Source: Schumannella luteola (GTDB lineage: Bacteria > Actinomycetota > Actinomycetes > Actinomycetales > Microbacteriaceae). Taken from it: a stretch of DNA of 64,000 nt. Both the position numbers and the translations under genes were made by a program. Numbering within the stretch: the first letter of the stretch is position 1; every line of letters starts with the position of its first letter. Of the stretch, positions 1-64,000 are shown piece after piece. Location: assembly GCF_013408685.1 (NCBI RefSeq), contig NZ_JACBZY010000001.1:62001-126000 (forward strand), written 5' to 3'. The notes under the pieces were generated by a model that was not told the origin of the DNA, made no database searches, and saw only the letters and a program-made list of their open reading frames with translations.

Positions 1-1
1 G

Positions 2-268
2 CCCCACCGGGGCGCGCCGCTCGTGCTGCATGTCACCGCGATCGAGCCGCGGTCGCGCTTCGCCTTCCGCTGGCATCCGATCGACGGGGAGGACGCGACC
101 ACCACGGTCGAAGTGATCGTCGAGGAGGCAGCGGAAGGCACCCTCGTCACGTTCACCGAGAACGGCTTCGACGCCCTGCCCGAGGATCGGCGCACGGCCG
201 CGCGCGAGGGCAACGAGGGCGGTTGGGATGCGCAGACCCGGCTGCTCGCGGGCTACCTGGCGGCCTGA
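2..268 (+). CDS. SRPBCC (AHSA1-like) domain protein, 3' part only
   Basis: The reading frame is open from base 2, so the gene begins before the window and only the last 88 or so codons are seen. The sequence has the look of the C-terminal half of an AHSA1/START-type SRPBCC domain: a strand with RSRFAFRWHP, acidic beta strands (TTTVEVIVEE, GTLVTFTENGF), and a final helix with the GGWDAQTRLLAGYL pattern common in this family (GW followed by a helix closing the ligand cavity). These proteins bind hydrophobic ligands or partner with ArsR-type regulators; no specific role can be assigned. It ends at a TGA 60 bases before a strong hairpin. Confidence 0.75.
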   Translation, partial: PHRGAPLVLHVTAIEPRSRFAFRWHPIDGEDATTTVEVIVEEAAEGTLVTFTENGFDALPEDRRTAAREGNEGGWDAQTRLLAGYLAA

Positions 269-330
269 GCCGCGCCGCTCTCGCGTCCCGGCCGTGCGCC
301 GACCGCGGCGCTCATGCCCTGGGAACGACG

Positions 331-363
331 AAGGCCCCGGGATCTCAGAGATCCCGGGGCCTT
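331..363. terminator. Strong hairpin terminator, probably bidirectional
   Basis: A perfect 15-bp inverted repeat (331-345 with 349-363) with a 3-base loop. It lies downstream of the SRPBCC gene on the plus strand and directly downstream of tRNA-Ser on the minus strand, so it probably ends both transcripts. No long T-run, as is usual at this GC content. Confidence 0.8.
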
Positions 364-367
364 CGAC

Positions 368-457
368 TGGCGGTACCGGTGGGATTTGAACCCACGGATG
401 GCTTGCACCATCACATGTTTTCGAGACATGCTCCTTCGGCCGCTCGGACACGGTACC
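368..457 (-). tRNA. tRNA-Ser (anticodon CGA)
   Basis: On the minus strand the acceptor arm GGTACCG (457-451) pairs with CGGTACC, followed by discriminator G and an encoded CCA (370-368). The anticodon stem CATGT/ACATG encloses loop CTCGAAA, giving anticodon CGA, which reads UCG. A long variable arm is present (GATGGTGCAAGCCATC), as expected of a class II serine tRNA, and the T arm is GTGGG-TTCAAAT-CCCAC. A minus-strand TAGACT at 470-465 is a plausible -10 box. Confidence 0.96.
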
Positions 458-708
458 GCCGACGAGTCTAGCCCAGACCGGAGGGTGGTCGTGACCACGC
501 GGTCGCAGCCCTCACCCCTCGACGCGGACGCACCCGCGGGTCTAGGTTCGATTCGTCCCCCGTTCGGGGGCCACCCGAGCGATGCCGCCGCCGCTGCACG
601 GCCCCGACTTCCCGCTCGGCGCGAGCCCGTCGGACGCCGGTCACACCACACCCACCACATCACCGGCAGAGCCCCGTGCGCACGCGGGGTCGACTCAGGG
701 AGAGCTCC

Positions 709-2475
709 GTGACGTTCGTCCGATCCCACTCATCCGCCACCGAGGCCGCCGCGAGCGGCGCGACCGGCCCGAGCCGCACCCGCCGCGGCATCGCCGTCGC
801 CGCGGCCGTCGCACTCGGCCTCGGCGCCGCGCTCACCGGCGCGACCGCCGCGCAGGCGCACGGCTCCGACCACGGCGGAGGGAGCGGAGGCGGCGGATAC
901 GGCTCCGGCAGCAGCTCCTGGCCCGGCACCGCGGGCTGGGGCGTCGACGACCACGCCCTCACCCCGCGCACGAAGTTCACGATGAACCCCGACGGCTCGA
1001 GCGGCACGACGCAGGGCGGCGAGGGCATCCCGAACATCGACGTCGTCAAGAAGACCATCGCGACCTACTACGGCGACCCCGGCACGGGCATCGCGAACAA
1101 GACCGACTCGCCCTACATCCGCGAGATGGATGCGCTCACCGCCGCCGAGACCGCGAAGCTCAAGCCCGCCTACGACGCCGCGATCGCCGCCGGCCAGAAG
1201 CCCGCGATCGTGTTCGACGCCGACGACACCACGCTCTGGACCTACGACATGGAGGTCGCGGACATGAAGTTCGTCTTCGACCCCGTGAAGCAGGACGAGT
1301 GGGTGCAGGATGAGCGCTTCGCCGCGACGCCGGGCATGACGGCCTACGTGAAGGCCGCGAAAGATCTCGGCTTCACGATCTTCGGCCTCACCGGGCGCAA
1401 CGACGACCAGAAGGATGCCACGGTCGCCAACCTCGCGAAGGTCGGCTACGAGGGCTTCACCACCGCGGACTTCTTCACGAAGTGGACCGGCGTCGGCGCA
1501 TCCACCCAGCCCGACTACATCAGCTGCGCCACCGCGAAGTGCACCACGGTCGAGTACAAGGCCGGCACCCGCAAGCACATCGAGCAGGACCTCGGCTACA
1601 CGATCACGCTCAACGTCGGCGACCAGTTCAGCGACCTGCAGGGCGGCTTCGCCCAGCGCGCGCTCAAGCTGCCGAACCCGACCTACTACCTCCCGTCGGC
1701 GAACCTGCCGGGCGTGACCGAGCCGGCGCTCGCCCCGCGCATGCAGTTCACGATGGCGGCGGATGGGTCGAGCGGTGCGACGCAGGGCGGTGAGGGCATC
1801 CCCAACATCGACAGCGTCAAGTCGACCATCTACGCCTACTACGGCGACCCCGGCACGGGCATCGCGAACACGACCGACTCGCCCTACATCCGCGAGATGC
1901 GCTCGATCGTGTCGAAGCAGATCCCCCGCGTCGCAGCCGCCTGCTACCTCGGCAAGAAGCTGAAGAAGAACCCGGCGATCGTGCTGGATGCCGACGACAC
2001 CACCCTGTGGACCTACGACATGGAGGTCGCCGACATGAAGTTCGTCTTCGACCCGGTGAAGCAGGACGTCTGGGTGCAGGAGCAGCGCTTCCCGGCGACG
2101 CCGAGCATGCAGTCGCTCGTCTCGATCGCGAAGAAGGCCGGCTGCACGATCATCGGGCTGACGGGCCGCAACGACGACCAGAAGGATGCGACGATCGCCA
2201 ACCTGGCGAAGGTCGGCTACTCCGGATTCGCGGCCGCGAACTACTACACGAAGTGGACCGGGGTCGGCGCCTCGCAGCAGCCGTCGTACATCCACTGCGC
2301 CGCCGCGAAGTGCACGACCGTCGAGTACAAGTCGCAGACGCGCGCGCATGTGCAGTCGCGTGACGGCGGCAAGTACACGATCGTCGCGAACTTCGGCGAC
2401 CAGTTCAGCGACCTGCTCGGCGGATCGTCGCTCACCGCGGTGAAGCTGCCGAACCCGACGTACTACCTGCCGTAG
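709..2475 (+). CDS. Secreted protein with two tandem HAD (acid phosphatase, subfamily IIIB-like) domains
   Basis: I chose the GTG at 709 because AGGGAGAG lies just upstream; the product is then 588 residues. A signal peptide is clear (twin Arg, then an Ala/Leu core ending ATAAQAHG near residue 55). The rest is two similar units of about 250 residues, each opening with a TMxxDGSSGxTQGGEGIPNID-type segment. Each unit keeps the HAD motifs: DADDTT with nucleophile Asp at about 170 and 427, TGRNDDQKDAT (motif II), a Lys in motif III, and GDQFSD (motif IV). Members of this class hydrolyse phosphomonoesters outside the cell. Both sites look catalytically intact, so this appears to be an internal duplication that kept function. 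Substrate unknown. Confidence 0.85.
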   Translation: MTFVRSHSSATEAAASGATGPSRTRRGIAVAAAVALGLGAALTGATAAQAHGSDHGGGSGGGGYGSGSSSWPGTAGWGVDDHALTPRTKFTMNPDGSSGTTQGGEGIPNIDVVKKTIATYYGDPGTGIANKTDSPYIREMDALTAAETAKLKPAYDAAIAAGQKPAIVFDADDTTLWTYDMEVADMKFVFDPVKQDEWVQDERFAATPGMTAYVKAAKDLGFTIFGLTGRNDDQKDATVANLAKVGYEGFTTADFFTKWTGVGASTQPDYISCATAKCTTVEYKAGTRKHIEQDLGYTITLNVGDQFSDLQGGFAQRALKLPNPTYYLPSANLPGVTEPALAPRMQFTMAADGSSGATQGGEGIPNIDSVKSTIYAYYGDPGTGIANTTDSPYIREMRSIVSKQIPRVAAACYLGKKLKKNPAIVLDADDTTLWTYDMEVADMKFVFDPVKQDVWVQEQRFPATPSMQSLVSIAKKAGCTIIGLTGRNDDQKDATIANLAKVGYSGFAAANYYTKWTGVGASQQPSYIHCAAAKCTTVEYKSQTRAHVQSRDGGKYTIVANFGDQFSDLLGGSSLTAVKLPNPTYYLP

Positions 2476-2499
2476 GGGTGGGCTCGCGCCGGTGTGCAT

Positions 2500-2536
2500 C
2501 CACCCATGGAGGTTCTGCCCACGAGCCTCCGGGTGG
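2500..2536 (+). terminator. Putative terminator of the double-HAD gene
   Basis: CCACCC-AT-GGAGG (2500-2512) can pair with CCTCC-G-GGTGG (2526-2536), an imperfect 11-bp stem 25 bases after the stop codon. Moderate support because of the bulge. Confidence 0.45.
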
Positions 2537-2624
2537 CGGCGCACCGTGCGCATAGGAACGGCAAAGACTCGCTTCCTACCTTCAGGACATGCCCGATCGA
2601 CGGGCGAGGATCTCGGAGGCAGAC

Positions 2625-3413
2625 ATGGACGAGCAGGACCGCCGGAATGGTGAACCGGTCGAGGACGCCGCCATCGAGCCCGAGGTCCGGGTGGGCGACA
2701 CCGCCCCGGAGAGCGGAGTGCAGCCGCCGACCGGGGCAGCGCCGGAGAGCGAGGCACCTCAGGTGGTCGGCTCGGTGGCGGCGACGACGGACGGCGTCCA
2801 GCCGACCGGCGACGCCGCCGAGCAGCCGACGACCGTGATGCCCGAAGCTCCCGGCGCGCCGTCGCCGCTCCCGCAGGCGGTGGCCGGCCCCACGCTCACG
2901 CTCTCCTCGAGGGCGAAGCGCTACCGGGTGCCGGCCGCCGCCGCAGCGATCGCACTGGTCGTCGGCGGCGTCGCGGGCGGCCTCATCGGCTACGGCGTGC
3001 CCCGCGGGGTGGATGCCGTGAACGCCGGGCAGTTCGGGCCCGACTCGACGACCGGATACGGCGGCTTCAGCGGCCAGGGGCAGGGCGGTCCGGGTGGATC
3101 GGGCTCCGGTTCAGACGGCTCCGGCCAGAGTTCGGACGGCCAGAGCTCCGATGGTTCCAGCGGATCGCAGAACGGCTTCGGTCCGGGATCCGGACAGGGA
3201 GGGCCCGGCTTCGGCCAGGGCGGCCCGGGACAGAGCGACTCCGGACAGGGCGGATCGGGCCAGAGCGACTCAGGCCAGAGCGACTCGGGGTCGGGGTCGG
3301 GGTCGGGTTCGGGTTCGGGTTCGGGTTCGGGTTCCGACGATTCCGGATCGGACTCCGACAGCTCCGGCTCTTCTTCGTCGACTTCGAGCAGCTCCGGCAC
3401 CTCCGACAGCTGA
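2625..3413 (+). CDS. Membrane-anchored protein with Ser/Gly/Asp-rich repetitive exterior
   Basis: Start taken at ATG 2625, which has GGAGG at 2615-2619; an in-frame ATG at 2589 lacks such a site. The 262-residue product has an acidic, proline-rich N-terminal half (about 95 residues, cytoplasmic), one membrane segment (IALVVGGVAGGLIGYGV, about residues 105-122) and then only low-complexity sequence: Gly/Gln/Ser repeats, a run of Ser-Gly dipeptides and a Ser/Asp tail. The first half resembles the N-terminus of actinobacterial membrane-bound trypsin-like proteases, but no protease domain follows. It may be a surface stalk or a truncated derivative. The Ser-Gly run is coded by eight TCGGGK hexamers (3285-3332). 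Confidence 0.7.
   Translation: MDEQDRRNGEPVEDAAIEPEVRVGDTAPESGVQPPTGAAPESEAPQVVGSVAATTDGVQPTGDAAEQPTTVMPEAPGAPSPLPQAVAGPTLTLSSRAKRYRVPAAAAAIALVVGGVAGGLIGYGVPRGVDAVNAGQFGPDSTTGYGGFSGQGQGGPGGSGSGSDGSGQSSDGQSSDGSSGSQNGFGPGSGQGGPGFGQGGPGQSDSGQGGSGQSDSGQSDSGSGSGSGSGSGSGSGSDDSGSDSDSSGSSSSTSSSSGTSDS
3285..3332 (+). repeat. Eight tandem hexamers TCGGGG/TCGGGT within a CDS
   Basis: Three TCGGGG units followed by five TCGGGT units, all in frame and coding Ser-Gly pairs. Such arrays can change length by replication slippage without changing frame. Confidence 0.9.
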
Positions 3414-3530
3414 CGCCGGCTCGGCGGCATCCCCACAATTCAAGAACTTCCGCTCCCCGCGAGCCGCGCGCGTGCGGTCGGCACATCTCCCCCACGGCCG
3501 GTCGCACACGAAGGGCCAACGGGAAGCGGA

Positions 3531-3567
3531 GCCCTCCCCGATGAGGATCGGGAGGGCGCGCCGGGCG
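3531..3567 (+). terminator. Hairpin between the repeat-rich protein gene and radA
   Basis: GCCCTCC-C-CGAT (3531-3542) pairs with ATCGGGAGGGC, one bulged base, loop GAGG. A second imperfect stem (3596-3612 with 3631-3647) lies between it and radA. The first is a plausible terminator; nothing else is recognisable in the 299 bases 3414-3712. Confidence 0.5.
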
Positions 3568-3712
3568 GACGGGGGTCCGCGCCGCCCGACGCGAAGGAGG
3601 CCGTCGACGTCGGCAGGTGGATGCCCCACTCGACGCCGGCGGCCTCCTCGGCGTCCGCGCTTCCTGTGCAGAGTGCGCGCCCGACGTCGGCGGTGCCGCC
3701 TAGCCTGAGACC

Positions 3713-5068
3713 ATGGCCCGCCCCGCAGCACCCTCCGCCTACGTCTGCTCCGAGTGCGGCTGGGGCGGAGCCAAGTGGATGGGGCGCTGCCCGGAGTGCC
3801 AGGCCTGGGGCACGGTCGTCGAGCGGGATGCGCCGCGCGCCGCGGTCGCGCCTGCTCGCGTGAGCGACGCTCGCGTCGCGCGACCGATCACGCAGCTCGG
3901 CACGGCCGAGGTGCAGCGCTCGGCGAGCGGCATCGCCGAGTTCGATCGCGTGCTCGGCGGCGGCGTCGTGCCGGGCGCCGCGATCCTGCTGAGCGGCGAG
4001 CCCGGCGTCGGCAAGTCGACCCTGCTGCTCGAGGTCGCGTCCCGCGCGGCACGGGCCGGGCAGCGCGTGCTCTATGTGAGCGCCGAGGAGTCGGCCGGGC
4101 AGGTGCGCCTGCGCGCCGAGCGCACGAACGCGCTGCACGACGAGCTCTACCTGGCGAGCGAGACCGACCTGGCGACGATCCTCGGCCAGGTGGATGCCGT
4201 GAAGCCGCAGCTGCTCATCGTCGACTCGGTGCAGACGGTGTCGTCGGCCCTGAGCGACGGCGCGGCCGGCCAGCCGGCGCAGGTGCGCGAGGTCGCGGGC
4301 ACGCTCATCCGCGTCGCCAAGGAGCGCGACCTGCCGGTGCTGCTCGTCGGCCACGTGACGAAAGACGGCTCGATCGCGGGTCCGCGTCTGCTCGAGCACC
4401 TGGTGGATGTGGTCTGCAGCTTCGAGGGCGACCGCCAGACCGCGCTGCGCTTCATCCGCGCGCTGAAGAACCGCTTCGGCCCGACCGACGAGGTCGGCTG
4501 CTTCGAGATGACCGGCGACGGCATCGCCGAGGTGCCGGATCCCTCGGGACTGTTCCTGTCGCGCGCGGCGACGCCCGTCAGCGGAACCTGCGTGACGATC
4601 GCCGTCGAGGGGCGTCGCGCGATCCCGGTCGAGGTGCAGGCGCTCATCGTCGGCTCGCAGGCGCCGCAGCCGCGCCGCGTCGTCAACGGCGTCGACGCCT
4701 CGCGCGTCGCGATGCTGCTCGCAGTGCTCGAGCGCCGCTGCGGACTCAAGCTCTCGACCGCCGACGTCTACGTGTCGACCGTGGGCGGCATCCGCCTGAC
4801 CGAACCCGGCGCCGACCTGGCGATCGCGCTCGCCATCGCCAGCGCCTATCGCGACAAGGCGCTGCCGCACGAGCTCGCGGCCGTCGGCGAGATCTCGCTC
4901 GCGGGCGAGATCCGCCCCGTCAGCTCGGCGAAGCAGCGCGTGTCGGAGGGCCGCCGGCTCGGCTACACGACCCTGCTCGACAACTCCGCCGGACCGCTGC
5001 GGGATGCCCTGGGCCGCGCCTTCCGCAACGCGGTCGCCGAGCCGCGCCCCGACATCCCCGAGTTCTAG
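3713..5068 (+). CDS. radA: DNA repair protein RadA
   Basis: A 451-residue protein, the normal RadA length. Domains in order: a C4 zinc finger (CSEC at 12-15 and CPEC at 26-29), a RecA-like ATPase with Walker A GEPGVGKST (about 95-103), the RadA-specific KNRFG motif (about 252-256) and a C-terminal Lon-protease-like domain that lacks protease activity (DVYVSTVGGIRLTEPGADL onward). RadA is a hexameric branch-migration helicase that extends heteroduplex during recombinational repair. It stands alone, with a hairpin on either side, and converges on the large GH92 gene. Confidence 0.97.
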   Translation: MARPAAPSAYVCSECGWGGAKWMGRCPECQAWGTVVERDAPRAAVAPARVSDARVARPITQLGTAEVQRSASGIAEFDRVLGGGVVPGAAILLSGEPGVGKSTLLLEVASRAARAGQRVLYVSAEESAGQVRLRAERTNALHDELYLASETDLATILGQVDAVKPQLLIVDSVQTVSSALSDGAAGQPAQVREVAGTLIRVAKERDLPVLLVGHVTKDGSIAGPRLLEHLVDVVCSFEGDRQTALRFIRALKNRFGPTDEVGCFEMTGDGIAEVPDPSGLFLSRAATPVSGTCVTIAVEGRRAIPVEVQALIVGSQAPQPRRVVNGVDASRVAMLLAVLERRCGLKLSTADVYVSTVGGIRLTEPGADLAIALAIASAYRDKALPHELAAVGEISLAGEIRPVSSAKQRVSEGRRLGYTTLLDNSAGPLRDALGRAFRNAVAEPRPDIPEF

Positions 5069-5126
5069 GCCGGCGCACCCCGGCCGAGCCAGTCACCACC
5101 GCCGCCGCCGCGCCCGCGAAGCACCT

Positions 5127-5184
5127 CGATCGGTCGCAGATCGTCGCCCGGCGCGGGGCCGAGGCGACGATTCGCGACCGATCG
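5127..5184. terminator. Long hairpin between convergent radA and the GH92 gene
   Basis: A 22-base arm (5127-5148) pairs with 5163-5184 at 20 of 22 positions, with a 14-base loop. It sits between two convergent stop codons (5068 and 5225), so it should terminate both genes. Confidence 0.8.
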
Positions 5185-5224
5185 ATATGCAGTGGAACCG
5201 AGGTAGCGCGGGAGGTGCGGAGCG

Positions 5225-8200
5225 TCAGGCCCCGGCGCGCGCCGCACGGCGACGGCGCGCCACGACCAGCCCGGCGCCGGCCGCGAGCAGCAGGAGCGCC
5301 GCGGCGAGAGCCTCCGGCAGTCCGCTCACGCCGGTCGCGGCGAGGTCGTCGCCGGCCGCCGATCCGCGTCCGCCCGCGGCGGGCTGCACCGCGCCTGCGC
5401 CCGTGCCACCCGAGCCGCTGCCCGGGGTGCCCGGCGTCCCCGTGCCCGGGGTACCGGTGCCCGGCTCCCCCGTGCCCGGTCCGCCGTCGCCCGGGTCGCC
5501 CGCGCCGGGGTCGACCGCGGCCGGCAGGTGGTCGTCGGCCGTGATGGTGAACAGCACCGTGTACTGCTGGGTGTGCTGACCGTTGGCCGAGGTGACCGTG
5601 ACAGTGCGCGCGTGTGTGGCCGCCGCGAGCGGAGCCTGCAGCAGCGCCTGGGTGGTCGCCGCCGCGAACAGCGTGCGCGCCGACGATCCCGCCGAGCCCG
5701 CCGCCGAGCGCTCCACCGGAGCAGCCCCCGAGGTCACCGACACCGAGGCGCCGTCGACGCTCGCGCTCGCCGAGACGGCGGGCAGCGCGTGCCCGGTCGG
5801 CCAGTCGACGACGTAGGTGCGGATGCTCGGGTCGAAACCGTCGAGCGTGACACCGGCGACCTTGAGGTCGGACGCCGCCGCGATCGACGCATCCGTGTCG
5901 GAGACGCCGTTGCCGACGGTCACGTTGCCGGCCGCGTCGAGCGTGTACTCCGCGGTCATCGCGCGGGCCAGGTCGATGCGCTGCCAGCTCGCATCGCCCT
6001 GCGCGGTGACGTCGAGCGGGTAGCCGGAGTCGAGCGCGGTCTGCTCGAGGATCTGGCGGCGCTGCGCGTCGTCCAGCTCGGGGAACGAGGAGGCCAGCAG
6101 GGCGACCGCGTCATCCGGAACCGTGATCTTCTGCCCGGCGGCGCCGTCCTGCGGCAGGCCGTAGCTGAGGCGCTCGGTGTAGAGCTTCGTCGCCGCGGTG
6201 GCGTCGAGGCCGTTGTAGAGCGCGCCGGCGCAGGCGTTGAGATCGTCGCCGAAGCCGCCGTCGGTGCAGGCGGCGCCGAGCACGCTCTCGAGCTCCTGGT
6301 GCGCCTCGGTCATGAGCGCCGCGAACTCGGGGTCGGCCCAACGGTGCGCGATCGTCGCCTGCGCGGCCATGCGTCCGCCCATCACATCGATCGGGTAGTG
6401 GAAGCCGAGCACGATGCGGTTGTCGCCGTACTCCGAGGCGCGGGCGAGGACCTGCGGCGCGAGCTCGGGCAGCAGGGTCGCCAGCAGGGTGCCGGTGACG
6501 TAACCCGAGTAGGTGTGTCCGCTCGGGAACGAGCCGTTGCCGGCGAGCCCCGCGTACGAGCCGTTGCTCGACTCGTAGATGCGTCCGCCGTCGCCGACGA
6601 AGCCCAGCCGCACGTAGGGGCGCAGGTAGTTGTAGGTGTCCTTCGCCGTGCCGGTCGAGTCGAGACCCTGCGTGACCCGGCCGAACAGCGCCGAGGTCTT
6701 GGGCAGCTTGCCGCCGTTGAGCGCGGTCAGGTAGAGCGAGCCGAGGCGCGATCCGAAGCCGTCGGCCATGGTGACCGTGGGGCTGTTGTCGGCGTCGATC
6801 TCGGCCTTCTTCACCTGCGCGGTCGAGGCGGAGTTGTTGATGCGGATGGCCGTCTGGTCGTTCGCGGCGGTCACCGCAGCCGAGTTCGGCAGGGCCTTGT
6901 TGGTGCCGAGCACGTCGGTGCCGAGCGTGCTGACGCCGCTGAGCAGGTTGACCAGGTAGTCCTTGCCGTTCGCGGTGGCGGGCCAGGCGTCGGAGCTGTA
7001 GCCAGCCGCGAGCGCGCTGGCCGCGAACGGCGAGGCGGATGCGGCGGAGCCGTCAGCAGCGGACGCACCGGCGGCAGCCACGCGCGGCTGGTTCGCCGCC
7101 GGAGCCGGGGCGCCGATCACGACGGGGGTCGCCCACTCGGTCGGCGTCGAGGCGCCGGCCGCGTTGATCGCGGTGACCCGCGCTCGCACCGTCTCGCCCG
7201 CCTTCAGCCAGGTGAAGACGACCGAGGTCTGGCTCGCCTCCACCGTGACCTGGTGGCTGTCGTCGAGCTCGACCAGGTAGCTCGTGACCGGGGTGATCGC
7301 GTCGACGACGGCGGCCCAGCGCACGGTGACGCTCGAGTCGGCGACGACCGCCGAGGCGGCGACCGGGGCGGCCGGGGCCGCGGCCGGCTTCACGGCCAGC
7401 CCGGCGAGCGCAACGGTGAGCGCCGCGGTGGCGGCGTCACGGTCGGCGTCGCTCGCCGCGGTGTCGGCCGCGACGCGCTTCGCCGCGACGAGAGCGGTCG
7501 CCAGCGCAGCAGCCGAGTCCGCCGTGTAGCGGTCGGCGTCGATCGCCGCCGCCTGGGCGATGGCGTCATCCAGTCGGATGCTCGACACCGGCACGAGCTG
7601 ACCGGCGGCGAGGCGCAGGCTGCGGGCCTGGGCATCCACGGCGCTCTGGGTGGTCGGCGCGGCGAGGAGCTTCTTCGCCGCGGCGAGCTCGCGCTGGAAC
7701 ACGGCGAAGTCGATCACCGAGTAGCGCGCGCCGTCGGCGGCGAGACCCTCGGTCGCCGTGATGGCGGCTGCGAGGCCGGTGGTCACGACGCCGCGCTCGA
7801 AGACGAGCTTGTCGACGTTGCCGGCGTAGGGCCGGTTGGCGGCCGGAGTGGTGTGGAACACGAGCTGCACGCTGTGCTTGCCGGTGATCGGCGCCGCGAG
7901 CTTCGCGGTGACCGAGCCGTCGGCCTGCCAGGTCGAGCCGGTGACGGGCAGCGGGATGTTGACGGCGGGAGTGCCGGGCTTCGCCGGGTCGTAGCCGTCG
8001 AGCACGACGTCGATCGACGTGTTGTCGCCGACACGGCTCGAGTTGTTGACGTAGCGCACCGTGATCGCGGTCACGGCCTTGTCGCCGAAGTCGAGCGTGC
8101 CGTAGTCGAGCCAGGCGCCGTTCGCGGTGCCGCCGAGGTTCGTGACCGGGCCGGCGTTGTTCCAGGTGCTGTTCTCGCTCTTGAGGTCGGCGGTGCTCTT

Positions 8201-11200
8201 GGTCACCCACTTCTCGGCCTCGAGCTCGTTCGCGACCGACGAGGATGCCGGCTTCGGGGTGAGCTCGAACGAGTTGACGTTGGCGACGTAGGGCTGGTTC
8301 GAGTTCTGGGTCGTCGAGGTGAAGACCGCGAACACGTTCTTCGTGCCGGCGAAGACCGCCGGGTCGAGGTCGGCGGTCGCCGTGCCGGTCGTGCCCCAGC
8401 CGGAGCCGGTGTACGGCAGCGCGATCTTCGCCGCGACGGCGCCGGTCAGCGAGCCGAGGCGCAGCTCGATCGCCGAGTCGGATGCGGCGCGCGACTGCGG
8501 CTTGTCGTACTCGACCGACACCTTCACGACGCCCGAGCCGAGCTCGACGTCGTTCCACTGCGCCCAGGCGCCGTTGGTGACGTTCTCGAACTTGCCGTTC
8601 GCGAGGTTGAGGGCGAGCGATCCGCCCCCGGTCGCGGTGGCGTTCGGCGCGGTGAGCTTGATCGTGGTCACCGGTGCTCCGCCGACCGGGTCGGTCGAGA
8701 ACTGGAACCAGTCGAAGTTCGACACCCACTGCTGACCCGAGGGCGCGGTGAAGGTGAACGACGCCTGCTTCGCGGCGGCGAGCGCGGCCGGGTCGGTGAT
8801 CGCGACGGTCACGGTCGTGTAGTTGCCCCAGCCGTTCGTGCCGGGCAGGGATGCGGTCGCGACGATCGGTCCGTTCGCGTCGCCGGCGCGCACATCCACC
8901 CGGCTCGGCGCGCCCGTGCTCGAGGCGCTGCTGGAGTAGCGGATGGCGACGCTCTGCGGCGACGCCCCGGCGAAGTCGAGGTCGTCGTAGCGCACCCACG
9001 AGCCCGTGGTCACGCCGCCGAGGTTGCCGCCCGACTGGAAGCTCTCGTTCTTGAGCTGGCCGGCCGACCAGGCGTCGGAGGCCTCGGCCTGCAGGGTGCG
9101 GTAGGCGCCCTGGTCGAGCGCGAGCCCGGCGATCGCGCCGTTCAGGCGGTCGGCGGCGGCACGCAGATCGGCAGTGGATGCGGTGGCCGCGTCGACGACG
9201 GTGCGCGCGTTCTCGAGCGCCGAGGTCAGCGCGCGGTAGCTCGCGGCCGAGTAGTTGCCGGGCCGCACGAGAGCGGCCTGGTCGATGAGCTGCTGCAGCG
9301 CGACGCGCTCGGCCGAGGCGACCGAGACGATCAGCGGGTCGCGGCTCGAGAGCCCGGGGCCGGTGACCTCACGCGCAGTCAGCCCGTCGGCGAAGACGCT
9401 GTCGGCGAAGGCGATCGAGAAACGCGCGGCCTCGGCCGCGGTTCCGGTGACGTGGATGCGCACGCTCGTCGCGTCGGCGACGGTCACCTCGGCGGCGAGA
9501 CCGGCGGGCAGGCCCGCGACGGTCGCGGCGCCCGAGCCGGTGAGACTCGTGCCCGCGGCGCTGGCGAAGCGGCCCCCGCTCAGGGTCATCGTGACGGTGC
9601 CGTCGACGGCGCCGTTCGCGGCCGCCTGCACCGTGTTCGCGTCGACCGCGACGGTCGCCGTGCCGGGCTGCGATCCGCCCTCCTCGGCCGTGCTCAGCGA
9701 GTAGGCCGGCTGGGTCTTCGAGCCCCAGGTCGAGGCCTTCGCGCCCATCTGGAACTCCAGGCTGCCGCCGCCCACGACATCCGCATAGTCGAGCCAGGTG
9801 TTGCCGAAGGGCTTGCCGTTCAGCGTGGCCGACTGCACGTAGTAGTCGTCGGCGCTGACGCCCTTCGCGCTGACGCTGAAGCTGCGTCCGCTCGCGTAGT
9901 TGATCGTGGTCGTGTCGAAGAACGGCGAGCCGATCTGGAACTGCGACGAGCCCGCGGTGACCGGGAACAGGCCGATGGATGCGGCGACGAACATCGTCGA
10001 CATGGTGCCGGCGTCGTTGTCCATGGTCGGCAGGAAGCCGGCCGGGTCGAGCTTGTAGACCTTGGTCTTGATCGGCGGGGTGAACTCGCCATTCGCGCTC
10101 GGCGCCTCGCCCGTGCTGCCGGTCGCGATGTACCGGTTCCAGGTCTCCTTCGTGTAGATCGAGCGCACCCACTTCTGGGTCAGGCTCGGCTCGCCCACGT
10201 AGTTGAACAGGTAGGGCGCCTGCAGGTCGATCTCGTTGGCGTTCGAATGCAGCATCCCCTTGCCGTCGTCCGGTCGGTCCTCGCCGAACATGTGCTCGAG
10301 CGCGAGGCGGGTCGCATCGGTGCCGCCCATGGCCTGGATGAGGCCGTCCATGTCGTAGGCGTCGTACCAGTTGTACTGCCAGAGCGTGCCCTGGTAGAGG
10401 CTCGCGGCCTCGAAGCGCTCGTAGTCGACGCTGGTCCAGTTGCCGTTCGCGTCACGCGGGGTGAGGAGACCGGCCTGAGTGCCGTCGGCGGCGGTGAACG
10501 CGCCCGGCTTGATCAGGTTCGCGATCGGCAGGGCGGCCTGCTCGCGCAGCTTCGCCGCGTCATCCGTGCGGCCGAGCGCGTCGGCGATGATCGCGAGCGC
10601 CCACTGGTCGTAGCCGCGCTGCACGCTGTTGCCGGGGTCGTTCGCGATGTAGCCGGCGCGCAGCTGGGCGCCGGTGTAGCGGCCGACGAGGGTGTCGATC
10701 GCGGGGTAGGCCTCGCCGAGACGGTCGAAGCCGGTGAAGCCCTTCGAGATCGCGTCGGCGATGATGACCGACGAGCGCTCCCACCGCACGGTCGGCACCG
10801 AGTGCACGGCCGAGCTGAGCGCGGTTCCGCTGGAGGCCGAGTCGGCGAAGAGGTAGATCAGCGACTGCACCATGTCGCGGTACATCTCGGGGGCGACGTA
10901 GGCGAAGACGGAGTACTTGCGGAAGTCATCCCACGACGACCAGGCGTCGTAGTAGGTGAAGCCCTCGGCGCGGTGCACGGCGCCGTCGACGCCGCGGTAG
11001 GTGCCCGAGGTGCTGGTCGCGTTCATCGGCAGCGCGAACATGCGGTACAGGTGCGTGTAGAAGAGCTTCGTGAGCGAGCCGTCGGGGTCGCTGGTGGTCG
11101 AGGCGGTCACGTCGACCGAGCCGAGGCGGCCGTTCCAGACGGCGCGGGTGGCGGCGCGCACCTGGTCGAAGGTGGCGCCGGCGATCTCGGCCTGCTGGTC

Positions 11201-12109
11201 GATGCGGGCCTGGTCAGCGCTGATCGGCGAGAGGGTGACGCGCAGCTCGACGTCGGCCGCATCCGCCGTGGCGAACTTCAGCACGGCGCCGGTGTCGACG
11301 CCGTCCTGCGTCGTGGCGGAGCTGAGGGCTGCACCGGCGGCGCCCCAGGTCTGCACCGCGGTGACCGGCTTCGTCGTCTCGGCGTAGTAGTAGAGCTGGT
11401 AGGCGGCGCCGTTGAACGAGCCCGCGATGCGGCCCGAGATCGCGGCGCGCTGGTCGGCGAGCTTCGTCACGGTGAGCGACGAGGCCGTGCGGCTCGTGTA
11501 GTTGTTCGCGAGGTCGACGACGAGCGAGGGCGTCGACCCGGCCGGGAAGGCGTAGCGGTGCAGACCGGTGCGGGTGGTCGCGGTCAGCTCCGACTGGATG
11601 GTGCCGCCGGGCGTCGTCACGGCGCCGTCCTTGCCGGCGATCGCGCCGAGGCCGACCCGGTAGTAGCCGGGCGAGGCCTCCTCGTCGCTGTGCGAGAAGC
11701 TGTGCGCGTACGAGCCGGTGCTGGGGCGCGCGGTGTAGTCGACCGAGGTCGGCACGACGAGGATGTCGCCGCCGCCGCCCGATCCGCCCACGCCGTCGAG
11801 GTTGGTGTTGGTGAACCCGGCGATCTTGCTCTGCGTGTAGTCGTAGCCCGAGTGGTTGCGGTTCGGCACCGTCATCGGGTTGACCTTGGCGAGGCCGTTG
11901 GGCGCCTGGGCGCCGGGCAGGTCGTTGCCGTCGTCGGCCGCGGTCGACACGAAGGGGTCGACGAGGGAGGCGTAGTCGGTCGGCGCCGGCGCGGCCTGAG
12001 CGGCGGTAGCCGGCAGGCCGACGGCGAGCGCGCCGCCGGCGGCGATCGCGAATGCGACGACGCCGGCGAGGGCGCGCGCGGGAGCGGGCAGGACGTGCTG
12101 GAGCGACAC
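5225..12109 (-). CDS. Giant wall-anchored GH92 alpha-mannosidase / PAP2 phosphatase fusion
   Basis: Start taken at GTG 12109 (AAGGAA five bases upstream), giving 2294 residues. Order: signal peptide (1-43, ending ATAAQAAP); GH92 catalytic region (about 45-800, with DYASLVDPFVSTA at the start and VQSATLNGKPF near the end); a beta domain; a FIVAR helix bundle (about 926-1005); three CBM6-like beta-sandwiches (about 1005-1438); a second FIVAR region; Fn3 (about 1576-1671); a PAP2 domain (about 1683-2020) with K1823-x6-R1830-P, PSGH 1862-1865 and R1898-x5-H1904-x3-D1908 all present; a cadherin-like beta domain; a Pro/Gly/Thr spacer; LAATG (2256-2260), a membrane helix and a basic tail. LAxTG is the usual class E sortase signal. 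GH92 enzymes remove terminal mannose from glycans, some from mannose phosphodiesters. Joining one to an acid phosphatase suggests attack on phosphorylated mannans; that last step is inference. Confidence 0.9.
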   Translation of the reverse strand: MSLQHVLPAPARALAGVVAFAIAAGGALAVGLPATAAQAAPAPTDYASLVDPFVSTAADDGNDLPGAQAPNGLAKVNPMTVPNRNHSGYDYTQSKIAGFTNTNLDGVGGSGGGGDILVVPTSVDYTARPSTGSYAHSFSHSDEEASPGYYRVGLGAIAGKDGAVTTPGGTIQSELTATTRTGLHRYAFPAGSTPSLVVDLANNYTSRTASSLTVTKLADQRAAISGRIAGSFNGAAYQLYYYAETTKPVTAVQTWGAAGAALSSATTQDGVDTGAVLKFATADAADVELRVTLSPISADQARIDQQAEIAGATFDQVRAATRAVWNGRLGSVDVTASTTSDPDGSLTKLFYTHLYRMFALPMNATSTSGTYRGVDGAVHRAEGFTYYDAWSSWDDFRKYSVFAYVAPEMYRDMVQSLIYLFADSASSGTALSSAVHSVPTVRWERSSVIIADAISKGFTGFDRLGEAYPAIDTLVGRYTGAQLRAGYIANDPGNSVQRGYDQWALAIIADALGRTDDAAKLREQAALPIANLIKPGAFTAADGTQAGLLTPRDANGNWTSVDYERFEAASLYQGTLWQYNWYDAYDMDGLIQAMGGTDATRLALEHMFGEDRPDDGKGMLHSNANEIDLQAPYLFNYVGEPSLTQKWVRSIYTKETWNRYIATGSTGEAPSANGEFTPPIKTKVYKLDPAGFLPTMDNDAGTMSTMFVAASIGLFPVTAGSSQFQIGSPFFDTTTINYASGRSFSVSAKGVSADDYYVQSATLNGKPFGNTWLDYADVVGGGSLEFQMGAKASTWGSKTQPAYSLSTAEEGGSQPGTATVAVDANTVQAAANGAVDGTVTMTLSGGRFASAAGTSLTGSGAATVAGLPAGLAAEVTVADATSVRIHVTGTAAEAARFSIAFADSVFADGLTAREVTGPGLSSRDPLIVSVASAERVALQQLIDQAALVRPGNYSAASYRALTSALENARTVVDAATASTADLRAAADRLNGAIAGLALDQGAYRTLQAEASDAWSAGQLKNESFQSGGNLGGVTTGSWVRYDDLDFAGASPQSVAIRYSSSASSTGAPSRVDVRAGDANGPIVATASLPGTNGWGNYTTVTVAITDPAALAAAKQASFTFTAPSGQQWVSNFDWFQFSTDPVGGAPVTTIKLTAPNATATGGGSLALNLANGKFENVTNGAWAQWNDVELGSGVVKVSVEYDKPQSRAASDSAIELRLGSLTGAVAAKIALPYTGSGWGTTGTATADLDPAVFAGTKNVFAVFTSTTQNSNQPYVANVNSFELTPKPASSSVANELEAEKWVTKSTADLKSENSTWNNAGPVTNLGGTANGAWLDYGTLDFGDKAVTAITVRYVNNSSRVGDNTSIDVVLDGYDPAKPGTPAVNIPLPVTGSTWQADGSVTAKLAAPITGKHSVQLVFHTTPAANRPYAGNVDKLVFERGVVTTGLAAAITATEGLAADGARYSVIDFAVFQRELAAAKKLLAAPTTQSAVDAQARSLRLAAGQLVPVSSIRLDDAIAQAAAIDADRYTADSAAALATALVAAKRVAADTAASDADRDAATAALTVALAGLAVKPAAAPAAPVAASAVVADSSVTVRWAAVVDAITPVTSYLVELDDSHQVTVEASQTSVVFTWLKAGETVRARVTAINAAGASTPTEWATPVVIGAPAPAANQPRVAAAGASAADGSAASASPFAASALAAGYSSDAWPATANGKDYLVNLLSGVSTLGTDVLGTNKALPNSAAVTAANDQTAIRINNSASTAQVKKAEIDADNSPTVTMADGFGSRLGSLYLTALNGGKLPKTSALFGRVTQGLDSTGTAKDTYNYLRPYVRLGFVGDGGRIYESSNGSYAGLAGNGSFPSGHTYSGYVTGTLLATLLPELAPQVLARASEYGDNRIVLGFHYPIDVMGGRMAAQATIAHRWADPEFAALMTEAHQELESVLGAACTDGGFGDDLNACAGALYNGLDATAATKLYTERLSYGLPQDGAAGQKITVPDDAVALLASSFPELDDAQRRQILEQTALDSGYPLDVTAQGDASWQRIDLARAMTAEYTLDAAGNVTVGNGVSDTDASIAAASDLKVAGVTLDGFDPSIRTYVVDWPTGHALPAVSASASVDGASVSVTSGAAPVERSAAGSAGSSARTLFAAATTQALLQAPLAAATHARTVTVTSANGQHTQQYTVLFTITADDHLPAAVDPGAGDPGDGGPGTGEPGTGTPGTGTPGTPGSGSGGTGAGAVQPAAGGRGSAAGDDLAATGVSGLPEALAAALLLLAAGAGLVVARRRRAARAGA

Positions 12110-12438
12110 GGGGGTTCCTTCGTGAGGCCGCGACGGGCGCGACGCCGAGATGGTGGTGGTGCGACGCGCGCCCGCCGGAGCGGGTGACAGCGCTGTCATG
12201 GTCTGCACCATACCCATGAGCAGGGTTCAGCACCAGAGTCGGGCGTCGAAGTCGTCCGGGCGCGATCGGGGTCGCGGCCGGGTGGCTCGCGACGACAGTG
12301 CCCGCGTCAGATGAACGACAGATGACGGACAGTGGACGGCGCGGAACCGTCAGGTGTCAGTCAGGACGTGAGGATGCCACGTTCAGGCCGCTCCTGCGCT
12401 CAGCGAGCGCGAAGACCCTCAGGCGAGCACGTCGCCGC

Positions 12439-13065
12439 TCAGGCGAGCACGAAGAGCAGCTGCTCCGACTCGATCTGGCCGAGCTTGACCTGCAGGCGGT
12501 AGGTCGCGCCGCCGCCGGTCGCCGGGGTGCGGTTCGTCTGGTCGCAGGTCGCGGGATCCGAGCGCACGCGCTCCCAGGCGAGCGCCGCGGTGCTCAGCGA
12601 CTGACCGGCGTCGATCGTGCGCACGTCGTTGGTCGGGTCGGTCTGGCAGTCCTTCGAACCCCAGATGCGGTCGTCGCCCGAGGTGATGGTGAACTCCTGC
12701 GCGGCCGTGCCGACATCCACGCTGCAGGCGCTCGCGCTCGAGTTGGTGATCTGCATCGACATCTGCGGCTGCTGGTCGGCGGCGAAGTTCGTCTTGTCGA
12801 GCACAGCGGTCACCGTGATCGCCGAGGGGGCGCAGGTCGCGGCGGCGGCACCGGAGGCCTTGCCGCTCGGGTTCAGGTCGCCGAGGCCCTTCGAGACGGT
12901 CGGCGACGGCGAGGGGCTCTTGCCGCCGGCCGCGTCGCCGTTGCCGCGAGGCCAGACGATCAGCGCGATGACGATGATGACGACCGCGATCCCGCCGAAC
13001 ACCAGCAGACGCCGACGGCGGTAGACCTCCGGCGGCAGCGGACGCGGGTGCTCGGGCGTCGACAT
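12439..13065 (-). CDS. Membrane-anchored protein of unknown function
   Basis: A 208-residue protein not assigned to a family here. It has a short basic N-terminus, one membrane segment at about residues 20-38 (LLVFGGIAVVIIVIALIVW), a Ser/Pro/Lys linker and an outer domain of about 120 residues that is strand-rich with four cysteines (TCAPS, ACSVD, KDCQTD, ATCDQT) that could form two disulfides. This layout resembles secreted DUF4232-type proteins of actinobacteria, but the match is not certain. The last codons of the gene (CTCAGGCGAGCACG on the plus strand) are repeated once just downstream at 12418-12431. The 329 bases 12110-12438 otherwise hold only the upstream region of the GH92 gene. Confidence 0.75.
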   Translation of the reverse strand: MSTPEHPRPLPPEVYRRRRLLVFGGIAVVIIVIALIVWPRGNGDAAGGKSPSPSPTVSKGLGDLNPSGKASGAAAATCAPSAITVTAVLDKTNFAADQQPQMSMQITNSSASACSVDVGTAAQEFTITSGDDRIWGSKDCQTDPTNDVRTIDAGQSLSTAALAWERVRSDPATCDQTNRTPATGGGATYRLQVKLGQIESEQLLFVLA

Positions 13066-13119
13066 GCGCTCAGGGTAAGCCCGCCGCTCGCCCAGCCCCG
13101 CAGGGCACGCGCGGTTCGC

Positions 13120-13200
13120 ACCATCTCAAGGAGTTGCTGTAACTGATGTGGCGGATGTTGCTCTCCAGCCTCACGGGTTGCAGCAACTCCTTGAGATGGT
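13120..13200. repeat. 20-bp perfect inverted repeat (large hairpin)
   Basis: Arms 13120-13139 and 13181-13200 are perfect reverse complements (20 bp). Five more pairs including wobbles extend inward, leaving a loop of about 31 bases. It lies between argA and the 208-residue protein gene, both on the minus strand. The arms are only about half G+C, unlike the surroundings. It may be an argA terminator or a dispersed palindromic element. Confidence 0.85.
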
Positions 13201-13239
13201 TTCAGGCGCGACGCCTCGCCCGGCGGAGGCTGGCGGCCC

Positions 13240-13749
13240 TCAGACCAGCGACTTGAGCATGCGGGTGTTGCCGAGCGTGTTCTGCTTCACGCGGGCGAGG
13301 TCGAGGAACTCGGCGACGCCGTCGTCGGTCGAGCGCACGAGCTCGGCGTAGACCTCGGGCGGCACGACGCCCTCGCCGATCTCGGTGTAGCCGTGACGCT
13401 GGAAGAACTCGGTCTCGAAGGTCAGGCAGAACAGCCGGGTCAGGCCGAGCTCGCGCGCATCCGTCTCGAGCCGCTCGAGCAGCGCATGGCCGACGCCGCG
13501 TCCGCGCACGCCGTCGGCGGCGGCGAGGGTGCGCACCTCGCCGAGGTCCTCCCACATGACGTGCAGCGCGCCGCATCCCAGCAGGTCGCCATCGGCCGCC
13601 TCGACGACCCGGAACTCCTGCACCGCCTCGTAGAGCACGACGCGCTCCTTGCCGAGCAGGATGCGCGACTGCACGAGCGGCTCGATCAGCTCGAGGATGC
13701 GGGGCACGTCGCTCGTGCGCGCGCGGCGCACCTGGAACTCGGAGGGCAC
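13240..13749 (-). CDS. argA: Amino-acid N-acetyltransferase (short N-acetylglutamate synthase type)
   Basis: A 169-residue GNAT protein whose whole length matches the short N-acetylglutamate synthases of actinobacteria, which lack the amino-acid-kinase domain of classical ArgA. Visible features are the N-terminal IRR-like strand (VRRARTSDVPRILELIEPL), the acetyl-CoA loop GVRGRGVGHALL and the LFCLTFETEFFQRHGY segment typical of this subgroup. It would make N-acetylglutamate from glutamate and acetyl-CoA, the first step of arginine synthesis. No other arg gene is nearby. It follows clpC on the same strand, separated by a strong terminator. Confidence 0.85.
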   Translation of the reverse strand: MPSEFQVRRARTSDVPRILELIEPLVQSRILLGKERVVLYEAVQEFRVVEAADGDLLGCGALHVMWEDLGEVRTLAAADGVRGRGVGHALLERLETDARELGLTRLFCLTFETEFFQRHGYTEIGEGVVPPEVYAELVRSTDDGVAEFLDLARVKQNTLGNTRMLKSLV

Positions 13750-13792
13750 CGACCCAGCCTAGAACCGGCGCGAGGGACGCCCGAACAGACGG

Positions 13793-13824
13793 ACGGGGCG
13801 GGGATCCGAAGATCCCCGCCCCGT
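13793..13824 (-). terminator. Terminator of clpC
   Basis: Perfect 14-bp stem (13793-13806 with 13811-13824) with loop CGAA, 41 bases beyond the clpC stop codon. The tetraloop and GC-rich stem are typical of actinobacterial terminators. Confidence 0.85.
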
Positions 13825-13864
13825 TCGTTCGAGCCGGAGCTCAGGAGTGGATGTGCGGCGCGGC

Positions 13865-16354
13865 CTAGGAGGACGGGCCCTCGATCGCAGCAGCGGCCTC
13901 GGTCAGCTCGCGGCCCGGCTGACGCCCGGTCGCGAAGGTGAACTCGCCGTCGACCCAGTCGACCTGCACGTGGTCGCCCGCGACGAGGCGGTTGTGCAGG
14001 ATCTCCTCCGAGAGCCGGTCCTCGATCTCGTGCTGCACCGCACGGCGCAGCGGGCGGGCGCCGAGCGTCGGGTCCCATCCGATCTTGATGAGCTCCTCGC
14101 GCGCGGGCTCCGAGATCTCGATCGTCATGTCGCGGTCGAGCAGGCGGTCCTGCAGGCGCTTGATGAAGAGGCCGACGATCTGCTTGAGCTCGTCCTGCGA
14201 GAGCTGCGGGAACACGATCGTCTCGTCGACGCGGTTCAGGAACTCCGGCTTGAAGTGCTTCTTCAGCTCCTCGACCACCTTGGCGCGCATGGCCCGGTAG
14301 CTGTTCTCGGTGTTGCCCTCGAGCGTGAAGCCGACGGGACCGCCGGTGATGTCCTTCGTGCCGAGGTTCGTGGTCATGATGATCACGGTGTTCTTGAAGT
14401 CGACGACGCGACCCTGACCATCCGTCAGACGTCCCTCCTCCAGGATCTGGAGCAGCGAGTTGAAGATGTCGGGGTGGGCCTTCTCGATCTCGTCGAAGAG
14501 CACCACACTGAACGGCTTGCGGCGCACCTTCTCGGTGAGCTGGCCGCCCTCCTCGAAGCCGACGAAGCCGGGAGGGGCTCCGAACAGGCGCGAGACGGTG
14601 TGCTTCTCGCCGTACTCCGACATGTCGAGCGAGATCAGCGCGCCCTCGTCGTCGAAGAGGAATTCGGCGAGCGCCTTGGCGAGCTCGGTCTTTCCGACGC
14701 CCGTGGGGCCGGCGAAGATGAACGAGCCCGAGGGGCGCTTCGGGTCCTTGAGTCCGGCGCGGGTGCGGCGGATCGTCTTGGCGAGAACCGAGATGGCCTC
14801 CTCCTGGCCGATGACCCGCTCGTGCAGGGCCTTCTCCATGAAGATGAGGCGGCTCGACTCCTCCTCCGTGAGCTTGAACACGGGGATGCCGGTCGCGTTC
14901 GCCAGAACCTCGGCGATGACGCCCTCGTCGACGGTGCCGCTCGCGGCCACGTCTCCCGAACGCCACTGCTTCTCGAGGCGGAGGCGCTCGCCGAGCAGCT
15001 TCTTCTCCTCGTCGCGCAGGCTCGCGGCCTTCTCGAAGTCCTGGTCTTCGATCGCCGACTCCTTGCCGACGCGCACCTCGGCGATCTTGTCGTCGAACTC
15101 GCGCAGCTCCGGCGGTGCCGACAGGATCGACAGGCGCAGGCGGGCGCCGGCCTCGTCGATCAGGTCGATGGCCTTGTCGGGCAGGAAGCGGTCCTGCACG
15201 TAGCGGTCGGCGAGGTTCGCGGCGGCGACGAGCGCGCCATCCGTGATCGACACCTTGTGGAAGGCCTCGTACTTGTCGCGCAGGCCCTTGAGGATGTTGA
15301 TCGTGTGCGGCAGCGAGGGCTCCTCGACGCGCACCGGCTGGAAGCGGCGCTCGAGGGCCGCATCCTTCTCGAAGTGCTTGCGGTACTCGTCGAGCGTGGT
15401 CGCGCCGATCGTCTGCAGCTCGCCGCGGGCGAGCATCGGCTTGAGGATGCTGGCCGCGTCGATCGCGCCCTCGGCGGCGCCCGCGCCGACGAGCGTGTGG
15501 ATCTCGTCGATGAAGGTGATGATGTCGCCGCGGGTGCGGATCTCCTTGGTGACCTTCTTGAGGCGCTCCTCGAAGTCACCGCGGTAGCGGGATCCGGCGA
15601 TGAGCGAGCCGAGGTCGAGCGTGTAGAGCTGCTTGTCCTTCAGCGTCTCGGGCACGTCGCCGCGCACGATCGCCTGGGCGAGGCCCTCGACGACGGCGGT
15701 CTTGCCGACGCCGGGCTCGCCGATCAGCACGGGGTTGTTCTTCGAGCGGCGGGAGAGGATCTGCATGACCCGCTCCATCTCCTTCTCGCGGCCGATGACC
15801 GGGTCGAGCTTGCCGTCGCGCGCGAGCTGGGTGTAGTTGCGCCCGAACTGGTCGAGGATCTGCGATCCCTTGTCGGGGGCCTGGTCGTTGCCGCCGACGG
15901 CGACCTGCTCTTTGCCCTGGTAGCCGCTGAGCAGCTGGATGACCTGCTGGCGCACGCGATTCAGGTCGGCGCCGAGCTTGACGAGCACCTGGGCGGCGAC
16001 GCCCTCGCCTTCGCGGATGAGGCCGAGCAGGATGTGCTCGGTGCCGATGTAGCTGTGACCGAGCTGCAGCGCCTCGCGCAGGCTCAGCTCGAGCACCTTC
16101 TTGGCTCGCGGGGTGAAGGGGATGTGGCCGGTCGGCTGCTGCTGACCCTGGCCGATGATGTCCTGCACCTGCTCGCGCACGGCATCCAGCGAGATGCCGA
16201 GGCTCTCGAGTGCCTTCGCGGCGACGCCTTCGCCCTCGTGGATGAGGCCCAGAAGGATGTGCTCGGTGCCGATGTAGTTGTGGTTGAGAAGCTTCGCCTC
16301 TTCCTGGGCGAGCACCACGACCCGTCGGGCCCGGTCGGTGAATCTCTCGAACAT
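13865..16354 (-). CDS. clpC: ATP-dependent Clp protease ATP-binding subunit ClpC
   Basis: Start at ATG 16354, preceded by GGAGGAG, gives 829 residues starting [20 protein letters not shown], the conserved ClpC N-terminus. Two Clp-N repeats are followed by the first AAA+ module (Walker A GEPGVGKT), a UVR-containing middle domain ([16 protein letters not shown]), the second AAA+ module (GPTGVGKT) and a C-terminal ClpP-docking region. ClpC unfolds substrates and feeds them to ClpP, and in actinobacteria it is essential or nearly so. It is transcribed alone. The frame opens slightly upstream, but those codons have no ribosome site. Confidence 0.97.
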
Positions 16355-16510
16355 GTCCACTCCTCCGGCGCCGCACACGGAGGCGGCGCCGATACGAAAG
16401 AGAGTAACCAGCGGGTGCGGCCCTTCCTGCCCCTGTTCGCCGTGGGCGTGACCGGGTTGCGCGCCGCGTCGCCCCGGGGTCGCGACGAGCGGATGCGCGG
16501 CTTGCGCGAC

Positions 16511-16545
16511 TTATCGACAGTCGTTAAGTTATCGGCAATCGATAA
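16511..16545. promoter_or_regulatory. Twin palindromic operators before the DUF2975/HTH module
   Basis: Two 17-bp sites whose starts are 18 bp apart: TTATCGACAGTCGTTAA (16511-16527) and TTATCGGCAATCGATAA (16529-16545). The second is a perfect TTATCG-n5-CGATAA palindrome and the first differs at one base of its right arm. They end 14 bases before the start codon of the small membrane protein, where they would overlap its promoter. The HTH protein at the end of this operon is the obvious candidate to bind them; that is inferred. Confidence 0.7.
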
Positions 16546-16559
16546 ACACGGGAGTCGAC

Positions 16560-16772
16560 ATGGGAATGTTCGGAAACGCCTTCATCGGCTGGCACCTGCT
16601 GCTCGTGGTCGGCGTGCTCGCGGTGATCGTGATCGTGATCGTCGTGGTCGTCGCGCTGATCATGCGCGCCGCGCGGCGCATCGACCCCGAGCGGCTCCGC
16701 CTGCAGCAGGAAGCCGAGGAGCAGCGGGCTCGCGCCGAGCGGGCCGAGCGCGACAGCGACGGGCTCGTCTGA
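16560..16772 (+). CDS. Small single-pass membrane protein
   Basis: A 70-residue protein starting at ATG 16560 with GGGAG upstream. After a short N-terminus comes one long hydrophobic helix (residues 13-37, rich in Val/Ile) and then a charged, Glu/Arg-rich helical tail likely to be a coiled coil in the cytoplasm. It is the first gene of a three-gene operon: its TGA overlaps the next ATG (TGATG). Not recognised as a named family; its role is probably linked to the DUF2975 and HTH genes that follow. Confidence 0.75.
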   Translation: MGMFGNAFIGWHLLLVVGVLAVIVIVIVVVVALIMRAARRIDPERLRLQQEAEEQRARAERAERDSDGLV

Positions 16773-17428
16773 TGGGTGCCGCCGCATCCCCGACGCCCGC
16801 GTCCGCCTCCGCCTCCGCCCCGGCCCCGGCCCCCGCCGGTCGCGCCGCAGACCCCCGCGACCGCGACGTGCACCGCGCCGATCGCGTGGCCCTGCGCGTG
16901 CTCGCCGCAATCGCCGTCGTCGTGGGCGCCGGCAACCTCGCCTTCGGCATCCTGCACACCGTCGCCGCCGCGACCGGCAGCGCGACCCTGCCGCTGCTCG
17001 CCTCGCGCCCGCTCAGCGGCGGCGCCCGCGCGACCGAGATCAGCGTCGACACCGCCGACCTGAGCGGCGGCGTGCATGCGCTGCACGCCCTCGACGTCGG
17101 CTTCGGCGCGCTCACCGCGACCGCCGTCGCCCTCGCCTCGGCGCTGCTGCTGTGGAGCGTCGGGCGGGCGCTGCCGTTCAGCCGGCTGCTGTTCCGCGCC
17201 GCCCTCGCGACCGGCATCATCCTCGTCTTCGGCTCGATGATCTCGCTCGCCGCCGGCGGCTTCGCGCGCATGCAGGCCGCGTTCGAGCTGAGCGACACGG
17301 TGCCCGGCATCCGCGCCGGCTTCGAGGTCGACCCGAGCGGCATCGGCGCGGGCTTCGTCGTGCTCGCGGCGGCCGTGGCGATCCGCATCGGAACGCGCCT
17401 GCGCCGCGACACGGACGGGCTCGTCTGA
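16772..17428 (+). CDS. DUF2975-like membrane protein
   Basis: A 218-residue protein, ATG 16772 overlapping the previous stop. After an Ala/Pro/Ser-rich leader it has four membrane segments (about residues 42-65, 105-128, 143-165, 185-205), the layout of DUF2975 proteins. The segment VGRALPFSRLLFRAALATG matches the motif of that family, in which a loop before the third helix carries a PF-rich turn. Proteins of this family are commonly paired with a small Cro/YozG-type HTH gene, as here. The function is unknown; sensing a membrane condition and controlling the HTH protein is a guess. Confidence 0.8.
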   Translation: MGAAASPTPASASASAPAPAPAGRAADPRDRDVHRADRVALRVLAAIAVVVGAGNLAFGILHTVAAATGSATLPLLASRPLSGGARATEISVDTADLSGGVHALHALDVGFGALTATAVALASALLLWSVGRALPFSRLLFRAALATGIILVFGSMISLAAGGFARMQAAFELSDTVPGIRAGFEVDPSGIGAGFVVLAAAVAIRIGTRLRRDTDGLV

Positions 17429-17471
17429 TGACGGCAGCCGTCGCGCGGGGCGACCGCACGGATTCGGTCTG

Positions 17472-17702
17472 ATGGCGCCGGCCGGACCCGACGACGACGC
17501 GGGGCGCATCCACTGCCGACTCGACGAGCTGCTCGCCGAGCGCGAGATGACACTCACTCGCCTGAGCGAGCTCGTCGGCGTCTCGATCGTGAATCTCAGC
17601 GTGCTGAAGAACGACCGCGCCCGGGCGATCCGCTTCTCGACCCTGACGGCGATCTGCGACGCGCTCGACTGCGAGGTGGGCGAACTGCTCGTCGTCCGCT
17701 GA
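17472..17702 (+). CDS. Small HTH regulator, YozG/Cro type
   Basis: A 76-residue XRE/Cro-like helix-turn-helix protein consisting of little more than the DNA-binding domain: LDELLAEREMTLTRLSELVG, then VSIVNLSVLKNDRARAIR and CDALDCEVGELLVVR, the ending typical of YozG-type partners of DUF2975 proteins. It is translationally coupled (TGATG) to a 14-codon frame that links it to the DUF2975 gene. It probably autoregulates through the twin sites at 16511-16545. Confidence 0.88.
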   Translation: MAPAGPDDDAGRIHCRLDELLAEREMTLTRLSELVGVSIVNLSVLKNDRARAIRFSTLTAICDALDCEVGELLVVR

Positions 17703-17703
17703 T

Positions 17704-17785
17704 CGCGGACTCCGCGAGAGTACGCGGATTGCGACGCGACACGCCGCCTGAGGCCCGCAGAGTGCGTACTTTCGCGGAGTCGCGG
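17704..17785. terminator. Imperfect long inverted repeat between convergent genes
   Basis: Arm 17704-17725 (CGCGGACTCCGCGAGAGTACGC) pairs with 17764-17785 with two irregularities, closing a loop of about 38 bases. It separates the HTH gene (plus) from the small membrane protein gene ending at 17826 (minus) and is probably a shared terminator. Confidence 0.6.
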
Positions 17786-17825
17786 AGAAGGCGGGCGGGC
17801 GGGCGACGGAACGCGACCGGGGCGG

Positions 17826-18029
17826 TCAGCTCGCGGGCGGGGCGACCTTCTCGGCGCCGGCTGCGACGGGCGGCAGGCCGAGCTTGGCGCGCTCCTCTGC
17901 TTCGATGCGGCTGTAGACCTTGCGCTCGGTGCGGTCGGCACGGAAGATCGCGCGCATCGTGAACCAGAAGATGCCCCCGACCACGAGCGTCGGCAGGATC
18001 GACAGCAGCGCGGTATTCCAGGGGCTCAT
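17826..18029 (-). CDS. Small membrane protein (67 aa), unknown function
   Basis: A 67-residue protein beginning MSPWNTALLSILPTLVVGG. One membrane helix at residues 6-26 is followed by a basic and then acidic helical tail (FRADRTERKVYSRIEAEERAK). It is the last member of a run of leftward small membrane protein genes behind lysS. No family assignment is possible from what is visible, but clean start context and codon usage support a real gene. Confidence 0.7.
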   Translation of the reverse strand: MSPWNTALLSILPTLVVGGIFWFTMRAIFRADRTERKVYSRIEAEERAKLGLPPVAAGAEKVAPPAS

Positions 18030-18119
18030 GCGCTCAGGATAACCCGGGCCGGATGCGCGCCGACCCGACGGCGAGCGGGACCGCGCAGCCGCCCCGGCGA
18101 GTTCAGCGGACGGATCGGC

Positions 18120-18215
18120 TCAGCGCCCGACGCCGAGCGCGTACGCGACCGCCACCACCGCGATGATCACGACGAGACCGGCGATCGCGATGAAGCGCGA
18201 GCTCTTGCGATCCAT
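18120..18215 (-). CDS. 31-residue single-helix membrane peptide
   Basis: Translates as MDRKSSRF followed by a 20-residue hydrophobic helix (IAIAGLVVIIAVVAVAYALG) and VGR. ATG at 18215 is preceded by GGAGAG. It begins one base after the stop of the 48-residue gene upstream, so the two are probably co-translated. A Lys/Arg-flanked single helix of this size is typical of bacterial small membrane proteins that modulate a larger partner; the partner is unknown. Confidence 0.6.
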   Translation of the reverse strand: MDRKSSRFIAIAGLVVIIAVVAVAYALGVGR

Positions 18216-18216
18216 C

Positions 18217-18363
18217 TCAGAGCTCTCCGCGGGCGATCATGCCCGAGATGCCCGAGATGATGAGCCAGACCGCGACCGCGGCGACGCCCACCCAGATGAG
18301 GATGCGCGCCATCGAGGGCTTCTGCGGCTGCTTGCCGCCGCCCGGGCCGTTCAGATCGCTCAC
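18217..18363 (-). CDS. 48-residue single-helix membrane protein
   Basis: Starts at GTG 18363 and reads VSDLNGPGGGKQPQKPSMAR, then a membrane helix (ILIWVGVAAVAVWLIISGIS, residues 21-40) and GMIARGEL. A cytoplasmic Gly/Pro/Lys-rich N-terminus and one helix are all it contains. It is followed within one base by the 31-residue gene. Both are preserved between the 384-residue membrane protein and the 67-residue one, a compact leftward run of membrane genes. Confidence 0.6.
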   Translation of the reverse strand: MSDLNGPGGGKQPQKPSMARILIWVGVAAVAVWLIISGISGMIARGEL

Positions 18364-18411
18364 CCCGCAACCCTAACCGGGCGGATGCGCGTCGCCGCGC
18401 CACACTCGGGG

Positions 18412-19566
18412 TCAGGACGACGGCTCGGCACCCGGCTTCCGCCGCGGCCTGGAGGCGCGCTTCGGCGCGCGCGCCGCCCCGCGCTGCGTCGCGACCGAGC
18501 CGTGATCGACGCAGCGCACGAGCCGTCTCACGTCGTCGAGCACCTCGTTCAGCTGTGCACGGCTCTCGGCGACGAGGCTCAGCGCGTAGATCTCGTCGTC
18601 GACCTGGAAGGCGAAGTCCGCCCGCGCCGGCGACGCTATCGGCACGTCGGGTGTCGCCGGCGCGGCGGGCGCCGGGTGCGGCGGCACCGAGCGATACGAG
18701 GAGACACCGCGGATGCCGCTGCGGGTCGTGAAGGAGTTCACGCGACCGGGCGCGCGACCGGCCGCCGCCTCCACCCATCCGGCCGGATCCAGTCCTCGGC
18801 GCTGCTCCCCCGCCACGCGGCGAGCCGTGACGAGCACGGGCGCATCCCAGCCGGCGAAGGCGAGGAAGCCGTCGACCCCCTCGGCCGCGCACCGCGCGCA
18901 CGCCGCCGCGAGTGCCGCGGTGACGGCGGCACGCTCGGCGTCGGTGAACCCCGCCGGCTGCGCCTGCTCGATCTCGCCGACGACGTGCGCGACCCACGGC
19001 TCGGGGCGGGCGAGTCGCTGCACCTCGATCCACTCGGCCGGGGCGTCGAGCGAGAAGCCGGCCGTCGGAACCGTGAAGCGATCGAAGGCGAAGCGCGGCA
19101 GCTTCGTCAGCACGCGACGCCGAACGGGAGGCGGCGGCTTGGGCGTGGGCGACTTCGTGCGCGCGCCGGCGAGGATGCCGATGCCCAGACCGATCAGCGC
19201 CGTCACCGCGTAGGGCGAACCCGAGACGCCGATCGGCACGCGCCCGGCGGTGAGGAAGCAGATCAGACCCCAGCTCACCGCGGCGAAGGCGACCAGGCCC
19301 GGCGAGATGCCGAGCAGCACGCGCCCCTGCGCCCGCGTTCCCACGTTGCGGCGGCCCGGCGCCCAGGTCACGACCGTCAGCACGCCGAAGGAGAGGGCGA
19401 CCGCCAGGAAGAACGGCCACGGCAGCGGCCCCAGCCCGGCCACGCCGCCGATCGTCGAGCCGATCGGACCGACCAGCACGCCGCATCCGACCACCACCGC
19501 GAACGCGACGGCGGCGATGCGGCCGACGGCGCGATCGCGCGCCAGCTGGGCAGACGAGATGCTCAT
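18412..19566 (-). CDS. Membrane protein with cytoplasmic domain, unknown function
   Basis: A 384-residue protein. The first 145 residues contain four membrane helices (about 15-37, 48-68, 85-107, 118-136). A proline-rich linker (TKSPTPKPPPPVRRR) leads to a soluble domain of about 200 residues, and the protein ends in a very basic tail (RAPKRASRPRRKPG). The soluble part (FTVPTAGFSLDAPAEWIEV through VDDEIYALSLVAESRAQL) looks like a compact alpha/beta domain, but I do not recognise it. It lies 81 bases downstream of lysS. Confidence 0.75.
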   Translation of the reverse strand: MSISSAQLARDRAVGRIAAVAFAVVVGCGVLVGPIGSTIGGVAGLGPLPWPFFLAVALSFGVLTVVTWAPGRRNVGTRAQGRVLLGISPGLVAFAAVSWGLICFLTAGRVPIGVSGSPYAVTALIGLGIGILAGARTKSPTPKPPPPVRRRVLTKLPRFAFDRFTVPTAGFSLDAPAEWIEVQRLARPEPWVAHVVGEIEQAQPAGFTDAERAAVTAALAAACARCAAEGVDGFLAFAGWDAPVLVTARRVAGEQRRGLDPAGWVEAAAGRAPGRVNSFTTRSGIRGVSSYRSVPPHPAPAAPATPDVPIASPARADFAFQVDDEIYALSLVAESRAQLNEVLDDVRRLVRCVDHGSVATQRGAARAPKRASRPRRKPGAEPSS

Positions 19567-19647
19567 GTGCCGCTCATTCTGCCGGGGCGGATGCGCCGCC
19601 CACGACGGGGAGCCCTGCCCGCCCGCCGGGCCGACCTGCCCGCGGCC

Positions 19648-21264
<1,617 letters not shown>

Positions 21265-21305
21265 GTCTCTCAGTTCAGGTCGCGGGCGGTTCAGGTGCGG
21301 GCGGT

Positions 21306-22211
21306 TCAGTCGGTGGCGCCGGGGCGGAGGTCGAGGGTTCCGTTGTCGATCAGACGGGCCGGGCCGACCTTCGCCGCGATGATGACGCGGGCCTCGCCCC
21401 GGAACTCGTCGTCGACCGGATGGAACGTGGCCGGGTCGACGATCCCAAGGTAGTCGAGGGCGGCGAGCGGCTCGTCCGTGATCACGGCCTCGGCGGCGGC
21501 GCGCACGGCGGATGCGGGCGCGGCTCCATCGCCGGCCGCGGTCGCGCCGGCGGCGGTCGCGCGGGCCGCGGCGAGCGCCGCGCTCAGCACGCGCGCGGCG
21601 ATGCGCTCGTCGTCGCCGAGGTAGCGGTTGCGGCTGGAGAGCGCGAGTCCGTCATCCGCCCGCACCGTGTCGACGCCGACGATGCGGCTCGGGATGTCGA
21701 GGTCGCGCACCATGCGCTGCACGAGGAAGAGCTGCTGCGCGTCCTTCTGCCCGAAGACGGCGGCGGCGGGGCGGACGATGCCGAGCAGCTTCGCGACGAC
21801 GGTCAGCATCCCGTCGAAGTGGCCGGGGCGGCTCGCGCCCTCCCAGAGGCCGCCGACCTCGCCGGCAGTCACACGCGTCTGCGACGGACCCTGCGGGTAC
21901 ATCTCCTCGACGCTCGGGTGGAAGACGGCGGCGACGCCGTGCCCGGCGAGCGTGTCGAGGTCGGCGTCGAGGTCACGTGGGTACCGCGCGAGATCCTCAT
22001 TCGGCCCGAACTGCAGCGGGTTCACGAAGATCGAGACGACCACCTCGCCGCCGGTCTCGCGCGCGAGCGCGGCAGCGTGATCCACGAGCGCGACATGCCC
22101 CGCGTGCAGGGCGCCCATGGTCGGAACGAGGGCGACCGTGCCGGCTGGGAAGCGCTCGCGCAGCGCGGCGATCGACTCGATCACCTCGGGGCGGTCGGAT
22201 GCGGCGGACAC
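21306..22211 (-). CDS. panC: Pantothenate synthetase
   Basis: I chose GTG 22211, giving 301 residues starting [19 protein letters not shown]; the frame is open a further 222 bases upstream but that part reads as noise. Motifs of PanC are clear: [10 protein letters not shown] (the HxGH nucleotide-binding site), [27 protein letters not shown] and LALSSRN. It joins pantoate and beta-alanine with ATP to make pantothenate for coenzyme A. A low-complexity Ala/Thr/Gly insert near residue 220 is tolerated in this lineage. It runs straight into lysS. Confidence 0.95.
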
Positions 22212-22318
22212 GGGGAACGATGGTAGTCGCCTGGGAGCAGGCGAGTTCGCGTCAGCTTCGCGCGTAGCGTGCCCCGCAGTCGACGAGGGCTCGCTCCGGC
22301 CCGGGATGAGGAGGAGCG

Positions 22319-23332
22319 GTGCGCGTTCTCGCCTATGTGCTGATGGTCGTGCTGACGCCGTGGCTGATGATCGGCGGCTGGGTGCTGCTCCTGATCTCGA
22401 CTCCTCACGGTTTCGCATCGATCGCCGATGCAAGTCCGCTCCCGCTGACGCTGTCCAGCTTCGGCGGTGGATTCGGCATGGCGGGAGCGATCACACTGGG
22501 GTCGATCGCGGCCTGGTGGCGGGTCGCCGGGCGGCCCTCTCGCGCGCGTCGGCGCGCGCGCATCCTGTCGTGGACGCTGAGCGGAGCAGGCTCTGCTCTG
22601 GTGCTCGTCGGCGGCGTCCTCCTCGGATCGGCATGGTGGGCGATCGCCATCGCGGCGCTGCTGCCGCTGGCGCTCGTCGCCGCCGCCGAGCCGCTGGGCG
22701 AGCTGGTCCGCCGCCGTGCGGACCGGCTCCGTTCCGACGCCGACGAGTACGTGCCGGTCGCCCGCGGTGAGGTGCGGAGGGTCGTGACGATCACGACGAT
22801 CGCGTTCGTCGCCGCCCTGCTGGCGATGCTCGTGCTCGCTCTCGTGCTGCGCTTCGCGCTCGGCGACGACGGAGGGCTGGATCCGATCGAGGTGGCCGCG
22901 CTTCCCGTGCTCGTCGCGGCGATCGCCTGGATCCTGGCATCCATCCGCATCTCGCGACGAGCCCGCGACATCACCGGCGGAGACCTGGAGAGGGCACGTC
23001 GGATCGGCCGCGTCGTCGTGCAGGGCAAGCAGGAGCCGCTCGACGACGGAGACCGGGCGGCAGCGGCACGGACGGCACTGATGCTGACGACCACGATTCC
23101 GCTGAATCTCGTCGGGATCTCGCTGCTGTACACGGGTCTGCTGTTGACGCAGGTCTCGAACATCGTCGGCGGCGGCGGATTCGACGTGCGCGTCCACGTC
23201 GGCCTGGTGTGCCTCCTGGGCGCGGTGTGGATCGCCCTCATCGTCATCTCGCTGCGCCAGCTGCGACGCGTGCGCGCCTATGAGCGGGATCACGGAGATG
23301 AGGCGAGCGGGACAGCGGTGTCCACGACGTGA
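22319..23332 (+). CDS. Multi-pass membrane protein, unknown function
   Basis: A 337-residue protein from GTG 22319 with GAGGAG just upstream. About eight membrane helices can be picked out (starting near residues 5, 45, 80, 100, 155, 190, 258, 300). Positively charged loops ([19 protein letters not shown]) lie between helices, consistent with the cytoplasmic side. No family recognised. With the helicase that follows it forms a plus-strand block between panC and the DUF2520 gene, which are usually neighbours. Confidence 0.7.
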
Positions 23333-23386
23333 GATACGGCCGACCTGGCGACCGTCGACGTCGGCGGCGCGTGTCAGCATGAAGGC

Positions 23387-26300
23387 GTGATCGATCCCGA
23401 GCCCTCCGCCGACTGGCGCGCGCGGCTCGGGCGGGGCGGTGGCGGCGTCACGGGCTCCGGTGGATCCGGCGCGGGCGCCCCCGGTTCGACCGGATCCGGG
23501 CCGGCCGGGCCGAGCATCCTGCCGCCGCCGAACGCCGAGCTCGCGCTGCTGTTCCAGCTGCGGGCGATCACGCGCACCGGCAGTCAGTGGACGGCGCCGA
23601 AGGCCGAGCCCGCCGCGGCGCTCGAGCCCGGGCGCGAGCACCGGCTCGCCGTGCGGCCCGCACTGCGCAGCGCGACCGGCAACTGGACGACCGGGTCCGT
23701 CGGCTGGGGCTCGCTCGGCTTCACGGTCGAGCGGCTGCGACTCGACCCTGCGCAGGTGCGCTGGTTCGGGCAGTTCGCGGCGCTGCACCGGGCCGGCTCC
23801 GACGGCTACCGCGCCCACGAACCCGACTGGCTGTACCTCGACGACCTCGCCGGCCCCGTGCTCTGGCCGCTGCTCGCCGAGGCGCAGCAGCTCGGCATCC
23901 GCTTCGCCGGCGGCGTGCGCGGCGGCGACGGCGAGGTGCGGCTCGCGGGCGGCGCCGCGGTCGTGGTCGAGCTGCTGCCCGACCGGGATGCTCGGGGTGC
24001 GAGCGCCTCCTCGGCGCGCGGCGACGCTGACGGCGCGAGCGGCGCCGCGACCGGCGTGATCGTGCATCCCGTCGCCCGGGTCGACGGCGCCGAGGTCGCG
24101 CCGAGCGGGCTGCTCGGCGAGCAGGGCCTCTACGTCTGGGATGCGGGGCGCACGCCCGCGAAGAGCGGCAAGGCCCCCGCGCTGGCGAACGTGCTGCTGG
24201 CGCCGTTCGCGGTCGACGCGAACCCTGCGCCCGTCGGCGCCGATGTCCCGGCGCCGCACCGCTCGCCCGGCCGCTCTCCCGCCGGCGCCGCCGAGGCGCT
24301 GCGCAGCGGCGCTGTGCGCATCCCCGCCGCCGACGCCGATGAGTTCTGGCGCGCCTACTTCCCTCGACTCGCCCGCCGGGTCGCCGTCGAGGGCGTCGGC
24401 CTCACCCTGCCCGACCTGCGCGACGAGGCCGTGCTGATCGTCGAGCACGGCGCGCGCGACCGCATCGTCACCCGCTGGGAGACCTGGTTCGGCGAGCTGC
24501 GCGAACCGCGCGACCCCGCGAGCGCTCCGGTTCCGGCCGAGGTGCCGCCGCTGCTCCGCGGCGTCGACGCCGCCGAGTTCACGGCCGAGCGCATTCCGCT
24601 GCTGAAGCTCGACGGCATCCGCGTGATCGAGACAGGAACCCGCCCCGCCTACCGCAAGCGCACCGAGACGCCCGAGCTCAAGCTCACCGCGGTCGAGAGC
24701 GAGCACCACGACTGGCTCGATCTCGGCTTCGTCGTCACGGTCGGCGACTACACGGTGCCGCTCGCGAAGCTCTTCGCCGCGCTGAGCAAGGGCCGCACGA
24801 AGATGCTCATGGTCGACAAGAGCTACCTCGACCTCGAACAGCCCGTCTTCGATCGGCTGCGCGAGCTCATCGACGAGGGCGCCGAGCTGGATGAGTGGGA
24901 GACCGGGCCGCGCCTCAGCCGCTACCGCGCGACCCTGCTCGAGCCCTTCGAAGACCTCGCCGACGAGCAGCCGGCCGCGCTCGACTGGCGCGCGACCGCC
25001 GCCGCGCTGCGCACCGCGCCTCCGCCGATCGATCCCCCGGCCGCGCTCGCGGCCGAGCTGCGGCCCTACCAGCTCGACGGATTCCGCTGGCTCGCGCACC
25101 TCTGGCAGCACCGGCTCGGCGGCGTGCTCGCCGACGACATGGGGCTCGGCAAGACCGTGCAGACGATCGCGCTCATGGTGCACGCGCGCTCGGACGCCGA
25201 GGGCACCGACGGCGCCGGCGACGGCAGGAGCACCGACGCCGCCTCGACCGCCGCATCCGCCGCTCCCCCGCACCTCGTCGTCGCGCCGTCGTCGGTCGTC
25301 GGCACCTGGGCCGCCGAGCTCGCCCGCTTCGCCCCGACCCTGCGCGTCGCGATCGTCGACAGCACGCGATCGCCGCTGCCCGACGACGTGGATGTGGTCG
25401 TCACGACCTACGCGGTGCTGCGCCTCGACGGGGGCGGCGCCGTGCATCCCGGGGCGCCCGACCGACGCCGCGCGCCGCGCCTCACGACCCGCCGCTGGAG
25501 CGCCGTCTGGCTCGACGAGGCGCAGTTCGTGAAGAACCCGGCGTCGCAGATCCACCAGACCGTCGCCGACCTCGACGCCCCCGTGCGCTACGCGATCACG
25601 GGCACCCCGCTCGAGAACAGCCTGCTCGACGTGTGGGCGCTGTTCCGGCTCGTCGCGCCCGGGCTGTTCCCGTCGCGCATCCGCTTCGATCAGCGCTACA
25701 TCAAGGTCGCCAAGAGCGAGCGGATCGACGAGCTGCGCCACCGCATCCGCCCGCTGCTGCTGCGTCGCACCAAGGCGGCGGTCGCGAGCGAGCTGCCGCC
25801 CAAGCAGGAGCAGGCTATCGGCGTCGATCTCGCGCCCGAGCACCGCGCGATCTACGACCGCTACCTGCAGCGCGAGCGGCAGAAGCTGCTCGGACTCGTC
25901 GACGATCTCGACCGCAACCGCTTCATCGTCTTCCGCTCGCTCACGCTGCTGCGGCTGCTCGCGCTCGACCCGCGGCTCATCGACGACGAGCTCGGAGCGG
26001 TGGATGAGGCACCCCAGCCGCCGCCGTTCGGTGCCGACGCGGAGAGGGCCGCGGAGCGCGCGGCTTCGATCGCTGCCACCCGGCCAGGGTCCGCCGGAGC
26101 CGGGGCCGGCATCCCCTCGGCGAAGCTGGATGCGCTGGTCGAGCAGCTCGACGAGCTGCGGTCGGAGGGGCACCGCGCCCTCGTCTTCAGCCAGTTCACC
26201 TCGTACCTGTCGCTCGTGCGCGCGCGGCTCGAGGCCGCGGGCATCGCGACCGAGCAGCTCGACGGATCGACGCTGCGGCGAGAGGACGTCATCCGCCGCT

Positions 26301-26620
26301 TCCGCGAGGGCGACGCCCCCGTGTTCCTGATCAGCCTGCGCGCCGGCGGCTTCGGGCTCACGCTGACCGAGGCCGACTACGTCTTCCTGCTCGACCCGTG
26401 GTGGAATCCCGCCGCCGAAGAGCAGGCGATCGACCGCACCCACCGCATCGGCCAGACGAAGCCGGTCAACGTCTACCGGATCGTCGCGAACGACACGATC
26501 GAAGAGAAGGTGCTCGCGCTCGGCGCGGCGAAGCGCCGACTCTTCGACGAGGTCGTCGACGACGGCGAGCTGTTCTCCGCACCCTTCACCGCCGACGACC
26601 TGCGCGGCCTGCTCGCCTGA
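23387..26620 (+). CDS. SNF2-family DEAD/DEAH-box helicase
   Basis: A 1077-residue Swi2/Snf2 ATPase. An N-terminal actinobacterial domain of about 530 residues (SNF2-helicase-associated type) is followed by the ATPase core: PYQLDGFRWL (Q-like motif), DDMGLGKTVQTI (Walker A), DEAQ box in WLDEAQFVKNP (motif II), TGTPLENSLLDVW (motif III), and in the C-terminal half VFSQFTSYL, LRAGGFGLTLTEADYV and DPWWNPAAEEQAIDRTHRIGQ (motifs V-VI). These proteins translocate on duplex DNA and remodel protein-DNA complexes such as stalled RNA polymerase. No nuclease or methylase partner is nearby, so a defence role is not supported. Confidence 0.93.
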   Translation: MIDPEPSADWRARLGRGGGGVTGSGGSGAGAPGSTGSGPAGPSILPPPNAELALLFQLRAITRTGSQWTAPKAEPAAALEPGREHRLAVRPALRSATGNWTTGSVGWGSLGFTVERLRLDPAQVRWFGQFAALHRAGSDGYRAHEPDWLYLDDLAGPVLWPLLAEAQQLGIRFAGGVRGGDGEVRLAGGAAVVVELLPDRDARGASASSARGDADGASGAATGVIVHPVARVDGAEVAPSGLLGEQGLYVWDAGRTPAKSGKAPALANVLLAPFAVDANPAPVGADVPAPHRSPGRSPAGAAEALRSGAVRIPAADADEFWRAYFPRLARRVAVEGVGLTLPDLRDEAVLIVEHGARDRIVTRWETWFGELREPRDPASAPVPAEVPPLLRGVDAAEFTAERIPLLKLDGIRVIETGTRPAYRKRTETPELKLTAVESEHHDWLDLGFVVTVGDYTVPLAKLFAALSKGRTKMLMVDKSYLDLEQPVFDRLRELIDEGAELDEWETGPRLSRYRATLLEPFEDLADEQPAALDWRATAAALRTAPPPIDPPAALAAELRPYQLDGFRWLAHLWQHRLGGVLADDMGLGKTVQTIALMVHARSDAEGTDGAGDGRSTDAASTAASAAPPHLVVAPSSVVGTWAAELARFAPTLRVAIVDSTRSPLPDDVDVVVTTYAVLRLDGGGAVHPGAPDRRRAPRLTTRRWSAVWLDEAQFVKNPASQIHQTVADLDAPVRYAITGTPLENSLLDVWALFRLVAPGLFPSRIRFDQRYIKVAKSERIDELRHRIRPLLLRRTKAAVASELPPKQEQAIGVDLAPEHRAIYDRYLQRERQKLLGLVDDLDRNRFIVFRSLTLLRLLALDPRLIDDELGAVDEAPQPPPFGADAERAAERAASIAATRPGSAGAGAGIPSAKLDALVEQLDELRSEGHRALVFSQFTSYLSLVRARLEAAGIATEQLDGSTLRREDVIRRFREGDAPVFLISLRAGGFGLTLTEADYVFLLDPWWNPAAEEQAIDRTHRIGQTKPVNVYRIVANDTIEEKVLALGAAKRRLFDEVVDDGELFSAPFTADDLRGLLA

Positions 26621-26654
26621 CCCGCGGAAGCTCGGATCACGCCCGCGTCACGAC

Positions 26655-27386
26655 TCAGTCGAGCGGCGGTTCGACCGGAGCCGGAGCCGCGCCGCGCAGG
26701 GCGTTATCCACGGCGGAGCGCACGAGCGGGCCCAGCAGACGCCCGGCCTCGTCGATGCCGATGCCGCGCAGCAGGCCGATCGACTGCTGCACGATCGCGG
26801 TCGAGAACGAGGATGCGGTGGCGATCGCCTCGGCGTAGGCGGGTCGATCCTGCTCCGGCACGACGACGGGCTCGGCACCCATCTCGACGGCGAGCGCCTG
26901 CGCGATCGGCAGCACGGGCGCGGGCGCCGTGACGGCGGCCCAGCTCTCCTGCAGTCGAGCGAGATCGAGGCTGGTGCCGGTGAACGCCATCGCCGGATGC
27001 AGCGCCAGCGGGATCGCACCGGCCGCCATCGCGGGCGCCAGCACCGCGGTGCCGTGACCGGGCGCGGTGTGCAGCACGAGCTGCCCCGGCTGCCAGCTGC
27101 CGGTCGCGGCGAGCCCGGCGACGAGCTCGGGCAGCTGGTCTTCGGGAACGGCGAGGATCACGAGCTCGCTGCGCTCGACCACCTCGGGAACCGGCAGCAC
27201 CGGCACGCCCGGAAGCAGCGCATCCGCCCGATCCCGGCTCTCCTGCGAGACCGCGCTGATGCCGACGATCGCGTGACCGGCGCCGCCGAGCGCCGCGCCG
27301 AGCACGGGGCCGACGCGGCCGGCGCCGACGATGCCCACGCCGAGGCGTCCCGACCGGCGGTCGGGCGGGGTTCCGATGCCGCTCAC
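26655..27386 (-). CDS. DUF2520 / Rossmann-like oxidoreductase-type protein
   Basis: A 243-residue protein starting at GTG 27386; its GTGA overlaps the stop of the preceding PH-domain gene. The N-terminus has a dinucleotide-binding fold (VGIVGAGRVGPVLGAALGGAG), and the C-terminal helical part fits DUF2520 (HPAMAFTG, then a region of helices ending in DNALRG). It is thought to act as an NAD(P)-dependent reductase, but no reaction has been assigned by sequence. In related genomes it stands next to panC; here the helicase block intervenes. Confidence 0.88.
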   Translation of the reverse strand: MSGIGTPPDRRSGRLGVGIVGAGRVGPVLGAALGGAGHAIVGISAVSQESRDRADALLPGVPVLPVPEVVERSELVILAVPEDQLPELVAGLAATGSWQPGQLVLHTAPGHGTAVLAPAMAAGAIPLALHPAMAFTGTSLDLARLQESWAAVTAPAPVLPIAQALAVEMGAEPVVVPEQDRPAYAEAIATASSFSTAIVQQSIGLLRGIGIDEAGRLLGPLVRSAVDNALRGAAPAPVEPPLD

Positions 27387-29320
27387 GCGCGCTCCTCCCG
27401 CTCGTCCTCGTCTGCTCCGGAGTCTCGCGATTCAGGATCGGAAGCCTGTTCAGGGGAATTTCCGCCCGAATCGGCTGCCGCATCCTGAATTGCGCCCGCT
27501 TCGGTCCTGAATTGCGAAGGGGTCGCGGGCGAGGATGCCGTCGATGACGGGGGTGAAGCGACACCCCGGGCATCGGGGTGCGCAGGGTCCGCCACCGCGG
27601 CAACACGGTCGATCACGAGCGGCGGGGCACCCGTCGCGGCGGCGACGCCCCAGCGGTGCGAGGTGTCGCCGGCCGCCGCCGTCACGACCGAGGCGGCGAC
27701 GTGGGCGAACAGGCTCTCGGCATCCCGCACGTCGAGCGCGCCGAGCCGGGCCGAGATCGGGCCCTGCACGGTGTGCACGTCGACGACGCCGAGGCGCAGC
27801 GCCCGCGTGAGCGGGCCCTGGGATGCGGCGACGCTCTGCACGCGCGCGAAGGGCACGACGACGAGCTCGCGCCAGATCGCTCCGCGGCGCAGCAGCACCG
27901 CATCCGAGAGGTAGCCGAAGCCGTTGCGCCGCCACGAGAACCAGCGCAGCACGGCTGCACGCCGCGGCGAGGTCGTGAAGTCGCCGGCGCCGCGATCGCG
28001 GCCGAAGCCGCTCGCGAGCACCGGCAGCAGCTCGTCGGCGTCGTGGCCGGGCAGCAGCAGGTGCAGCACCCGCAGGGCGTCGTCACGGCTGCCGACGGGC
28101 AGCACGATCGCGTTCTGCTGCTGCTGGCCGTCGCCGTTGCCGCCGTGCCCCGAGCGCGCAGCACGGTTGATGCGGATGTGCCACCAGCCGAACGGCCGCC
28201 AGATCAGCGACTGGTTGACCGAGATCGAGTGGATGCGCCCGGGCGGGATCGTCTCGTTGGCGGTGGCGAGCACGCCGTAGCCGACGCGGATGCCGTGCTC
28301 GGTCGACGCGATCGTGTAGCGCAGGAACTTGATCACCTTGCGCACCTGGTACGACCCGAATCCGAGCACCAGCGGCACGGCGGTGAACAGGATCCAGAAC
28401 TCACCGCTCAGCGCGACGGTCACGATGCTGCCGGCGATGAGCACGAGCAGCCAGAGCGTCGCGTCGCTGACGATCGTCGAGCCGATGAGGCGCTTGGCCG
28501 ACATCTCGACGACCGACTGCGGCGGCGCCGCGTTCGGGTCGAGTTCGGGCGCGAGGAAGTCCTGCACGCGGTCGTCCACGAAACCGGAGAGCCGGGCGCT
28601 CGCGGTCGCGGGTGCACCCGGTGCCCCGGCGACGCCGCTCGCGGCTCCCGCGCCGGCAGCCCCCGCCGCCGCACCGCCGACCCCGCCGCCGGCAGCGCCC
28701 GTCGCCCGCTTCGCCGCCTGCACGCCCGAGGCGAGCCGCAGGATCTCGAGACGCAGCTCATCCGCATCCCGCGACCGCAGGTAGTCGAGCTTCACGTTGG
28801 CGTCGTCGCCGGCGACCTGCACCTCGAACTTCGCCGCGCCGAGCAGGCGGGCGAGCACGGGCCGGGAGATGTCGACGCCCTGGATGCGGTCGAGTCGCGC
28901 CTTGCGGTGGGTGCGGAACAGCACGCCGCTGCGCACCTCGACGAGCTCGGCGGTGACACGGTAGGTGTGCATGCGCCACGACAGCCAGAACAGCAGGATG
29001 ACGATGAGCACCAGCAGCACGAGCGCCCCGAGCGCGAGCGGCACGTAGCCCGAGTTGATCAGCCAGTCGACGGGGTCGCGGTCGCGTCCGCCGCCGCCCC
29101 GCTGGCCGCGTCCGTCGGCGACGCCGATCACGAAGTCGAGCAGCCGCTCGCGGAACTGCGCGAAGAGGAAGCCGCCGATCGCGATCAGCAGCAGTCCGCC
29201 GCGCAGCAGCGGGGTGGCCGGATGCAGGCGGTGCCACTCGTCGTCGGCGAGCTCGCCATCGGGCACGACGGCGCCCGGCCCGACTCCGCCCGGCCCGTCA
29301 GTCACAGGCCCGTCGGTCAC
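27383..29320 (-). CDS. PH-domain (bPH2) membrane protein, YdbT-like
   Basis: Start at GTG 29320, whose GTGA overlaps the previous stop by 4 bases, giving 645 residues. It carries two membrane-helix pairs and three bPH2 domains (first about residues 85-180; second from VRKVIKFLRYTIASTEHGIR; third from SWRRNGFGYLSDAVLLRRG), the layout of B. subtilis YdbT. A long Gly/Ala linker follows the first PH domain and a Ser/Ala/Asp-rich tail of about 85 residues ends the protein. YdbT works with YdbS, matching the gene upstream, and has been tied to resistance to some peptides; the exact role here is unknown. Confidence 0.88.
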   Translation of the reverse strand: MTDGPVTDGPGGVGPGAVVPDGELADDEWHRLHPATPLLRGGLLLIAIGGFLFAQFRERLLDFVIGVADGRGQRGGGGRDRDPVDWLINSGYVPLALGALVLLVLIVILLFWLSWRMHTYRVTAELVEVRSGVLFRTHRKARLDRIQGVDISRPVLARLLGAAKFEVQVAGDDANVKLDYLRSRDADELRLEILRLASGVQAAKRATGAAGGGVGGAAAGAAGAGAASGVAGAPGAPATASARLSGFVDDRVQDFLAPELDPNAAPPQSVVEMSAKRLIGSTIVSDATLWLLVLIAGSIVTVALSGEFWILFTAVPLVLGFGSYQVRKVIKFLRYTIASTEHGIRVGYGVLATANETIPPGRIHSISVNQSLIWRPFGWWHIRINRAARSGHGGNGDGQQQQNAIVLPVGSRDDALRVLHLLLPGHDADELLPVLASGFGRDRGAGDFTTSPRRAAVLRWFSWRRNGFGYLSDAVLLRRGAIWRELVVVPFARVQSVAASQGPLTRALRLGVVDVHTVQGPISARLGALDVRDAESLFAHVAASVVTAAAGDTSHRWGVAAATGAPPLVIDRVAAVADPAHPDARGVASPPSSTASSPATPSQFRTEAGAIQDAAADSGGNSPEQASDPESRDSGADEDEREERA

Positions 29321-29862
29321 AGGCAGGCCCGGCGGGTCTCGGCGAGCTCGACGAGGTGGTCGCGCAGCGCATCCGCGTCGGCCTCGGCGAGACCGGGGAT
29401 GAGCACGTTGCTCGCCGCGGCGGCCGTGACGAGCTTGAGCTGGCTGAGTCCGAGCGCGCGCTCGATGGGTCCGCGCGTGACGTCGACGAGCTGCATGCGC
29501 CCGTAGGGCACGGCGACCGTGCGGTGGAAGAGGATGCCCTTGCGCAGCACGAGGTCGTCGTCGCGCAGCTGATAGCCGATCGCCCGCACGCGCCGGGGCG
29601 TGAACGCGAGCACGAGCACCATCGTGATGAAGACGGCGATGGGGATGAGCAGCAGCCCCCAGATGCGCTGCCCGCTGAGCAGCCACGGCAGCGTCACGGC
29701 GACGGTGAAGATCACCGTCCAGATCGCGGTCGACACCAGGTCGTAGCGCAGGTACTTCGGCGACACGCGACGCCACTCGCCGGCGACGGGCTCGAGCCGG
29801 CGCTCATCCACCGTCGCACCGGGCGCCGGCGCGGGGCCGGGGTTCTCGGGGGTGTCGCTCAC
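29317..29862 (-). CDS. PH-domain (bPH2) membrane protein, YdbS-like
   Basis: A 181-residue protein with two membrane helices (about residues 45-63 and 68-86) followed by one bPH2 domain (YQLRDDDLVLRKGILFHRT ... PYGRMQLVDVTRGPIERALG), the standard YdbS layout. It is translationally coupled to the larger YdbT-like gene and follows DUF3180, an order conserved in actinobacteria at the end of the folate operon. Confidence 0.9.
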   Translation of the reverse strand: MSDTPENPGPAPAPGATVDERRLEPVAGEWRRVSPKYLRYDLVSTAIWTVIFTVAVTLPWLLSGQRIWGLLLIPIAVFITMVLVLAFTPRRVRAIGYQLRDDDLVLRKGILFHRTVAVPYGRMQLVDVTRGPIERALGLSQLKLVTAAAASNVLIPGLAEADADALRDHLVELAETRRACL

Positions 29863-29910
29863 GGCATCCTCTCGCTGCGGCCGGCCGACAGCTCCGGCGG
29901 GGTCGCGTCC

Positions 29911-30390
29911 CTAGGAGCGCACGCTGCCCGGAGGGTCGTGGTCGTGATCGTCGTCATCGTGCGGGGGCACCGTGCAGAGGAACTCGGCTACGAGCCCCGC
30001 CACGAGGAGGATGATCGCGCCGCCCAGGGCGGCGAACGCCATGAGCATCGACCCTACCCCGGCCACCGAGCGGGTGAGCAGGTAGCCGACCAGCCCGAGC
30101 GCGGCGCCGACGAGCAGGGCGCCGGCGAGCGAGCTCGACTTCGCGAGCAGGGCGACGCGGGTGGCGAGGATGGGGTCGACCGGGCGCGGGCTGTGGCCGC
30201 GCGTGGTGCGGTAGATCGGCACCGCGAGGATGATCACGATCGCGGCGATGACGACGATCGCGATCGGCAGGCTGACGGCGGGCTCGTAGCGCGCGGCGCC
30301 GGCGGAGGTGACGGCGGTCTGCAGCAGGAAGGTCGCCACGCCGCCGATCACGCCGAGCACGATGAGCGTGCCCGCGGTGGTTCGTCCCAT
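29911..30390 (-). CDS. DUF3180 membrane protein
   Basis: A 159-residue membrane protein with four helices (about 6-26, 38-58, 85-107, 112-134) and an acidic, His/Asp-rich tail (PPHDDDDHDHDPP) that could bind metal ions. The family is found in actinobacteria almost always just after folK, as here: its ATG lies 2 bases after the folK stop. Function unknown. Confidence 0.9.
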   Translation of the reverse strand: MGRTTAGTLIVLGVIGGVATFLLQTAVTSAGAARYEPAVSLPIAIVVIAAIVIILAVPIYRTTRGHSPRPVDPILATRVALLAKSSSLAGALLVGAALGLVGYLLTRSVAGVGSMLMAFAALGGAIILLVAGLVAEFLCTVPPHDDDDHDHDPPGSVRS

Positions 30391-30392
30391 GC

Positions 30393-30881
30393 TCAGCGGC
30401 TCCGGTCGAGGCGGGCCAGCAGGTCGGCGACGCGGCCCTCGCCGACGAGCTGCGCATCCGGATCGACGTCGAGCCAGGGGCGCAGCACGAAATCGCGCTC
30501 GACGGCGCGCGGATGCGGCAGCGTCAGCAGGTCGGAGTCGCGGGTCATCCCGGCGAAGTCGACGATGTCGAGGTCGAGCGTGCGATCGCCCCAGCGCTCG
30601 ACGCGCTCGCGCCCGTGCGCGGTCTCGATGCCCTGCAGCACGGCGAGCAGCGTCTCGGGGTCGAGCGTGGTCGTCACGAGCGCGACGCCGTTGAGGTAGC
30701 CCGGCTTCGACTCGTCGCGACCCTGCAGCGTGAGGGCGACCGAGTCGTAGAGCGGCGACACGGCGAGCACGTCGATCTGCTCGGTGGCCTCGAGCTCGGC
30801 GACCGCCTGGCGGATCGTCGTCTCACGCTCGCCGAGGTTGGCGCCGAGGGCGATCACGGCGGTGCGGGGCACGTCGGTCAT
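30393..30881 (-). CDS. folK: 2-amino-4-hydroxy-6-hydroxymethyldihydropteridine pyrophosphokinase
   Basis: A 162-residue HPPK starting at ATG 30881, overlapping the folB stop by ATGA. Motifs: AVIALGANLGERE at the N-terminus, SPLYDSVAL, GRDESKPGYLNGV and the signature ERWGDRTLDLDIV followed by LPHPRAVERDFVLRPW. It transfers pyrophosphate from ATP to 6-hydroxymethyl-dihydropterin, the step before dihydropteroate synthase. It is separate from folB here, whereas some relatives carry a folB-folK fusion. Confidence 0.96.
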   Translation of the reverse strand: MTDVPRTAVIALGANLGERETTIRQAVAELEATEQIDVLAVSPLYDSVALTLQGRDESKPGYLNGVALVTTTLDPETLLAVLQGIETAHGRERVERWGDRTLDLDIVDFAGMTRDSDLLTLPHPRAVERDFVLRPWLDVDPDAQLVGEGRVADLLARLDRSR

Positions 30882-31327
30882 GCGGTTCCTTCCGAGGCGG
30901 ATGCGGATGCCGAGGCGGAGGCGGAGGCCGGGCGTCGCGTGATCGTCACGCTCACGTCGTCGAAGGGCACCGTGATCGGGGCGCTCGGCTTGTGCACGGT
31001 GATGGTCGTCTCGCGCACGGCCGGCCAGCTCAGGGCGACCGCGGCGATGCGCTCGGCGACGGTCTCGATCAGGTCGACCGGGTCGCGCTCCACCGCCGCG
31101 ACGACCTGCTCGCTCAGCTCGCCGTAGTGCACGGTGCTGGCGAGGTCGTCGCCGCCGGCGGCGGGGCCGAGCGGCAGCCGCACCTCGACGTCGATGACGA
31201 AGAGCTGGCCGTTCTCGCGCTCGTGGTCGAAGACGCCGTGGTGGGCGAAGGCCTTCAGTCCGGTGACGCGGATGCGGTCGAGCGGCAGCGGGCCGAGCTC
31301 GCCGTCCTGGGGTGCGGTGGTCGGCAT
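30878..31327 (-). CDS. folB: Dihydroneopterin aldolase
   Basis: ATG 31327 overlaps the folP stop (TGATG) and has GAGGAG at good spacing; GTG 31330 is the alternative. The 149-residue product shows the FolB motifs IRVTGLKAFAHHGVFDHERE (catalytic region), FVIDVEVRLPL, STVHYGELSE and LIETVAERIA, with the catalytic Lys in VHKPSAPI. It converts dihydroneopterin to 6-hydroxymethyl-dihydropterin and glycolaldehyde. The tail is an Ala-Ser repeat (ASASASASAS) absent from most homologues. Confidence 0.95.
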   Translation of the reverse strand: MPTTAPQDGELGPLPLDRIRVTGLKAFAHHGVFDHERENGQLFVIDVEVRLPLGPAAGGDDLASTVHYGELSEQVVAAVERDPVDLIETVAERIAAVALSWPAVRETTITVHKPSAPITVPFDDVSVTITRRPASASASASASASEGTA

Positions 31328-32238
31328 CACTGCTCCTCGCGGTCGATGACGCCGCCGTCACGCCACGCCGCCCAGGTCGTCAGCGCGGTGCGGGTCGAGG
31401 GCACGTCGTGCACACGCACCGCCCAGGCTCCGCTCTCGGCGGCGAGCGCGCTGGTCACGGCGGTCGGCAGGTCGCGGTCGAGCACGCTCGCGGTCTCGGG
31501 CAGCACCCCGCCGATGAAGCGCTTGCGCGATACCGCGGCGAGCACGCCGTGCCCGAGCGAGGCGAGCTCGGGTATGCCGCGCAGCAGCTGCCAGTTCTGC
31601 TCGGGCGTGTGACCGAAGCCGATGCCGGGGTCGAGGATCATGCGATCGAGGGCGACGCCGGCGACCGCGAGCTCGGCGATGCGCTGCTTCAGCTCGGCGC
31701 GCACCTCGGCGACCGCGTCACGGTACTCGGTGGGCGCATCCGCCCCGCCGCGCCAGTGCATCACGACGAAGTGCACGCCCGCGTCGGCGACGACCTCCGC
31801 CATGCCCGGGTCGGCCAGGCCGCCGGAGATGTCGTTGACGATCACGGCGCCGGCGGTGATCGCCTCGGCGGCCGTGCGGGCGTTGACGGTGTCGACGCTG
31901 ACGGGGATGCGCCGGTCGCTCAACTCGCGGATCACCGGAAGGATGCGCCGGCGCTCCTCTTCCGGGTCGACGCGCGTCGCGCCGGGCCGGGTCGACTCGC
32001 CGCCGATGTCGATGATCGTGGCGCCCTGCTCGAACAGCAGGCCACCGCGTTCGATCGCGGCGCGGGTCTCCGACCACTCGCCGCCGTCGCTGAAGGAGTC
32101 GGGCGTGACGTTGAGCACGCCCATGATCTGCGGCACCGTGACCGGTCGGCGCCGCGGAGCGGACGAAGCCGGGACAGGCGCGACACCGGGCGCGGCGGCC
32201 TGGTCGGCCGCCACGCTGCGCCCGGTGTCGTCCGTCAT
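31327..32238 (-). CDS. folP: Dihydropteroate synthase
   Basis: A 303-residue TIM-barrel enzyme with GVLNVTPDSFSDGG, DIGGESTRPGA, SVDTVNARTA, VNDISGG, LDPGIGFGHT and SRKRFIGGV, all diagnostic of DHPS, the sulfonamide target. It condenses p-aminobenzoate with the pterin pyrophosphate. An N-terminal extension of about 32 residues precedes the core. It begins 5 bases after the ftsH stop; folE, which usually occupies this position, is missing. Confidence 0.97.
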   Translation of the reverse strand: MTDDTGRSVAADQAAAPGVAPVPASSAPRRRPVTVPQIMGVLNVTPDSFSDGGEWSETRAAIERGGLLFEQGATIIDIGGESTRPGATRVDPEEERRRILPVIRELSDRRIPVSVDTVNARTAAEAITAGAVIVNDISGGLADPGMAEVVADAGVHFVVMHWRGGADAPTEYRDAVAEVRAELKQRIAELAVAGVALDRMILDPGIGFGHTPEQNWQLLRGIPELASLGHGVLAAVSRKRFIGGVLPETASVLDRDLPTAVTSALAAESGAWAVRVHDVPSTRTALTTWAAWRDGGVIDREEQ

Positions 32239-32243
32239 CGCGC

Positions 32244-34265
32244 TCAGGCGGGCGAGAGGCCCGGGTTGCCCGAGGGGCGCGGGGCGCGTGCCGGCTTCGC
32301 CGGGCTCGGCTCGCCGCTGTCGACGCCGCCGTCCACGGCCTCCGGGTCGACCGGCGCCTTGCTCGGCATCTCGATCGGCGGCAGGTCGCTCAGCGGGCGG
32401 TTCGACGACGACAGCCAGAGCGGGCGCTCGGGCAACTTGCGCACATCGGAGAAGATCTCGGCCAGCTGGTCGTGATCGAGCGTCTCCTTCTCGAGCAGCT
32501 CGCGGGCGAGGTTGTCGAGGATGTCGCGGTTGTCGTTGAGGACCTGCCAGGCCTCGTCGTGGGCCGCCTCGATGATGGTGCGCACCTCGGCATCCACCTT
32601 CTCGGCGATGTCCTCGGAGTAGTCGCGCTGGTGCCCCATGTCGCGGCCGAGGAAGACCTCGCCCTGCGACTGGCCCAGCTTGACGGCGCCGATGTCGGCC
32701 GACATGCCGTACTCGGTGACCATCTTGCGGGCGATGCTGGTCGCCTTCTCGATGTCGTTCGACGCGCCCGTGGTCGGGTCGTGGAAGACGATCTCCTCGG
32801 CGACGCGGCCGCCCATCGCGTAGGTCAGCTGGTCGAGCAGCTCGTTGCGGGTGACCGAGTACTTGTCCTCCAGCGGCAGCACCATCGTGTAGCCGAGGGC
32901 GCGTCCGCGCGGCAGGATCGTGACCTTCGTGACCGGGTCGGTGTGGCGCATCGAGGCCGCCGCGAGAGCGTGGCCGCCCTCGTGGTACGCCGTGATGAGC
33001 TTCTCCTTGTCGTTCATCACGCGGGTGCGACGCTGCGGACCGGCCATGACGCGGTCGACCGCCTCATCCAGGGCCCGGTTGTCGATGAGCTGCGCCGAGC
33101 TGCGCGCGGTGAGCAGCGCGGCCTCGTTGAGCACGTTCGCCAGGTCGGCGCCGGTGAAGCCGGGCGTCTTGCGGGCGAGCACCTCGAGGTTGACGCCCTT
33201 CGCCATCGGCTTGCCCTTGGCGTGCACCGACAGGATCTTCTCGCGGCCCTTGAGGTCGGGCGCATCCACGCCGATCTGGCGGTCGAAGCGGCCCGGACGC
33301 AGCAGCGCCGGGTCGAGGATGTCGGGGCGGTTCGTCGCCGCGATGAGGATGACGTTGGTCTTGACGTCGAAGCCGTCCATCTCGACGAGCAGCTGGTTCA
33401 GCGTCTGCTCGCGCTCGTCGTGACCGCCGCCGAGACCGGCGCCGCGGTGGCGGCCGACCGCGTCGATCTCGTCGACGAAGATGATGGCCGGCGAGTTCTG
33501 CTTCGCCTGCTCGAACAGGTCGCGCACGCGGCTCGCGCCGACACCCACGAACATCTCCACGAAGTCGGAACCCGAGATCGAGTAGAACGGCACCCCGGCT
33601 TCGCCGGCGACGGCGCGGGCGAGTAGGGTCTTGCCGGTTCCGGGAGGGCCGTAGAGCAGCACGCCCTTGGGGATGCGCGCGCCGACGGCCTGGAACTTGG
33701 CCGGGTCCTTGAGGAAGTCCTTGATCTCGTGCAGCTCCTCGACGGCCTCGTCGCTGCCGGCGACGTCGTCGAAGGTGACCTTCGGGCTCTCCTTCGAGAC
33801 CAGCTTCGCCTTCGACTTGCCGAACTGCATGACGCGGTTGCCGCCGCCCTGCATGCTCGAGAGCAGGAACCAGAAGATCACGCCGATGATGAGGAACGGC
33901 AGCAGGATGCCGAGCATGCTCATGAACCAGTTGGTCGTCGGCACGTCGTCGGTGTACTTCGCGCCGGAGTCGTCGACCGCGGTCTTCACGTCCTCCGCGC
34001 GGGCCTCGACGTAGTTGAAGCGCACCTGGGTGCCGTAGTCGGTCTTGTCCTTGGTGTACGCCTTCTTGAGGATCAGGTCGACGCGCTGCTCGCCGTCGGT
34101 GATCTTCACCTCCTTGACGTCGCTGCCCTTGAGGAGGCTCATGCCGTCCTGCGTGGGGATGTCCCGGTAGCCCTGGCTGCTCAGGAAGCTGAATCCGACG
34201 AGGCCGAGGATGACCGCGATCGCGACCCAGATCAGCGGCCCGCGGAAGATGCGCTTGAAGTCCAT
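32244..34265 (-). CDS. ftsH: ATP-dependent zinc metalloprotease FtsH
   Basis: A 673-residue membrane protease. Two membrane helices (about 12-28 and 105-127) flank a small outer domain, then the AAA+ module with GPPGTGKT (Walker A), IIFVDEID (Walker B) and the second region of homology ending RPGRFDRQI, then the M41 protease with the zinc site HEGGH (about 428-432). FtsH degrades misassembled membrane proteins and some regulators. The Pro/Ala-rich C-terminal tail is typical of actinobacteria. It is preceded by hpt, with 134 bases between. Confidence 0.97.
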
Positions 34266-34399
34266 GCTTGTGCGGGCCGTGCCCGCATCCTTCCTAGGAA
34301 TACGTGGAAGTCAGAGTAACGCTCTGTCTCTTTGCGAGCCCTGCATGTTCGCCGGAGGCGCACCCGCATCCCGCTGAGCGTGACGGGACCCCCGCGAGG

Positions 34400-34951
34400 T
34401 CAGCTGTAGACGTGCGGTGCGAGCACCGCGACAGCGCGCAGGTTGCGGTACTTCTCGGCGTAGTCGAGGCCGTAGCCGACGACGAAGTCGTTGGGGATGT
34501 CGAAGCCGATGTACTTGACCGGCACCTCGACCTTGGCCGCGTCGGGCTTGCGCAGCAGCGCGCAGATCTCGACGCTCGCGGCGCCGCGGCTGCGCAGGTT
34601 CTCGAGCAGCCAGGAGAGCGTGAGGCCCGAGTCGATGATGTCCTCGACGATGAGCACGTGGCGGCCGGTCAGGTCGCTGTCGAGGTCTTTGAGGATGCGC
34701 ACGACGCCGCTCGACTTGGTGCCCGAGCCGTAGGAGGAGACGGCCATCCAGTCCATCTCGACGTGGGCGCGCAGCTCGCGTGCGAGGTCGGCCATGACCA
34801 TGACTGCGCCGCGCAGCACGCCGACGAGAAGGATCTCGCGGTCCGCGTAGTCGGCCTCGATCTGCCGGCTCAGCTCGGCCAGCTTGGCGTGGATCTCCTC
34901 CTCGGTGACGAGGATGTCGGCCAGATCGTTCGCGACGTCGGAGGTCTCCAT
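34400..34951 (-). CDS. hpt: Hypoxanthine phosphoribosyltransferase
   Basis: A 183-residue purine salvage enzyme. The PRPP-binding motif VLIVEDIIDSGLTL, the RGAVMVMADLAREL loop and the KYIGFDIPNDFVVGYGLDY C-terminal segment identify HPRT. It makes IMP and GMP from hypoxanthine and guanine. It stands between tilS (35 bases upstream) and ftsH, the conserved order in Gram-positive bacteria. Confidence 0.96.
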   Translation of the reverse strand: METSDVANDLADILVTEEEIHAKLAELSRQIEADYADREILLVGVLRGAVMVMADLARELRAHVEMDWMAVSSYGSGTKSSGVVRILKDLDSDLTGRHVLIVEDIIDSGLTLSWLLENLRSRGAASVEICALLRKPDAAKVEVPVKYIGFDIPNDFVVGYGLDYAEKYRNLRAVAVLAPHVYS

Positions 34952-34986
34952 GCGCCGAGCCTAATCGGGTCGGCGCGGCCTCCGGG

Positions 34987-36048
34987 TCAGTGGTCGTGCG
35001 GGGGCTTCTGACCGGTCAGCTCGCCGGCGCGCGTCGAGATGAGGTGGAGGCGCCCGCCGCGCCGCTCGGCGGTGAATCCGGGCAGGTCGATCGGCCCCTG
35101 GCCATGCCAGTCGGTCACGAGGCGGGCGACCTCGAGCGTCTGCGTGCGACTCAGCGCGACGTGGAACTCCGAGTTCGCGACGAGCCGGATGAGCCGCTGC
35201 CGCAGCGCCGCCGGGTTCGCCGCGAGCGCGCTCACGCTGAGCGAGACCCCGGCCTCCTCGAGCTCGACGACGTCTTCGGCGACCTCCTCGGCCATCGCGT
35301 CGAGCGCATCCGCGTCTTCGGCGGCCTGGGCGGCGGTGCGGGCGAGGGCCTCGGCGACACCCGGACCGAGCTCGGTCTCGAGCACGGGCAGCACGCTCTG
35401 CCGCACCCGCACCCGGGCGTACGCCGGATCGACGTTGTGCGGGTCGGTCCACGGGTCGAGCCCGGCGTCGGCGCAGGCGGCGAGGGTGGATGCGCGGCGC
35501 AGCCCCAGCAGCGGCCGACGATAGAGCCCGGATCCGCCGACGGCGGGTCCGCTCACGGCGGCCATCCCGCGGATGCTCGTCGCCCCCGACCCGCGCGCGA
35601 GCCCGAGCAGCACGGTCTCGGCCTGGTCGTCGAGGGTGTGCCCGAGCAGCACGGCGGCGGCGCCGGTCGCGCGCGCCGTCGCGACGAGGGCGGCGTAGCG
35701 GGCGTCGCGGGCGGCCGCCTCCGGCCCCTCGTGTGCGGCGTCGCCGCGCGCTGCGACCTCGACGGCCACGACCTCGACGGGATGCAGGCCGAGCGCGCGC
35801 GCGGTCTCGGCTGCCCCGGCGGCGATCGTCGCGGATCCCTCCTGCAGCCCGTGGTCGATGACGACGGCGCCGCCGCGGAGTCCCGCGCGGGGCGCCTCGA
35901 AGGCGGTCGCGGCGGCGAGCGCGAGGGAATCCGGTCCGCCGCTCAGCGCGACGAGCACGAGCGCGTCGGCCGGCAGTCCCGCGAACGACTCGCGCACCGC
36001 CCGCCGGGTGTCGGCGATGGCGGGGGTCAGCCGGGGTCGATCGGGCAC
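34987..36048 (-). CDS. tilS: tRNA(Ile)-lysidine synthase
   Basis: A 353-residue N-type ATP-pyrophosphatase with the PP-loop SGGPDS near residue 35, [10 protein letters not shown] and the [22 protein letters not shown] motif of TilS, followed by a helical substrate-binding part. It attaches lysine to C34 of the tRNA-Ile that reads AUA. Start is GTG 36048. It diverges from ppa; the promoters must share 36049-36134. Confidence 0.95.
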
Positions 36049-36134
36049 CGGATAACGTTATGGGGTGTCTCGCGCCGCCGCATCCGGTGCCGTGTTCTGA
36101 GACCCGCATCCGATCAACGAGGAGAACCCCCGAC

Positions 36135-36626
36135 ATGGCCGCTTACGACGCCGTCATCGAGATCCCCAAGGGCAGCCGCAACAAGTACGAGGTCGACCAC
36201 GAGACCGGTCGCGTGTTCCTCGACCGCGTGCTCTTCACGGGCTTCGTCTACCCCACCGACTACGGCTTCTTCGAGAACACCCTCGGCCTCGACGGCGACC
36301 CCGTCGACGTGCTCGTGCTGCTCGACTACCCGCTGTTCCCGGGCGTCGGCGTGAAGGTGCGCCCCGTCGGCGTCTTCAACATGACGGATGACGGCGGCAG
36401 CGACGCCAAGGTCATCGCCGTGCCCGCGAAGGACCCGCGCTGGTCGCACATCCAGGACGTGAACGACATCCCGGAGTACACCCGCAAGGAGATCGAGCAC
36501 TTCTTCGAGCACTACAAGGACCTCGAGCCCGGCAAGTGGGTCAAGACCGAGGGCTGGGGCGACACCGCCGAGGCGGAGAAGATCATCGAGGCCGGCATCG
36601 CCGCCTACGTGCCCGGCTCGCACTGA
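36135..36626 (+). CDS. ppa: Inorganic pyrophosphatase
   Basis: A 163-residue soluble family I pyrophosphatase, start ATG 36135 with AGGAGAA. Active-site signatures: [39 protein letters not shown] (metal-binding Asp residues) and [10 protein letters not shown]. It hydrolyses PPi to phosphate and drives biosynthetic reactions. Monocistronic and followed by a strong terminator. Confidence 0.97.
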
Positions 36627-36660
36627 GCCGACTCGCTCAGCGTCGGTCCGCCGGCAGAGC

Positions 36661-36694
36661 GAAGGGCCCCGGGATGCTCATCCCGGGGCCCTTC
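36661..36694. terminator. Terminator after ppa, bidirectional
   Basis: A perfect inverted repeat GAAGGGCCCCGGGAT / ATCCCGGGGCCCTTC with loop GCTC, 34 bases after ppa and 49 bases before the end of the convergent NlpC/P60 gene. Confidence 0.88.
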
Positions 36695-36742
36695 GTCATG
36701 TCATGTCCGCTGGGTGCGACGCGGCCGACGACGATCGCGGGG

Positions 36743-37990
36743 TCAGCCGGTCGGACGCCCCGCGTACGGCACCAGGTCGCCGTAGCGCACGGCCTTGATG
36801 CGCACCGTGGTGCCCGGGTAGGCCGCCTCGATCATCTGGCCGCCGCCGATGTACATCGTCACGTGGTACTTCGATCCGCCCACGGCGCCGCCGTCGGAGT
36901 AGAAGAGCAGGTCACCGGCCTGCATGTTCGCGAGCGTCACGAGACGCCCCTTCGCGGCGAGGTAGTTGTACTGCAGGTTCGAGCCGTGGCCGCCGATCGA
37001 GACGCCGGACGCCGAGTACGACATCATCGTGAGCCCCGAGCAGTCCCAGGTGCTGGGTCCGGCGCCGCCGAGCACGTAGGGCTCGCCGATCTGCGCCTTC
37101 GCGTAGGCGATCGCCGTGTCGACCACGCCCGCGACGGGCGGCGGAACCGGCGTCGTCGGGGTGACCGGCGGGTTCGAGGGCGAGCCGGTGTTGCCCGAGG
37201 GCGGCGGGGGCGGCGGAGTCTTCGCGGCCTCCTGCGCGCGCTCCCAGGCGAGACCCGCCTGGTACTCCTTCTCGACATCCGCCGTCGTGTTCTTCAGCGA
37301 CGCGAGCTGCGAGTTGAGAGTGGATGCCGTCTGGTCCTGCGCGGCGAGCTGCGCCTGCACCGAGGCCTGCGCCTGCTTGGCGGCGTCGAGGGTGGTCTGC
37401 GCCGCCTTCTTCTTGGCGTCGCGCGCCTTCTTCGCCGCGGCCGCGTCGTCGCTCAGCGAAGCCGCGTTCTTGCGGTCGTACTCGGCCTGCTCGAACACCC
37501 CGCGCGAGGAGTCGGAGAGACGGGTCATGATGCCGAGCTTGTAGAGCGCCTTGTCGGTGTCCTCCGCGTCGCCCTGCAGCAGGGCGAGGGTCAGGTCGCC
37601 ACCGCCCTGGCGCGCCATCTGCGCCAGCAGGCGCTTGGCGCGCAGGCCCGAGGCGTCGGCCGTCTCGGCCGCCTTCTTCGCCTGCGCGGTGAGCGTGTCC
37701 TCCTTGCGCTGCGCCGCGTCGAGCGCCGCCTGCGCCTGCAGCACGTTCTCGGCCGCGACCGAGGCCTTCTTGCCGAGATCGGCGGTCTGGCTCTCGAGCC
37801 CGGTGACGAGCTTCTGGATCTTGTCGATCTCGGCCTTCTTGGCCGCCTCGTTCCCCTGGGCGCGCTTCACGTCATCCCAGGTGGGATAGCTGGGGTCGGC
37901 GTTGGCGACCCCCGGTGTCTCGAGCCCGACGATCAGGGCGACGACGACGAGAGCAGCTGCCGCCCCCCACAGGCGTCTGCGTTCATTCAT
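36743..37990 (-). CDS. Secreted NlpC/P60 peptidoglycan hydrolase (RipA-like)
   Basis: Start at ATG 37990, 415 residues. A signal peptide (1-31) is followed by a long coiled coil (about 40-240, Ala/Lys/Asp-rich with DLTLALLQGDAED in its middle), a Pro/Gly/Ser linker and an NlpC/P60 domain (about 290-415) with the catalytic Cys in STWDCSGL and His in KYHVTMYIG. It would cut the D-Glu/diamino acid bond of stem peptides during cell separation. It starts 31 bases after the M23 gene on the same strand, so the two are probably one operon. The N-terminal halves of the two proteins are clearly homologous. Confidence 0.93.
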   Translation of the reverse strand: MNERRRLWGAAAALVVVALIVGLETPGVANADPSYPTWDDVKRAQGNEAAKKAEIDKIQKLVTGLESQTADLGKKASVAAENVLQAQAALDAAQRKEDTLTAQAKKAAETADASGLRAKRLLAQMARQGGGDLTLALLQGDAEDTDKALYKLGIMTRLSDSSRGVFEQAEYDRKNAASLSDDAAAAKKARDAKKKAAQTTLDAAKQAQASVQAQLAAQDQTASTLNSQLASLKNTTADVEKEYQAGLAWERAQEAAKTPPPPPPSGNTGSPSNPPVTPTTPVPPPVAGVVDTAIAYAKAQIGEPYVLGGAGPSTWDCSGLTMMSYSASGVSIGGHGSNLQYNYLAAKGRLVTLANMQAGDLLFYSDGGAVGGSKYHVTMYIGGGQMIEAAYPGTTVRIKAVRYGDLVPYAGRPTG

Positions 37991-38021
37991 CGGCTCCGTT
38001 CGCCGTCCCTTCTCGAGGTCA

Positions 38022-39269
38022 TCAGCCGATCGGGCTTCCCTGCGAGCGCATGAAAGGCACGGGGTCGGTGAGGTTTCCATTGATGCGGATCATGAAGTGC
38101 AGGTGGCAGCCGGTCGATCCGCCGGTGCTGCCGACGCGGGCGATCTGCTGACCCGGGGCGACCTGCTGGCCGACGCGCACGAGCAGACCGCCGTTGACGA
38201 TGTGGCCGTAGCCGCTCGACGTGCCGTCGCCGTGGTCGATGGTGATGTAGTTGCCGAGGTCGCTGAACCAGCCGGAGTAGGTGACGGTGCCGGCGTGGGT
38301 GGCGTAGATCGGGGCGCCGCAGCCGGCGCCGATGTCGGTGCCGCTGTGCAGCTTCCAGACGTGGTAGATCGGGTGGTAGCGCTTGCCATAGCTCGAGGTG
38401 ATCGGGCCGGCGGCGGGGCGCGCGTAGCCGTTGGGACCGACCTCACCGGCGGCGCCGGCGCCGTACTGCGCGGCGAGACCCTTCTGGTAGTCGGCCTCGG
38501 TGGCGGCGCGCTGCTCCTTGAGCACGACGAGCTGGGCCTCGAGCTGCGTCTTGTGCGCGTTCTCGGCGTCGAGGGCGGCGCCGGCCGCGACGGCCGCATC
38601 CTGCGCCTCCTTGAAGGCGGCCTCGGCGGCCTGCTTGCGGGTGTCGAGCTCCTTCTGCGCCTCGCCGGCCTGGTCGGTCAGCGCCTGCGCGGTGCCCTGC
38701 AGCTGCGATGCGCGGTCGAAGATGCTCTTCGAGCTCTCCGTCAGCTTCGACATCGTGCCCCACTTCTTCAGCAGGTCGGATGCCTTGCCCGGCTTCGCGA
38801 TCAGGCTGGTGGTGAGGTTGCCGCCGCCCGGCTTGGCGAGCTCGGCGATGAGACGGTCGGCGACGCCCTTGGCCTTGTCCGCCTCGGATTTGGCGGCATT
38901 CGCCTGATCCTGCAGCTTCTGGGTCTTGAGCACCTGCTCGTCGTAGGCGTCCTGCGCCTTGCCGTAGGCCTCGCCCTTCTCCTGCGAGACCTGCTGCGTG
39001 CGCGCGACCTCGGCGGTGAGGGCGGCGATCTGCGCGGCGACCTGGTTGGCGAGGTTCTGCGCGGCGTTCACGTTGGCGACGGCGCTCTGCACGTCCTGCC
39101 AGCTCGGATAGCTCGCGGCGTAGGCCGGTGCGGCCGGCGCCGTGATGGCGATGACCGGCAGCACGGCCAGTGCGGTCACGACAGCGAGGCCGCGCAGTGC
39201 GCGTCCCCGCCAGCTCACGGTCATCCCCTGACCGGTCTTGTCGTGCATGTGTCCCCGAATCGCTGTCAT
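38022..39269 (-). CDS. Secreted M23 peptidase with coiled-coil N-terminus
   Basis: Start at ATG 39269 (AGAGGG upstream; ATG 39248 is a possible alternative), 415 residues. Signal peptide to about residue 51 (APAAPAYAA), coiled coil (about 55-285), then an M23 domain with the zinc ligands in KLHSGTDIGAGCG and GCHLHFMIR. M23 enzymes cut peptide cross-bridges; some are inactive activators, but the metal ligands here are intact. An AT-rich stretch at about 39290-39325, unusual for this DNA, probably holds its promoter. Confidence 0.93.
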   Translation of the reverse strand: MTAIRGHMHDKTGQGMTVSWRGRALRGLAVVTALAVLPVIAITAPAAPAYAASYPSWQDVQSAVANVNAAQNLANQVAAQIAALTAEVARTQQVSQEKGEAYGKAQDAYDEQVLKTQKLQDQANAAKSEADKAKGVADRLIAELAKPGGGNLTTSLIAKPGKASDLLKKWGTMSKLTESSKSIFDRASQLQGTAQALTDQAGEAQKELDTRKQAAEAAFKEAQDAAVAAGAALDAENAHKTQLEAQLVVLKEQRAATEADYQKGLAAQYGAGAAGEVGPNGYARPAAGPITSSYGKRYHPIYHVWKLHSGTDIGAGCGAPIYATHAGTVTYSGWFSDLGNYITIDHGDGTSSGYGHIVNGGLLVRVGQQVAPGQQIARVGSTGGSTGCHLHFMIRINGNLTDPVPFMRSQGSPIG

Positions 39270-39633
39270 CGCGCCCTCTTCGCGCTATTCACATTGACAA
39301 CATCAATCACAGTAACAACAGGAGTCGGCGTCAGACCAGACCCTGCAGGCACGACGGATGGGCCCGCCCGTCGGGAGCAAAGCCTCAATGTCGAGTTGAA
39401 ACTACGCCGCGATCCCGGAGACTCCGGGGACATCCGCCCGAGTGCCGCGGAATGCGACCGATCGCATCGCCGCGATGTCTACCCCCGGACTGGGGCCGTG
39501 TCGTGACGCCATCCGACTCCGTCGAGGTGCCGGTCGCGGCGCTCTCGCCGGTTCGCCGCAGCATCGCATCGGCCCCGAGTTCCGGGCCGCGACGCCCCCT
39601 CGACACGCCCGGGTTCGCGCGAGTGGCGCTCGA

Positions 39634-39663
39634 TTCGCGTTTTGCCCCGGGGCGACCTATAGT
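39634..39663 (+). promoter_or_regulatory. Candidate promoter of the tRNA cluster
   Basis: TATAGT at 39658-39663 with TTCGCG 18 bases upstream (39634-39639), about 60 bases before tRNA-Glu. The -35 match is weak. The rest of the 453-base gap 39270-39722 shows no gene. Confidence 0.4.
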
Positions 39664-39722
39664 TACTGCTCGGTTGCCGTTCGGTTCGCCGCCTGTCTCG
39701 ACAGATCGCGTCCGTGCTGCAC

Positions 39723-39795
39723 GGCCCCATCGTTTAGTGGCCTAGGACACCGCCCTTTCACGGCGGCAGCACGGGTTCGAATCCCGTTGGGGTCA
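39723..39795 (+). tRNA. tRNA-Glu (anticodon TTC)
   Basis: Acceptor GGCCCCA pairs with TGGGGTC, discriminator A, no encoded CCA. Anticodon stem CCGCC/GGCGG encloses CTTTCAC, anticodon TTC. T arm ACGGG-TTCGAAT-CCCGT. First of three tRNAs in a row. Confidence 0.97.
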
Positions 39796-39842
39796 CGAGT
39801 GGGTTCCGTCAGGAACAGCAACCGGAACAACTCAATACGCAA

Positions 39843-39916
39843 GGCCCTGTAGCGCAGTTGGTTAGCGTGCCGCCCTGTCACGGCGGAGGTCGCGGGTTCA
39901 AGTCCCGTCAGGGTCG
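39843..39916 (+). tRNA. tRNA-Asp (anticodon GTC)
   Basis: Acceptor GGCCCTG pairs with CAGGGTC, discriminator G. Anticodon stem CCGCC/GGCGG with loop CTGTCAC, anticodon GTC. It follows tRNA-Glu by 47 bases. Confidence 0.97.
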
Positions 39917-39976
39917 CGGATGCGAAGCCCCTCTTCACGAGGGGCTTCTCACCATCCGGACTCCATGCGAGTCCGA

Positions 39977-40049
39977 GGCTCTGTAGCTCAGTTGGTAGAG
40001 CGTCCGACTGAAAATCGGAAGGTCACCGGATCGACGCCGGTCGGAGCCA
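39977..40049 (+). tRNA. tRNA-Phe (anticodon GAA), attachment site of the island
   Basis: Acceptor GGCTCTG pairs with CGGAGCC, discriminator A. Anticodon stem TCCGA/TCGGA with loop CTGAAAA, anticodon GAA. The gene is complete, but its 3' part from within the anticodon stem (40005-40049) plus one base is duplicated at 45529-45574, marking it as the integration target. Confidence 0.97.
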
Positions 40050-40050
40050 C
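40005..40050 (+). repeat. attL: 46-bp direct repeat at tRNA-Phe
   Basis: Identical over 46 bases to 45529-45574. It covers the tRNA-Phe 3' half from the anticodon stem to the discriminator base plus one base. This is the standard product of integration by a tyrosine recombinase into a tRNA gene. Confidence 0.92.
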
Positions 40051-40054
40051 AGAC

Positions 40055-40082
40055 AAAACCCCCGGTCATGCCGGGGGTTTTT
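40055..40082 (+). terminator. Terminator after tRNA-Phe, element-derived copy
   Basis: AAAACCCCCGG-TCATG-CCGGGGGTTTT followed by further T. A good intrinsic terminator just outside the att repeat. A different one (45583-45608) follows the right-hand repeat and is presumably the original chromosomal terminator. Confidence 0.9.
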
Positions 40083-40123
40083 GCTTTCCCGCTGCGTCTC
40101 TAGGCTGTGGATAACCATCGGTG

Positions 40124-40149
40124 CCCACGAAATGCCCACGCTCGTGGGC
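40124..40149 (+). repeat. Left copy of a 26-bp subterminal repeat (possible integrase arm site)
   Basis: Pattern CCCACGnnnTGCCCACnnTCGTGGGC, matching 45409-45434 at 21 of 26 positions in the same orientation. It lies 73 bases inside attL. It also contains a small inverted repeat (GCCCAC/GTGGGC). Confidence 0.6.
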
Positions 40150-40177
40150 GAACAGCCCTCGTCGCTCTCGCTCGTGG

Positions 40178-41284
40178 TCAGAGCACGGCGGTGACGCCGG
40201 CTGCCGCAGCTCGGGAATCGAGCGCCATCGCGACCGAGTCGAGATCGTCGTCGAACAGGTCGGCGTAGACGTCGAGCGTCATCGCGGCGCTGGCGTGGCC
40301 GAGCATCCGCTGCACCGCCTTCACGTTCGCGCCGGCGGAGATCGCGAGGCTCGCGGCCGTGTGGCGCAGGTCGTGCAGCGTCAGGCTCGGGAAATCGGCG
40401 TCGGACTCTTTGCAGGCGGTGACCGCATCCGCGAACTGACGACGGCGGAAGTTGTTGCTGCGGAGCACTCCCCCGTCGGGCCCGACGAACACGAGCTCAT
40501 CGCGTCGCCGTCCGACGCAGCGTGCCGCGATCGCCGACGTCAGAAACGCCGGGAACGGCACCGATCGGCTCGCATGCGACTTGGGCGTGCTCCAGACGAG
40601 CTCGCCGCGCGGCGCTGTGACGCCCTCGGCGACCTCCATGCGCCTCCGCAGCATGTCCAGCCGCCCGACCTTCAGCGCGGCCATCTCGCCCCATCTGAGG
40701 CCCGTGTAGGCGAGGAACAGCACGATGTCGCCGTACTCCGGCCCGCAGGCTCGAGCGAGCGCTCCGACCTGCTCATGAGTGAGGTAGCCGCGAGCCTTGG
40801 CCTTCGCACGGGGCAGCCGCACTCCGTCGCAGGGGTTGCGGTTCATCCGGCCGTCGCGGATCGCGTACTTCATGAGCCCGGACATCACGAGGAAGATCTG
40901 GCGCACAGTCGATGCCGCGAGAGTCTGCGACAGCTCGGTGACCCACGACTGCACGTCGGCGTGGCCGACGTCGGCGAGCCGGTAGTTGCCCCACCGCGGC
41001 ACGACGTGGCGGTCGAGCGAGAGCCTGTAGCCGGAGAGCGTCGTCGCTTTCAGCTGCAGCTGCGCCGCGTACCACTGAGGCGCCCACTCAGCGATCGTGA
41101 TGCGCGCCCGCGTCGGGTCGACCCACTCGCCGCGGATCTTGGAGACCTCGACCGTCGCAAGGAAGTCCTCGGCGTCGCGCTTGGTGCGGAACCCGCGCTT
41201 GTCCGTCTGCCGCCGGTCGGGCGTCCGGTAGCGAACCCGGTAGCGACGGCCGGCTGACGTCTCGTACGCGGCGATTGACCCCAT
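40178..41284 (-). CDS. Tyrosine site-specific integrase
   Basis: A 368-residue phage-type integrase. An N-terminal arm-binding domain (YRVRYRTPDRRQTDKRGF, about 1-55) and a SAM-like core-binding domain (about 65-150) precede the catalytic domain. The active residues are present: Arg in AYTGLRWGE, Lys in a strand after it, HxxR in LHDLRHTAAS, His in MLGHASAAMTLDVY and the Tyr nucleophile in the same segment. It is the outermost gene of the island, with its 3' end next to tRNA-Phe. No excisionase gene is adjacent. Confidence 0.95.
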   Translation of the reverse strand: MGSIAAYETSAGRRYRVRYRTPDRRQTDKRGFRTKRDAEDFLATVEVSKIRGEWVDPTRARITIAEWAPQWYAAQLQLKATTLSGYRLSLDRHVVPRWGNYRLADVGHADVQSWVTELSQTLAASTVRQIFLVMSGLMKYAIRDGRMNRNPCDGVRLPRAKAKARGYLTHEQVGALARACGPEYGDIVLFLAYTGLRWGEMAALKVGRLDMLRRRMEVAEGVTAPRGELVWSTPKSHASRSVPFPAFLTSAIAARCVGRRRDELVFVGPDGGVLRSNNFRRRQFADAVTACKESDADFPSLTLHDLRHTAASLAISAGANVKAVQRMLGHASAAMTLDVYADLFDDDLDSVAMALDSRAAAAGVTAVL

Positions 41285-41375
41285 GAGGCGACGCTATCCA
41301 CCGCCACTGACGCCACAAGTAGTTGAATAGCGAGCCAAACCTTTGACAAGCCTCAAAGACTGCAATGCTCACACT

Positions 41376-42185
41376 GTGTTCGGTTGGTGGGACGTTGGGT
41401 TGTTGGTCCTTGGTGCCGCGCTTGGCGTCATCGCGGACCGTTTGGCCAGGTGGTGGCGTGATACGCAGGCTGACCACGAACTCTGGGTGTGGCTCGAGCC
41501 CGACCCGATTGCGAGCATCGGCCCGAAGGATGCACTGACATCGATTCAACTGACTCACGACGGAGTTGCGTTGTCCGCCCCAAGCGTCGTGACGCTCTTC
41601 GTTTGGTCAGCTGGGTCGCGAGACATCTGGACGGACGCGTTCGACGGCAAACCTCTTGAAGCCGCACTGGGGTGCAAGATCGTCGAGGTAATTCGCGACG
41701 ACAGGCACGGCGCGGAGCAACTCCCCGTCGACCTTGCTTCAGACGCGACCCTTCGCATCGGGCCAGGATCCTTAAGACGCGACTTCGCAGTTGGCTTCAG
41801 ACTCTTGGTCGATGGGGACCCGGGCCTTGAAGTACGCAATCAGCCCCTCGACACCGAGGTCCTCTACTACCAGGACGAGTTCGCGAAACGCTCGCGGAAG
41901 TGGTGGGCAAGACCTGGCATCACTGTCGGGCTGCTGGTTTCGACGCCGGTCCTACTTGGCACCGGTATGGCATTCAGCTTGCGCACCCCACAGTTCGCCC
42001 AATTCAACGACTTGTCTCCTTGGCTGCTCGGTGGAGCTGGGCTCATATTTGGCCTGTTTCTCCTCGACGTCATCTTTCTCATCGATGCCGCACCGCGCCG
42101 TGCACGTCGAGCTGGCAAAATCCTCCGTCGCGCTCTCGGAGTGCACGTAACTCGTCGACCACGCCCACCACTCGACACCAACTAG
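41376..42185 (+). CDS. Membrane protein of unknown function in the island
   Basis: The frame opens at a TTG (41343), but that TTG is part of a TTGACA that looks like a -35 box, so I prefer GTG 41376, perhaps on a leaderless transcript; this gives 269 residues. An N-terminal helix (about 5-20), a soluble strand-rich domain of about 150 residues (with LWVWLEPDP, LRIGPGSLRRDFAVGFRLLVD) and two C-terminal helices (about 185-203 and 215-238) with a basic tail make it a membrane-tethered domain. No family recognised. Base composition is lower in GC than neighbouring genes, a sign of separate origin. Confidence 0.65.
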   Translation: MFGWWDVGLLVLGAALGVIADRLARWWRDTQADHELWVWLEPDPIASIGPKDALTSIQLTHDGVALSAPSVVTLFVWSAGSRDIWTDAFDGKPLEAALGCKIVEVIRDDRHGAEQLPVDLASDATLRIGPGSLRRDFAVGFRLLVDGDPGLEVRNQPLDTEVLYYQDEFAKRSRKWWARPGITVGLLVSTPVLLGTGMAFSLRTPQFAQFNDLSPWLLGGAGLIFGLFLLDVIFLIDAAPRRARRAGKILRRALGVHVTRRPRPPLDTN

Positions 42186-42191
42186 TTCTCT

Positions 42192-42309
42192 CGCCCTGAT
42201 CTGCCGCGCCTGCGCACATCCCAACCTCTGTCAATTCACAAACGAAGAGCAGTGGAGTGGCAGAGGTTGGGATGCGGCCGAAGGACGGCAGGCGCGGCAG
42301 ATCAGGGCG
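42192..42309. repeat. 118-bp nested palindrome
   Basis: Outer arms 42192-42213 and 42288-42309 are perfect 22-bp reverse complements. Inside them, 42217-42230 and 42261-42274 form a second perfect 14-bp stem around a 30-base AT-richer loop. The asymmetric gap is 3 bases on the left and 13 on the right. It lies directly after the unknown membrane gene and occupies most of the 291-base gap 42186-42476; the rest of that gap holds only the small hairpin at 42446-42460. Confidence 0.85.
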
Positions 42310-42445
42310 AAACCACCTGCATCCGTTCGTTCACCCCTTCGCGGCCGGCGCATGGTCAAGCGAACGATCTCCCGGGCACAGAAGCTCCGCTTCTGCCTCC
42401 GAGATCGTGGTCGGCTGACCGAGTCCCCACCGTGTCGAGCGGCAA

Positions 42446-42460
42446 GGGAGCGCAGCTCCC
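42446..42460 (-). terminator. Possible terminator of the ars operon
   Basis: GGGAGC-GCA-GCTCCC, a short 6-bp stem 16 bases beyond the arsN stop on the minus strand. Weak by itself, but well placed. Confidence 0.4.
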
Positions 42461-42476
42461 GCAGCCGGATCAAGAC

Positions 42477-42980
42477 TCAGTGGTCGGCTCGAGCGCGCCA
42501 TTCGATGAGGATCGTGTCGCGCCACTGCCCCTCGTGCGGGCCGTAGGTCATGAGCGCGATGCGTTCCCGCGATCCGACAGTTCGGAATCCGGCGTTCGCG
42601 TGGAGTCGGATGCTGGCGGTGTTCTCGGGGAAGATGCTCGACTGGATCGTCCAGACCCCCGCATCCGGCGCCTGCGCGACGAGTTGGTCGATGAGAGCAC
42701 GGCCGATGCCCCGGGCCGCGCGGTCGGGGTGCACGTAGACGGAGTGCTCGACGACGCCGGCGTAGACCGACCTGGCCGAGACGCTCGACACCGCCGCCCA
42801 GCCGACGACGCCGCCACTCTCGTCGGTGGCGACGAGCCTGAGCTCCCTCCGACGCGAGGCGTCGAACTGTTGCCAGGTGGGCGGCTCGGACTCGAAGGTC
42901 GCGTTGCCGGTGGAGATGCCCGCACGATAGATCTCGTGGACGGCGTCCCAGTCGCTCTCGACCATGGGGCGGATCCGCAT
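42477..42980 (-). CDS. arsN: ArsN-type N-acetyltransferase (arsinothricin/phosphinothricin class)
   Basis: A 167-residue GNAT protein. Its N-terminus (IRPMVESDWDAVHEIY, GISTGNATFESEPPTW), acetyl-CoA loop (HPDRAARGIGRALI) and the WTIQSSIFPENTASIRLH segment match phosphinothricin acetyltransferases, and most closely the ArsN1 group found in ars operons that acetylates the amino group of the arsenical antibiotic arsinothricin. The ATG overlaps the flavoprotein stop (TGATG), so it belongs to the ars operon, which supports ArsN over a generic PAT. The substrate is inferred from family and context. Confidence 0.85.
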   Translation of the reverse strand: MRIRPMVESDWDAVHEIYRAGISTGNATFESEPPTWQQFDASRRRELRLVATDESGGVVGWAAVSSVSARSVYAGVVEHSVYVHPDRAARGIGRALIDQLVAQAPDAGVWTIQSSIFPENTASIRLHANAGFRTVGSRERIALMTYGPHEGQWRDTILIEWRARADH

Positions 42981-44362
42981 CAGCAGCAGGAGGCGGGCTT
43001 TGCGGTCAACGTCAAGCCAGGGCCGGCGGCTCGCTCGCTGACGGCCGACACGACGCAGCAGGAGCTGGCGGCGAGGTCGGTCGAGCAGACGCCGGTTTCA
43101 GGGAGCACGAGCTCGATGCGGCGGGCCTCGTCGTGGCGGCCGGCGAGCTCGTCGGCGATCGAGCGCACCTGCTCGTAGCCGGTGAGCAGCAGGAACGTGG
43201 GTGCGCGGCCGTAGGACTTCATGCCGGCCAGCCAGAAGCCCTTCTCGGGGTGGCTGAGCTCGTCGACGCCGTGCGGCGGCACGGAGCCGCAGGAGTGCTC
43301 GTTCGGGTCGATGAGCGGGGCCAGCTTCTCCGGTGCCTCGACGACGTCATCGAGGCGGAGTCGGATCTCGCGGAGTCCGTCGAGGTCGGGCCGGAATCCG
43401 GTCGCGACGACGATCACGTCGGCGTCGACGGCGATCGGCCGTCCGGCTCGGGTGCCGACCAGCGCCACGGCGTCATCGCGCGGCTCGACGTCGTCGATCA
43501 GGAACTGATCGATCAGGGAGACGGCGCCGTCGTCGACGAGGGATCGGGTGGCGGCGCCGAGTGACGCGCGGCCGGGCAGCTGGTCGTCGTCGGATCCGAA
43601 GACGCGGTGCGGGTTGGCCGAGCGGATCGCCCAGGTGATGGTCGTGCCGGGCTCCTGCTCGGCGAGGCGGCGCAGCGCGATGAGTGTGTTGGCAGCCGAG
43701 TGCCCCGCCCCGACGACAGCGACGCGGCGCCCGGCGAACTGCGCGCGGTCGCGGCCAAGCACGTCGGGAAGTCCGTGGGTGACCCGGTCGGCGACCTCGG
43801 CGCCATGTCGTGCGGCGAGTCCGGATGTGGTCACCGGGTTCGGGGTCGAGAAGGTGCCGGAGGCGTCGATGACGGCCCTCGCGCGGATCTCGTCCTCGTC
43901 ACCGCTGGAGTCGAAGCGGACGAGGAACGGCGTCGAGTCGCGCCCGGCGGTCCGGGTGCGATCCATGCCGTCGCGCGCGACGTTCTCGACGGTGACCCCG
44001 TAGCGGATGCGCGACTCCAGCTGCGGGGTCGCAGCGAGCGGCGCGAGGTAGTGCTTCACGAGCTCGTGCCCGGTCGGCAGCGCGTCGGGGTGCTGCGGCG
44101 TCCAGCCCTGCGCCTCGAGCAGCCGCACCGAGGCGGCGTCGGTGACGTGCCGCCACGGCGAGAACAGCCGGATGTGGCCCCATTCGCTGATCGCAGCTCC
44201 GGCGCGGTCACCTTGCTCGAGAACGAGCGGCTCGATGCCGCGTTCGAGCAGCTGGGCGGCGGCGGCCAACCCGACTGGGCCTGCTCCGATGATGACGACG
44301 GGGAGGCTGGTCTCGCGGTGGTCCGCAATCGCCGCCGCAGATGCGTCGGCGGTGCTGGTCAT
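42980..44362 (-). CDS. FAD-dependent monooxygenase-like flavoprotein with cysteine-pair tail (ArsO-like)
   Basis: A 460-residue protein with two Rossmann motifs: PVVIIGAGPVGLAAAAQLLERG (FAD) and RVAVVGAGHSAANTLIAL (NAD(P)H), and ATGFRPD, in the arrangement of flavin-containing monooxygenases. Flavoproteins of this kind occur in ars operons under the name ArsO, but their reaction is not settled. The last 35 residues are unusual: Cys 426, the pair 435-436 and the terminal pair 459-460, a pattern suited to binding trivalent arsenic, as vicinal pairs do in ArsD. Coupled by ATGA to arsC and by TGATG to arsN. Confidence 0.82.
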   Translation of the reverse strand: MTSTADASAAAIADHRETSLPVVIIGAGPVGLAAAAQLLERGIEPLVLEQGDRAGAAISEWGHIRLFSPWRHVTDAASVRLLEAQGWTPQHPDALPTGHELVKHYLAPLAATPQLESRIRYGVTVENVARDGMDRTRTAGRDSTPFLVRFDSSGDEDEIRARAVIDASGTFSTPNPVTTSGLAARHGAEVADRVTHGLPDVLGRDRAQFAGRRVAVVGAGHSAANTLIALRRLAEQEPGTTITWAIRSANPHRVFGSDDDQLPGRASLGAATRSLVDDGAVSLIDQFLIDDVEPRDDAVALVGTRAGRPIAVDADVIVVATGFRPDLDGLREIRLRLDDVVEAPEKLAPLIDPNEHSCGSVPPHGVDELSHPEKGFWLAGMKSYGRAPTFLLLTGYEQVRSIADELAGRHDEARRIELVLPETGVCSTDLAASSCCVVSAVSERAAGPGLTLTAKPASCC

Positions 44363-44778
44363 GCGGTCGCCTCGTCGGCCGGGACGATCTCGGCGATGAG
44401 CGCCTCGATGCGGCCGCGGATCTCGTCGCGGATGGGGCGGACGTCGTCGAGGGACTTGCCGGCCGGGTCGGTGAGCTCCCAGTCCTCGTAGCGCTTGCCG
44501 GGGAAGATCGGGCAGGTGTCGCCGCAGCCCATCGTGATGACGACGTCGGACTCGCGGACGGCATCCACGGTGAGGATCTTGGGCTCGGCAGTGGCGATGT
44601 CGATGCCGACCTCGGACATCGCGGCCACGGCCATCGGGTTCAGCTTGTCGGCGGGCTCGCTGCCTGCCGACAGCACCTCGACGCGGTTCCCGGCTAGCTC
44701 ACGCAGCCACCCGGCGGCCATCTGCGAACGGCCGGCGTTGTGCACGCACACGAACAGGACGGTGGGCTTCTCGGACAT
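44359..44778 (-). CDS. arsC: Arsenate reductase, low-molecular-weight phosphatase family
   Basis: Start at ATG 44778 with GGAGG six bases upstream gives 139 residues; the longer frame to 44823 has no ribosome site and would cover the operator region. The P-loop CVHNAGRSQ (CX5R) and ITMGCGDTCPIFPGKRYEDW, with two further cysteines, place it in the ArsC group related to low-molecular-weight tyrosine phosphatases, recycled by thioredoxin or mycothiol. It reduces arsenate to arsenite. It is the first gene of the leftward operon, facing arsR. Confidence 0.93.
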   Translation of the reverse strand: MSEKPTVLFVCVHNAGRSQMAAGWLRELAGNRVEVLSAGSEPADKLNPMAVAAMSEVGIDIATAEPKILTVDAVRESDVVITMGCGDTCPIFPGKRYEDWELTDPAGKSLDDVRPIRDEIRGRIEALIAEIVPADEATA

Positions 44779-44820
44779 CGGATCCTCCAGACGATCGGTC
44801 AGCGTCAGTGTGACCTTAAA

Positions 44821-44854
44821 CATCGATACTCGTCAATATAGACATTCATCGATG
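44821..44854. promoter_or_regulatory. Probable ArsR operator in the divergent arsC-arsR promoter
   Basis: CATCGAT (44821-44827) and ATCGATG (44848-44854) form the ends of an imperfect 34-bp palindrome over an AT-rich centre (TCAATATAGACA). It lies 43 bases upstream of arsC and 20 bases upstream of arsR, where a repressor would block both. Confidence 0.6.
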
Positions 44855-44874
44855 AAACGTCGCATGATGGGTCC

Positions 44875-45231
44875 ATGCCGACCGCCGAGCTCATCCCGCT
44901 GACCGACGTCTCGGCCGCCGCCTGCTGCGCGCCTCTCACGAAGGAGGCGATCGATCCCGCCGGCGCCGAGACCGTCGCTCGCACCCTGAAGGCGCTAGCC
45001 GACCCGACCCGCGTGCGGATCGTCTCGATCGTCGCGTCGCACGTCGGCCAGGAGGCATGCGTCTGCGACCTGCAGGAGCCGCTCGGTCTGTCTCAGCCCA
45101 CCGTCTCGCATCACCTCAAGGTGCTGACGGAGGCGGGCTTCCTCACCCGCTCGAAGCGCGGCACCTGGGCCTACTACGCGCTCGTGCCGGGGTCGCTCGA
45201 CAAGATCGCCGATCTGCTGCGCACGGTCTGA
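44875..45231 (+). CDS. arsR: Arsenic-responsive repressor ArsR
   Basis: A 118-residue ArsR/SmtB winged-helix protein: ALADPTRVRIVSIVA, then the recognition helix LGLSQPTVSHHLKVLTEAGF and wing SKRGTWAYYAL. The As(III) site appears to be of the Corynebacterium type, with a cysteine pair near the N-terminus (C17, C18) and one or two more at the start of the HTH (C62, C64 in ACVCDL), rather than the ELCVCD site alone or a C-terminal pair. It should derepress the divergent arsC operon when arsenite binds. Confidence 0.93.
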   Translation: MPTAELIPLTDVSAAACCAPLTKEAIDPAGAETVARTLKALADPTRVRIVSIVASHVGQEACVCDLQEPLGLSQPTVSHHLKVLTEAGFLTRSKRGTWAYYALVPGSLDKIADLLRTV

Positions 45232-45306
45232 GCGACCTCCGGCTCGAGCGTCTCGACCTGCTTCTTACTGGTCTTCCTGATCCTTCCTGTTCTTTAAAGG
45301 AGCGAG

Positions 45307-45395
45307 GGTCACAAACTGACCCCCTAGCCGGTCAGAAACTGACCCGCCAGCAGGTCGAGAAGTGACCCCCTAGGCGGGTCTCTTTCTGACCTCGC
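45307..45395. repeat. Four imperfect tandem repeats, about 23 bp
   Basis: Units start at GGTC 45307, 45330, 45353 and 45377 (steps 23, 23, 24). The first two share GGTCAnAAACTGACCC; the third and fourth are diverged (GAAGTGACCCCCTAGG, TTTCTGACC). Multiple short repeats at a terminus are typical of IS21-family ends, so this may be a leftover insertion-sequence end. No transposase is present. Confidence 0.65.
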
Positions 45396-45408
45396 CCGAT
45401 CGCCCGCG

Positions 45409-45434
45409 CCCACGCTTTGCCCACAATCGTGGGC
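45409..45434 (+). repeat. Right copy of the 26-bp subterminal repeat
   Basis: Matches 40124-40149 at 21 of 26 positions (mismatches at positions 7-9 and 17-18), same orientation, 94 bases inside attR. Together with the left copy it brackets the island. Confidence 0.6.
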
Positions 45435-45528
45435 ACGCGAACGATCGACAGCCTGATCACACCACCGGCAGTCCACTGGAAAACCGGGCCTCTCGCTCTC
45501 CCGCTGCTCTCACGGAGGCAGCCAGTTG

Positions 45529-45574
45529 CGACTGAAAATCGGAAGGTCACCGGATCGACGCCGGTCGGAGCCAC
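45529..45574 (+). repeat. attR: 46-bp partial tRNA-Phe copy
   Basis: Exact copy of 40005-40050. It lacks the acceptor 5' strand and D arm, so it is not a functional tRNA. It marks the right end of the island. In the 478-base gap 45232-45709 the other items are the 23-bp repeats, the right subterminal repeat and the terminator at 45583-45608. Confidence 0.92.
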
Positions 45575-45582
45575 TTCCACGC

Positions 45583-45608
45583 AAAGCCCCCGGTCACCCG
45601 GGGGCTTT
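45583..45608 (+). terminator. Original chromosomal terminator of tRNA-Phe
   Basis: AAAGCCCCCGG-TCAC-CCGGGGGCTTT, 8 bases after attR. Before the island inserted, this would have stood directly after tRNA-Phe. Confidence 0.85.
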
Positions 45609-45709
45609 CGCTTTGTGCCGTGCGATTTCCCTCGGCCGGCTGTCCGGTCCCCCGCTAGCGTGGGCGCAGGCCGCGCGACGCGGCCGCACGACACGAGCGA
45701 CGAGAGACG

Positions 45710-46042
45710 ATGCCCGAGCCGCGACCGAGCGATGAGCCGCCGTCGGAATGGTTCGCGCCCGAGCAGCCGTCCCCGCAGGCGCGCCCGCGTCACGACGTGC
45801 TCGGAGTCTGGTCGCTGAGCCTGGCAGTGCTGGCCGCGATCATGCTCGCGGTGCCGATCATCGGCGACGCGCTCTCGCTGCCGCCGGCGCTCGCGGCCGT
45901 CATCGTCGGGTTCATCGCGCTGCGCCGGCACGAGACCGGTGCGAGTCCCTACCTCGTGCGCCCGCTGATCGGCACGATCGTCGGCGGGCTCGCGGTCGTG
46001 GTGGCCGGGATGCTGATGGTCGTCACCGCGCTCGTGCACTGA
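45710..46042 (+). CDS. DUF4190-type small membrane protein
   Basis: A 110-residue protein with a Pro/Glu-rich cytoplasmic N-terminus of about 28 residues and two or three membrane helices (about 30-62 and 84-107) separated by IALRRHETGASPYLVRPL, the loop seen in actinobacterial DUF4190 proteins. Function unknown. It is the first gene after the island. Confidence 0.75.
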   Translation: MPEPRPSDEPPSEWFAPEQPSPQARPRHDVLGVWSLSLAVLAAIMLAVPIIGDALSLPPALAAVIVGFIALRRHETGASPYLVRPLIGTIVGGLAVVVAGMLMVVTALVH

Positions 46043-46095
46043 ACGCGCATCCGCTCGCTGTCATCGCGGCACCTGTGCCGTGTCGCAACCGCCGC

Positions 46096-46368
46096 TCAGA
46101 CGGCGGTGACGGGACGCGTGGTCGCGCCGTCGGCGGCGGGGCTGCGCTCCGACAGCACCTCGAAGAACGAGCACGGCACGCGGTGATCGGCGACCCCGCG
46201 CTCCCCCGCGACCAGCAGGGCGTCGCCGAGCAGGATCGCGCTGCAATCCCAGGCCGTGTCGCGCGCGCGGCGGTCGTAGGCGAGGCCCGCGCCGCAGTCG
46301 CAGCGCTCCTTCGCCGAGAACACCAGTCGACGCAGCAGCTTCTCGCGCGGCCGACCGAGCCATTTCAT
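46096..46368 (-). CDS. Small cysteine-containing protein, unknown function
   Basis: A 90-residue frame from ATG 46368. Residues MKWLGRPREKLLRRLVF form a basic amphipathic start, then KERCDCGAGLAYDRRARDTAWDCS and HRVPCSFFEVLSE follow; the four cysteines could bind a metal ion. No family recognised and the ribosome site is poor, so the gene is only probable. A perfect GCGAGTGT-AGA-ACACTCGC repeat lies 12 bases upstream of the start. Confidence 0.5.
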   Translation of the reverse strand: MKWLGRPREKLLRRLVFSAKERCDCGAGLAYDRRARDTAWDCSAILLGDALLVAGERGVADHRVPCSFFEVLSERSPAADGATTRPVTAV

Positions 46369-46379
46369 GCCCACGGCGA

Positions 46380-46398
46380 GCGAGTGTAGAACACTCGC
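46380..46398. promoter_or_regulatory. Palindromic site upstream of the small cysteine protein
   Basis: GCGAGTGT-AGA-ACACTCGC, a perfect 8-bp inverted repeat with a 3-base spacer, the size of a dimeric repressor site. Its binding protein is unknown. Confidence 0.4.
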
Positions 46399-46404
46399 GA
46401 GCCG

Positions 46405-46436
46405 ACGTCGAAACCCCCGGCCGGGGGTGTCGACGA
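46405..46436 (-). terminator. Terminator after the SDR gene
   Basis: A near-perfect palindrome centred on GGCC: ACCCCCGG/CCGGGGGT with outer CGTCGA/TCGACG, 9 bases beyond the SDR stop on the minus strand. Confidence 0.65.
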
Positions 46437-46444
46437 ACCGGGGC

Positions 46445-47227
46445 TCAGCGGCCGGGCAGCGACGCGAGTGCAGCGGATCGGGCGGCGACGAGTTCGTCGT
46501 AGCTGCCCTCGCGCTCGGCCCAGCGGTGCATCTGCACCTTCTGCACCAGGATCTGGTTCGGCGTCGGCTCCTGCGCGAGCAGGGCGAGCGTCTCATCCAG
46601 GTAGTCGTCGAGCGGCAGCGCGGCCGGGTTGAGCTCGAGCGCCTCGGGCACGGTCGCGACTGACGGCGGCACGAGCTCGGTGACGTTCACACCGGTTCCG
46701 GCGAGCTGCGCCCGCAGCGCCTCGCTGTAGGCGTGCACGCCGGCCTTCGTGGCGCCGTAGGTCGCCATGAGCGGGAACGGCAGGAACGCGATGCCCGAGC
46801 TGACGGTGACGATGTCGCCGGCGCCGCGCGCGAGCAGATGCGGGGTGACGGCGTCGATCACGCGGATCGTGCCGAGCAGGTTGACCGCGACGGTCGTCTC
46901 GGCGGCATCCGCGTGGGCGGGGTCGCGCAGATCCTCGATCAGCATGACGCCCGACATCGTGACCACGAGGTCGAGATCCGGATGTGCGGCGAGCACCTCG
47001 TCGCGGGCGCGGGCGATCGAGGCGGGGTCGACGACGTCGACCTCGATGGTCTCGATGCGCGCGAGATCGGCGTCGTCGGGGTGCGCCGCGGCGAGCGCAG
47101 CCACCTTGGTGGTGTCGCGTCCGCCGACGACGACCGTGCTGCCGGCCGCGACGAGTCGACGCGCCAGGCCGAGCCCGATGCCCGAGGTGCCGCCGACGAT
47201 CCACGCGGTGCGCGAGCTGATGTCCAT
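46445..47227 (-). CDS. Short-chain dehydrogenase/reductase
   Basis: A 260-residue classical SDR. The cofactor motif is GGTSGIGLGLARRL with GGRD after the second strand, suggesting NADP(H); the catalytic Ser is in TVSSGIAFL and the YxxxK in MATYGATKAGVHAYSEALR. The overall look is that of DltE-type oxidoreductases, whose substrate is unknown. Transcribed alone, downstream of the amidohydrolase with 131 bases between. Confidence 0.88.
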   Translation of the reverse strand: MDISSRTAWIVGGTSGIGLGLARRLVAAGSTVVVGGRDTTKVAALAAAHPDDADLARIETIEVDVVDPASIARARDEVLAAHPDLDLVVTMSGVMLIEDLRDPAHADAAETTVAVNLLGTIRVIDAVTPHLLARGAGDIVTVSSGIAFLPFPLMATYGATKAGVHAYSEALRAQLAGTGVNVTELVPPSVATVPEALELNPAALPLDDYLDETLALLAQEPTPNQILVQKVQMHRWAEREGSYDELVAARSAALASLPGR

Positions 47228-47358
47228 GGGATGTCCTCCTCCGGCGGCCGATCCGTCGACCGCACGACCTCATCCCACGCCCGCTCGCCGCAGACAGGGA
47301 GGACCGCGTCGATCCTGGGGGCGCGAGGGCCACCCGGATCGATCGGGAGTCGCCCGAT

Positions 47359-49119
47359 TCAGCCGCGCCAGGCGACGCCGTCGAGGTAGCTGGCGCGGAT
47401 ACGGGAGGCGCGGATGCCGGCGGCGCCCGCCGAGCGCGGGTCGACATCCAGCCACACCAGGTCGGCACGGGCGCCGACCTCGATGCGGCCCCACGGCGCC
47501 GCGGTCAGATCGGCGAAGGCCTGGTGCGCGACGGCGGCCGTGTAGGCGGTCAGGGCCTCATCGCCGGTGAGCAGCTCGTGCGGGGTCCAGCCTTCGGCGG
47601 GCACGCCGTCGTCGGTCTGCCGGCTCACGGCGACCGCGAGCCCCTCGCGCGGGTCGCCCGACGAGCACGGCCAGTCGGAGCCGAAGGAGAGATGGCCGCC
47701 TCCGTCGATGAGGGTGCGCATGCGGTACTGCCGTTCGGCGCGCAGCTCGCCCAGGCGCGGGATGGTCAGCTCGGTCATTAGCGCGTCCAGCTGCGCCCAC
47801 AGCGGCTGCATGTTCGCGGTGACGCCGAGCGCGCGGAAGCGATCGAGGTCGGCGTCGTCGACGAGCTGGGCGTGCGCGATCACATGGCGGCGCTCGGAAG
47901 CCGGGCCGACCGACCCCGACGCGCCAGCCGCGTCGCCGTCGCGAGCACCCCGCGGTCCGTTCTCGCGCGCCGCCGCCTCGAGTGCGTCGAGCGCCATCCG
48001 CACCGCCGCATCCCCGATCGCGTGGATGTGCACCTGGAAGCCCGCCTCGTCGACGATGCGCACCGCCTCGGCGAGCTGATCGGCATCCCACACCTGCATG
48101 CCGTGATCGTGGGCGCCCGAGCAGTACGGCTGCAGCAGGGCGCCGGTCTCGTTCTCGATGACCCCGTCGGCGAAGAACTTGACGGTGTGCGCGGTGAGCC
48201 GGTCGTCACCGAGGGCCTCGATCTCGGCGCGGACCGCGAGGAAGCCGCCGAACTGGCTCGCGAAGTGGCGCGGATCCGCGTAGAAGGCGAGGTTGAAGCG
48301 CACCCCGAGCAGACCGCGACGCGACGCCTCGACGTAGGTGCGCGCATCCGCCGGATCGACCCAGGCGTCTTGCACCCAGGTGACGCCGTTCTCGCGGAAG
48401 TAGGCGACCGCATCCGCCAGCGCGCGCAGCCGCACCTCCTCCGAGAGCGGCGGGCAGACGGCCATGACCAGATCGACCGCGCCCCACTCGCGCAGCACCC
48501 CGAGCGGAGAGCCGTCGTCGCGCCGCGGGATCTCGCCGATCGCCGGCTCGGGGGTCTCGGTGTCGATGCCGGCGAGTTCGAGAGCCCGCGAGTTGCACCA
48601 GACCGTGTGGTAGTCCCAGGCGCGCAGCACCACCGGACGGTCGGGCACGGCCGCGTCGAGCCAGCGGGCGTCGAAGAGGCCGCCTGGCGCGAGGCTGCCG
48701 TCGTAGCTCGCGCCGACGATCCAGCCGTCGGGGTTCGCCGGGTCGACCGGGGCGCCGTCGGCTGCGGCCACCGGGTTCGCGTCGGCGAAGCGCCGCACCT
48801 CGGCCACGATCGCGTCGATGCTGCCGAGGCCGCGGATGCGGGGTCCGGCGTTCTCGAGTCCGCCGAAGAGAGGATGCGCGTGGCCGTCGCCGAACGACGG
48901 GGCGAGGAAGCCGTCGGCGAGGTCGACGCGCTCGATGTCGATGCCGTCCTCCGAGCCGGCCTCCGCCGCGACCACGACCGGATGCGCGGCGACGGCCTCG
49001 GCCCCGATCGCCGCGACGAGCCCGTCGACGACGAGCAGTGCCTCCGCGTCGGGCGCACCGGCGCTCCAGATCGTGCCGCCGGAGAAGAGCGTCGCGCTCG
49101 GTTCGGGTGTCGCGGTCAT
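47359..49119 (-). CDS. Amidohydrolase family protein, YtcJ-like
   Basis: A 586-residue metal-dependent hydrolase. An N-terminal beta-sandwich part (TLFSGGTIWSAG, LLVVDGLVAAIG) leads to the barrel with the HxH metal site in FGDGHAHPLFGG, further ligands in FQVHIHAIGDAAV and RHVIAHAQL, and the late Asp in LSFGSDWPC; the composite domain closes at the C-terminus. YtcJ/NfdA-type enzymes hydrolyse N-substituted formamides or similar C-N bonds; the substrate cannot be told from sequence. Confidence 0.88.
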   Translation of the reverse strand: MTATPEPSATLFSGGTIWSAGAPDAEALLVVDGLVAAIGAEAVAAHPVVVAAEAGSEDGIDIERVDLADGFLAPSFGDGHAHPLFGGLENAGPRIRGLGSIDAIVAEVRRFADANPVAAADGAPVDPANPDGWIVGASYDGSLAPGGLFDARWLDAAVPDRPVVLRAWDYHTVWCNSRALELAGIDTETPEPAIGEIPRRDDGSPLGVLREWGAVDLVMAVCPPLSEEVRLRALADAVAYFRENGVTWVQDAWVDPADARTYVEASRRGLLGVRFNLAFYADPRHFASQFGGFLAVRAEIEALGDDRLTAHTVKFFADGVIENETGALLQPYCSGAHDHGMQVWDADQLAEAVRIVDEAGFQVHIHAIGDAAVRMALDALEAAARENGPRGARDGDAAGASGSVGPASERRHVIAHAQLVDDADLDRFRALGVTANMQPLWAQLDALMTELTIPRLGELRAERQYRMRTLIDGGGHLSFGSDWPCSSGDPREGLAVAVSRQTDDGVPAEGWTPHELLTGDEALTAYTAAVAHQAFADLTAAPWGRIEVGARADLVWLDVDPRSAGAAGIRASRIRASYLDGVAWRG

Positions 49120-49143
49120 GTCGGTCGGGCTCCGTTCACGAGA

Positions 49144-49173
49144 GGGCGACGGCGCATCCTCGCGCCGTCGCCC
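49144..49173 (-). terminator. Terminator of the PadR/ABC exporter operon
   Basis: Perfect 12-bp stem GGGCGACGGCGC / GCGCCGTCGCCC with a 6-base loop (49156-49161), 37 bases past the permease stop. Confidence 0.85.
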
Positions 49174-49209
49174 CCAGTGTGTCGCACCGCGCCCGATGCG
49201 CGCGGCTGC

Positions 49210-49983
49210 TCAGCCGAGCCGCCGCCGGTAGATCAGGTTCGCGATCACGTACGCGACGAGCAGCAGCGCGACGCACCAGCCCAGCGCGATCCCGAGCTCG
49301 CCGCCGACCGGACGCCCGGCGAACAGCGCCCGCAGCGAGTTCACGATCGACGTCACCGGCTGGTGCTCGGCGAACCAGGCGACCGGGCCCGGCATGGATG
49401 CGGTCGGCACGAACGCCGAGCTGAGGAACGGCAGGAAGATCAGCGGGTAGGAGAAGGCGCTCGCCCCATCCACCGACTTCGCGGTCAGGCCGGGGATCAC
49501 GGCCAGCCAGGTCAGCGCCAGCGTGAACAGCACGAGGATGCCGGCGACGGCCAGCCAGCCGCCGACGCCCGCCTCGCTGCGGAAGCCCATGAGCAGCGCC
49601 ACGCCCGTGACGATCGCGAGCGACACCAGATTCGCCACGATCGAGGTGAGCACGTGCGCCCACAGCACCGCCGAGCGGGCGATCGGCATCGAGCGGAAGC
49701 GCTCGACGATGCCGCCCTGCATGTCGAGGAACAGCCGATACGCCGTGTAGGAGATGCCCGAGGCGACCGTGATGAGCAGGATGCCGGGCAGCAGGTAGTC
49801 GACGTAGCCGCCGGCCCCCGCGCCCGCCCCGGTGTCGATCGCGCCGCCGAAGACGAAGACGAACAGCAGCAGGAACGCGATCGGCATGAGCGCGGTCGTG
49901 ATGATCGTGTCGGGGCTGCGCAGGATGTGCGTGAGGGAGCGCCCGGTCAGGGCTGCGGTGTCGCGCAGGGCATGGGCGGTCAT
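49210..49983 (-). CDS. ABC-2 type transporter permease (DrrB-like)
   Basis: Start ATG 49983, sharing ATGA with the ATPase stop; 257 residues. Six membrane helices (about 27-47, 60-82, 108-132, 141-163, 170-188, 232-250) and the phrase IVERFRSMPIARSAVLWAH, a typical ABC-2 coupling segment. With the ATPase it should form a drug or lipid exporter of the daunorubicin type. Confidence 0.92.
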   Translation of the reverse strand: MTAHALRDTAALTGRSLTHILRSPDTIITTALMPIAFLLLFVFVFGGAIDTGAGAGAGGYVDYLLPGILLITVASGISYTAYRLFLDMQGGIVERFRSMPIARSAVLWAHVLTSIVANLVSLAIVTGVALLMGFRSEAGVGGWLAVAGILVLFTLALTWLAVIPGLTAKSVDGASAFSYPLIFLPFLSSAFVPTASMPGPVAWFAEHQPVTSIVNSLRALFAGRPVGGELGIALGWCVALLLVAYVIANLIYRRRLG

Positions 49984-50789
49984 CGGCTCTGCCCCTTCCC
50001 GGTGAGGGCGAAGAACACGTCGTCGAGGGTGGGCTGCTTCTCGACGTACTCGACCTTCGCCGGCGGCAGCATCCGCTTCAGCTCGGCGAGGGTGCCGTTC
50101 ACGAGGATGCGGCCCTCGTGCAGGATCGCGATGCGGTCGGCCAGCTGCTCGGCCTCGTCGAGGTACTGGGTGGTGAGCAGCACGGTGGTGCCGCCGGCGG
50201 CGAGCTGCTTCACGGTCGCCCACACCTCGCGCCGGGCCTCGGGGTCGAGCCCGGTGGTGGGCTCGTCGAGGAAGATCACGGCCGGATCTCCGATCAGGCT
50301 CATCGCGATGTCGAGACGGCGGCGCATGCCGCCCGAGTAGGTCGCGGCGGCGCGGCCGCCCGCCTCGGTGAGGGCGAAACGGGCGAGCAGGGCGTCGGCG
50401 ACCTCGCCGGGCTTCGACAGGTGCCGCAGCCGGGCGACGAGCGCGAGGTTCTCGCGTCCGCTCAGCTTCTCGTCGACGGCGGCGAACTGCCCGGTCAGGC
50501 TGATCACCTCGCGCACCGCGGCCGGATGCGCCGCGACGTCGATGCCGGCAACGGTCGCGCGGCCCGCATCCGCCTTCAGCAGGGTGGAGAGGATTCGGAT
50601 CAGCGTCGTCTTGCCGGCGCCGTTGCTGCCGAGCAGGGCGAAGATCTCGCCGCGGCCGACCGTCAGGTCGACGCCGGTGAGCACGGCGTTCTGCTTGTAC
50701 GACTTGGCGAGCCCGATGATCTCGATCGCTGGATCGAGTGCAGCGGATGCGGCGCTCGCGGGCGCCGTCGCTGTCGATGCCGCGTTCAC
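49980..50789 (-). CDS. ABC exporter ATPase (DrrA-like)
   Basis: A 269-residue ATPase from GTG 50789, overlapping the DUF1048 stop (GTGA). Walker A GSNGAGKTT, signature YSGGMRRRLDIA and Walker B VIFLDEPTTGLDP are intact. The C-terminal region after TLAELKRMLP fits the DrrA family, which self-immunises producers or exports toxic compounds. Substrate unknown. Confidence 0.94.
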   Translation of the reverse strand: MNAASTATAPASAASAALDPAIEIIGLAKSYKQNAVLTGVDLTVGRGEIFALLGSNGAGKTTLIRILSTLLKADAGRATVAGIDVAAHPAAVREVISLTGQFAAVDEKLSGRENLALVARLRHLSKPGEVADALLARFALTEAGGRAAATYSGGMRRRLDIAMSLIGDPAVIFLDEPTTGLDPEARREVWATVKQLAAGGTTVLLTTQYLDEAEQLADRIAILHEGRILVNGTLAELKRMLPPAKVEYVEKQPTLDDVFFALTGKGQSR

Positions 50790-51166
50790 GGCTCCCTCGC
50801 CTCCCCCGCATCCCCGGCGGCGTCGTCGATCGACTTGGCGAGCTGCGCCCGCTCCTTGCCGATCCAGCTGCCGCCGTCGTAGTTCGCCATGAAGGCCTCG
50901 GCGAACTCGACCGGCTCGGCGCCGACCAGCTCGCGCACGGTCGTGCCGTCGGCGACGGCCTGCTCGAACAGCTCGGCCAGGTCGCCGAGCATGCGCACGA
51001 GCGTGGCGCCGTCTTCGTTGGGGCCGAGGTTCATGACGTAGCGCGAGACGGCGGCCTCGGCCTCGCGGTATCCGCTCGGCAGGGCCTTCACGCGGGTCTT
51101 GTACTCGCGGTAGCTCTTCTTGTCGGCGAGGTCGCCGACGACGAGCTCGATGAGGTTCTTGGCCAT
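50786..51166 (-). CDS. DUF1048 protein
   Basis: A 126-residue, mostly helical protein starting MAKNLIELVVGDLADKKSYR. It matches DUF1048, small cytoplasmic proteins nearly always coded between a PadR regulator and an ABC-2 exporter. It starts 2 bases after the PadR stop, so the four genes form one operon. Role unknown. Confidence 0.88.
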   Translation of the reverse strand: MAKNLIELVVGDLADKKSYREYKTRVKALPSGYREAEAAVSRYVMNLGPNEDGATLVRMLGDLAELFEQAVADGTTVRELVGAEPVEFAEAFMANYDGGSWIGKERAQLAKSIDDAAGDAGEAREP

Positions 51167-51168
51167 GG

Positions 51169-51582
51169 TCAGTCTCCTTCGGTGGTGGTGCCGGTGGTGG
51201 TGGATCCGGCGGTGCTGGTCGGTGCGGCAGTGCCGGTCGGTGCAGCAGTGCCGGTCGGTGCGGCGCCGCGCAGCTGCTCGAGCCGCTCGGCGAGGAAGCC
51301 CCAGTTGCGCCAGAACTCGTCGAGGTAGTCGCGCCCGGCGGCGTTGAGGGTGAAGACCTTGCGCGGCGGCCCCTTCTCGCTGGGCACCTTCTCGACGTCG
51401 ACGAGTCCGCGCTGCTCGATGCGCAGCAGCAGGGCGTAGACGGTGCCCTCGGCGATCTCGGTGAAGCCCTGCTCGCGCAGCCAGGCGGTGATCTCGTAGC
51501 CGTAGGCGGCCCGCCCGGCGAGGATCGCGAGCACGATGCCTTCGAGCGTGCCCTTGAGCATCTCGGTGATCTGCTTCGGCAT
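51169..51582 (-). CDS. PadR-family transcriptional regulator
   Basis: A 137-residue PadR protein: ITEMLKGTLEGIVLAILAGR, YGYEITAWLREQGFTEIAEGTVYALLLRIEQRG (winged helix) and KVFTLNAAGRDYLDEFW. It probably represses its own operon until an exported compound binds. The C-terminal tail is an odd repeat, APTGTAAPTGTAAPTSTAG followed by Thr/Gly, coded by 18-bp DNA repeats (about 51205-51265); homologues end before it. Confidence 0.92.
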   Translation of the reverse strand: MPKQITEMLKGTLEGIVLAILAGRAAYGYEITAWLREQGFTEIAEGTVYALLLRIEQRGLVDVEKVPSEKGPPRKVFTLNAAGRDYLDEFWRNWGFLAERLEQLRGAAPTGTAAPTGTAAPTSTAGSTTTGTTTEGD

Positions 51583-51631
51583 CGGCTCTCCTTCTGTTCG
51601 GTGACTCCTGCTGCCGCTACTCAGCGTCGCT

Positions 51632-51677
51632 GCTATTCAGCACCAGTGAGTACCACTAGATAGTAACGCTGAATAGC
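51632..51677. promoter_or_regulatory. Probable PadR operator
   Basis: GCTATTCAGC (51632-51641) and GCTGAATAGC (51668-51677) are perfect 10-bp reverse complements, 26 bases apart, in AT-richer DNA 50 bases upstream of padR and 46 bases before the next plus-strand gene. Confidence 0.5.
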
Positions 51678-51722
51678 GGATGCGCAAGAGGCGGATTCGC
51701 GAGTCGGCGCTACCGTGGGCGC

Positions 51723-52490
51723 GTGACGACCCCGCCCACCGCATCCGCGCCGCTCGGCCGTGTCGAGATCACGCGCCGCGCGAGCTACGCGGTGATCGCC
51801 GTCGTCGTGCTCGTCGCGTTCGGGCTGCAGTTCTATCTGCTGTTCACCGGCGGGGCGGACGCGAACTCGGGCGAGAGCGGCTCGAGCATCCCGGTCGCCG
51901 AGCGCTTCGCGCGCCTGTTCAGCTTCTTCACGATCCTCAGCAACGTGCTCGTGCTCGTGGCGGCGATCGGCGCCGCGCTCGGCCGCGACACCCGCCCTGG
52001 CGCCGGCCGCGGGTGGCGGCTGCTGCACCTGGATGCGCTGCTCAGCATCGTCGTCACCGGCTCGGTGTTCGGGTTCGTCCTCGCGCCGGGACTGCAGCTG
52101 CGCGATGAGGCCGTCGTCGCGACGGCGCTGTTCCACAACGTGTCGCCGGTGCTGTTCGCGCTCGCCTGGCTGGTGTTCGGGCCGCGCCGCTGGTGGAGCA
52201 TCCGGATCGCCGCCCTCGCCTTCATCTGGCCGGCCGTGTGGCTCGCCTTCACGTTCACCCGCGGCGCGATCACGGACTGGTACCCGTACCCCTTCCTCGA
52301 CGTGAACCAGGTCGGTGCGGGCACCGCCGCGCTCGGCGCGCTCGCGGTCGTCGCCTTCGCCGTGGTGCTGACGGCCGTCATCCTCGTGATCGACCGCTTC
52401 GCGCCGTCGCTCAGCGGGTCGGCGACTCCGGCAGCCGACGGGCGGCCCGACGCGCCGACAGCGGCAGGGCGAGCCACAGCAGGGCGATGA
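51723..52490 (+). CDS. Pr6Pr-type integral membrane protein
   Basis: A 255-residue protein from GTG 51723 with six membrane helices. FSFFTILSNVLVLVAAIG, LFHNVSPVLFALAWLVFG and WYPYPFLDVNQVG are the conserved segments of the Pr6Pr (FAR-17a/AIG1-like) family; the conserved His-Asn and Asp residues could be catalytic, since relatives hydrolyse fatty-acid esters of hydroxy fatty acids. The last 80 bases overlap the convergent DUF6328 gene. Confidence 0.82.
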   Translation: MTTPPTASAPLGRVEITRRASYAVIAVVVLVAFGLQFYLLFTGGADANSGESGSSIPVAERFARLFSFFTILSNVLVLVAAIGAALGRDTRPGAGRGWRLLHLDALLSIVVTGSVFGFVLAPGLQLRDEAVVATALFHNVSPVLFALAWLVFGPRRWWSIRIAALAFIWPAVWLAFTFTRGAITDWYPYPFLDVNQVGAGTAALGALAVVAFAVVLTAVILVIDRFAPSLSGSATPAADGRPDAPTAAGRATAGR

Positions 52491-52944
52491 TCACCAGCGC
52501 GACCGCTCCGGCGACGAGTCCCGCCGCGCGACCGAGCACGACATCCGCCATCAGCGACGCCGTGCCGGTCAGCACGAGCGCGACGGCGACCAGGGTCACT
52601 CGCAGCAGCTGATCGGTGACGCGCACGATGCGCCCCTTCACCTGGTGCCGGAACAGCGCTCGGTGCAGGCCGACCGGCGCGAGCGCGAGGATCGTCGCCA
52701 GCACGGCGACCGCGACGAGAACCAGGTAGAGCGTGCGCTGGTAGTCGTCGAGCTCGGCAAAGCGGGGCTGGAAGGCCAGCGTCAGCAGGAAGCCGGTGAG
52801 GATCTGCGTGCCCGTCTGGGTGACCCGCAGCTCCTGCAGCAGCTCGCCCCAGTTGCGGTCGAAGCGCTGGTTCTCGGTCTCGGGGCGGCCGTCGGCGACG
52901 GCGTCCTCGGGGTGACCGTCGACCGGCCGCTCGTGCGCATCCAT
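52411..52944 (-). CDS. DUF6328-type membrane protein
   Basis: A 177-residue protein. An acidic N-terminus precedes NWGELLQELRVTQTGTQILTGFLL, the hallmark of this family, and four membrane helices (about 47-60, 68-92, 110-130, 136-160). Function unknown. Convergent with, and overlapping by 80 bases, the Pr6Pr gene; the reading of both is good, so the overlap is likely real. Its start region lies beside the GntR operator. Confidence 0.8.
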   Translation of the reverse strand: MDAHERPVDGHPEDAVADGRPETENQRFDRNWGELLQELRVTQTGTQILTGFLLTLAFQPRFAELDDYQRTLYLVLVAVAVLATILALAPVGLHRALFRHQVKGRIVRVTDQLLRVTLVAVALVLTGTASLMADVVLGRAAGLVAGAVALVIIALLWLALPLSARRAARRLPESPTR

Positions 52945-52967
52945 GTCGGCACGCTAACCCGCCCGCG

Positions 52968-52985
52968 TGTCCGTACACGACGTAC
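52968..52985 (+). promoter_or_regulatory. GntR operator site A (autoregulation)
   Basis: TGTCCGTACACGACGTAC, fitting the core TGTMCGKACAMGACGTAC shared with sites B and C. It lies 54 bases upstream of the regulator's preferred start. Confidence 0.75.
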
Positions 52986-53038
52986 CGACAAAACCAGACG
53001 GCCAGCCTGTACGCTTCCCGAAACGGACGGGGGATGCA

Positions 53039-53785
53039 GTGGCGCAGACGATCGAACGCGACTCTCCTGTCGCGTACTACGAGCAGCTGTTCGTGATCCT
53101 GCGCGACCAGATCCTCTCCGGCGACATCCCCGCCGACGAGCGGCTGCCCAGCGAGATGGAGCTGTGCCGCGAGTACGGCCTCTCGCGCGCGACCGTGCGC
53201 CAGACCATGTCGAAGCTCGAGAGCGAGGGCTTCGCGCGCCGCGTCGCCCGCCGCGGCGTCTTCGCGTCATCCCCCGAGCAGTCGACCGGCTGGACCGTCG
53301 AAGAGGGATTCCTCGAATCGCAGGTGCGCCAGGGCCAGACCGGCGTGACGACCCAGGTGGTGGATGCGCGGCTCGCCGCCCCGGCCCAGCACGTCGCCGA
53401 GGCTCTCGAGCTGGCTGACGACGCGCAGGTCTTCGCGCTGCAGCGTGTGCGCTCACTCGACGGCAAGGTCGCGATGTTCAGCACGAACTGGTTCCCGAAG
53501 AGCGTGGGCGAGACGGTCTCGGCCGACACCGGCGTGATGGACGGCACCGGATCGCTCAACGAGACCCTGCGCCGTGCCGGCTTCGTCTCGAACGGAGCCA
53601 AGCGCGTCATCCGCGCCATGCGCCCCACCGAAGCCGTCGCCGCGCACCTGCAGATCGACGCCGACCAGCCGGTGCTGCGCGTGCGCTCGCTGTCGTGGGA
53701 TGCGCGGGGCACCCGCTTCGACTACTACGAGACCTGGGTGCTGACCGACATCATCCCGCTCGAGGTCAGCGTCAGCGCGAGCTGA
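53039..53785 (+). CDS. GntR-family regulator, HutC/UTRA type
   Basis: The frame extends to a GTG at 52967, but that codon overlaps the operator; GTG 53039 with GGGGG upstream is better and gives 248 residues. The N-terminal winged helix (PVAYYEQLFVILRDQILSGDI, LPSEMELCREYGLSRATVRQ) is followed by a UTRA ligand domain (about 100-240; FALQRVRSLDGKVAMFSTNW, VLRVRSLSWDARGTRFDYYE). HutC-type regulators are repressors released by a sugar phosphate or similar. It diverges from DUF6328 and precedes the kinase operon, and probably controls itself and both neighbouring operons. Confidence 0.93.
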   Translation: MAQTIERDSPVAYYEQLFVILRDQILSGDIPADERLPSEMELCREYGLSRATVRQTMSKLESEGFARRVARRGVFASSPEQSTGWTVEEGFLESQVRQGQTGVTTQVVDARLAAPAQHVAEALELADDAQVFALQRVRSLDGKVAMFSTNWFPKSVGETVSADTGVMDGTGSLNETLRRAGFVSNGAKRVIRAMRPTEAVAAHLQIDADQPVLRVRSLSWDARGTRFDYYETWVLTDIIPLEVSVSAS

Positions 53786-53802
53786 GGGCGGTCGCGATCA
53801 CC

Positions 53803-53832
53803 GCGACGCCGGTGCCCGAGCACGCGCGTCGC
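53803..53832. terminator. Terminator between gntR and the kinase operon
   Basis: GCGACGC-CG-GTGC, loop CCGA, GCAC-GC-GCGTCGC: a 13-bp stem with one internal mismatch pair region between convergent stops at 53785 and 53841. Confidence 0.7.
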
Positions 53833-53840
53833 GGGGTCGC

Positions 53841-55190
53841 TCAGCCGAGCAGGTCGGCCGCGAAGCCGCCGAGCGCGCGCGCCGGGTCGGGCGTCCAGCC
53901 CAGGGCCTCCGCAGCGAGCAGCGCCGCGCCGACGGCGGTCACCTGCGGCTCGAGCACGGGCGCCGCGCGGTAGCCGTTGACCGCGTTCTTGATGTCGATC
54001 CAGCCGGGTGAGCGCGCCCATCCGCCCGCCAGCCGCACCTCGCCGTCGCCGGCGCCGCCGCGGCGCACCGCCTCGACGGCCTCGCGTCCGGCGATCGCGA
54101 GCGCGCCCAGCACGGCCGAGGCGCGGGCACGCGGATCGGCCGGGGCGTCGAGCGCGTAGGCGGGCTGGCCGCCGCCGTGCGCACCCGGTACGAACCATCC
54201 GGAGTCGAGCACCGGCAGCGGCTGCGCGCTGCCGTCGAGCAGGCCGCGGATGTGCCCCGCGACCTCGGGGTTCTGCGAAGCCCACTGCACGTTGCGTGCG
54301 AGCTCCTCGACGCGCAGCACGGTCGTGCCCGAGCTGCGGATGCCCGGGGCGATCTCGATCGCCGGCTGCCGCGTGTAGTCGGCGGGCGGCGCGGCGGTCT
54401 GGGCGACAACGACCTCGGCCGTGCCCATCGAGTCGAGCAGGGCGCCCGGCACCATGCGGTCGACACCCCAGCCGGCGATGGGATGGTCGTGGCCGCCGAC
54501 GACCGTGATCGCCTCCGCGGAGACCGCGCCGGCCTCGAGCAGACGTGCGGAGACGAGCGGGCCGACGATCTCGCCGGTCGCGGCGACGGGCGGCAGCAGC
54601 TCGACGTCGCCGAGCGTGGAGGTGACGCGGTCGGCATCCCAGCGGCGGTCGCTCGCGTGCCAGGCGCCCGTGCGGGAGGCGAGCGTGTCGCTGAGGAACG
54701 CACGGCCCGACCAGTGCGCGGCCGGCAGGTCGGTGAGCGAGATCCAGCGGTGCGCGCTCGTCGCGCCGAGCTGCTCTCGCGCCCACACCCAGCCGACGAA
54801 GGTGCGCACCGGGTCGCTGTCCGCGTCGAAGGGCTCGGTTCCGCGCAGGCGCGGCTGCAGGTCGCGGAACACCGTCTGCCGACGCGGATCGAACCACGAG
54901 AGCGCCCGGGTGAGCGGGGTGAGCGTCGCATCCACCAACAGGCCGTCTTCGCCGATGCCCGCGGTGCTGACCGCGTGCACCTCGTAGAGGTCGCCGCAGG
55001 CGCTGAGGATCATCTGCTCGATCGCGGCGAGCAGGGCACGGGCGTCGATGAGCGGCCCGTCGGCGTCGCGCGGCGTGGGGCGGATGACACGGGCGACGAC
55101 CGCGCCCTCGGCGTCGATCAGCACGACCTTCGCGTTCGTCGAGCCGATGTCGACGCCGCAGGCGACCGCCGTGCGCGTCGCATTCCCCAC
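53841..55190 (-). CDS. FGGY-family carbohydrate kinase (first of three)
   Basis: A 449-residue FGGY kinase. N-terminal phosphate motif GVDIGSTNAKVVLID, the catalytic-Asp region (TAGIGEDGLLVD ... LSWFDPRRQ), and in the C-terminal lobe DSMGTAEVV and GGWARSPGWIDIKN. The FGGY C-terminal signature itself is poorly kept. It is more like the third kinase (56954-58399) than the xylulokinase-like one between them. It is the last gene of the aldolase operon. Substrate unknown: a ketose, polyol or ketose phosphate. Confidence 0.85.
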   Translation of the reverse strand: MGNATRTAVACGVDIGSTNAKVVLIDAEGAVVARVIRPTPRDADGPLIDARALLAAIEQMILSACGDLYEVHAVSTAGIGEDGLLVDATLTPLTRALSWFDPRRQTVFRDLQPRLRGTEPFDADSDPVRTFVGWVWAREQLGATSAHRWISLTDLPAAHWSGRAFLSDTLASRTGAWHASDRRWDADRVTSTLGDVELLPPVAATGEIVGPLVSARLLEAGAVSAEAITVVGGHDHPIAGWGVDRMVPGALLDSMGTAEVVVAQTAAPPADYTRQPAIEIAPGIRSSGTTVLRVEELARNVQWASQNPEVAGHIRGLLDGSAQPLPVLDSGWFVPGAHGGGQPAYALDAPADPRARASAVLGALAIAGREAVEAVRRGGAGDGEVRLAGGWARSPGWIDIKNAVNGYRAAPVLEPQVTAVGAALLAAEALGWTPDPARALGGFAADLLG

Positions 55191-55264
55191 GAGGCGACGA
55201 TACCGCCGAGCGGAGGCGCGGGGCGGATGCGCGGGGTCGGATCGGGCGGCCGCTCGGCGGAGGT

Positions 55265-55347
55265 GCGCCGCCGGGCCGCGCTCCCCGAAGAGCGGGCCCG
55301 ACGGCGCGGGGATCCCCCGGGCGCGCTCCCCCGAAGGAGCGGCCCGG
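55265..55347 (-). terminator. Two similar hairpins between kinase genes
   Basis: Stem 1 spans about 55265-55309 and stem 2 spans 55317-55347; both have CGCTCCCC(C)GAAG-type centres with GAGCGG on the other arm. Located in the 163-base gap between the second and first kinase genes. They may attenuate transcription into the last kinase or protect the mRNA end. Confidence 0.6.
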
Positions 55348-55353
55348 CGGAGG

Positions 55354-56850
55354 TCAGGCGGCCGGCGATCCCGCCGTCACGCTCGCGGCGCCCGTGGCGG
55401 GCCCGTCGGCGGGGGCTGCCAGCACATCCACGTAGCCGAGCGCGGTCTTCGCCGCCTCGTATTGCGCGCCGACCTGCGGCTCGAACGGCACGGCCGCGAG
55501 CTCGTCGACGGCGACCCGCCAGGCGGGGAAGGCGCCTTCGGCCGCGGCGGCGGCCTGCATCGCGGCGCCCATCGTCACGTACTCATCGGGTGCGGGCACG
55601 GCGACGGGGATGTCGACCAGCTCGCCGAGGATCGCCTGCACCGCCGGGCTCTGCGCCGCCCCGCCGATGAGCAGCAGACGGTTCGTCGGCACGTCGCAGG
55701 CGTGCAGGGCATCCAGCATCGCGACCTGGCTCGCGAGCGTACCCTCGATGACCGAGCGGGCGAAGTTCTCGCGGGTGAAGTTGGCGAGGGATGCGCCGTG
55801 CAGCGAGCCACGCGCGTGCGGCAGGTCGGGGGTGCGCTCGCCCTCGAAGTACGGCAGCAGGGTCAGCCCGCCGGCGCCGGGCGCGGCGGCGAGTGCGAGG
55901 TCGCTGAGCTCGTCGAAGGTGCAGCCGAGCAGGCTCGTCGCGAGCTCGAAGTTGCGTGCCGCGTTGAGGGTGGCGACGAGCGGCAGGTGGTCGCCGGTCG
56001 CATCCGCGTAGCTGCAGACGTAGCCGGCGTAGTCGTGCACCGGGCGGGCGGCGCGGGCGTAGACGACGCCCGAGGTGCCGAGCGAGAGCACGGCCTCGCC
56101 GGGCTGCAGGCCGAGCGCGAGCGACGCGGCGGCGTTGTCGCCGCTGCCGATGCCGACGGGGATGCCCGCCGGGATGCCGGGGATGCCCGCACCGGTCACG
56201 CCGGCGCGGTCGAGCGGGCCGAGCACGCGCGGCAGGATCGCCGTGCGGCCGAGGGCGTGCTCGAAGAGATCCATCGTGTACTCGTCGGTCTCGGGCGACC
56301 AGTAGCCGGTGCCGCTCGCCTCCGAGCGGTCGGTGACGAGCTCGTCGAGGCCGGCGCGCCCCGATCCGGGGCCGAAGCCGCGCAGCCGCCAGGTCAGCCA
56401 GTCGTGCACGATCGCGACCGCGGCGGTGCGCGCGACGGCCTCGGGGTGCAGGTCGCGCATGTAGCGCAGCTTCGGCGCCGTGTCGGAGAGCGTGAGCGGC
56501 AGTCCGGTGCGGCGGATCCACTCGTCGCGCCCCAGCTCGGCGTTGAGCGCCATCATGTGCGGGTGCGAGCCGGTGTCGTTCCACTGAGGCGAATCGGCGA
56601 CGACCTCGCCCGTCTCGTCGAGGAAGATCGGCGTGTGCTGCTGGCCGCTCACCGAGACGGCGATCACGTCATCCAGCCCGCCGGCGCGGCGCACGGCCGT
56701 GAGCAGCGCATCCCACCAGCGGTTCGGGTCGATGATCGTGCCGGAGGGGTGCGAGGCCTTGCCCTCGCGCACGGCGGCGCCGGTGTCGAGGTCGCGCACG
56801 GTGACCTTGCAGTTCTGGGTGGAGGAGTCGATCCCCGCGACGAGCTTCAT
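55354..56850 (-). CDS. FGGY-family kinase, xylulokinase-like (second of three)
   Basis: A 498-residue kinase with the features of D-xylulokinase: GIDSSTQNCKVTVRDL, SVSGQQHTPIFLDE (the QQH substrate loop), WNDT, LSLGTSGVVYAR, LPYFEGERTPDLPHARGSLHG-like FGGY segment and RLLLIGGAAQSPAVQ. It most likely phosphorylates a ketopentose such as D-xylulose, but given its neighbours the actual substrate may be a related sugar. The gap before it (56851-56953) carries three 15-bp tandem repeats. Confidence 0.88.
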   Translation of the reverse strand: MKLVAGIDSSTQNCKVTVRDLDTGAAVREGKASHPSGTIIDPNRWWDALLTAVRRAGGLDDVIAVSVSGQQHTPIFLDETGEVVADSPQWNDTGSHPHMMALNAELGRDEWIRRTGLPLTLSDTAPKLRYMRDLHPEAVARTAAVAIVHDWLTWRLRGFGPGSGRAGLDELVTDRSEASGTGYWSPETDEYTMDLFEHALGRTAILPRVLGPLDRAGVTGAGIPGIPAGIPVGIGSGDNAAASLALGLQPGEAVLSLGTSGVVYARAARPVHDYAGYVCSYADATGDHLPLVATLNAARNFELATSLLGCTFDELSDLALAAAPGAGGLTLLPYFEGERTPDLPHARGSLHGASLANFTRENFARSVIEGTLASQVAMLDALHACDVPTNRLLLIGGAAQSPAVQAILGELVDIPVAVPAPDEYVTMGAAMQAAAAAEGAFPAWRVAVDELAAVPFEPQVGAQYEAAKTALGYVDVLAAPADGPATGAASVTAGSPAA

Positions 56851-56880
56851 CGCTCGGTCTCCGTTCGTGTCGTGCAGTGG

Positions 56881-56925
56881 TGGGTCAGAGCGCAGTGGGG
56901 CAGAGCACCATGGGGCAGAGCGCTC
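56881..56925. repeat. Three 15-bp tandem repeats
   Basis: TGGGTCAGAGCGCAG, TGGGGCAGAGCACCA and TGGGGCAGAGCGCTC lie end to end in the gap between the third and second kinase genes. The TGGGKCAGAGC part is conserved. Confidence 0.75.
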
Positions 56926-56953
56926 CGAGGCGCAGCGTCGGTCGGATGCGCGC

Positions 56954-58399
56954 TCATGCGGGCAGCGCCTTCAGGTGCTCCCAGACGGGCCGCGCGGCGT
57001 CGGCCCAGGCGGTGAGCGCGGCGTGACGCGCGGCATCCGCCGGCACGTCGACGGGGTCGCAGTCGTCCCACGCGCCGGTCTCGCCCGAGGCGAGCAGCTG
57101 CGCGCCGCGCGAGACGACCTCGTGGTGGCTCGAGACGCTGAGCGGAACGCCGAGCAGATCGGCCTTGAGCTGCAGCCAGAGCGGGTTGCGGCTGGCGGGG
57201 CCGATCACCTTCACCCGGTCGGGCTGGATGCGGAACAGCTCGAGCACGTCGGCGAACTGCCACGCCATGCCGAGGAAGGCGCCGAAGACGAGCTCGGCGC
57301 GGGTGGTGTCGGTGGAGAGCCCGGCGATCGCGCCACGGGCCCGCGGGTTCTTCGCGGGGCTGGGGCTGCCGCGGAACTGCGGCAGCACGAGCGGTACGCG
57401 GTCGAGGTCGATGCGGCCGGCGACCCACTCGGCGTGCAGCTCGTCGCAGAGCGCGGCGAGGGATGTCGCATCCATTCCGAGCATCGACTGCAGCGTCGCG
57501 AAGGCCGAGCCGCCGGTCGGGATCGAGGCGAAGAGCGTGAAGTCGTCGCCCGTCACGCCGATGCCGTTCGCGAGCTTCGAGCGCTCGGCGTGCTCGTCGA
57601 CGGTCGGCTCGTCGCGCAGGAACAGCAGCCCCTCGGTCGTGCCGGTCGAGTTGAGCAGCTCGCCGTGCGCGAGCTCGGCGCCGACCGCGCCGACCATGTG
57701 GTCGTGCCCGGCGACGTGCACCATGACGCCCGGTCCGAGGCCGAAGCCGCGGGCGCACGCGGGGCGCATCGGCACGCCGTCGCCCGCGCGCCGCAGCTCC
57801 GGCAGCACCTCGACGTGCACGCCGAGCAATCCCGCGACATCCTGCGACCAGGAGGCGGTCGCCAGGTCGAGCGCGAGGGTGCGGCTGGCGAGCGAGTACT
57901 CCGACCAGCGCACGCCCGTGAGCCGGGCGGCGATGTACTCGGCGATGTTGAGCCACTGGGCTCCGCGCGCGGCGGGGCCGGCGGCGCGCAGCGCCCAGGC
58001 GATCTTCGACAGCCCGTAGTTGCCGCTCACCGGCAGGCCGGTCGTGCGGTAGGCGCGGGTGCGGTCCATCGCATCCAGCCCCGCCAGCAGCGGCAGGCCG
58101 CGCTGGTCGTGCCAGAGGATCATCGGCGAGGCGAGGGAGATGTCGGGCAGAACGAGTCCGCCCGACTCCCCCACGCCGGTGATCGCCACGCGCTCGACCG
58201 CGGCACGCTGGTCGGCGTCGAGACCGTGGATGAAGTCGCCGATCATCGTCGCCATCGCGTCGAGGTCGTAGACCTCGCCGTCGGCGTCGCGCACGGTCGG
58301 GGTGGGCTGCGAGGTCGAGACCGTCGCCACCCCCTCGGGATCGAAGAGCCCGAGCTTCACACTGGTGGTGCCGACGTCGACCGCGATCGTGGTGAGCAC
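56954..58399 (-). CDS. FGGY-family carbohydrate kinase (third of three)
   Basis: Start GTG 58399 with AGGA upstream, 481 residues. Motifs: IAVDVGTTSVKLGLFD, VAITGVGESGGLVL, MILWHDQRG (catalytic region), GHDHMVGAVG, NSTGTTEG and KVIGPASRNPLWLQLKADLL-type FGGY region. It resembles the FGGY kinases that act on sugar acids or tetruloses more than XylB. It is second in the operon, 44 bases after the aldolase gene. Confidence 0.87.
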   Translation of the reverse strand: MLTTIAVDVGTTSVKLGLFDPEGVATVSTSQPTPTVRDADGEVYDLDAMATMIGDFIHGLDADQRAAVERVAITGVGESGGLVLPDISLASPMILWHDQRGLPLLAGLDAMDRTRAYRTTGLPVSGNYGLSKIAWALRAAGPAARGAQWLNIAEYIAARLTGVRWSEYSLASRTLALDLATASWSQDVAGLLGVHVEVLPELRRAGDGVPMRPACARGFGLGPGVMVHVAGHDHMVGAVGAELAHGELLNSTGTTEGLLFLRDEPTVDEHAERSKLANGIGVTGDDFTLFASIPTGGSAFATLQSMLGMDATSLAALCDELHAEWVAGRIDLDRVPLVLPQFRGSPSPAKNPRARGAIAGLSTDTTRAELVFGAFLGMAWQFADVLELFRIQPDRVKVIGPASRNPLWLQLKADLLGVPLSVSSHHEVVSRGAQLLASGETGAWDDCDPVDVPADAARHAALTAWADAARPVWEHLKALPA

Positions 58400-58443
58400 G
58401 GCGATCCTGTCCTTCTGGTTCTGCGGCTGGTGGGTTCTGCGGC

Positions 58444-59283
58444 TTACGCCACGGAGGGGTTGAACTGGCGGATGCGGCGCTCGACGACCTCCGAGATCGC
58501 GACGACCGCGCCCTTCGAGACCCGGATCAGCGAGTTCTCGTTGTTGTTGGCGTTGTAGGCCTCGCCGAAGCTGCGGATCATCGCGTTGCGCAGGTCGCTG
58601 GCGATGTTGACCTTGACGACGCCGAACTCGTGCAGGCGGCCGAACTCCTCCGCCGGCAGGCCCGATCCGCCGTGGATGCACAGCGGCACGGGGCTCGCGT
58701 GGCGCACCTCGTCGAGCAGGTCGAAGTCGATGTGCGCGTTGGGGGCGTAGCCGTGCACGTTGCCGACGGAGACGGCGAGGATGTCGTTGCCCACGGCATC
58801 CACGAAGGCCTTCGCCTCGCCCGGCTGGGTCATACTGGCGCGCTCGGGGGCGACGTCGTCCTCCTTGCCGCCGATGCTGCCGAGCTCGGCCTCGAGCGCG
58901 ATGCCGGGGCCGCAGAGCGAGCGGGCGATCTTCGAGGTGGCGACGTTGTCGTCGAAGGAGGCCTCGGAGTCGTCGATCATGATCGACGTGAAGTCGGCGG
59001 CGAGCGCCTTCTCGACGGCGTCGATCGACTTGCCGTGGTCGAGGTGCAGCGCGACGGGCACCTTCGTGTCCTTCAGGCGGCGGGCGACCATGTCGTAGAT
59101 GTACTCGTAGCCCGAGAGCGCGACGTTGGTGGGGGCGACCTGGATGAAGGTCGGCACGCCGACCTTCTCGATGGCGTCGACGATGCCCATGGTCGTCTCG
59201 ATGTTGGTGGTGTTGAACGCTCCCGCGACGAGACCGCGCGAGACGCACTCGTTCACGACCTCGATTCCGCTGACCAGAGGCAT
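58444..59283 (-). CDS. Class II ketose-bisphosphate aldolase (GatY/KbaY-like)
   Basis: A 279-residue class II aldolase. Zinc ligands and active-site residues are visible: VALHLDHG (His-Asp), EAELGSIGG, VSVGNVHG, LCIHGGSGLP and KVNIASDLR. The length and ELGSIGGKEDD loop fit the tagatose-/fructose-bisphosphate aldolase subgroup rather than the longer FbaA. It would split a ketose 1,n-bisphosphate into dihydroxyacetone phosphate and an aldehyde. First gene of an operon with three kinases; operator B is 58 bases upstream. Confidence 0.9.
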   Translation of the reverse strand: MPLVSGIEVVNECVSRGLVAGAFNTTNIETTMGIVDAIEKVGVPTFIQVAPTNVALSGYEYIYDMVARRLKDTKVPVALHLDHGKSIDAVEKALAADFTSIMIDDSEASFDDNVATSKIARSLCGPGIALEAELGSIGGKEDDVAPERASMTQPGEAKAFVDAVGNDILAVSVGNVHGYAPNAHIDFDLLDEVRHASPVPLCIHGGSGLPAEEFGRLHEFGVVKVNIASDLRNAMIRSFGEAYNANNNENSLIRVSKGAVVAISEVVERRIRQFNPSVA

Positions 59284-59340
59284 GGGGGTCCTTTCGCTGT
59301 GGGATCGCCGCTCGCGGCGCTTCGGGCTAACTGTACCGTC

Positions 59341-59358
59341 TGTACGTACAAGACGTAC
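59341..59358 (+). promoter_or_regulatory. GntR operator site B (aldolase-kinase operon)
   Basis: TGTACGTACAAGACGTAC, a match to the shared core, 58 bases upstream of the aldolase start codon. A further half-site CTGTAC lies at 59331-59336. Confidence 0.8.
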
Positions 59359-59450
59359 GACAAGAGATCTGGGGATCGCCCGCCGGCGACGGGTGGTGAG
59401 CGCGCGTGATGAGCCGCGCGCCGCCGCCGACGGGCGAGAGGGTGCGCCGC

Positions 59451-60017
59451 TTACTCGAAGTTGCGGTGGCGGGCGACCAGATCCTCGAACTTCGCGCCGG
59501 TGCGCTGAACGAGCTGGAAGTAGAGCACGTCCCAGAAGATCCAGAGCGACTGCTCGAACAGGCTGCCCATGGGCTGGATCGTCGGCACGAGACCGCTCGG
59601 GTCGTCGGCGCCGTAGGTGTGCGCGGGGATCGTGAGCACGATGTCGGCGAGCTTCGCGGTCGGGCCGTCGGGCACCGCGGTCGCGACCAGCAGCGTCGCG
59701 CCCGTCTTCTTCACCTGCTCGGCGATGTAGTGCAGGTGCGGGATGTTCGACGGGCCCGTCGGCATGATGAACAGGTCGTCGGCCGTCACTGCCGGCGTCG
59801 TGTCATCCCAGCCCCAGTGCACGGTCTTGCCGAAGTGGGTCAGGCGCATCGCGAAGGCCTTCGAGCCGAGGCCCTCGCGGCCGATGCCGAGCACGAAGAT
59901 GCGCTGGTGCTTCTCGAGCGCGTCGAGCGCGGCCTCGATCTGGTCGAGCGGCACGCGGCGGAACACCTCGCCGAGCTCGGCGACGACGGCGGCGCTGGTC
60001 TCACGGAAGTCGGACAT
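59451..60017 (-). CDS. SIS-domain sugar-phosphate isomerase-like protein
   Basis: A 188-residue SIS domain protein of the 6-phospho-3-hexuloisomerase (PHI) size and shape: RIFVLGIGREGLGSKAFAMRL, GWDDTTPAVTADDLFIM, TLLVATAVPDGPTAKLAD, and a C-terminal helix from QPMGSLFEQSLWIFWDVLYF. PHI-like enzymes interconvert hexulose phosphates. It is the last gene of the importer operon, after the permease. It implies that the imported compound is isomerised as a phosphate. Confidence 0.86.
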   Translation of the reverse strand: MSDFRETSAAVVAELGEVFRRVPLDQIEAALDALEKHQRIFVLGIGREGLGSKAFAMRLTHFGKTVHWGWDDTTPAVTADDLFIMPTGPSNIPHLHYIAEQVKKTGATLLVATAVPDGPTAKLADIVLTIPAHTYGADDPSGLVPTIQPMGSLFEQSLWIFWDVLYFQLVQRTGAKFEDLVARHRNFE

Positions 60018-60135
60018 GCTGTCCTCCCTTTCAGTTCTGGCGGTTCAGTTCGTTCTGGTCTTGAGGAGCGCCCACGGCCTGAGCTCGGCGTGGGCACGGT
60101 GGGCCGGCGGCGCGCGGCAGCGCCGACCCACCGGG

Positions 60136-61164
60136 TCAGGTTCGGCTCGGGCGGGCGCCGAAACGGCCGACGAAGAGCGCGAGCAGGATGACTCCGCCGT
60201 AGACCGCGTTGATCCAGAAGGTCGGCACGCCCGCGAGGGTGAGCACGTTCGTCAGGGTCCCGAGCAGCAGCACACCCAGCAGCGCGCCGACGATGCGGCC
60301 CTGACCACCGGTCAGCTGCACTCCGCCGATCACGGCAGCGGCGAGCGCGCTGAAGATCAGGTTCTGACCCATTCCGCTCGTGACCGAGGCGAGGCGCCCG
60401 GCGAGCATCAGGCCGGCGAAGGAAGCCAAGGTGCTGGCGACGATGAAGGTGGTGATGAGCACCGCATCCACCCGGATGCCCGCGGCACGGGCAGCGTCGG
60501 CGTTGCCGCCGATGGCGTACAGCGCGCGACCCCAGGCGGTGTAGCGCAGCACGAGCGCGGCGATCACGAACAGGATTCCGGTGACCCAGATCGCGGCCGG
60601 GACGCCGAACCAGCGGGCCGAGCCGATGTAGCGGAAGGCGTCGGGCAGCCCTGCGAGTGTCTTGCCCTGGCTGACGCCGAGCGTGATGCCGCGCAGCAGG
60701 ATCAGCATCGCGAGACTGACGATGAAGGGATCGAGTTTCACCTTCACCACGAGCAGGCCGTTGAAGAGGCCGATGAGCGCGCCGATCACGAGCGTGAGCA
60801 GGATCGCCACGAAAGGGTTGATCATCGTGCCGAGTCCGCCCATCGCGGCCGGGATCAGCAGCCAGGCGGCGACCATCGGCGCCAGGCCGACGGTCGACTC
60901 GAGCGAGATGTCGAGCTTGCCGGTCAGCAGGATGAAGGTCAGGCCGATCACGACGATGCCGAGCTCGGCCGACTGACGCAGGATCAGCGTGAGGTTCGGC
61001 GCCGTGAGGAACGCCGGGCTCACGATCGCGCCGATGACGGCGACGATGATCAGGCCGGGCAGGACGCTGAGCTCGCGCACGTTGCGCACGACGGATCCGA
61101 GGAACGGACTGCGCCCTGACGGGACGGTGATGACGGTGGTGCGTGCGCTGTTCACGGGGTTCAC
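60136..61164 (-). CDS. Sugar ABC importer permease (RbsC-like)
   Basis: A 342-residue BPD-transporter family 2 permease from GTG 61164, overlapping the ATPase stop (GTGA). About ten helices and the coupling-loop region NADAARAAGIRVDAVLI, where the EAA-like contact of RbsC sits. It forms the channel for the sugar delivered by the lipoprotein at 62699-63760. Confidence 0.92.
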   Translation of the reverse strand: MNPVNSARTTVITVPSGRSPFLGSVVRNVRELSVLPGLIIVAVIGAIVSPAFLTAPNLTLILRQSAELGIVVIGLTFILLTGKLDISLESTVGLAPMVAAWLLIPAAMGGLGTMINPFVAILLTLVIGALIGLFNGLLVVKVKLDPFIVSLAMLILLRGITLGVSQGKTLAGLPDAFRYIGSARWFGVPAAIWVTGILFVIAALVLRYTAWGRALYAIGGNADAARAAGIRVDAVLITTFIVASTLASFAGLMLAGRLASVTSGMGQNLIFSALAAAVIGGVQLTGGQGRIVGALLGVLLLGTLTNVLTLAGVPTFWINAVYGGVILLALFVGRFGARPSRT

Positions 61165-62669
61165 TCCAGGCCTTCGATGGCTCGAACGATGTCTTCTTCG
61201 GTGGGTTCGGCGAGCTCGGCCGCGATGCGGCCCTCGCGCATGATGAGGACGCGCGAGCTGACGAGCAGCTCCTCGACGTCGTCGGAGATGAGCACGACGG
61301 CGACACCGTCGGCGAGGGCGCGCAGGATGAGCGCGTAGATCGCGTCCTTCGCGGCGATGTCGACGCCGGCGGTCGGTGAGATCAGCACGAGCACGCGCGG
61401 ATCGCGGGCGAGCGCGCGGGCGAGCACGACCTTCTGCTGGTTGCCGCCGCTGAGACCGGAGACCGCGAGGGCGGGGTTCGGCGGAACGAGCGCGACGTCC
61501 TGGATGAGGGTGCGCGACATCTCGTTCTGCTTGCGCGGCGAGAAGAAGCCCGCCGGCGCGAGCCGGTCCATGACGCCCATGGTCATGTTCTCGGCGACGC
61601 TGAGCTGGGGCACGTAGCCGTCCTTATGACGGTCGGCGGGCACGAAGCCGACGCCCGCCTTCTGACTGGCCTTGACCTTGCCGGTGGGGATGACCTCGCC
61701 GTCGGCGAGCACCGATCCCGAGCCGAGTCGGCGCAGACCGGCGATGGCCTCGCCGACCGAGTACTTGCCCGATCCGCCGACGCCGCCGATGGCGACGAGC
61801 TCGCCCGGCGCGACGCGGAACGACACGTCCGTGAACGCGCCGCCCTTCTCGGTGGCCGAGCGCAGCTCGAGCGCCGGCGCCGTGTCGGTCGCCGTCGCGG
61901 CAGCGCTCTCGACCCGGTGGCGTCGCTGCTCCTGGCCCGCGAGCAGGGCCTCCACCAGGTCGTCGGACTTCACGTCGTCGCCGGTGCGCGACCAGAGCAG
62001 CTTGCCGTCGCGCAGCACGCTGGCGGAGTCGCAGATCGCCGTGACCTCGCGCAGGAAGTGCGAGACGAAGACGAAAGTGACGCCGTCCTGCTGCAGCTCC
62101 TGCACCTTGTCGAAGAGCCGGCGGATTGCCGAGCCCTCGAGCTGCACCGTGGGCTCGTCGAGCAGCACGATGCGGGTGCCGGCGTCGAGCGCCTTCGCGA
62201 TCGTGAGCATCTGGCGTTCCTCGATCGGGGCATCCGACAGCAGCGAGCGCGGGTCGAGGTCGATGCGCCACTCGGCGAGGATGCGCTCCGCCTCGTTCTG
62301 CATCGTGCGCCACGACACCGACGGCCCGTTGCCGGGCAGGCGCCCGGCGAACAGGTTCTCGGCGATCGTGAGGTTCGTGAACACCGAGGGGCGCTGGTAG
62401 ACGCAGGCGACGCGCTGCTGCCAGGCCTTGGCGTCGGCGGCGGGCGGCGCATCCTCGCCGAAGAAGCGCACGGCTCCCGTGTCGGGCGTCTCGAGCCCGG
62501 TGATCATGCGCAGCAGCGTGGACTTTCCGGCGCCGTTGCGCCCGATCAGCCCGTGCACCTGGCCCGGGAGGATCGAGACGGAGACGTCCTGCAGCGCCTT
62601 CGTCGCACCGTAGGTCTTGCTGACGCGATCGATCTGGATCGCGGGCACGGTGGTGGATGGGGTCGTCAT
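61161..62669 (-). CDS. Sugar ABC importer ATPase with two nucleotide-binding domains (RbsA-like)
   Basis: A 502-residue duplicated ATPase. First half: Walker A GRNGAGKST and IVLLDEPT are intact, but the signature is APIEERQ instead of an LSGGQ form. Second half: signature LSGGNQQKVVLA is intact, while its Walker A (GGVGGSGKYS) and Walker B (VLVLISPTAGVD, lacking the catalytic Glu) are degenerate. So only the composite site made of the first Walker motifs and the second signature should hydrolyse ATP. Asymmetry occurs in this family, but this degree is marked. Confidence 0.92.
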   Translation of the reverse strand: MTTPSTTVPAIQIDRVSKTYGATKALQDVSVSILPGQVHGLIGRNGAGKSTLLRMITGLETPDTGAVRFFGEDAPPAADAKAWQQRVACVYQRPSVFTNLTIAENLFAGRLPGNGPSVSWRTMQNEAERILAEWRIDLDPRSLLSDAPIEERQMLTIAKALDAGTRIVLLDEPTVQLEGSAIRRLFDKVQELQQDGVTFVFVSHFLREVTAICDSASVLRDGKLLWSRTGDDVKSDDLVEALLAGQEQRRHRVESAAATATDTAPALELRSATEKGGAFTDVSFRVAPGELVAIGGVGGSGKYSVGEAIAGLRRLGSGSVLADGEVIPTGKVKASQKAGVGFVPADRHKDGYVPQLSVAENMTMGVMDRLAPAGFFSPRKQNEMSRTLIQDVALVPPNPALAVSGLSGGNQQKVVLARALARDPRVLVLISPTAGVDIAAKDAIYALILRALADGVAVVLISDDVEELLVSSRVLIMREGRIAAELAEPTEEDIVRAIEGLE

Positions 62670-62698
62670 GACGTCTCCGTCTCGCTTCCGGTCGGAGG

Positions 62699-63760
62699 TT
62701 ACTTCGAGGCGCCGAAGGCCTCGAGGGCGAACTTCTTGTTGCCCCAGAGCTCCGGGTCCTCGACGTTGTCCTTAGTCACGACGGGCGTCGGGAGCAGGTC
62801 GACGAGGTTGCCCTTGCGCTTCTCGATGACGCTGCCGTGGTCGGTCTTGCCTTCCTTGAACTTCTCGCCCTTGATCGCGCGAACGAGGTAGTCGGCGCCG
62901 TAGTCGATGTAGTCGGTCATCGGCTGCGCGACGGCGGCGTCGAGGTAGCCGTCGCGGATGGCCGTCATCGCCATCGGGCTCGCATCGACGGAGACCTGCA
63001 CGATGTGGCCCTCCTCGCCGACCGGCACGAGCTTGCCGAGCGACTTGAGCGTGTCGAGGATCGTCGGGAAGAAGGTCGCGTCGCTCTGGTTGTAGATGCC
63101 CGCGATGTTGTCGTACTGGTTGAGCGCCGTCTCGATGCCGGTCGCGGCCTTGGCCGGGTCCCACTCGGTGGCGACGTTGACGAGCTTCACGTCGGGGTAC
63201 TTCTTCTTCATGCAATCGTTGAAGCCGTTGGTGCGGTCACGGCCGTTGGAGGTGACGGGGTCGCCGTCGAGGGTGATCACGGCCGATCCGGCCTTGACGC
63301 GCTTGCCCATCTCCTCGCAGGCGAGCTCGCCCATGTGCACGTTGTCGGCGCGCACGATCATCGCGATGTTGCCCGAGGCGGGCGCCTCGTCGATCGCGAC
63401 GATCGGCACGTTCTGGTCGTTCGCGTACTCGATCGCGGGAACGATCGCGTCGGCGTCGCCGACGGAGATCACGAGGCCCTTGGCGCCCTTGTTGATGAGC
63501 GTCTGGATGTCGGTGATCTGCTGCGCGGGGTCGCGGTCGGCGTTGGTCGCCGGGATCGTCGCGTAGCCGAGCTTCTTGAAGCGCTCCATCGAGCCGACGT
63601 TCTCGGCGTTCTGGAACGGGTCGGTGTGCGGCTGGGAGTAGCTCAGCTGGGTGTCGGCCGGCTTGGCGTCGCCGCCGGCGGCGGCTCCCGTCGAGCAGCC
63701 GGCCAGCAGGAGAGCGCCGACGCCCAGGACTGCCGCCCCCGTGATTGCCGTGATTCGCAT
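62699..63760 (-). CDS. Sugar-binding lipoprotein (periplasmic-binding protein type 1)
   Basis: Start ATG 63760 with GAGAGGAAG upstream, 353 residues. Lipoprotein signal with lipobox LLLAGC near residue 21. The RbsB-like fold is evident: QITDIQTLINKGAKGLVISV, VPIVAIDEAPASG, ITLDGDPVTSNGRDRTNGF and DASPMAMTAIRDGYLDAAVAQ. It captures the substrate for the importer. First gene of the four-gene operon; operator C is 71 bases upstream. Confidence 0.93.
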   Translation of the reverse strand: MRITAITGAAVLGVGALLLAGCSTGAAAGGDAKPADTQLSYSQPHTDPFQNAENVGSMERFKKLGYATIPATNADRDPAQQITDIQTLINKGAKGLVISVGDADAIVPAIEYANDQNVPIVAIDEAPASGNIAMIVRADNVHMGELACEEMGKRVKAGSAVITLDGDPVTSNGRDRTNGFNDCMKKKYPDVKLVNVATEWDPAKAATGIETALNQYDNIAGIYNQSDATFFPTILDTLKSLGKLVPVGEEGHIVQVSVDASPMAMTAIRDGYLDAAVAQPMTDYIDYGADYLVRAIKGEKFKEGKTDHGSVIEKRKGNLVDLLPTPVVTKDNVEDPELWGNKKFALEAFGASK

Positions 63761-63830
63761 TGCAGACTTCCTCTCTGAAGTAGCAAGACACGTACGCGAT
63801 CTCCGTTGAGCCGGCAACACCGCGCGGTCT

Positions 63831-63848
63831 GTACGTCTTGTCCGTACA
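63831..63848 (-). promoter_or_regulatory. GntR operator site C (importer operon)
   Basis: On the minus strand TGTACGGACAAGACGTAC. With flanks, 63828-63850 is a near-perfect 23-bp palindrome beginning TCTGTACG and ending CGTACAGA. It is the most symmetrical of the three sites. Confidence 0.82.
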
Positions 63849-63941
63849 GAAAGTACAGCATCTGCACATCCGTGCAAGACAGGCAGTGCGGTCTACCCCA
63901 GTTCGTGACCGAACCGTGGCCGAGCAGCCGCCGGAAATGCA

Positions 63942-63980
63942 GAACGTCCGGCGGTCGCGCCACACGACCGCCGGACGTTC
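63942..63980. terminator. Terminator at the right edge of the window
   Basis: Perfect 16-bp stem (63942-63957 with 63965-63980), loop CGCCACA. It probably ends a minus-strand gene lying to the right of the window. The gap 63761-64000 otherwise contains only operator C. Confidence 0.85.
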
Positions 63981-64000
63981 CGGCCTTGCTTCAGGGCGTC

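Follow-up and report, generated by a model that had tools for sequence, protein, structure and literature searches.

A kinase-rich sugar or polyol regulon of unusual make-up in Schumannella luteola, with a candidate ketose-1-phosphate route

Nine genes at positions 53039-63760 of a 64,000-nucleotide stretch of Schumannella luteola DNA (the window) had been described in an initial annotation as a kinase-rich sugar or polyol regulon of unusual make-up, comprising a HutC-type GntR regulator, three distinct FGGY kinases, a class II aldolase, a SIS isomerase and a ribose-type ABC importer. All nine are open frames, and our analysis supports the description. The genes and the operator-like sites are listed below.

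52969..52985, + strand: operator-like site, two mismatches to GTACGKMCAAGMCGTAC, upstream of gntR
53039..53785, + strand: gntR, HutC-type GntR/UTRA regulator (Pfam UTRA/GntR)
53841..55190, - strand: K1, FGGY kinase with GHDH motif, proposed ketose 1-kinase (Pfam FGGY_N)
55354..56850, - strand: K2, FGGY kinase with altered motifs, related to actinobacterial xylulokinases (Pfam FGGY_N and FGGY_C)
56954..58399, - strand: K3, FGGY kinase, proposed triose (glyceraldehyde) kinase (Pfam FGGY_N and FGGY_C)
58444..59283, - strand: ALD, class II aldolase of the FBA/tagatose family, proposed ketose-1-phosphate aldolase (Pfam F_bP_aldolase)
59342..59358, + strand: operator-like site, perfect match, upstream of ALD-K3-K2-K1
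59451..60017, - strand: SIS, HxlB-like isomerase with the phosphate loop replaced (Pfam SIS)
60136..61164, - strand: CUT2-type ABC permease (Pfam BPD_transp_2)
61161..62669, - strand: CUT2-type ABC double ATPase (Pfam ABC_tran)
62699..63760, - strand: SBP, ribose-type substrate-binding protein, a lipoprotein with its signal judged by eye (Pfam Peripla_BP_4)
63831..63847, - strand: operator-like site, perfect match, upstream of the SBP-ATPase-permease-SIS operon
G000:C1:127360-127376, outside the window: operator-like site, perfect match, upstream of an RbtT/DalT-type MFS gene

The operator-like site is repeated before gntR, ALD-K3-K2-K1, the SBP-ATPase-permease-SIS operon and the gene of an RbtT/DalT-family MFS transporter (G000:C1:126015-127322), just past the window end, and co-regulation of these units is therefore predicted, the kinases included, as had been claimed. 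The whole gene set is apparently placed under one genetic switch, judging by these sites, and the regulon extends beyond the window end to the MFS gene. The statement that the window holds no dehydrogenase has to be corrected, as an SDR-type dehydrogenase gene is present at 46445-47227; it lies outside 53039-63760 and carries no operator-like site. The view that the substrate cannot be named stands. The nearest solved chains to the SBP include ribose binders, several residues at what we take to be the ligand positions differ by eye, and the comparison gave no substrate assignment.

ALD retains H107, D109, H110, E174, H226, H264, G265 and S267 (E. coli FbaA mature numbering), so that the metal ligands and catalytic Asp of the FBA/tagatose family and the residues for the phosphate of DHAP are kept. 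At S/T61 and R331, positions we take to be C6-phosphate contacts in FbaA, it carries A50 and I253 instead, and 10 aligned ALD orthologues agree with it. The equivalent pair is A/A in the E. coli KE47 relative, G/L in E. coli YdjI and T/R in KbaY and GatY; K325, presumably the third C6-phosphate contact, lies in an FbaA stretch also missing from KbaY and GatY and is uninformative. Against the NCBIfam class II aldolase model PRK07998, with a cut-off of 364 bits, ALD stays below at 331.2 bits and the KE47 relative reaches 556.9. Like ALD, YdjI is a class II FBA-type enzyme without S61/R331 equivalents and is annotated for a ketose 1-phosphate, its RefSeq name being octuluronate-1-phosphate aldolase. 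The retained catalytic residues, combined with this YdjI-like loss, argue for a route through a ketose 1-phosphate, which is the reading we prefer. An invariant Arg one position past the lost R331 in ALD orthologues (SLIRV; NLARV in KE47) speaks against it, as this residue might bind the phosphate of a shorter chain.

The co-occurrence of kinases, aldolase and SIS elsewhere was followed through 36 loci with a K1 relative, out of 79 from which 43 (L069-L111, at most 33% identity) had been removed beforehand. The unit is conserved: ALD and K3 are both found in 25 of the 36 loci, K2 accompanies them in 23 of these 25, and in the other two, both from Arthrobacter (L056 and L058), K2 sits just past the locus edge (L126, L125), so that the set is more than chance. 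ALD is present in 25 of the 26 loci with K3, and GntR relatives at 40-98% identity occur in 33/36. The second kinase is K3 in 26 loci and a DhaK gene in 10, with both or neither in none, and this strict choice argues for the ketose-1-phosphate route, since a DhaK-type second kinase suggests that aldol cleavage comes first and the phosphorylation follows it. Further support comes from two Arthrobacter loci, in which the class I aldolase and K1 stand paired as in the DhaK-type loci while ALD-K3-K2 takes the place of DhaK, and from a Pseudomonas locus that adds genes for triose-phosphate isomerase, enolase, pyruvate kinase and phosphoglycerate mutase. However, DhaK-type and K3-type loci are mostly of different lineages and the co-occurrence is confounded by descent; moreover, a Dak1 gene was found in all 19 genomes searched, that of the host among them, and other triose kinases may thus exist beside K3. 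Both points count against the route. Class-wide scans with K3, ALD and SIS at strict limits each matched the host alone among 246 genomes, an ALD scan of the family of Arthrobacter matched only the Arthrobacter genome taken as its centre among 245, and a plasmid DNA search with ALD-K3-SIS returned two weak aldolase matches and nothing else.

An unlikely alternative is a bisphosphate route, in which kinases would act at the far end and at O1 and ALD would release two phosphorylated products. ALD is indeed a member of a bisphosphate aldolase family, the invariant Arg could serve such a substrate, the E. coli relative is accompanied by a PTS and an FGGY kinase, which amounts to two phosphorylations, and in the excerpts of PMC11519228 a ketohexokinase is followed by a fructose-1-phosphate kinase in Haloarcula; the missing S61 and R331 equivalents and the DhaK gene in the place of K3 argue the other way. 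For these two reasons the proposal that several related substrates converge on one bisphosphate is not supported in its second half. Related loci have a dehydrogenase where Schumannella has SIS and the ABC importer, which makes the first half, a common core fed by several substrates, plausible. SIS/ABC and an MDR dehydrogenase are never found together in the 36 loci, and at E ≤ 1e-50 the latter occurs in 6/23 genomes and in 0/17 of those with SIS, host included. On gene content, the two putative feeder modules are alternatives, a polyol dehydrogenase or, in Schumannella, an ABC importer with SIS, and their alternation is consistent with the ketose-1-phosphate route.

K2 and K3 match both FGGY_N and FGGY_C, whereas K1 gave no FGGY_C match; its AlphaFold model (mean pLDDT 87.7) nevertheless fits entire two-domain FGGY kinases, and in the tree it forms a separate FGGY clade. 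K1 and K3 share the motif GHDH, and among seven E. coli K-12 kinases aligned (without AraB) RhaB has SHDT and FucK GHDT, while XylB, GlpK, LyxK, LsrK and YgcE lack that His. RhaB and FucK phosphorylate at O1, and the resemblance favours the ketose-1-phosphate route. Against this, xylulokinases and gluconokinase head the structural matches of K1, with FucK first at rank 40, and neither K1 nor K3 groups with FucK/RhaB in the tree. The specificity logos in a review of FGGY kinases are figures and gave no class for K1-K3 (PMC3245297).

K2 nests with actinobacterial xylulokinase-like proteins, which, together with the RbtT/DalT-type transporter in the regulon and a nearby xylose isomerase gene in 9 of the 36 loci (family checked in one), could fit three parallel kinases for ketoses from several polyols or sugars. 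In that case the pentose phosphate pathway would receive xylulose 5-phosphate from K2, and ALD would serve one branch only. We consider this improbable. K2 scores 318.3 bits against the TIGR01312 cut-off of 380.25 bits for XylB, and at two motifs where 9/9 xylose-operon paralogues have QQHG and SFT, K2 reads QQHT and SDT, as do 24 orthologues; the host also has another xylulokinase-like gene (L028), 54.6% identical to K2, and in Arthrobacter ALD-K3-K2 stays together apart from K1.

HxlB is the best family for SIS, which reaches 147.2 bits against the TIGR03127 cut-off of 160 bits. In 17/17 aligned sequences GRS has become GRE and SxSGxT has become (S/T)GP(S/A)NI, both presumably phosphate-binding elements; both are kept in 10 of 12 comparison SIS proteins, including three that adjoin hxlA. 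From these replacements, SIS may isomerise an unphosphorylated sugar. The motif QxMGSLFEQ is retained and the fold matches YckF and MJ1247 (model mean pLDDT 65.5, which is weak and serves for the fold only), and together with the family assignment these would fit a conventional 6-phospho-3-hexuloisomerase, or a different phosphosugar isomerase, whose substrate is supplied by a kinase. The score below the cut-off, the altered loops and the host genome, where the best candidate for a hexulose phosphate synthase has 20 bits against a 200-bit cut-off, make this possible but on the unlikely side. As no synthase exceeds the cut-off, a RuMP/formaldehyde role was dropped.

Among the matches listed from the open-licence full-text literature, seen in part, no earlier description of the gene set was recognised, and the excerpts of PMC10101011 were not relevant to it. 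A tetrose pathway of the erythritol/threitol type was considered, and no direct evidence for it was found; the excerpts of a formose-tetrose paper (PMC12780249) dealt with neither aldolases nor FGGY kinases nor gene clusters. Several known systems share parts of the set. The E. coli cluster between nikR and yhhJ (PTS-FGGY-HPr-aldolase) has a GntR regulator and relatives of K3 (38% identical) and ALD (49%), with a galactitol-type PTS instead of K1, K2, ABC and SIS; this neighbourhood also favours the ketose-1-phosphate route, and the kinase-aldolase pair is present, in the PTS cluster, in 1617/5426 complete E. coli genomes. E. coli YdjH/YdjI differs in having no K3, SIS or ABC importer adjoining, and its kinase YdjH presumably belongs to another family than K1-K3. 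The DhaK-type loci (Rhodococcus, Nocardia, Asaia, Pseudomonas and others) share a K1 orthologue or relative, a similar GntR and the operator-like site (at most three mismatches, in 10/12 c12 loci scanned, Arthrobacter included) but carry DhaK, a DhnA-like aldolase of class I and, in most cases, an MDR dehydrogenase, and lack SIS; Agrobacterium and Paracoccus have weaker K1 relatives. The Haloarcula mannitol/sorbitol pathway also runs from polyol to ketose to ketose 1-phosphate, but a second kinase precedes the aldolase, according to the excerpts of PMC11519228.

From the observed gene content and order, operator-like sites, residue losses and co-occurrence, we infer the reactions, sense of control and carbon number as follows. 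The GntR regulator would repress the regulon, the ABC importer would take the sugar into the cell and SIS would convert it to a 2-ketose. K1 would phosphorylate the ketose at O1, K2 perhaps doing likewise on another ketose; ALD would split the ketose 1-phosphate into DHAP and an aldehyde that bears no phosphate, the likeliest being glyceraldehyde derived from a hexulose, and K3 would phosphorylate the aldehyde to a triose phosphate. We give this catabolic ketose-1-phosphate route under the GntR regulator an even chance of being correct. A rare sugar is probably split into two three-carbon pieces, as the liver does with fructose but by other enzymes. Liver fructolysis uses ketohexokinase, aldolase B and triokinase, as the excerpts of PMC10096667 describe; the proposed order of ketose 1-kinase, ketose-1-phosphate aldolase and triose kinase is the same, and a gene of the dihydroxyacetone kinase family is present in the DhaK-type sister loci, whereas the Schumannella set relies on a class II aldolase and on kinases of the FGGY family. 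More doubtful is the further idea of a new ketose-1-phosphate enzyme set, where a SIS acting on free aldose would let a ribose-type importer replace the polyol dehydrogenase and the FGGY kinase K3 would replace DhaK.

No family model put a confident name to the three FGGY kinases or the aldolase, and among the complete E. coli genomes searched roughly 30% have relatives of two of these enzymes. The proposals made here provide testable roles for all four. If true, they would mean that a SIS isomerase can act on a free sugar, and the regulon could point to an overlooked natural source of a sugar or polyol.

All nine genes that the initial annotation had described at 53039-63760 were found at the coordinates claimed, and a tenth, directly past the window end, encodes an MFS transporter of the RbtT/DalT/CsbX type (495 bits, cut-off 375). 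None of the five enzymes, the FGGY kinases K1, K2 and K3, the class II aldolase ALD and the isomerase SIS, scored above an NCBIfam cut-off: the top model for K1 was XylB at 76 bits, K2 and K3 reached 318 and 149 bits against the same model (cut-off 380), ALD 331 bits against PRK07998 (cut-off 364) and SIS 147 bits against HxlB (cut-off 160). The gene set is rare, as K1 (E ≤ 1e-30) is present in 8 of 299 genomes of the family, the 3.75 Mb host genome counted; the K1 proteins of the window and of Schumannella soli share 96% identity. Elsewhere in the window, a phage-type integrase (40178-41284) lies beside a tRNA-Phe gene (39977-40050), a possible integration site, a 2294-aa frame (5225-12109) joins GH92 domains, CBM6 modules and a PAP2 domain, and an arsenate-reductase-like gene (44359-45231; best 95 bits, cut-off 215) is divergent to an ArsR-type regulator.

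The intergenic spacers contain an operator-like repeat, spotted by eye, with the consensus GTACGKMCAAGMCGTAC. Four matches with up to 3 mismatches were found in the window, including an overlapping pair at a single promoter; shuffled windows averaged 0.47 (at least four in 0 of 100 shuffles). Scanning the whole host genome at up to 2 mismatches gave five matches:

Three perfect matches: upstream of ALD, of the substrate-binding protein (SBP) gene and of the MFS gene
One match with 2 mismatches: upstream of gntR
One match with 2 mismatches: elsewhere in the genome, distant from the regulon

Since the genome-wide count alone is not above the control (four matches for the reversed pattern), the evidence lies in the perfect matches and their positions. 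Among 36 loci of other genomes that carry a K1 relative, the repeat was matched in 30 at up to 2 mismatches and in 33 at up to 3, compared to 0 and 10 for the reversed pattern; L047, L053 and L067 had no match at up to 3 mismatches, and the three matches in L066 are all intragenic. As the host itself supplied the pattern and many of the loci share descent, these matches count as support rather than proof. We infer that the HutC-type regulator GntR binds the repeat.

These 36 loci (40-96% identity) were taken from 79 kept in a K1-alignment scan of genome contigs, the 43 weaker ones being dropped. A gene was counted as present on the basis of tblastn hits above identity limits that we set ourselves. 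K1 was present in 36, GntR in 33, K3 in 26, ALD in 25, K2 in 24, SBP in 17, SIS in 16, an MDR (polyol) dehydrogenase in 16, the class I DhnA-like aldolase c12 in 12, MFS in 11 and the dihydroxyacetone-kinase-type kinase DhaK in 10. ALD accompanies K3 in 25 of 26 loci; the sole exception, L038, starts within K3. Each locus has exactly one of K3 and DhaK, never both or neither, and c12 occurs in 10 loci with DhaK and in two, from Arthrobacter, with ALD-K3 and then K2. No locus has both SIS and the dehydrogenase (0/36); the chances of the two exclusions, K3 against DhaK and SIS against the dehydrogenase, would be 4e-9 and 7e-7 if loci were independent, which they are not. Genome-wide, the dehydrogenase (E ≤ 1e-50) was found in 6 of 23 genomes, namely all five of ALD type without SIS and one Arthrobacter, and was absent from all 17 SIS-bearing genomes. 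For the 20 loci without SIS, 14 genomes were searched; seven had SIS proteins of just 33-37% identity and the other seven none at E ≤ 1e-20. The Frigoribacterium loci L049 and L063 (13385-15479) additionally encode another class II aldolase and a fructose bisphosphatase of class II, with family membership confirmed in L049.

A tree of 32 FGGY proteins, in which E. coli supplies all the characterised members, places K1 and its relatives in a separate clade (support 100/100) and pairs K3 plus three orthologues with a kinase of E. coli KE47 as sister group (100/99). K2 groups with actinobacterial xylulokinase-like proteins, adjoining a second host gene of that kind (54.6% identity). The conserved Asp of K1 and K3 is surrounded by GHDH; of seven aligned E. 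coli K-12 kinases, FucK and RhaB have His at that position and the other five do not. QQHT and SDT characterise K2 and 24 orthologues, and QQHG and SFT nine xylose-operon paralogues. In KE47 the K3 relative (37.8% identity) and an ALD relative (48.6%) belong to one cluster between nikR and yhhJ (L128:10737-16336), which also contains galactitol-type PTS genes, a gene for a GntR regulator and one for an HPr-like protein. Of 5426 E. coli genomes, 1617 matched this stretch, 1615 of them over at least 80% of its length. The HPr-like gene adjoins the FGGY kinase gene, reminiscent of the solved LsrK-HPr complex.

In the PDB, ALD matched YdjI and aldolases of the FBA/tagatose type. It was aligned with 10 orthologues, a homologue from Collinsella and five E. 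coli proteins (FbaA, KbaY, GatY, YdjI and the KE47 relative). The metal ligands, D109 and the tested DHAP-phosphate residues G265 and S267 are retained, whereas S61 and R331, contacts of the C6 phosphate, are replaced by Ala and Ile; these positions are Gly and Leu in YdjI (RefSeq name octuluronate-1-phosphate aldolase) and Thr and Arg in KbaY and GatY, and the Collinsella homologue has Lys for R331. An Arg one position after the R331 equivalent is invariant across the ALD rows, which keeps alive the earlier idea that ALD cleaves a sugar bisphosphate.

SIS has the HxlB-type fold (YckF, MJ1247). In all 17 SIS proteins, from the window and 16 orthologues, GRS is changed to GRE and SxSGxT to (S/T)GP(S/A)NI, whereas the usual motifs, which bind phosphate in SIS proteins, are present in three hxlA-adjacent HxlB proteins and seven of nine other relatives; the exceptions, L133 and L155, have GRE and a partly altered loop. 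The changed phosphate-loop residues, taken with the place of SIS as the alternative to the dehydrogenase, suggest that SIS may act on an unphosphorylated sugar. On a Phyllobacterium plasmid (L133:5499-14903) the GRE-type SIS gene has sugar ABC-like genes around it, together with genes for an MDR dehydrogenase and for an FGGY kinase that comes close to the pentulose-kinase family (394 bits, cut-off 408.7).

These observations would be explained most simply by a ketose-1-phosphate route, in which a ketose 1-phosphate would be cleaved and the released aldehyde phosphorylated by K3 or, in other loci, DhaK. Triokinase is a member of the DhaK family. In liver fructolysis it phosphorylates glyceraldehyde and dihydroxyacetone (PMC10096667). 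The route is supported by the Pseudomonas fluorescens K1 locus (L057:9160-21314), which has genes for pyruvate kinase, enolase, triose-phosphate isomerase and phosphoglycerate mutase (the last truncated by the locus end), as if bringing its own lower glycolysis; counting against it, Dak1 genes occur somewhere in all 19 genomes tested, host included. A hexulose is favoured over a pentulose as the ketose only because the second kinase in the DhaK loci is of the triose type.
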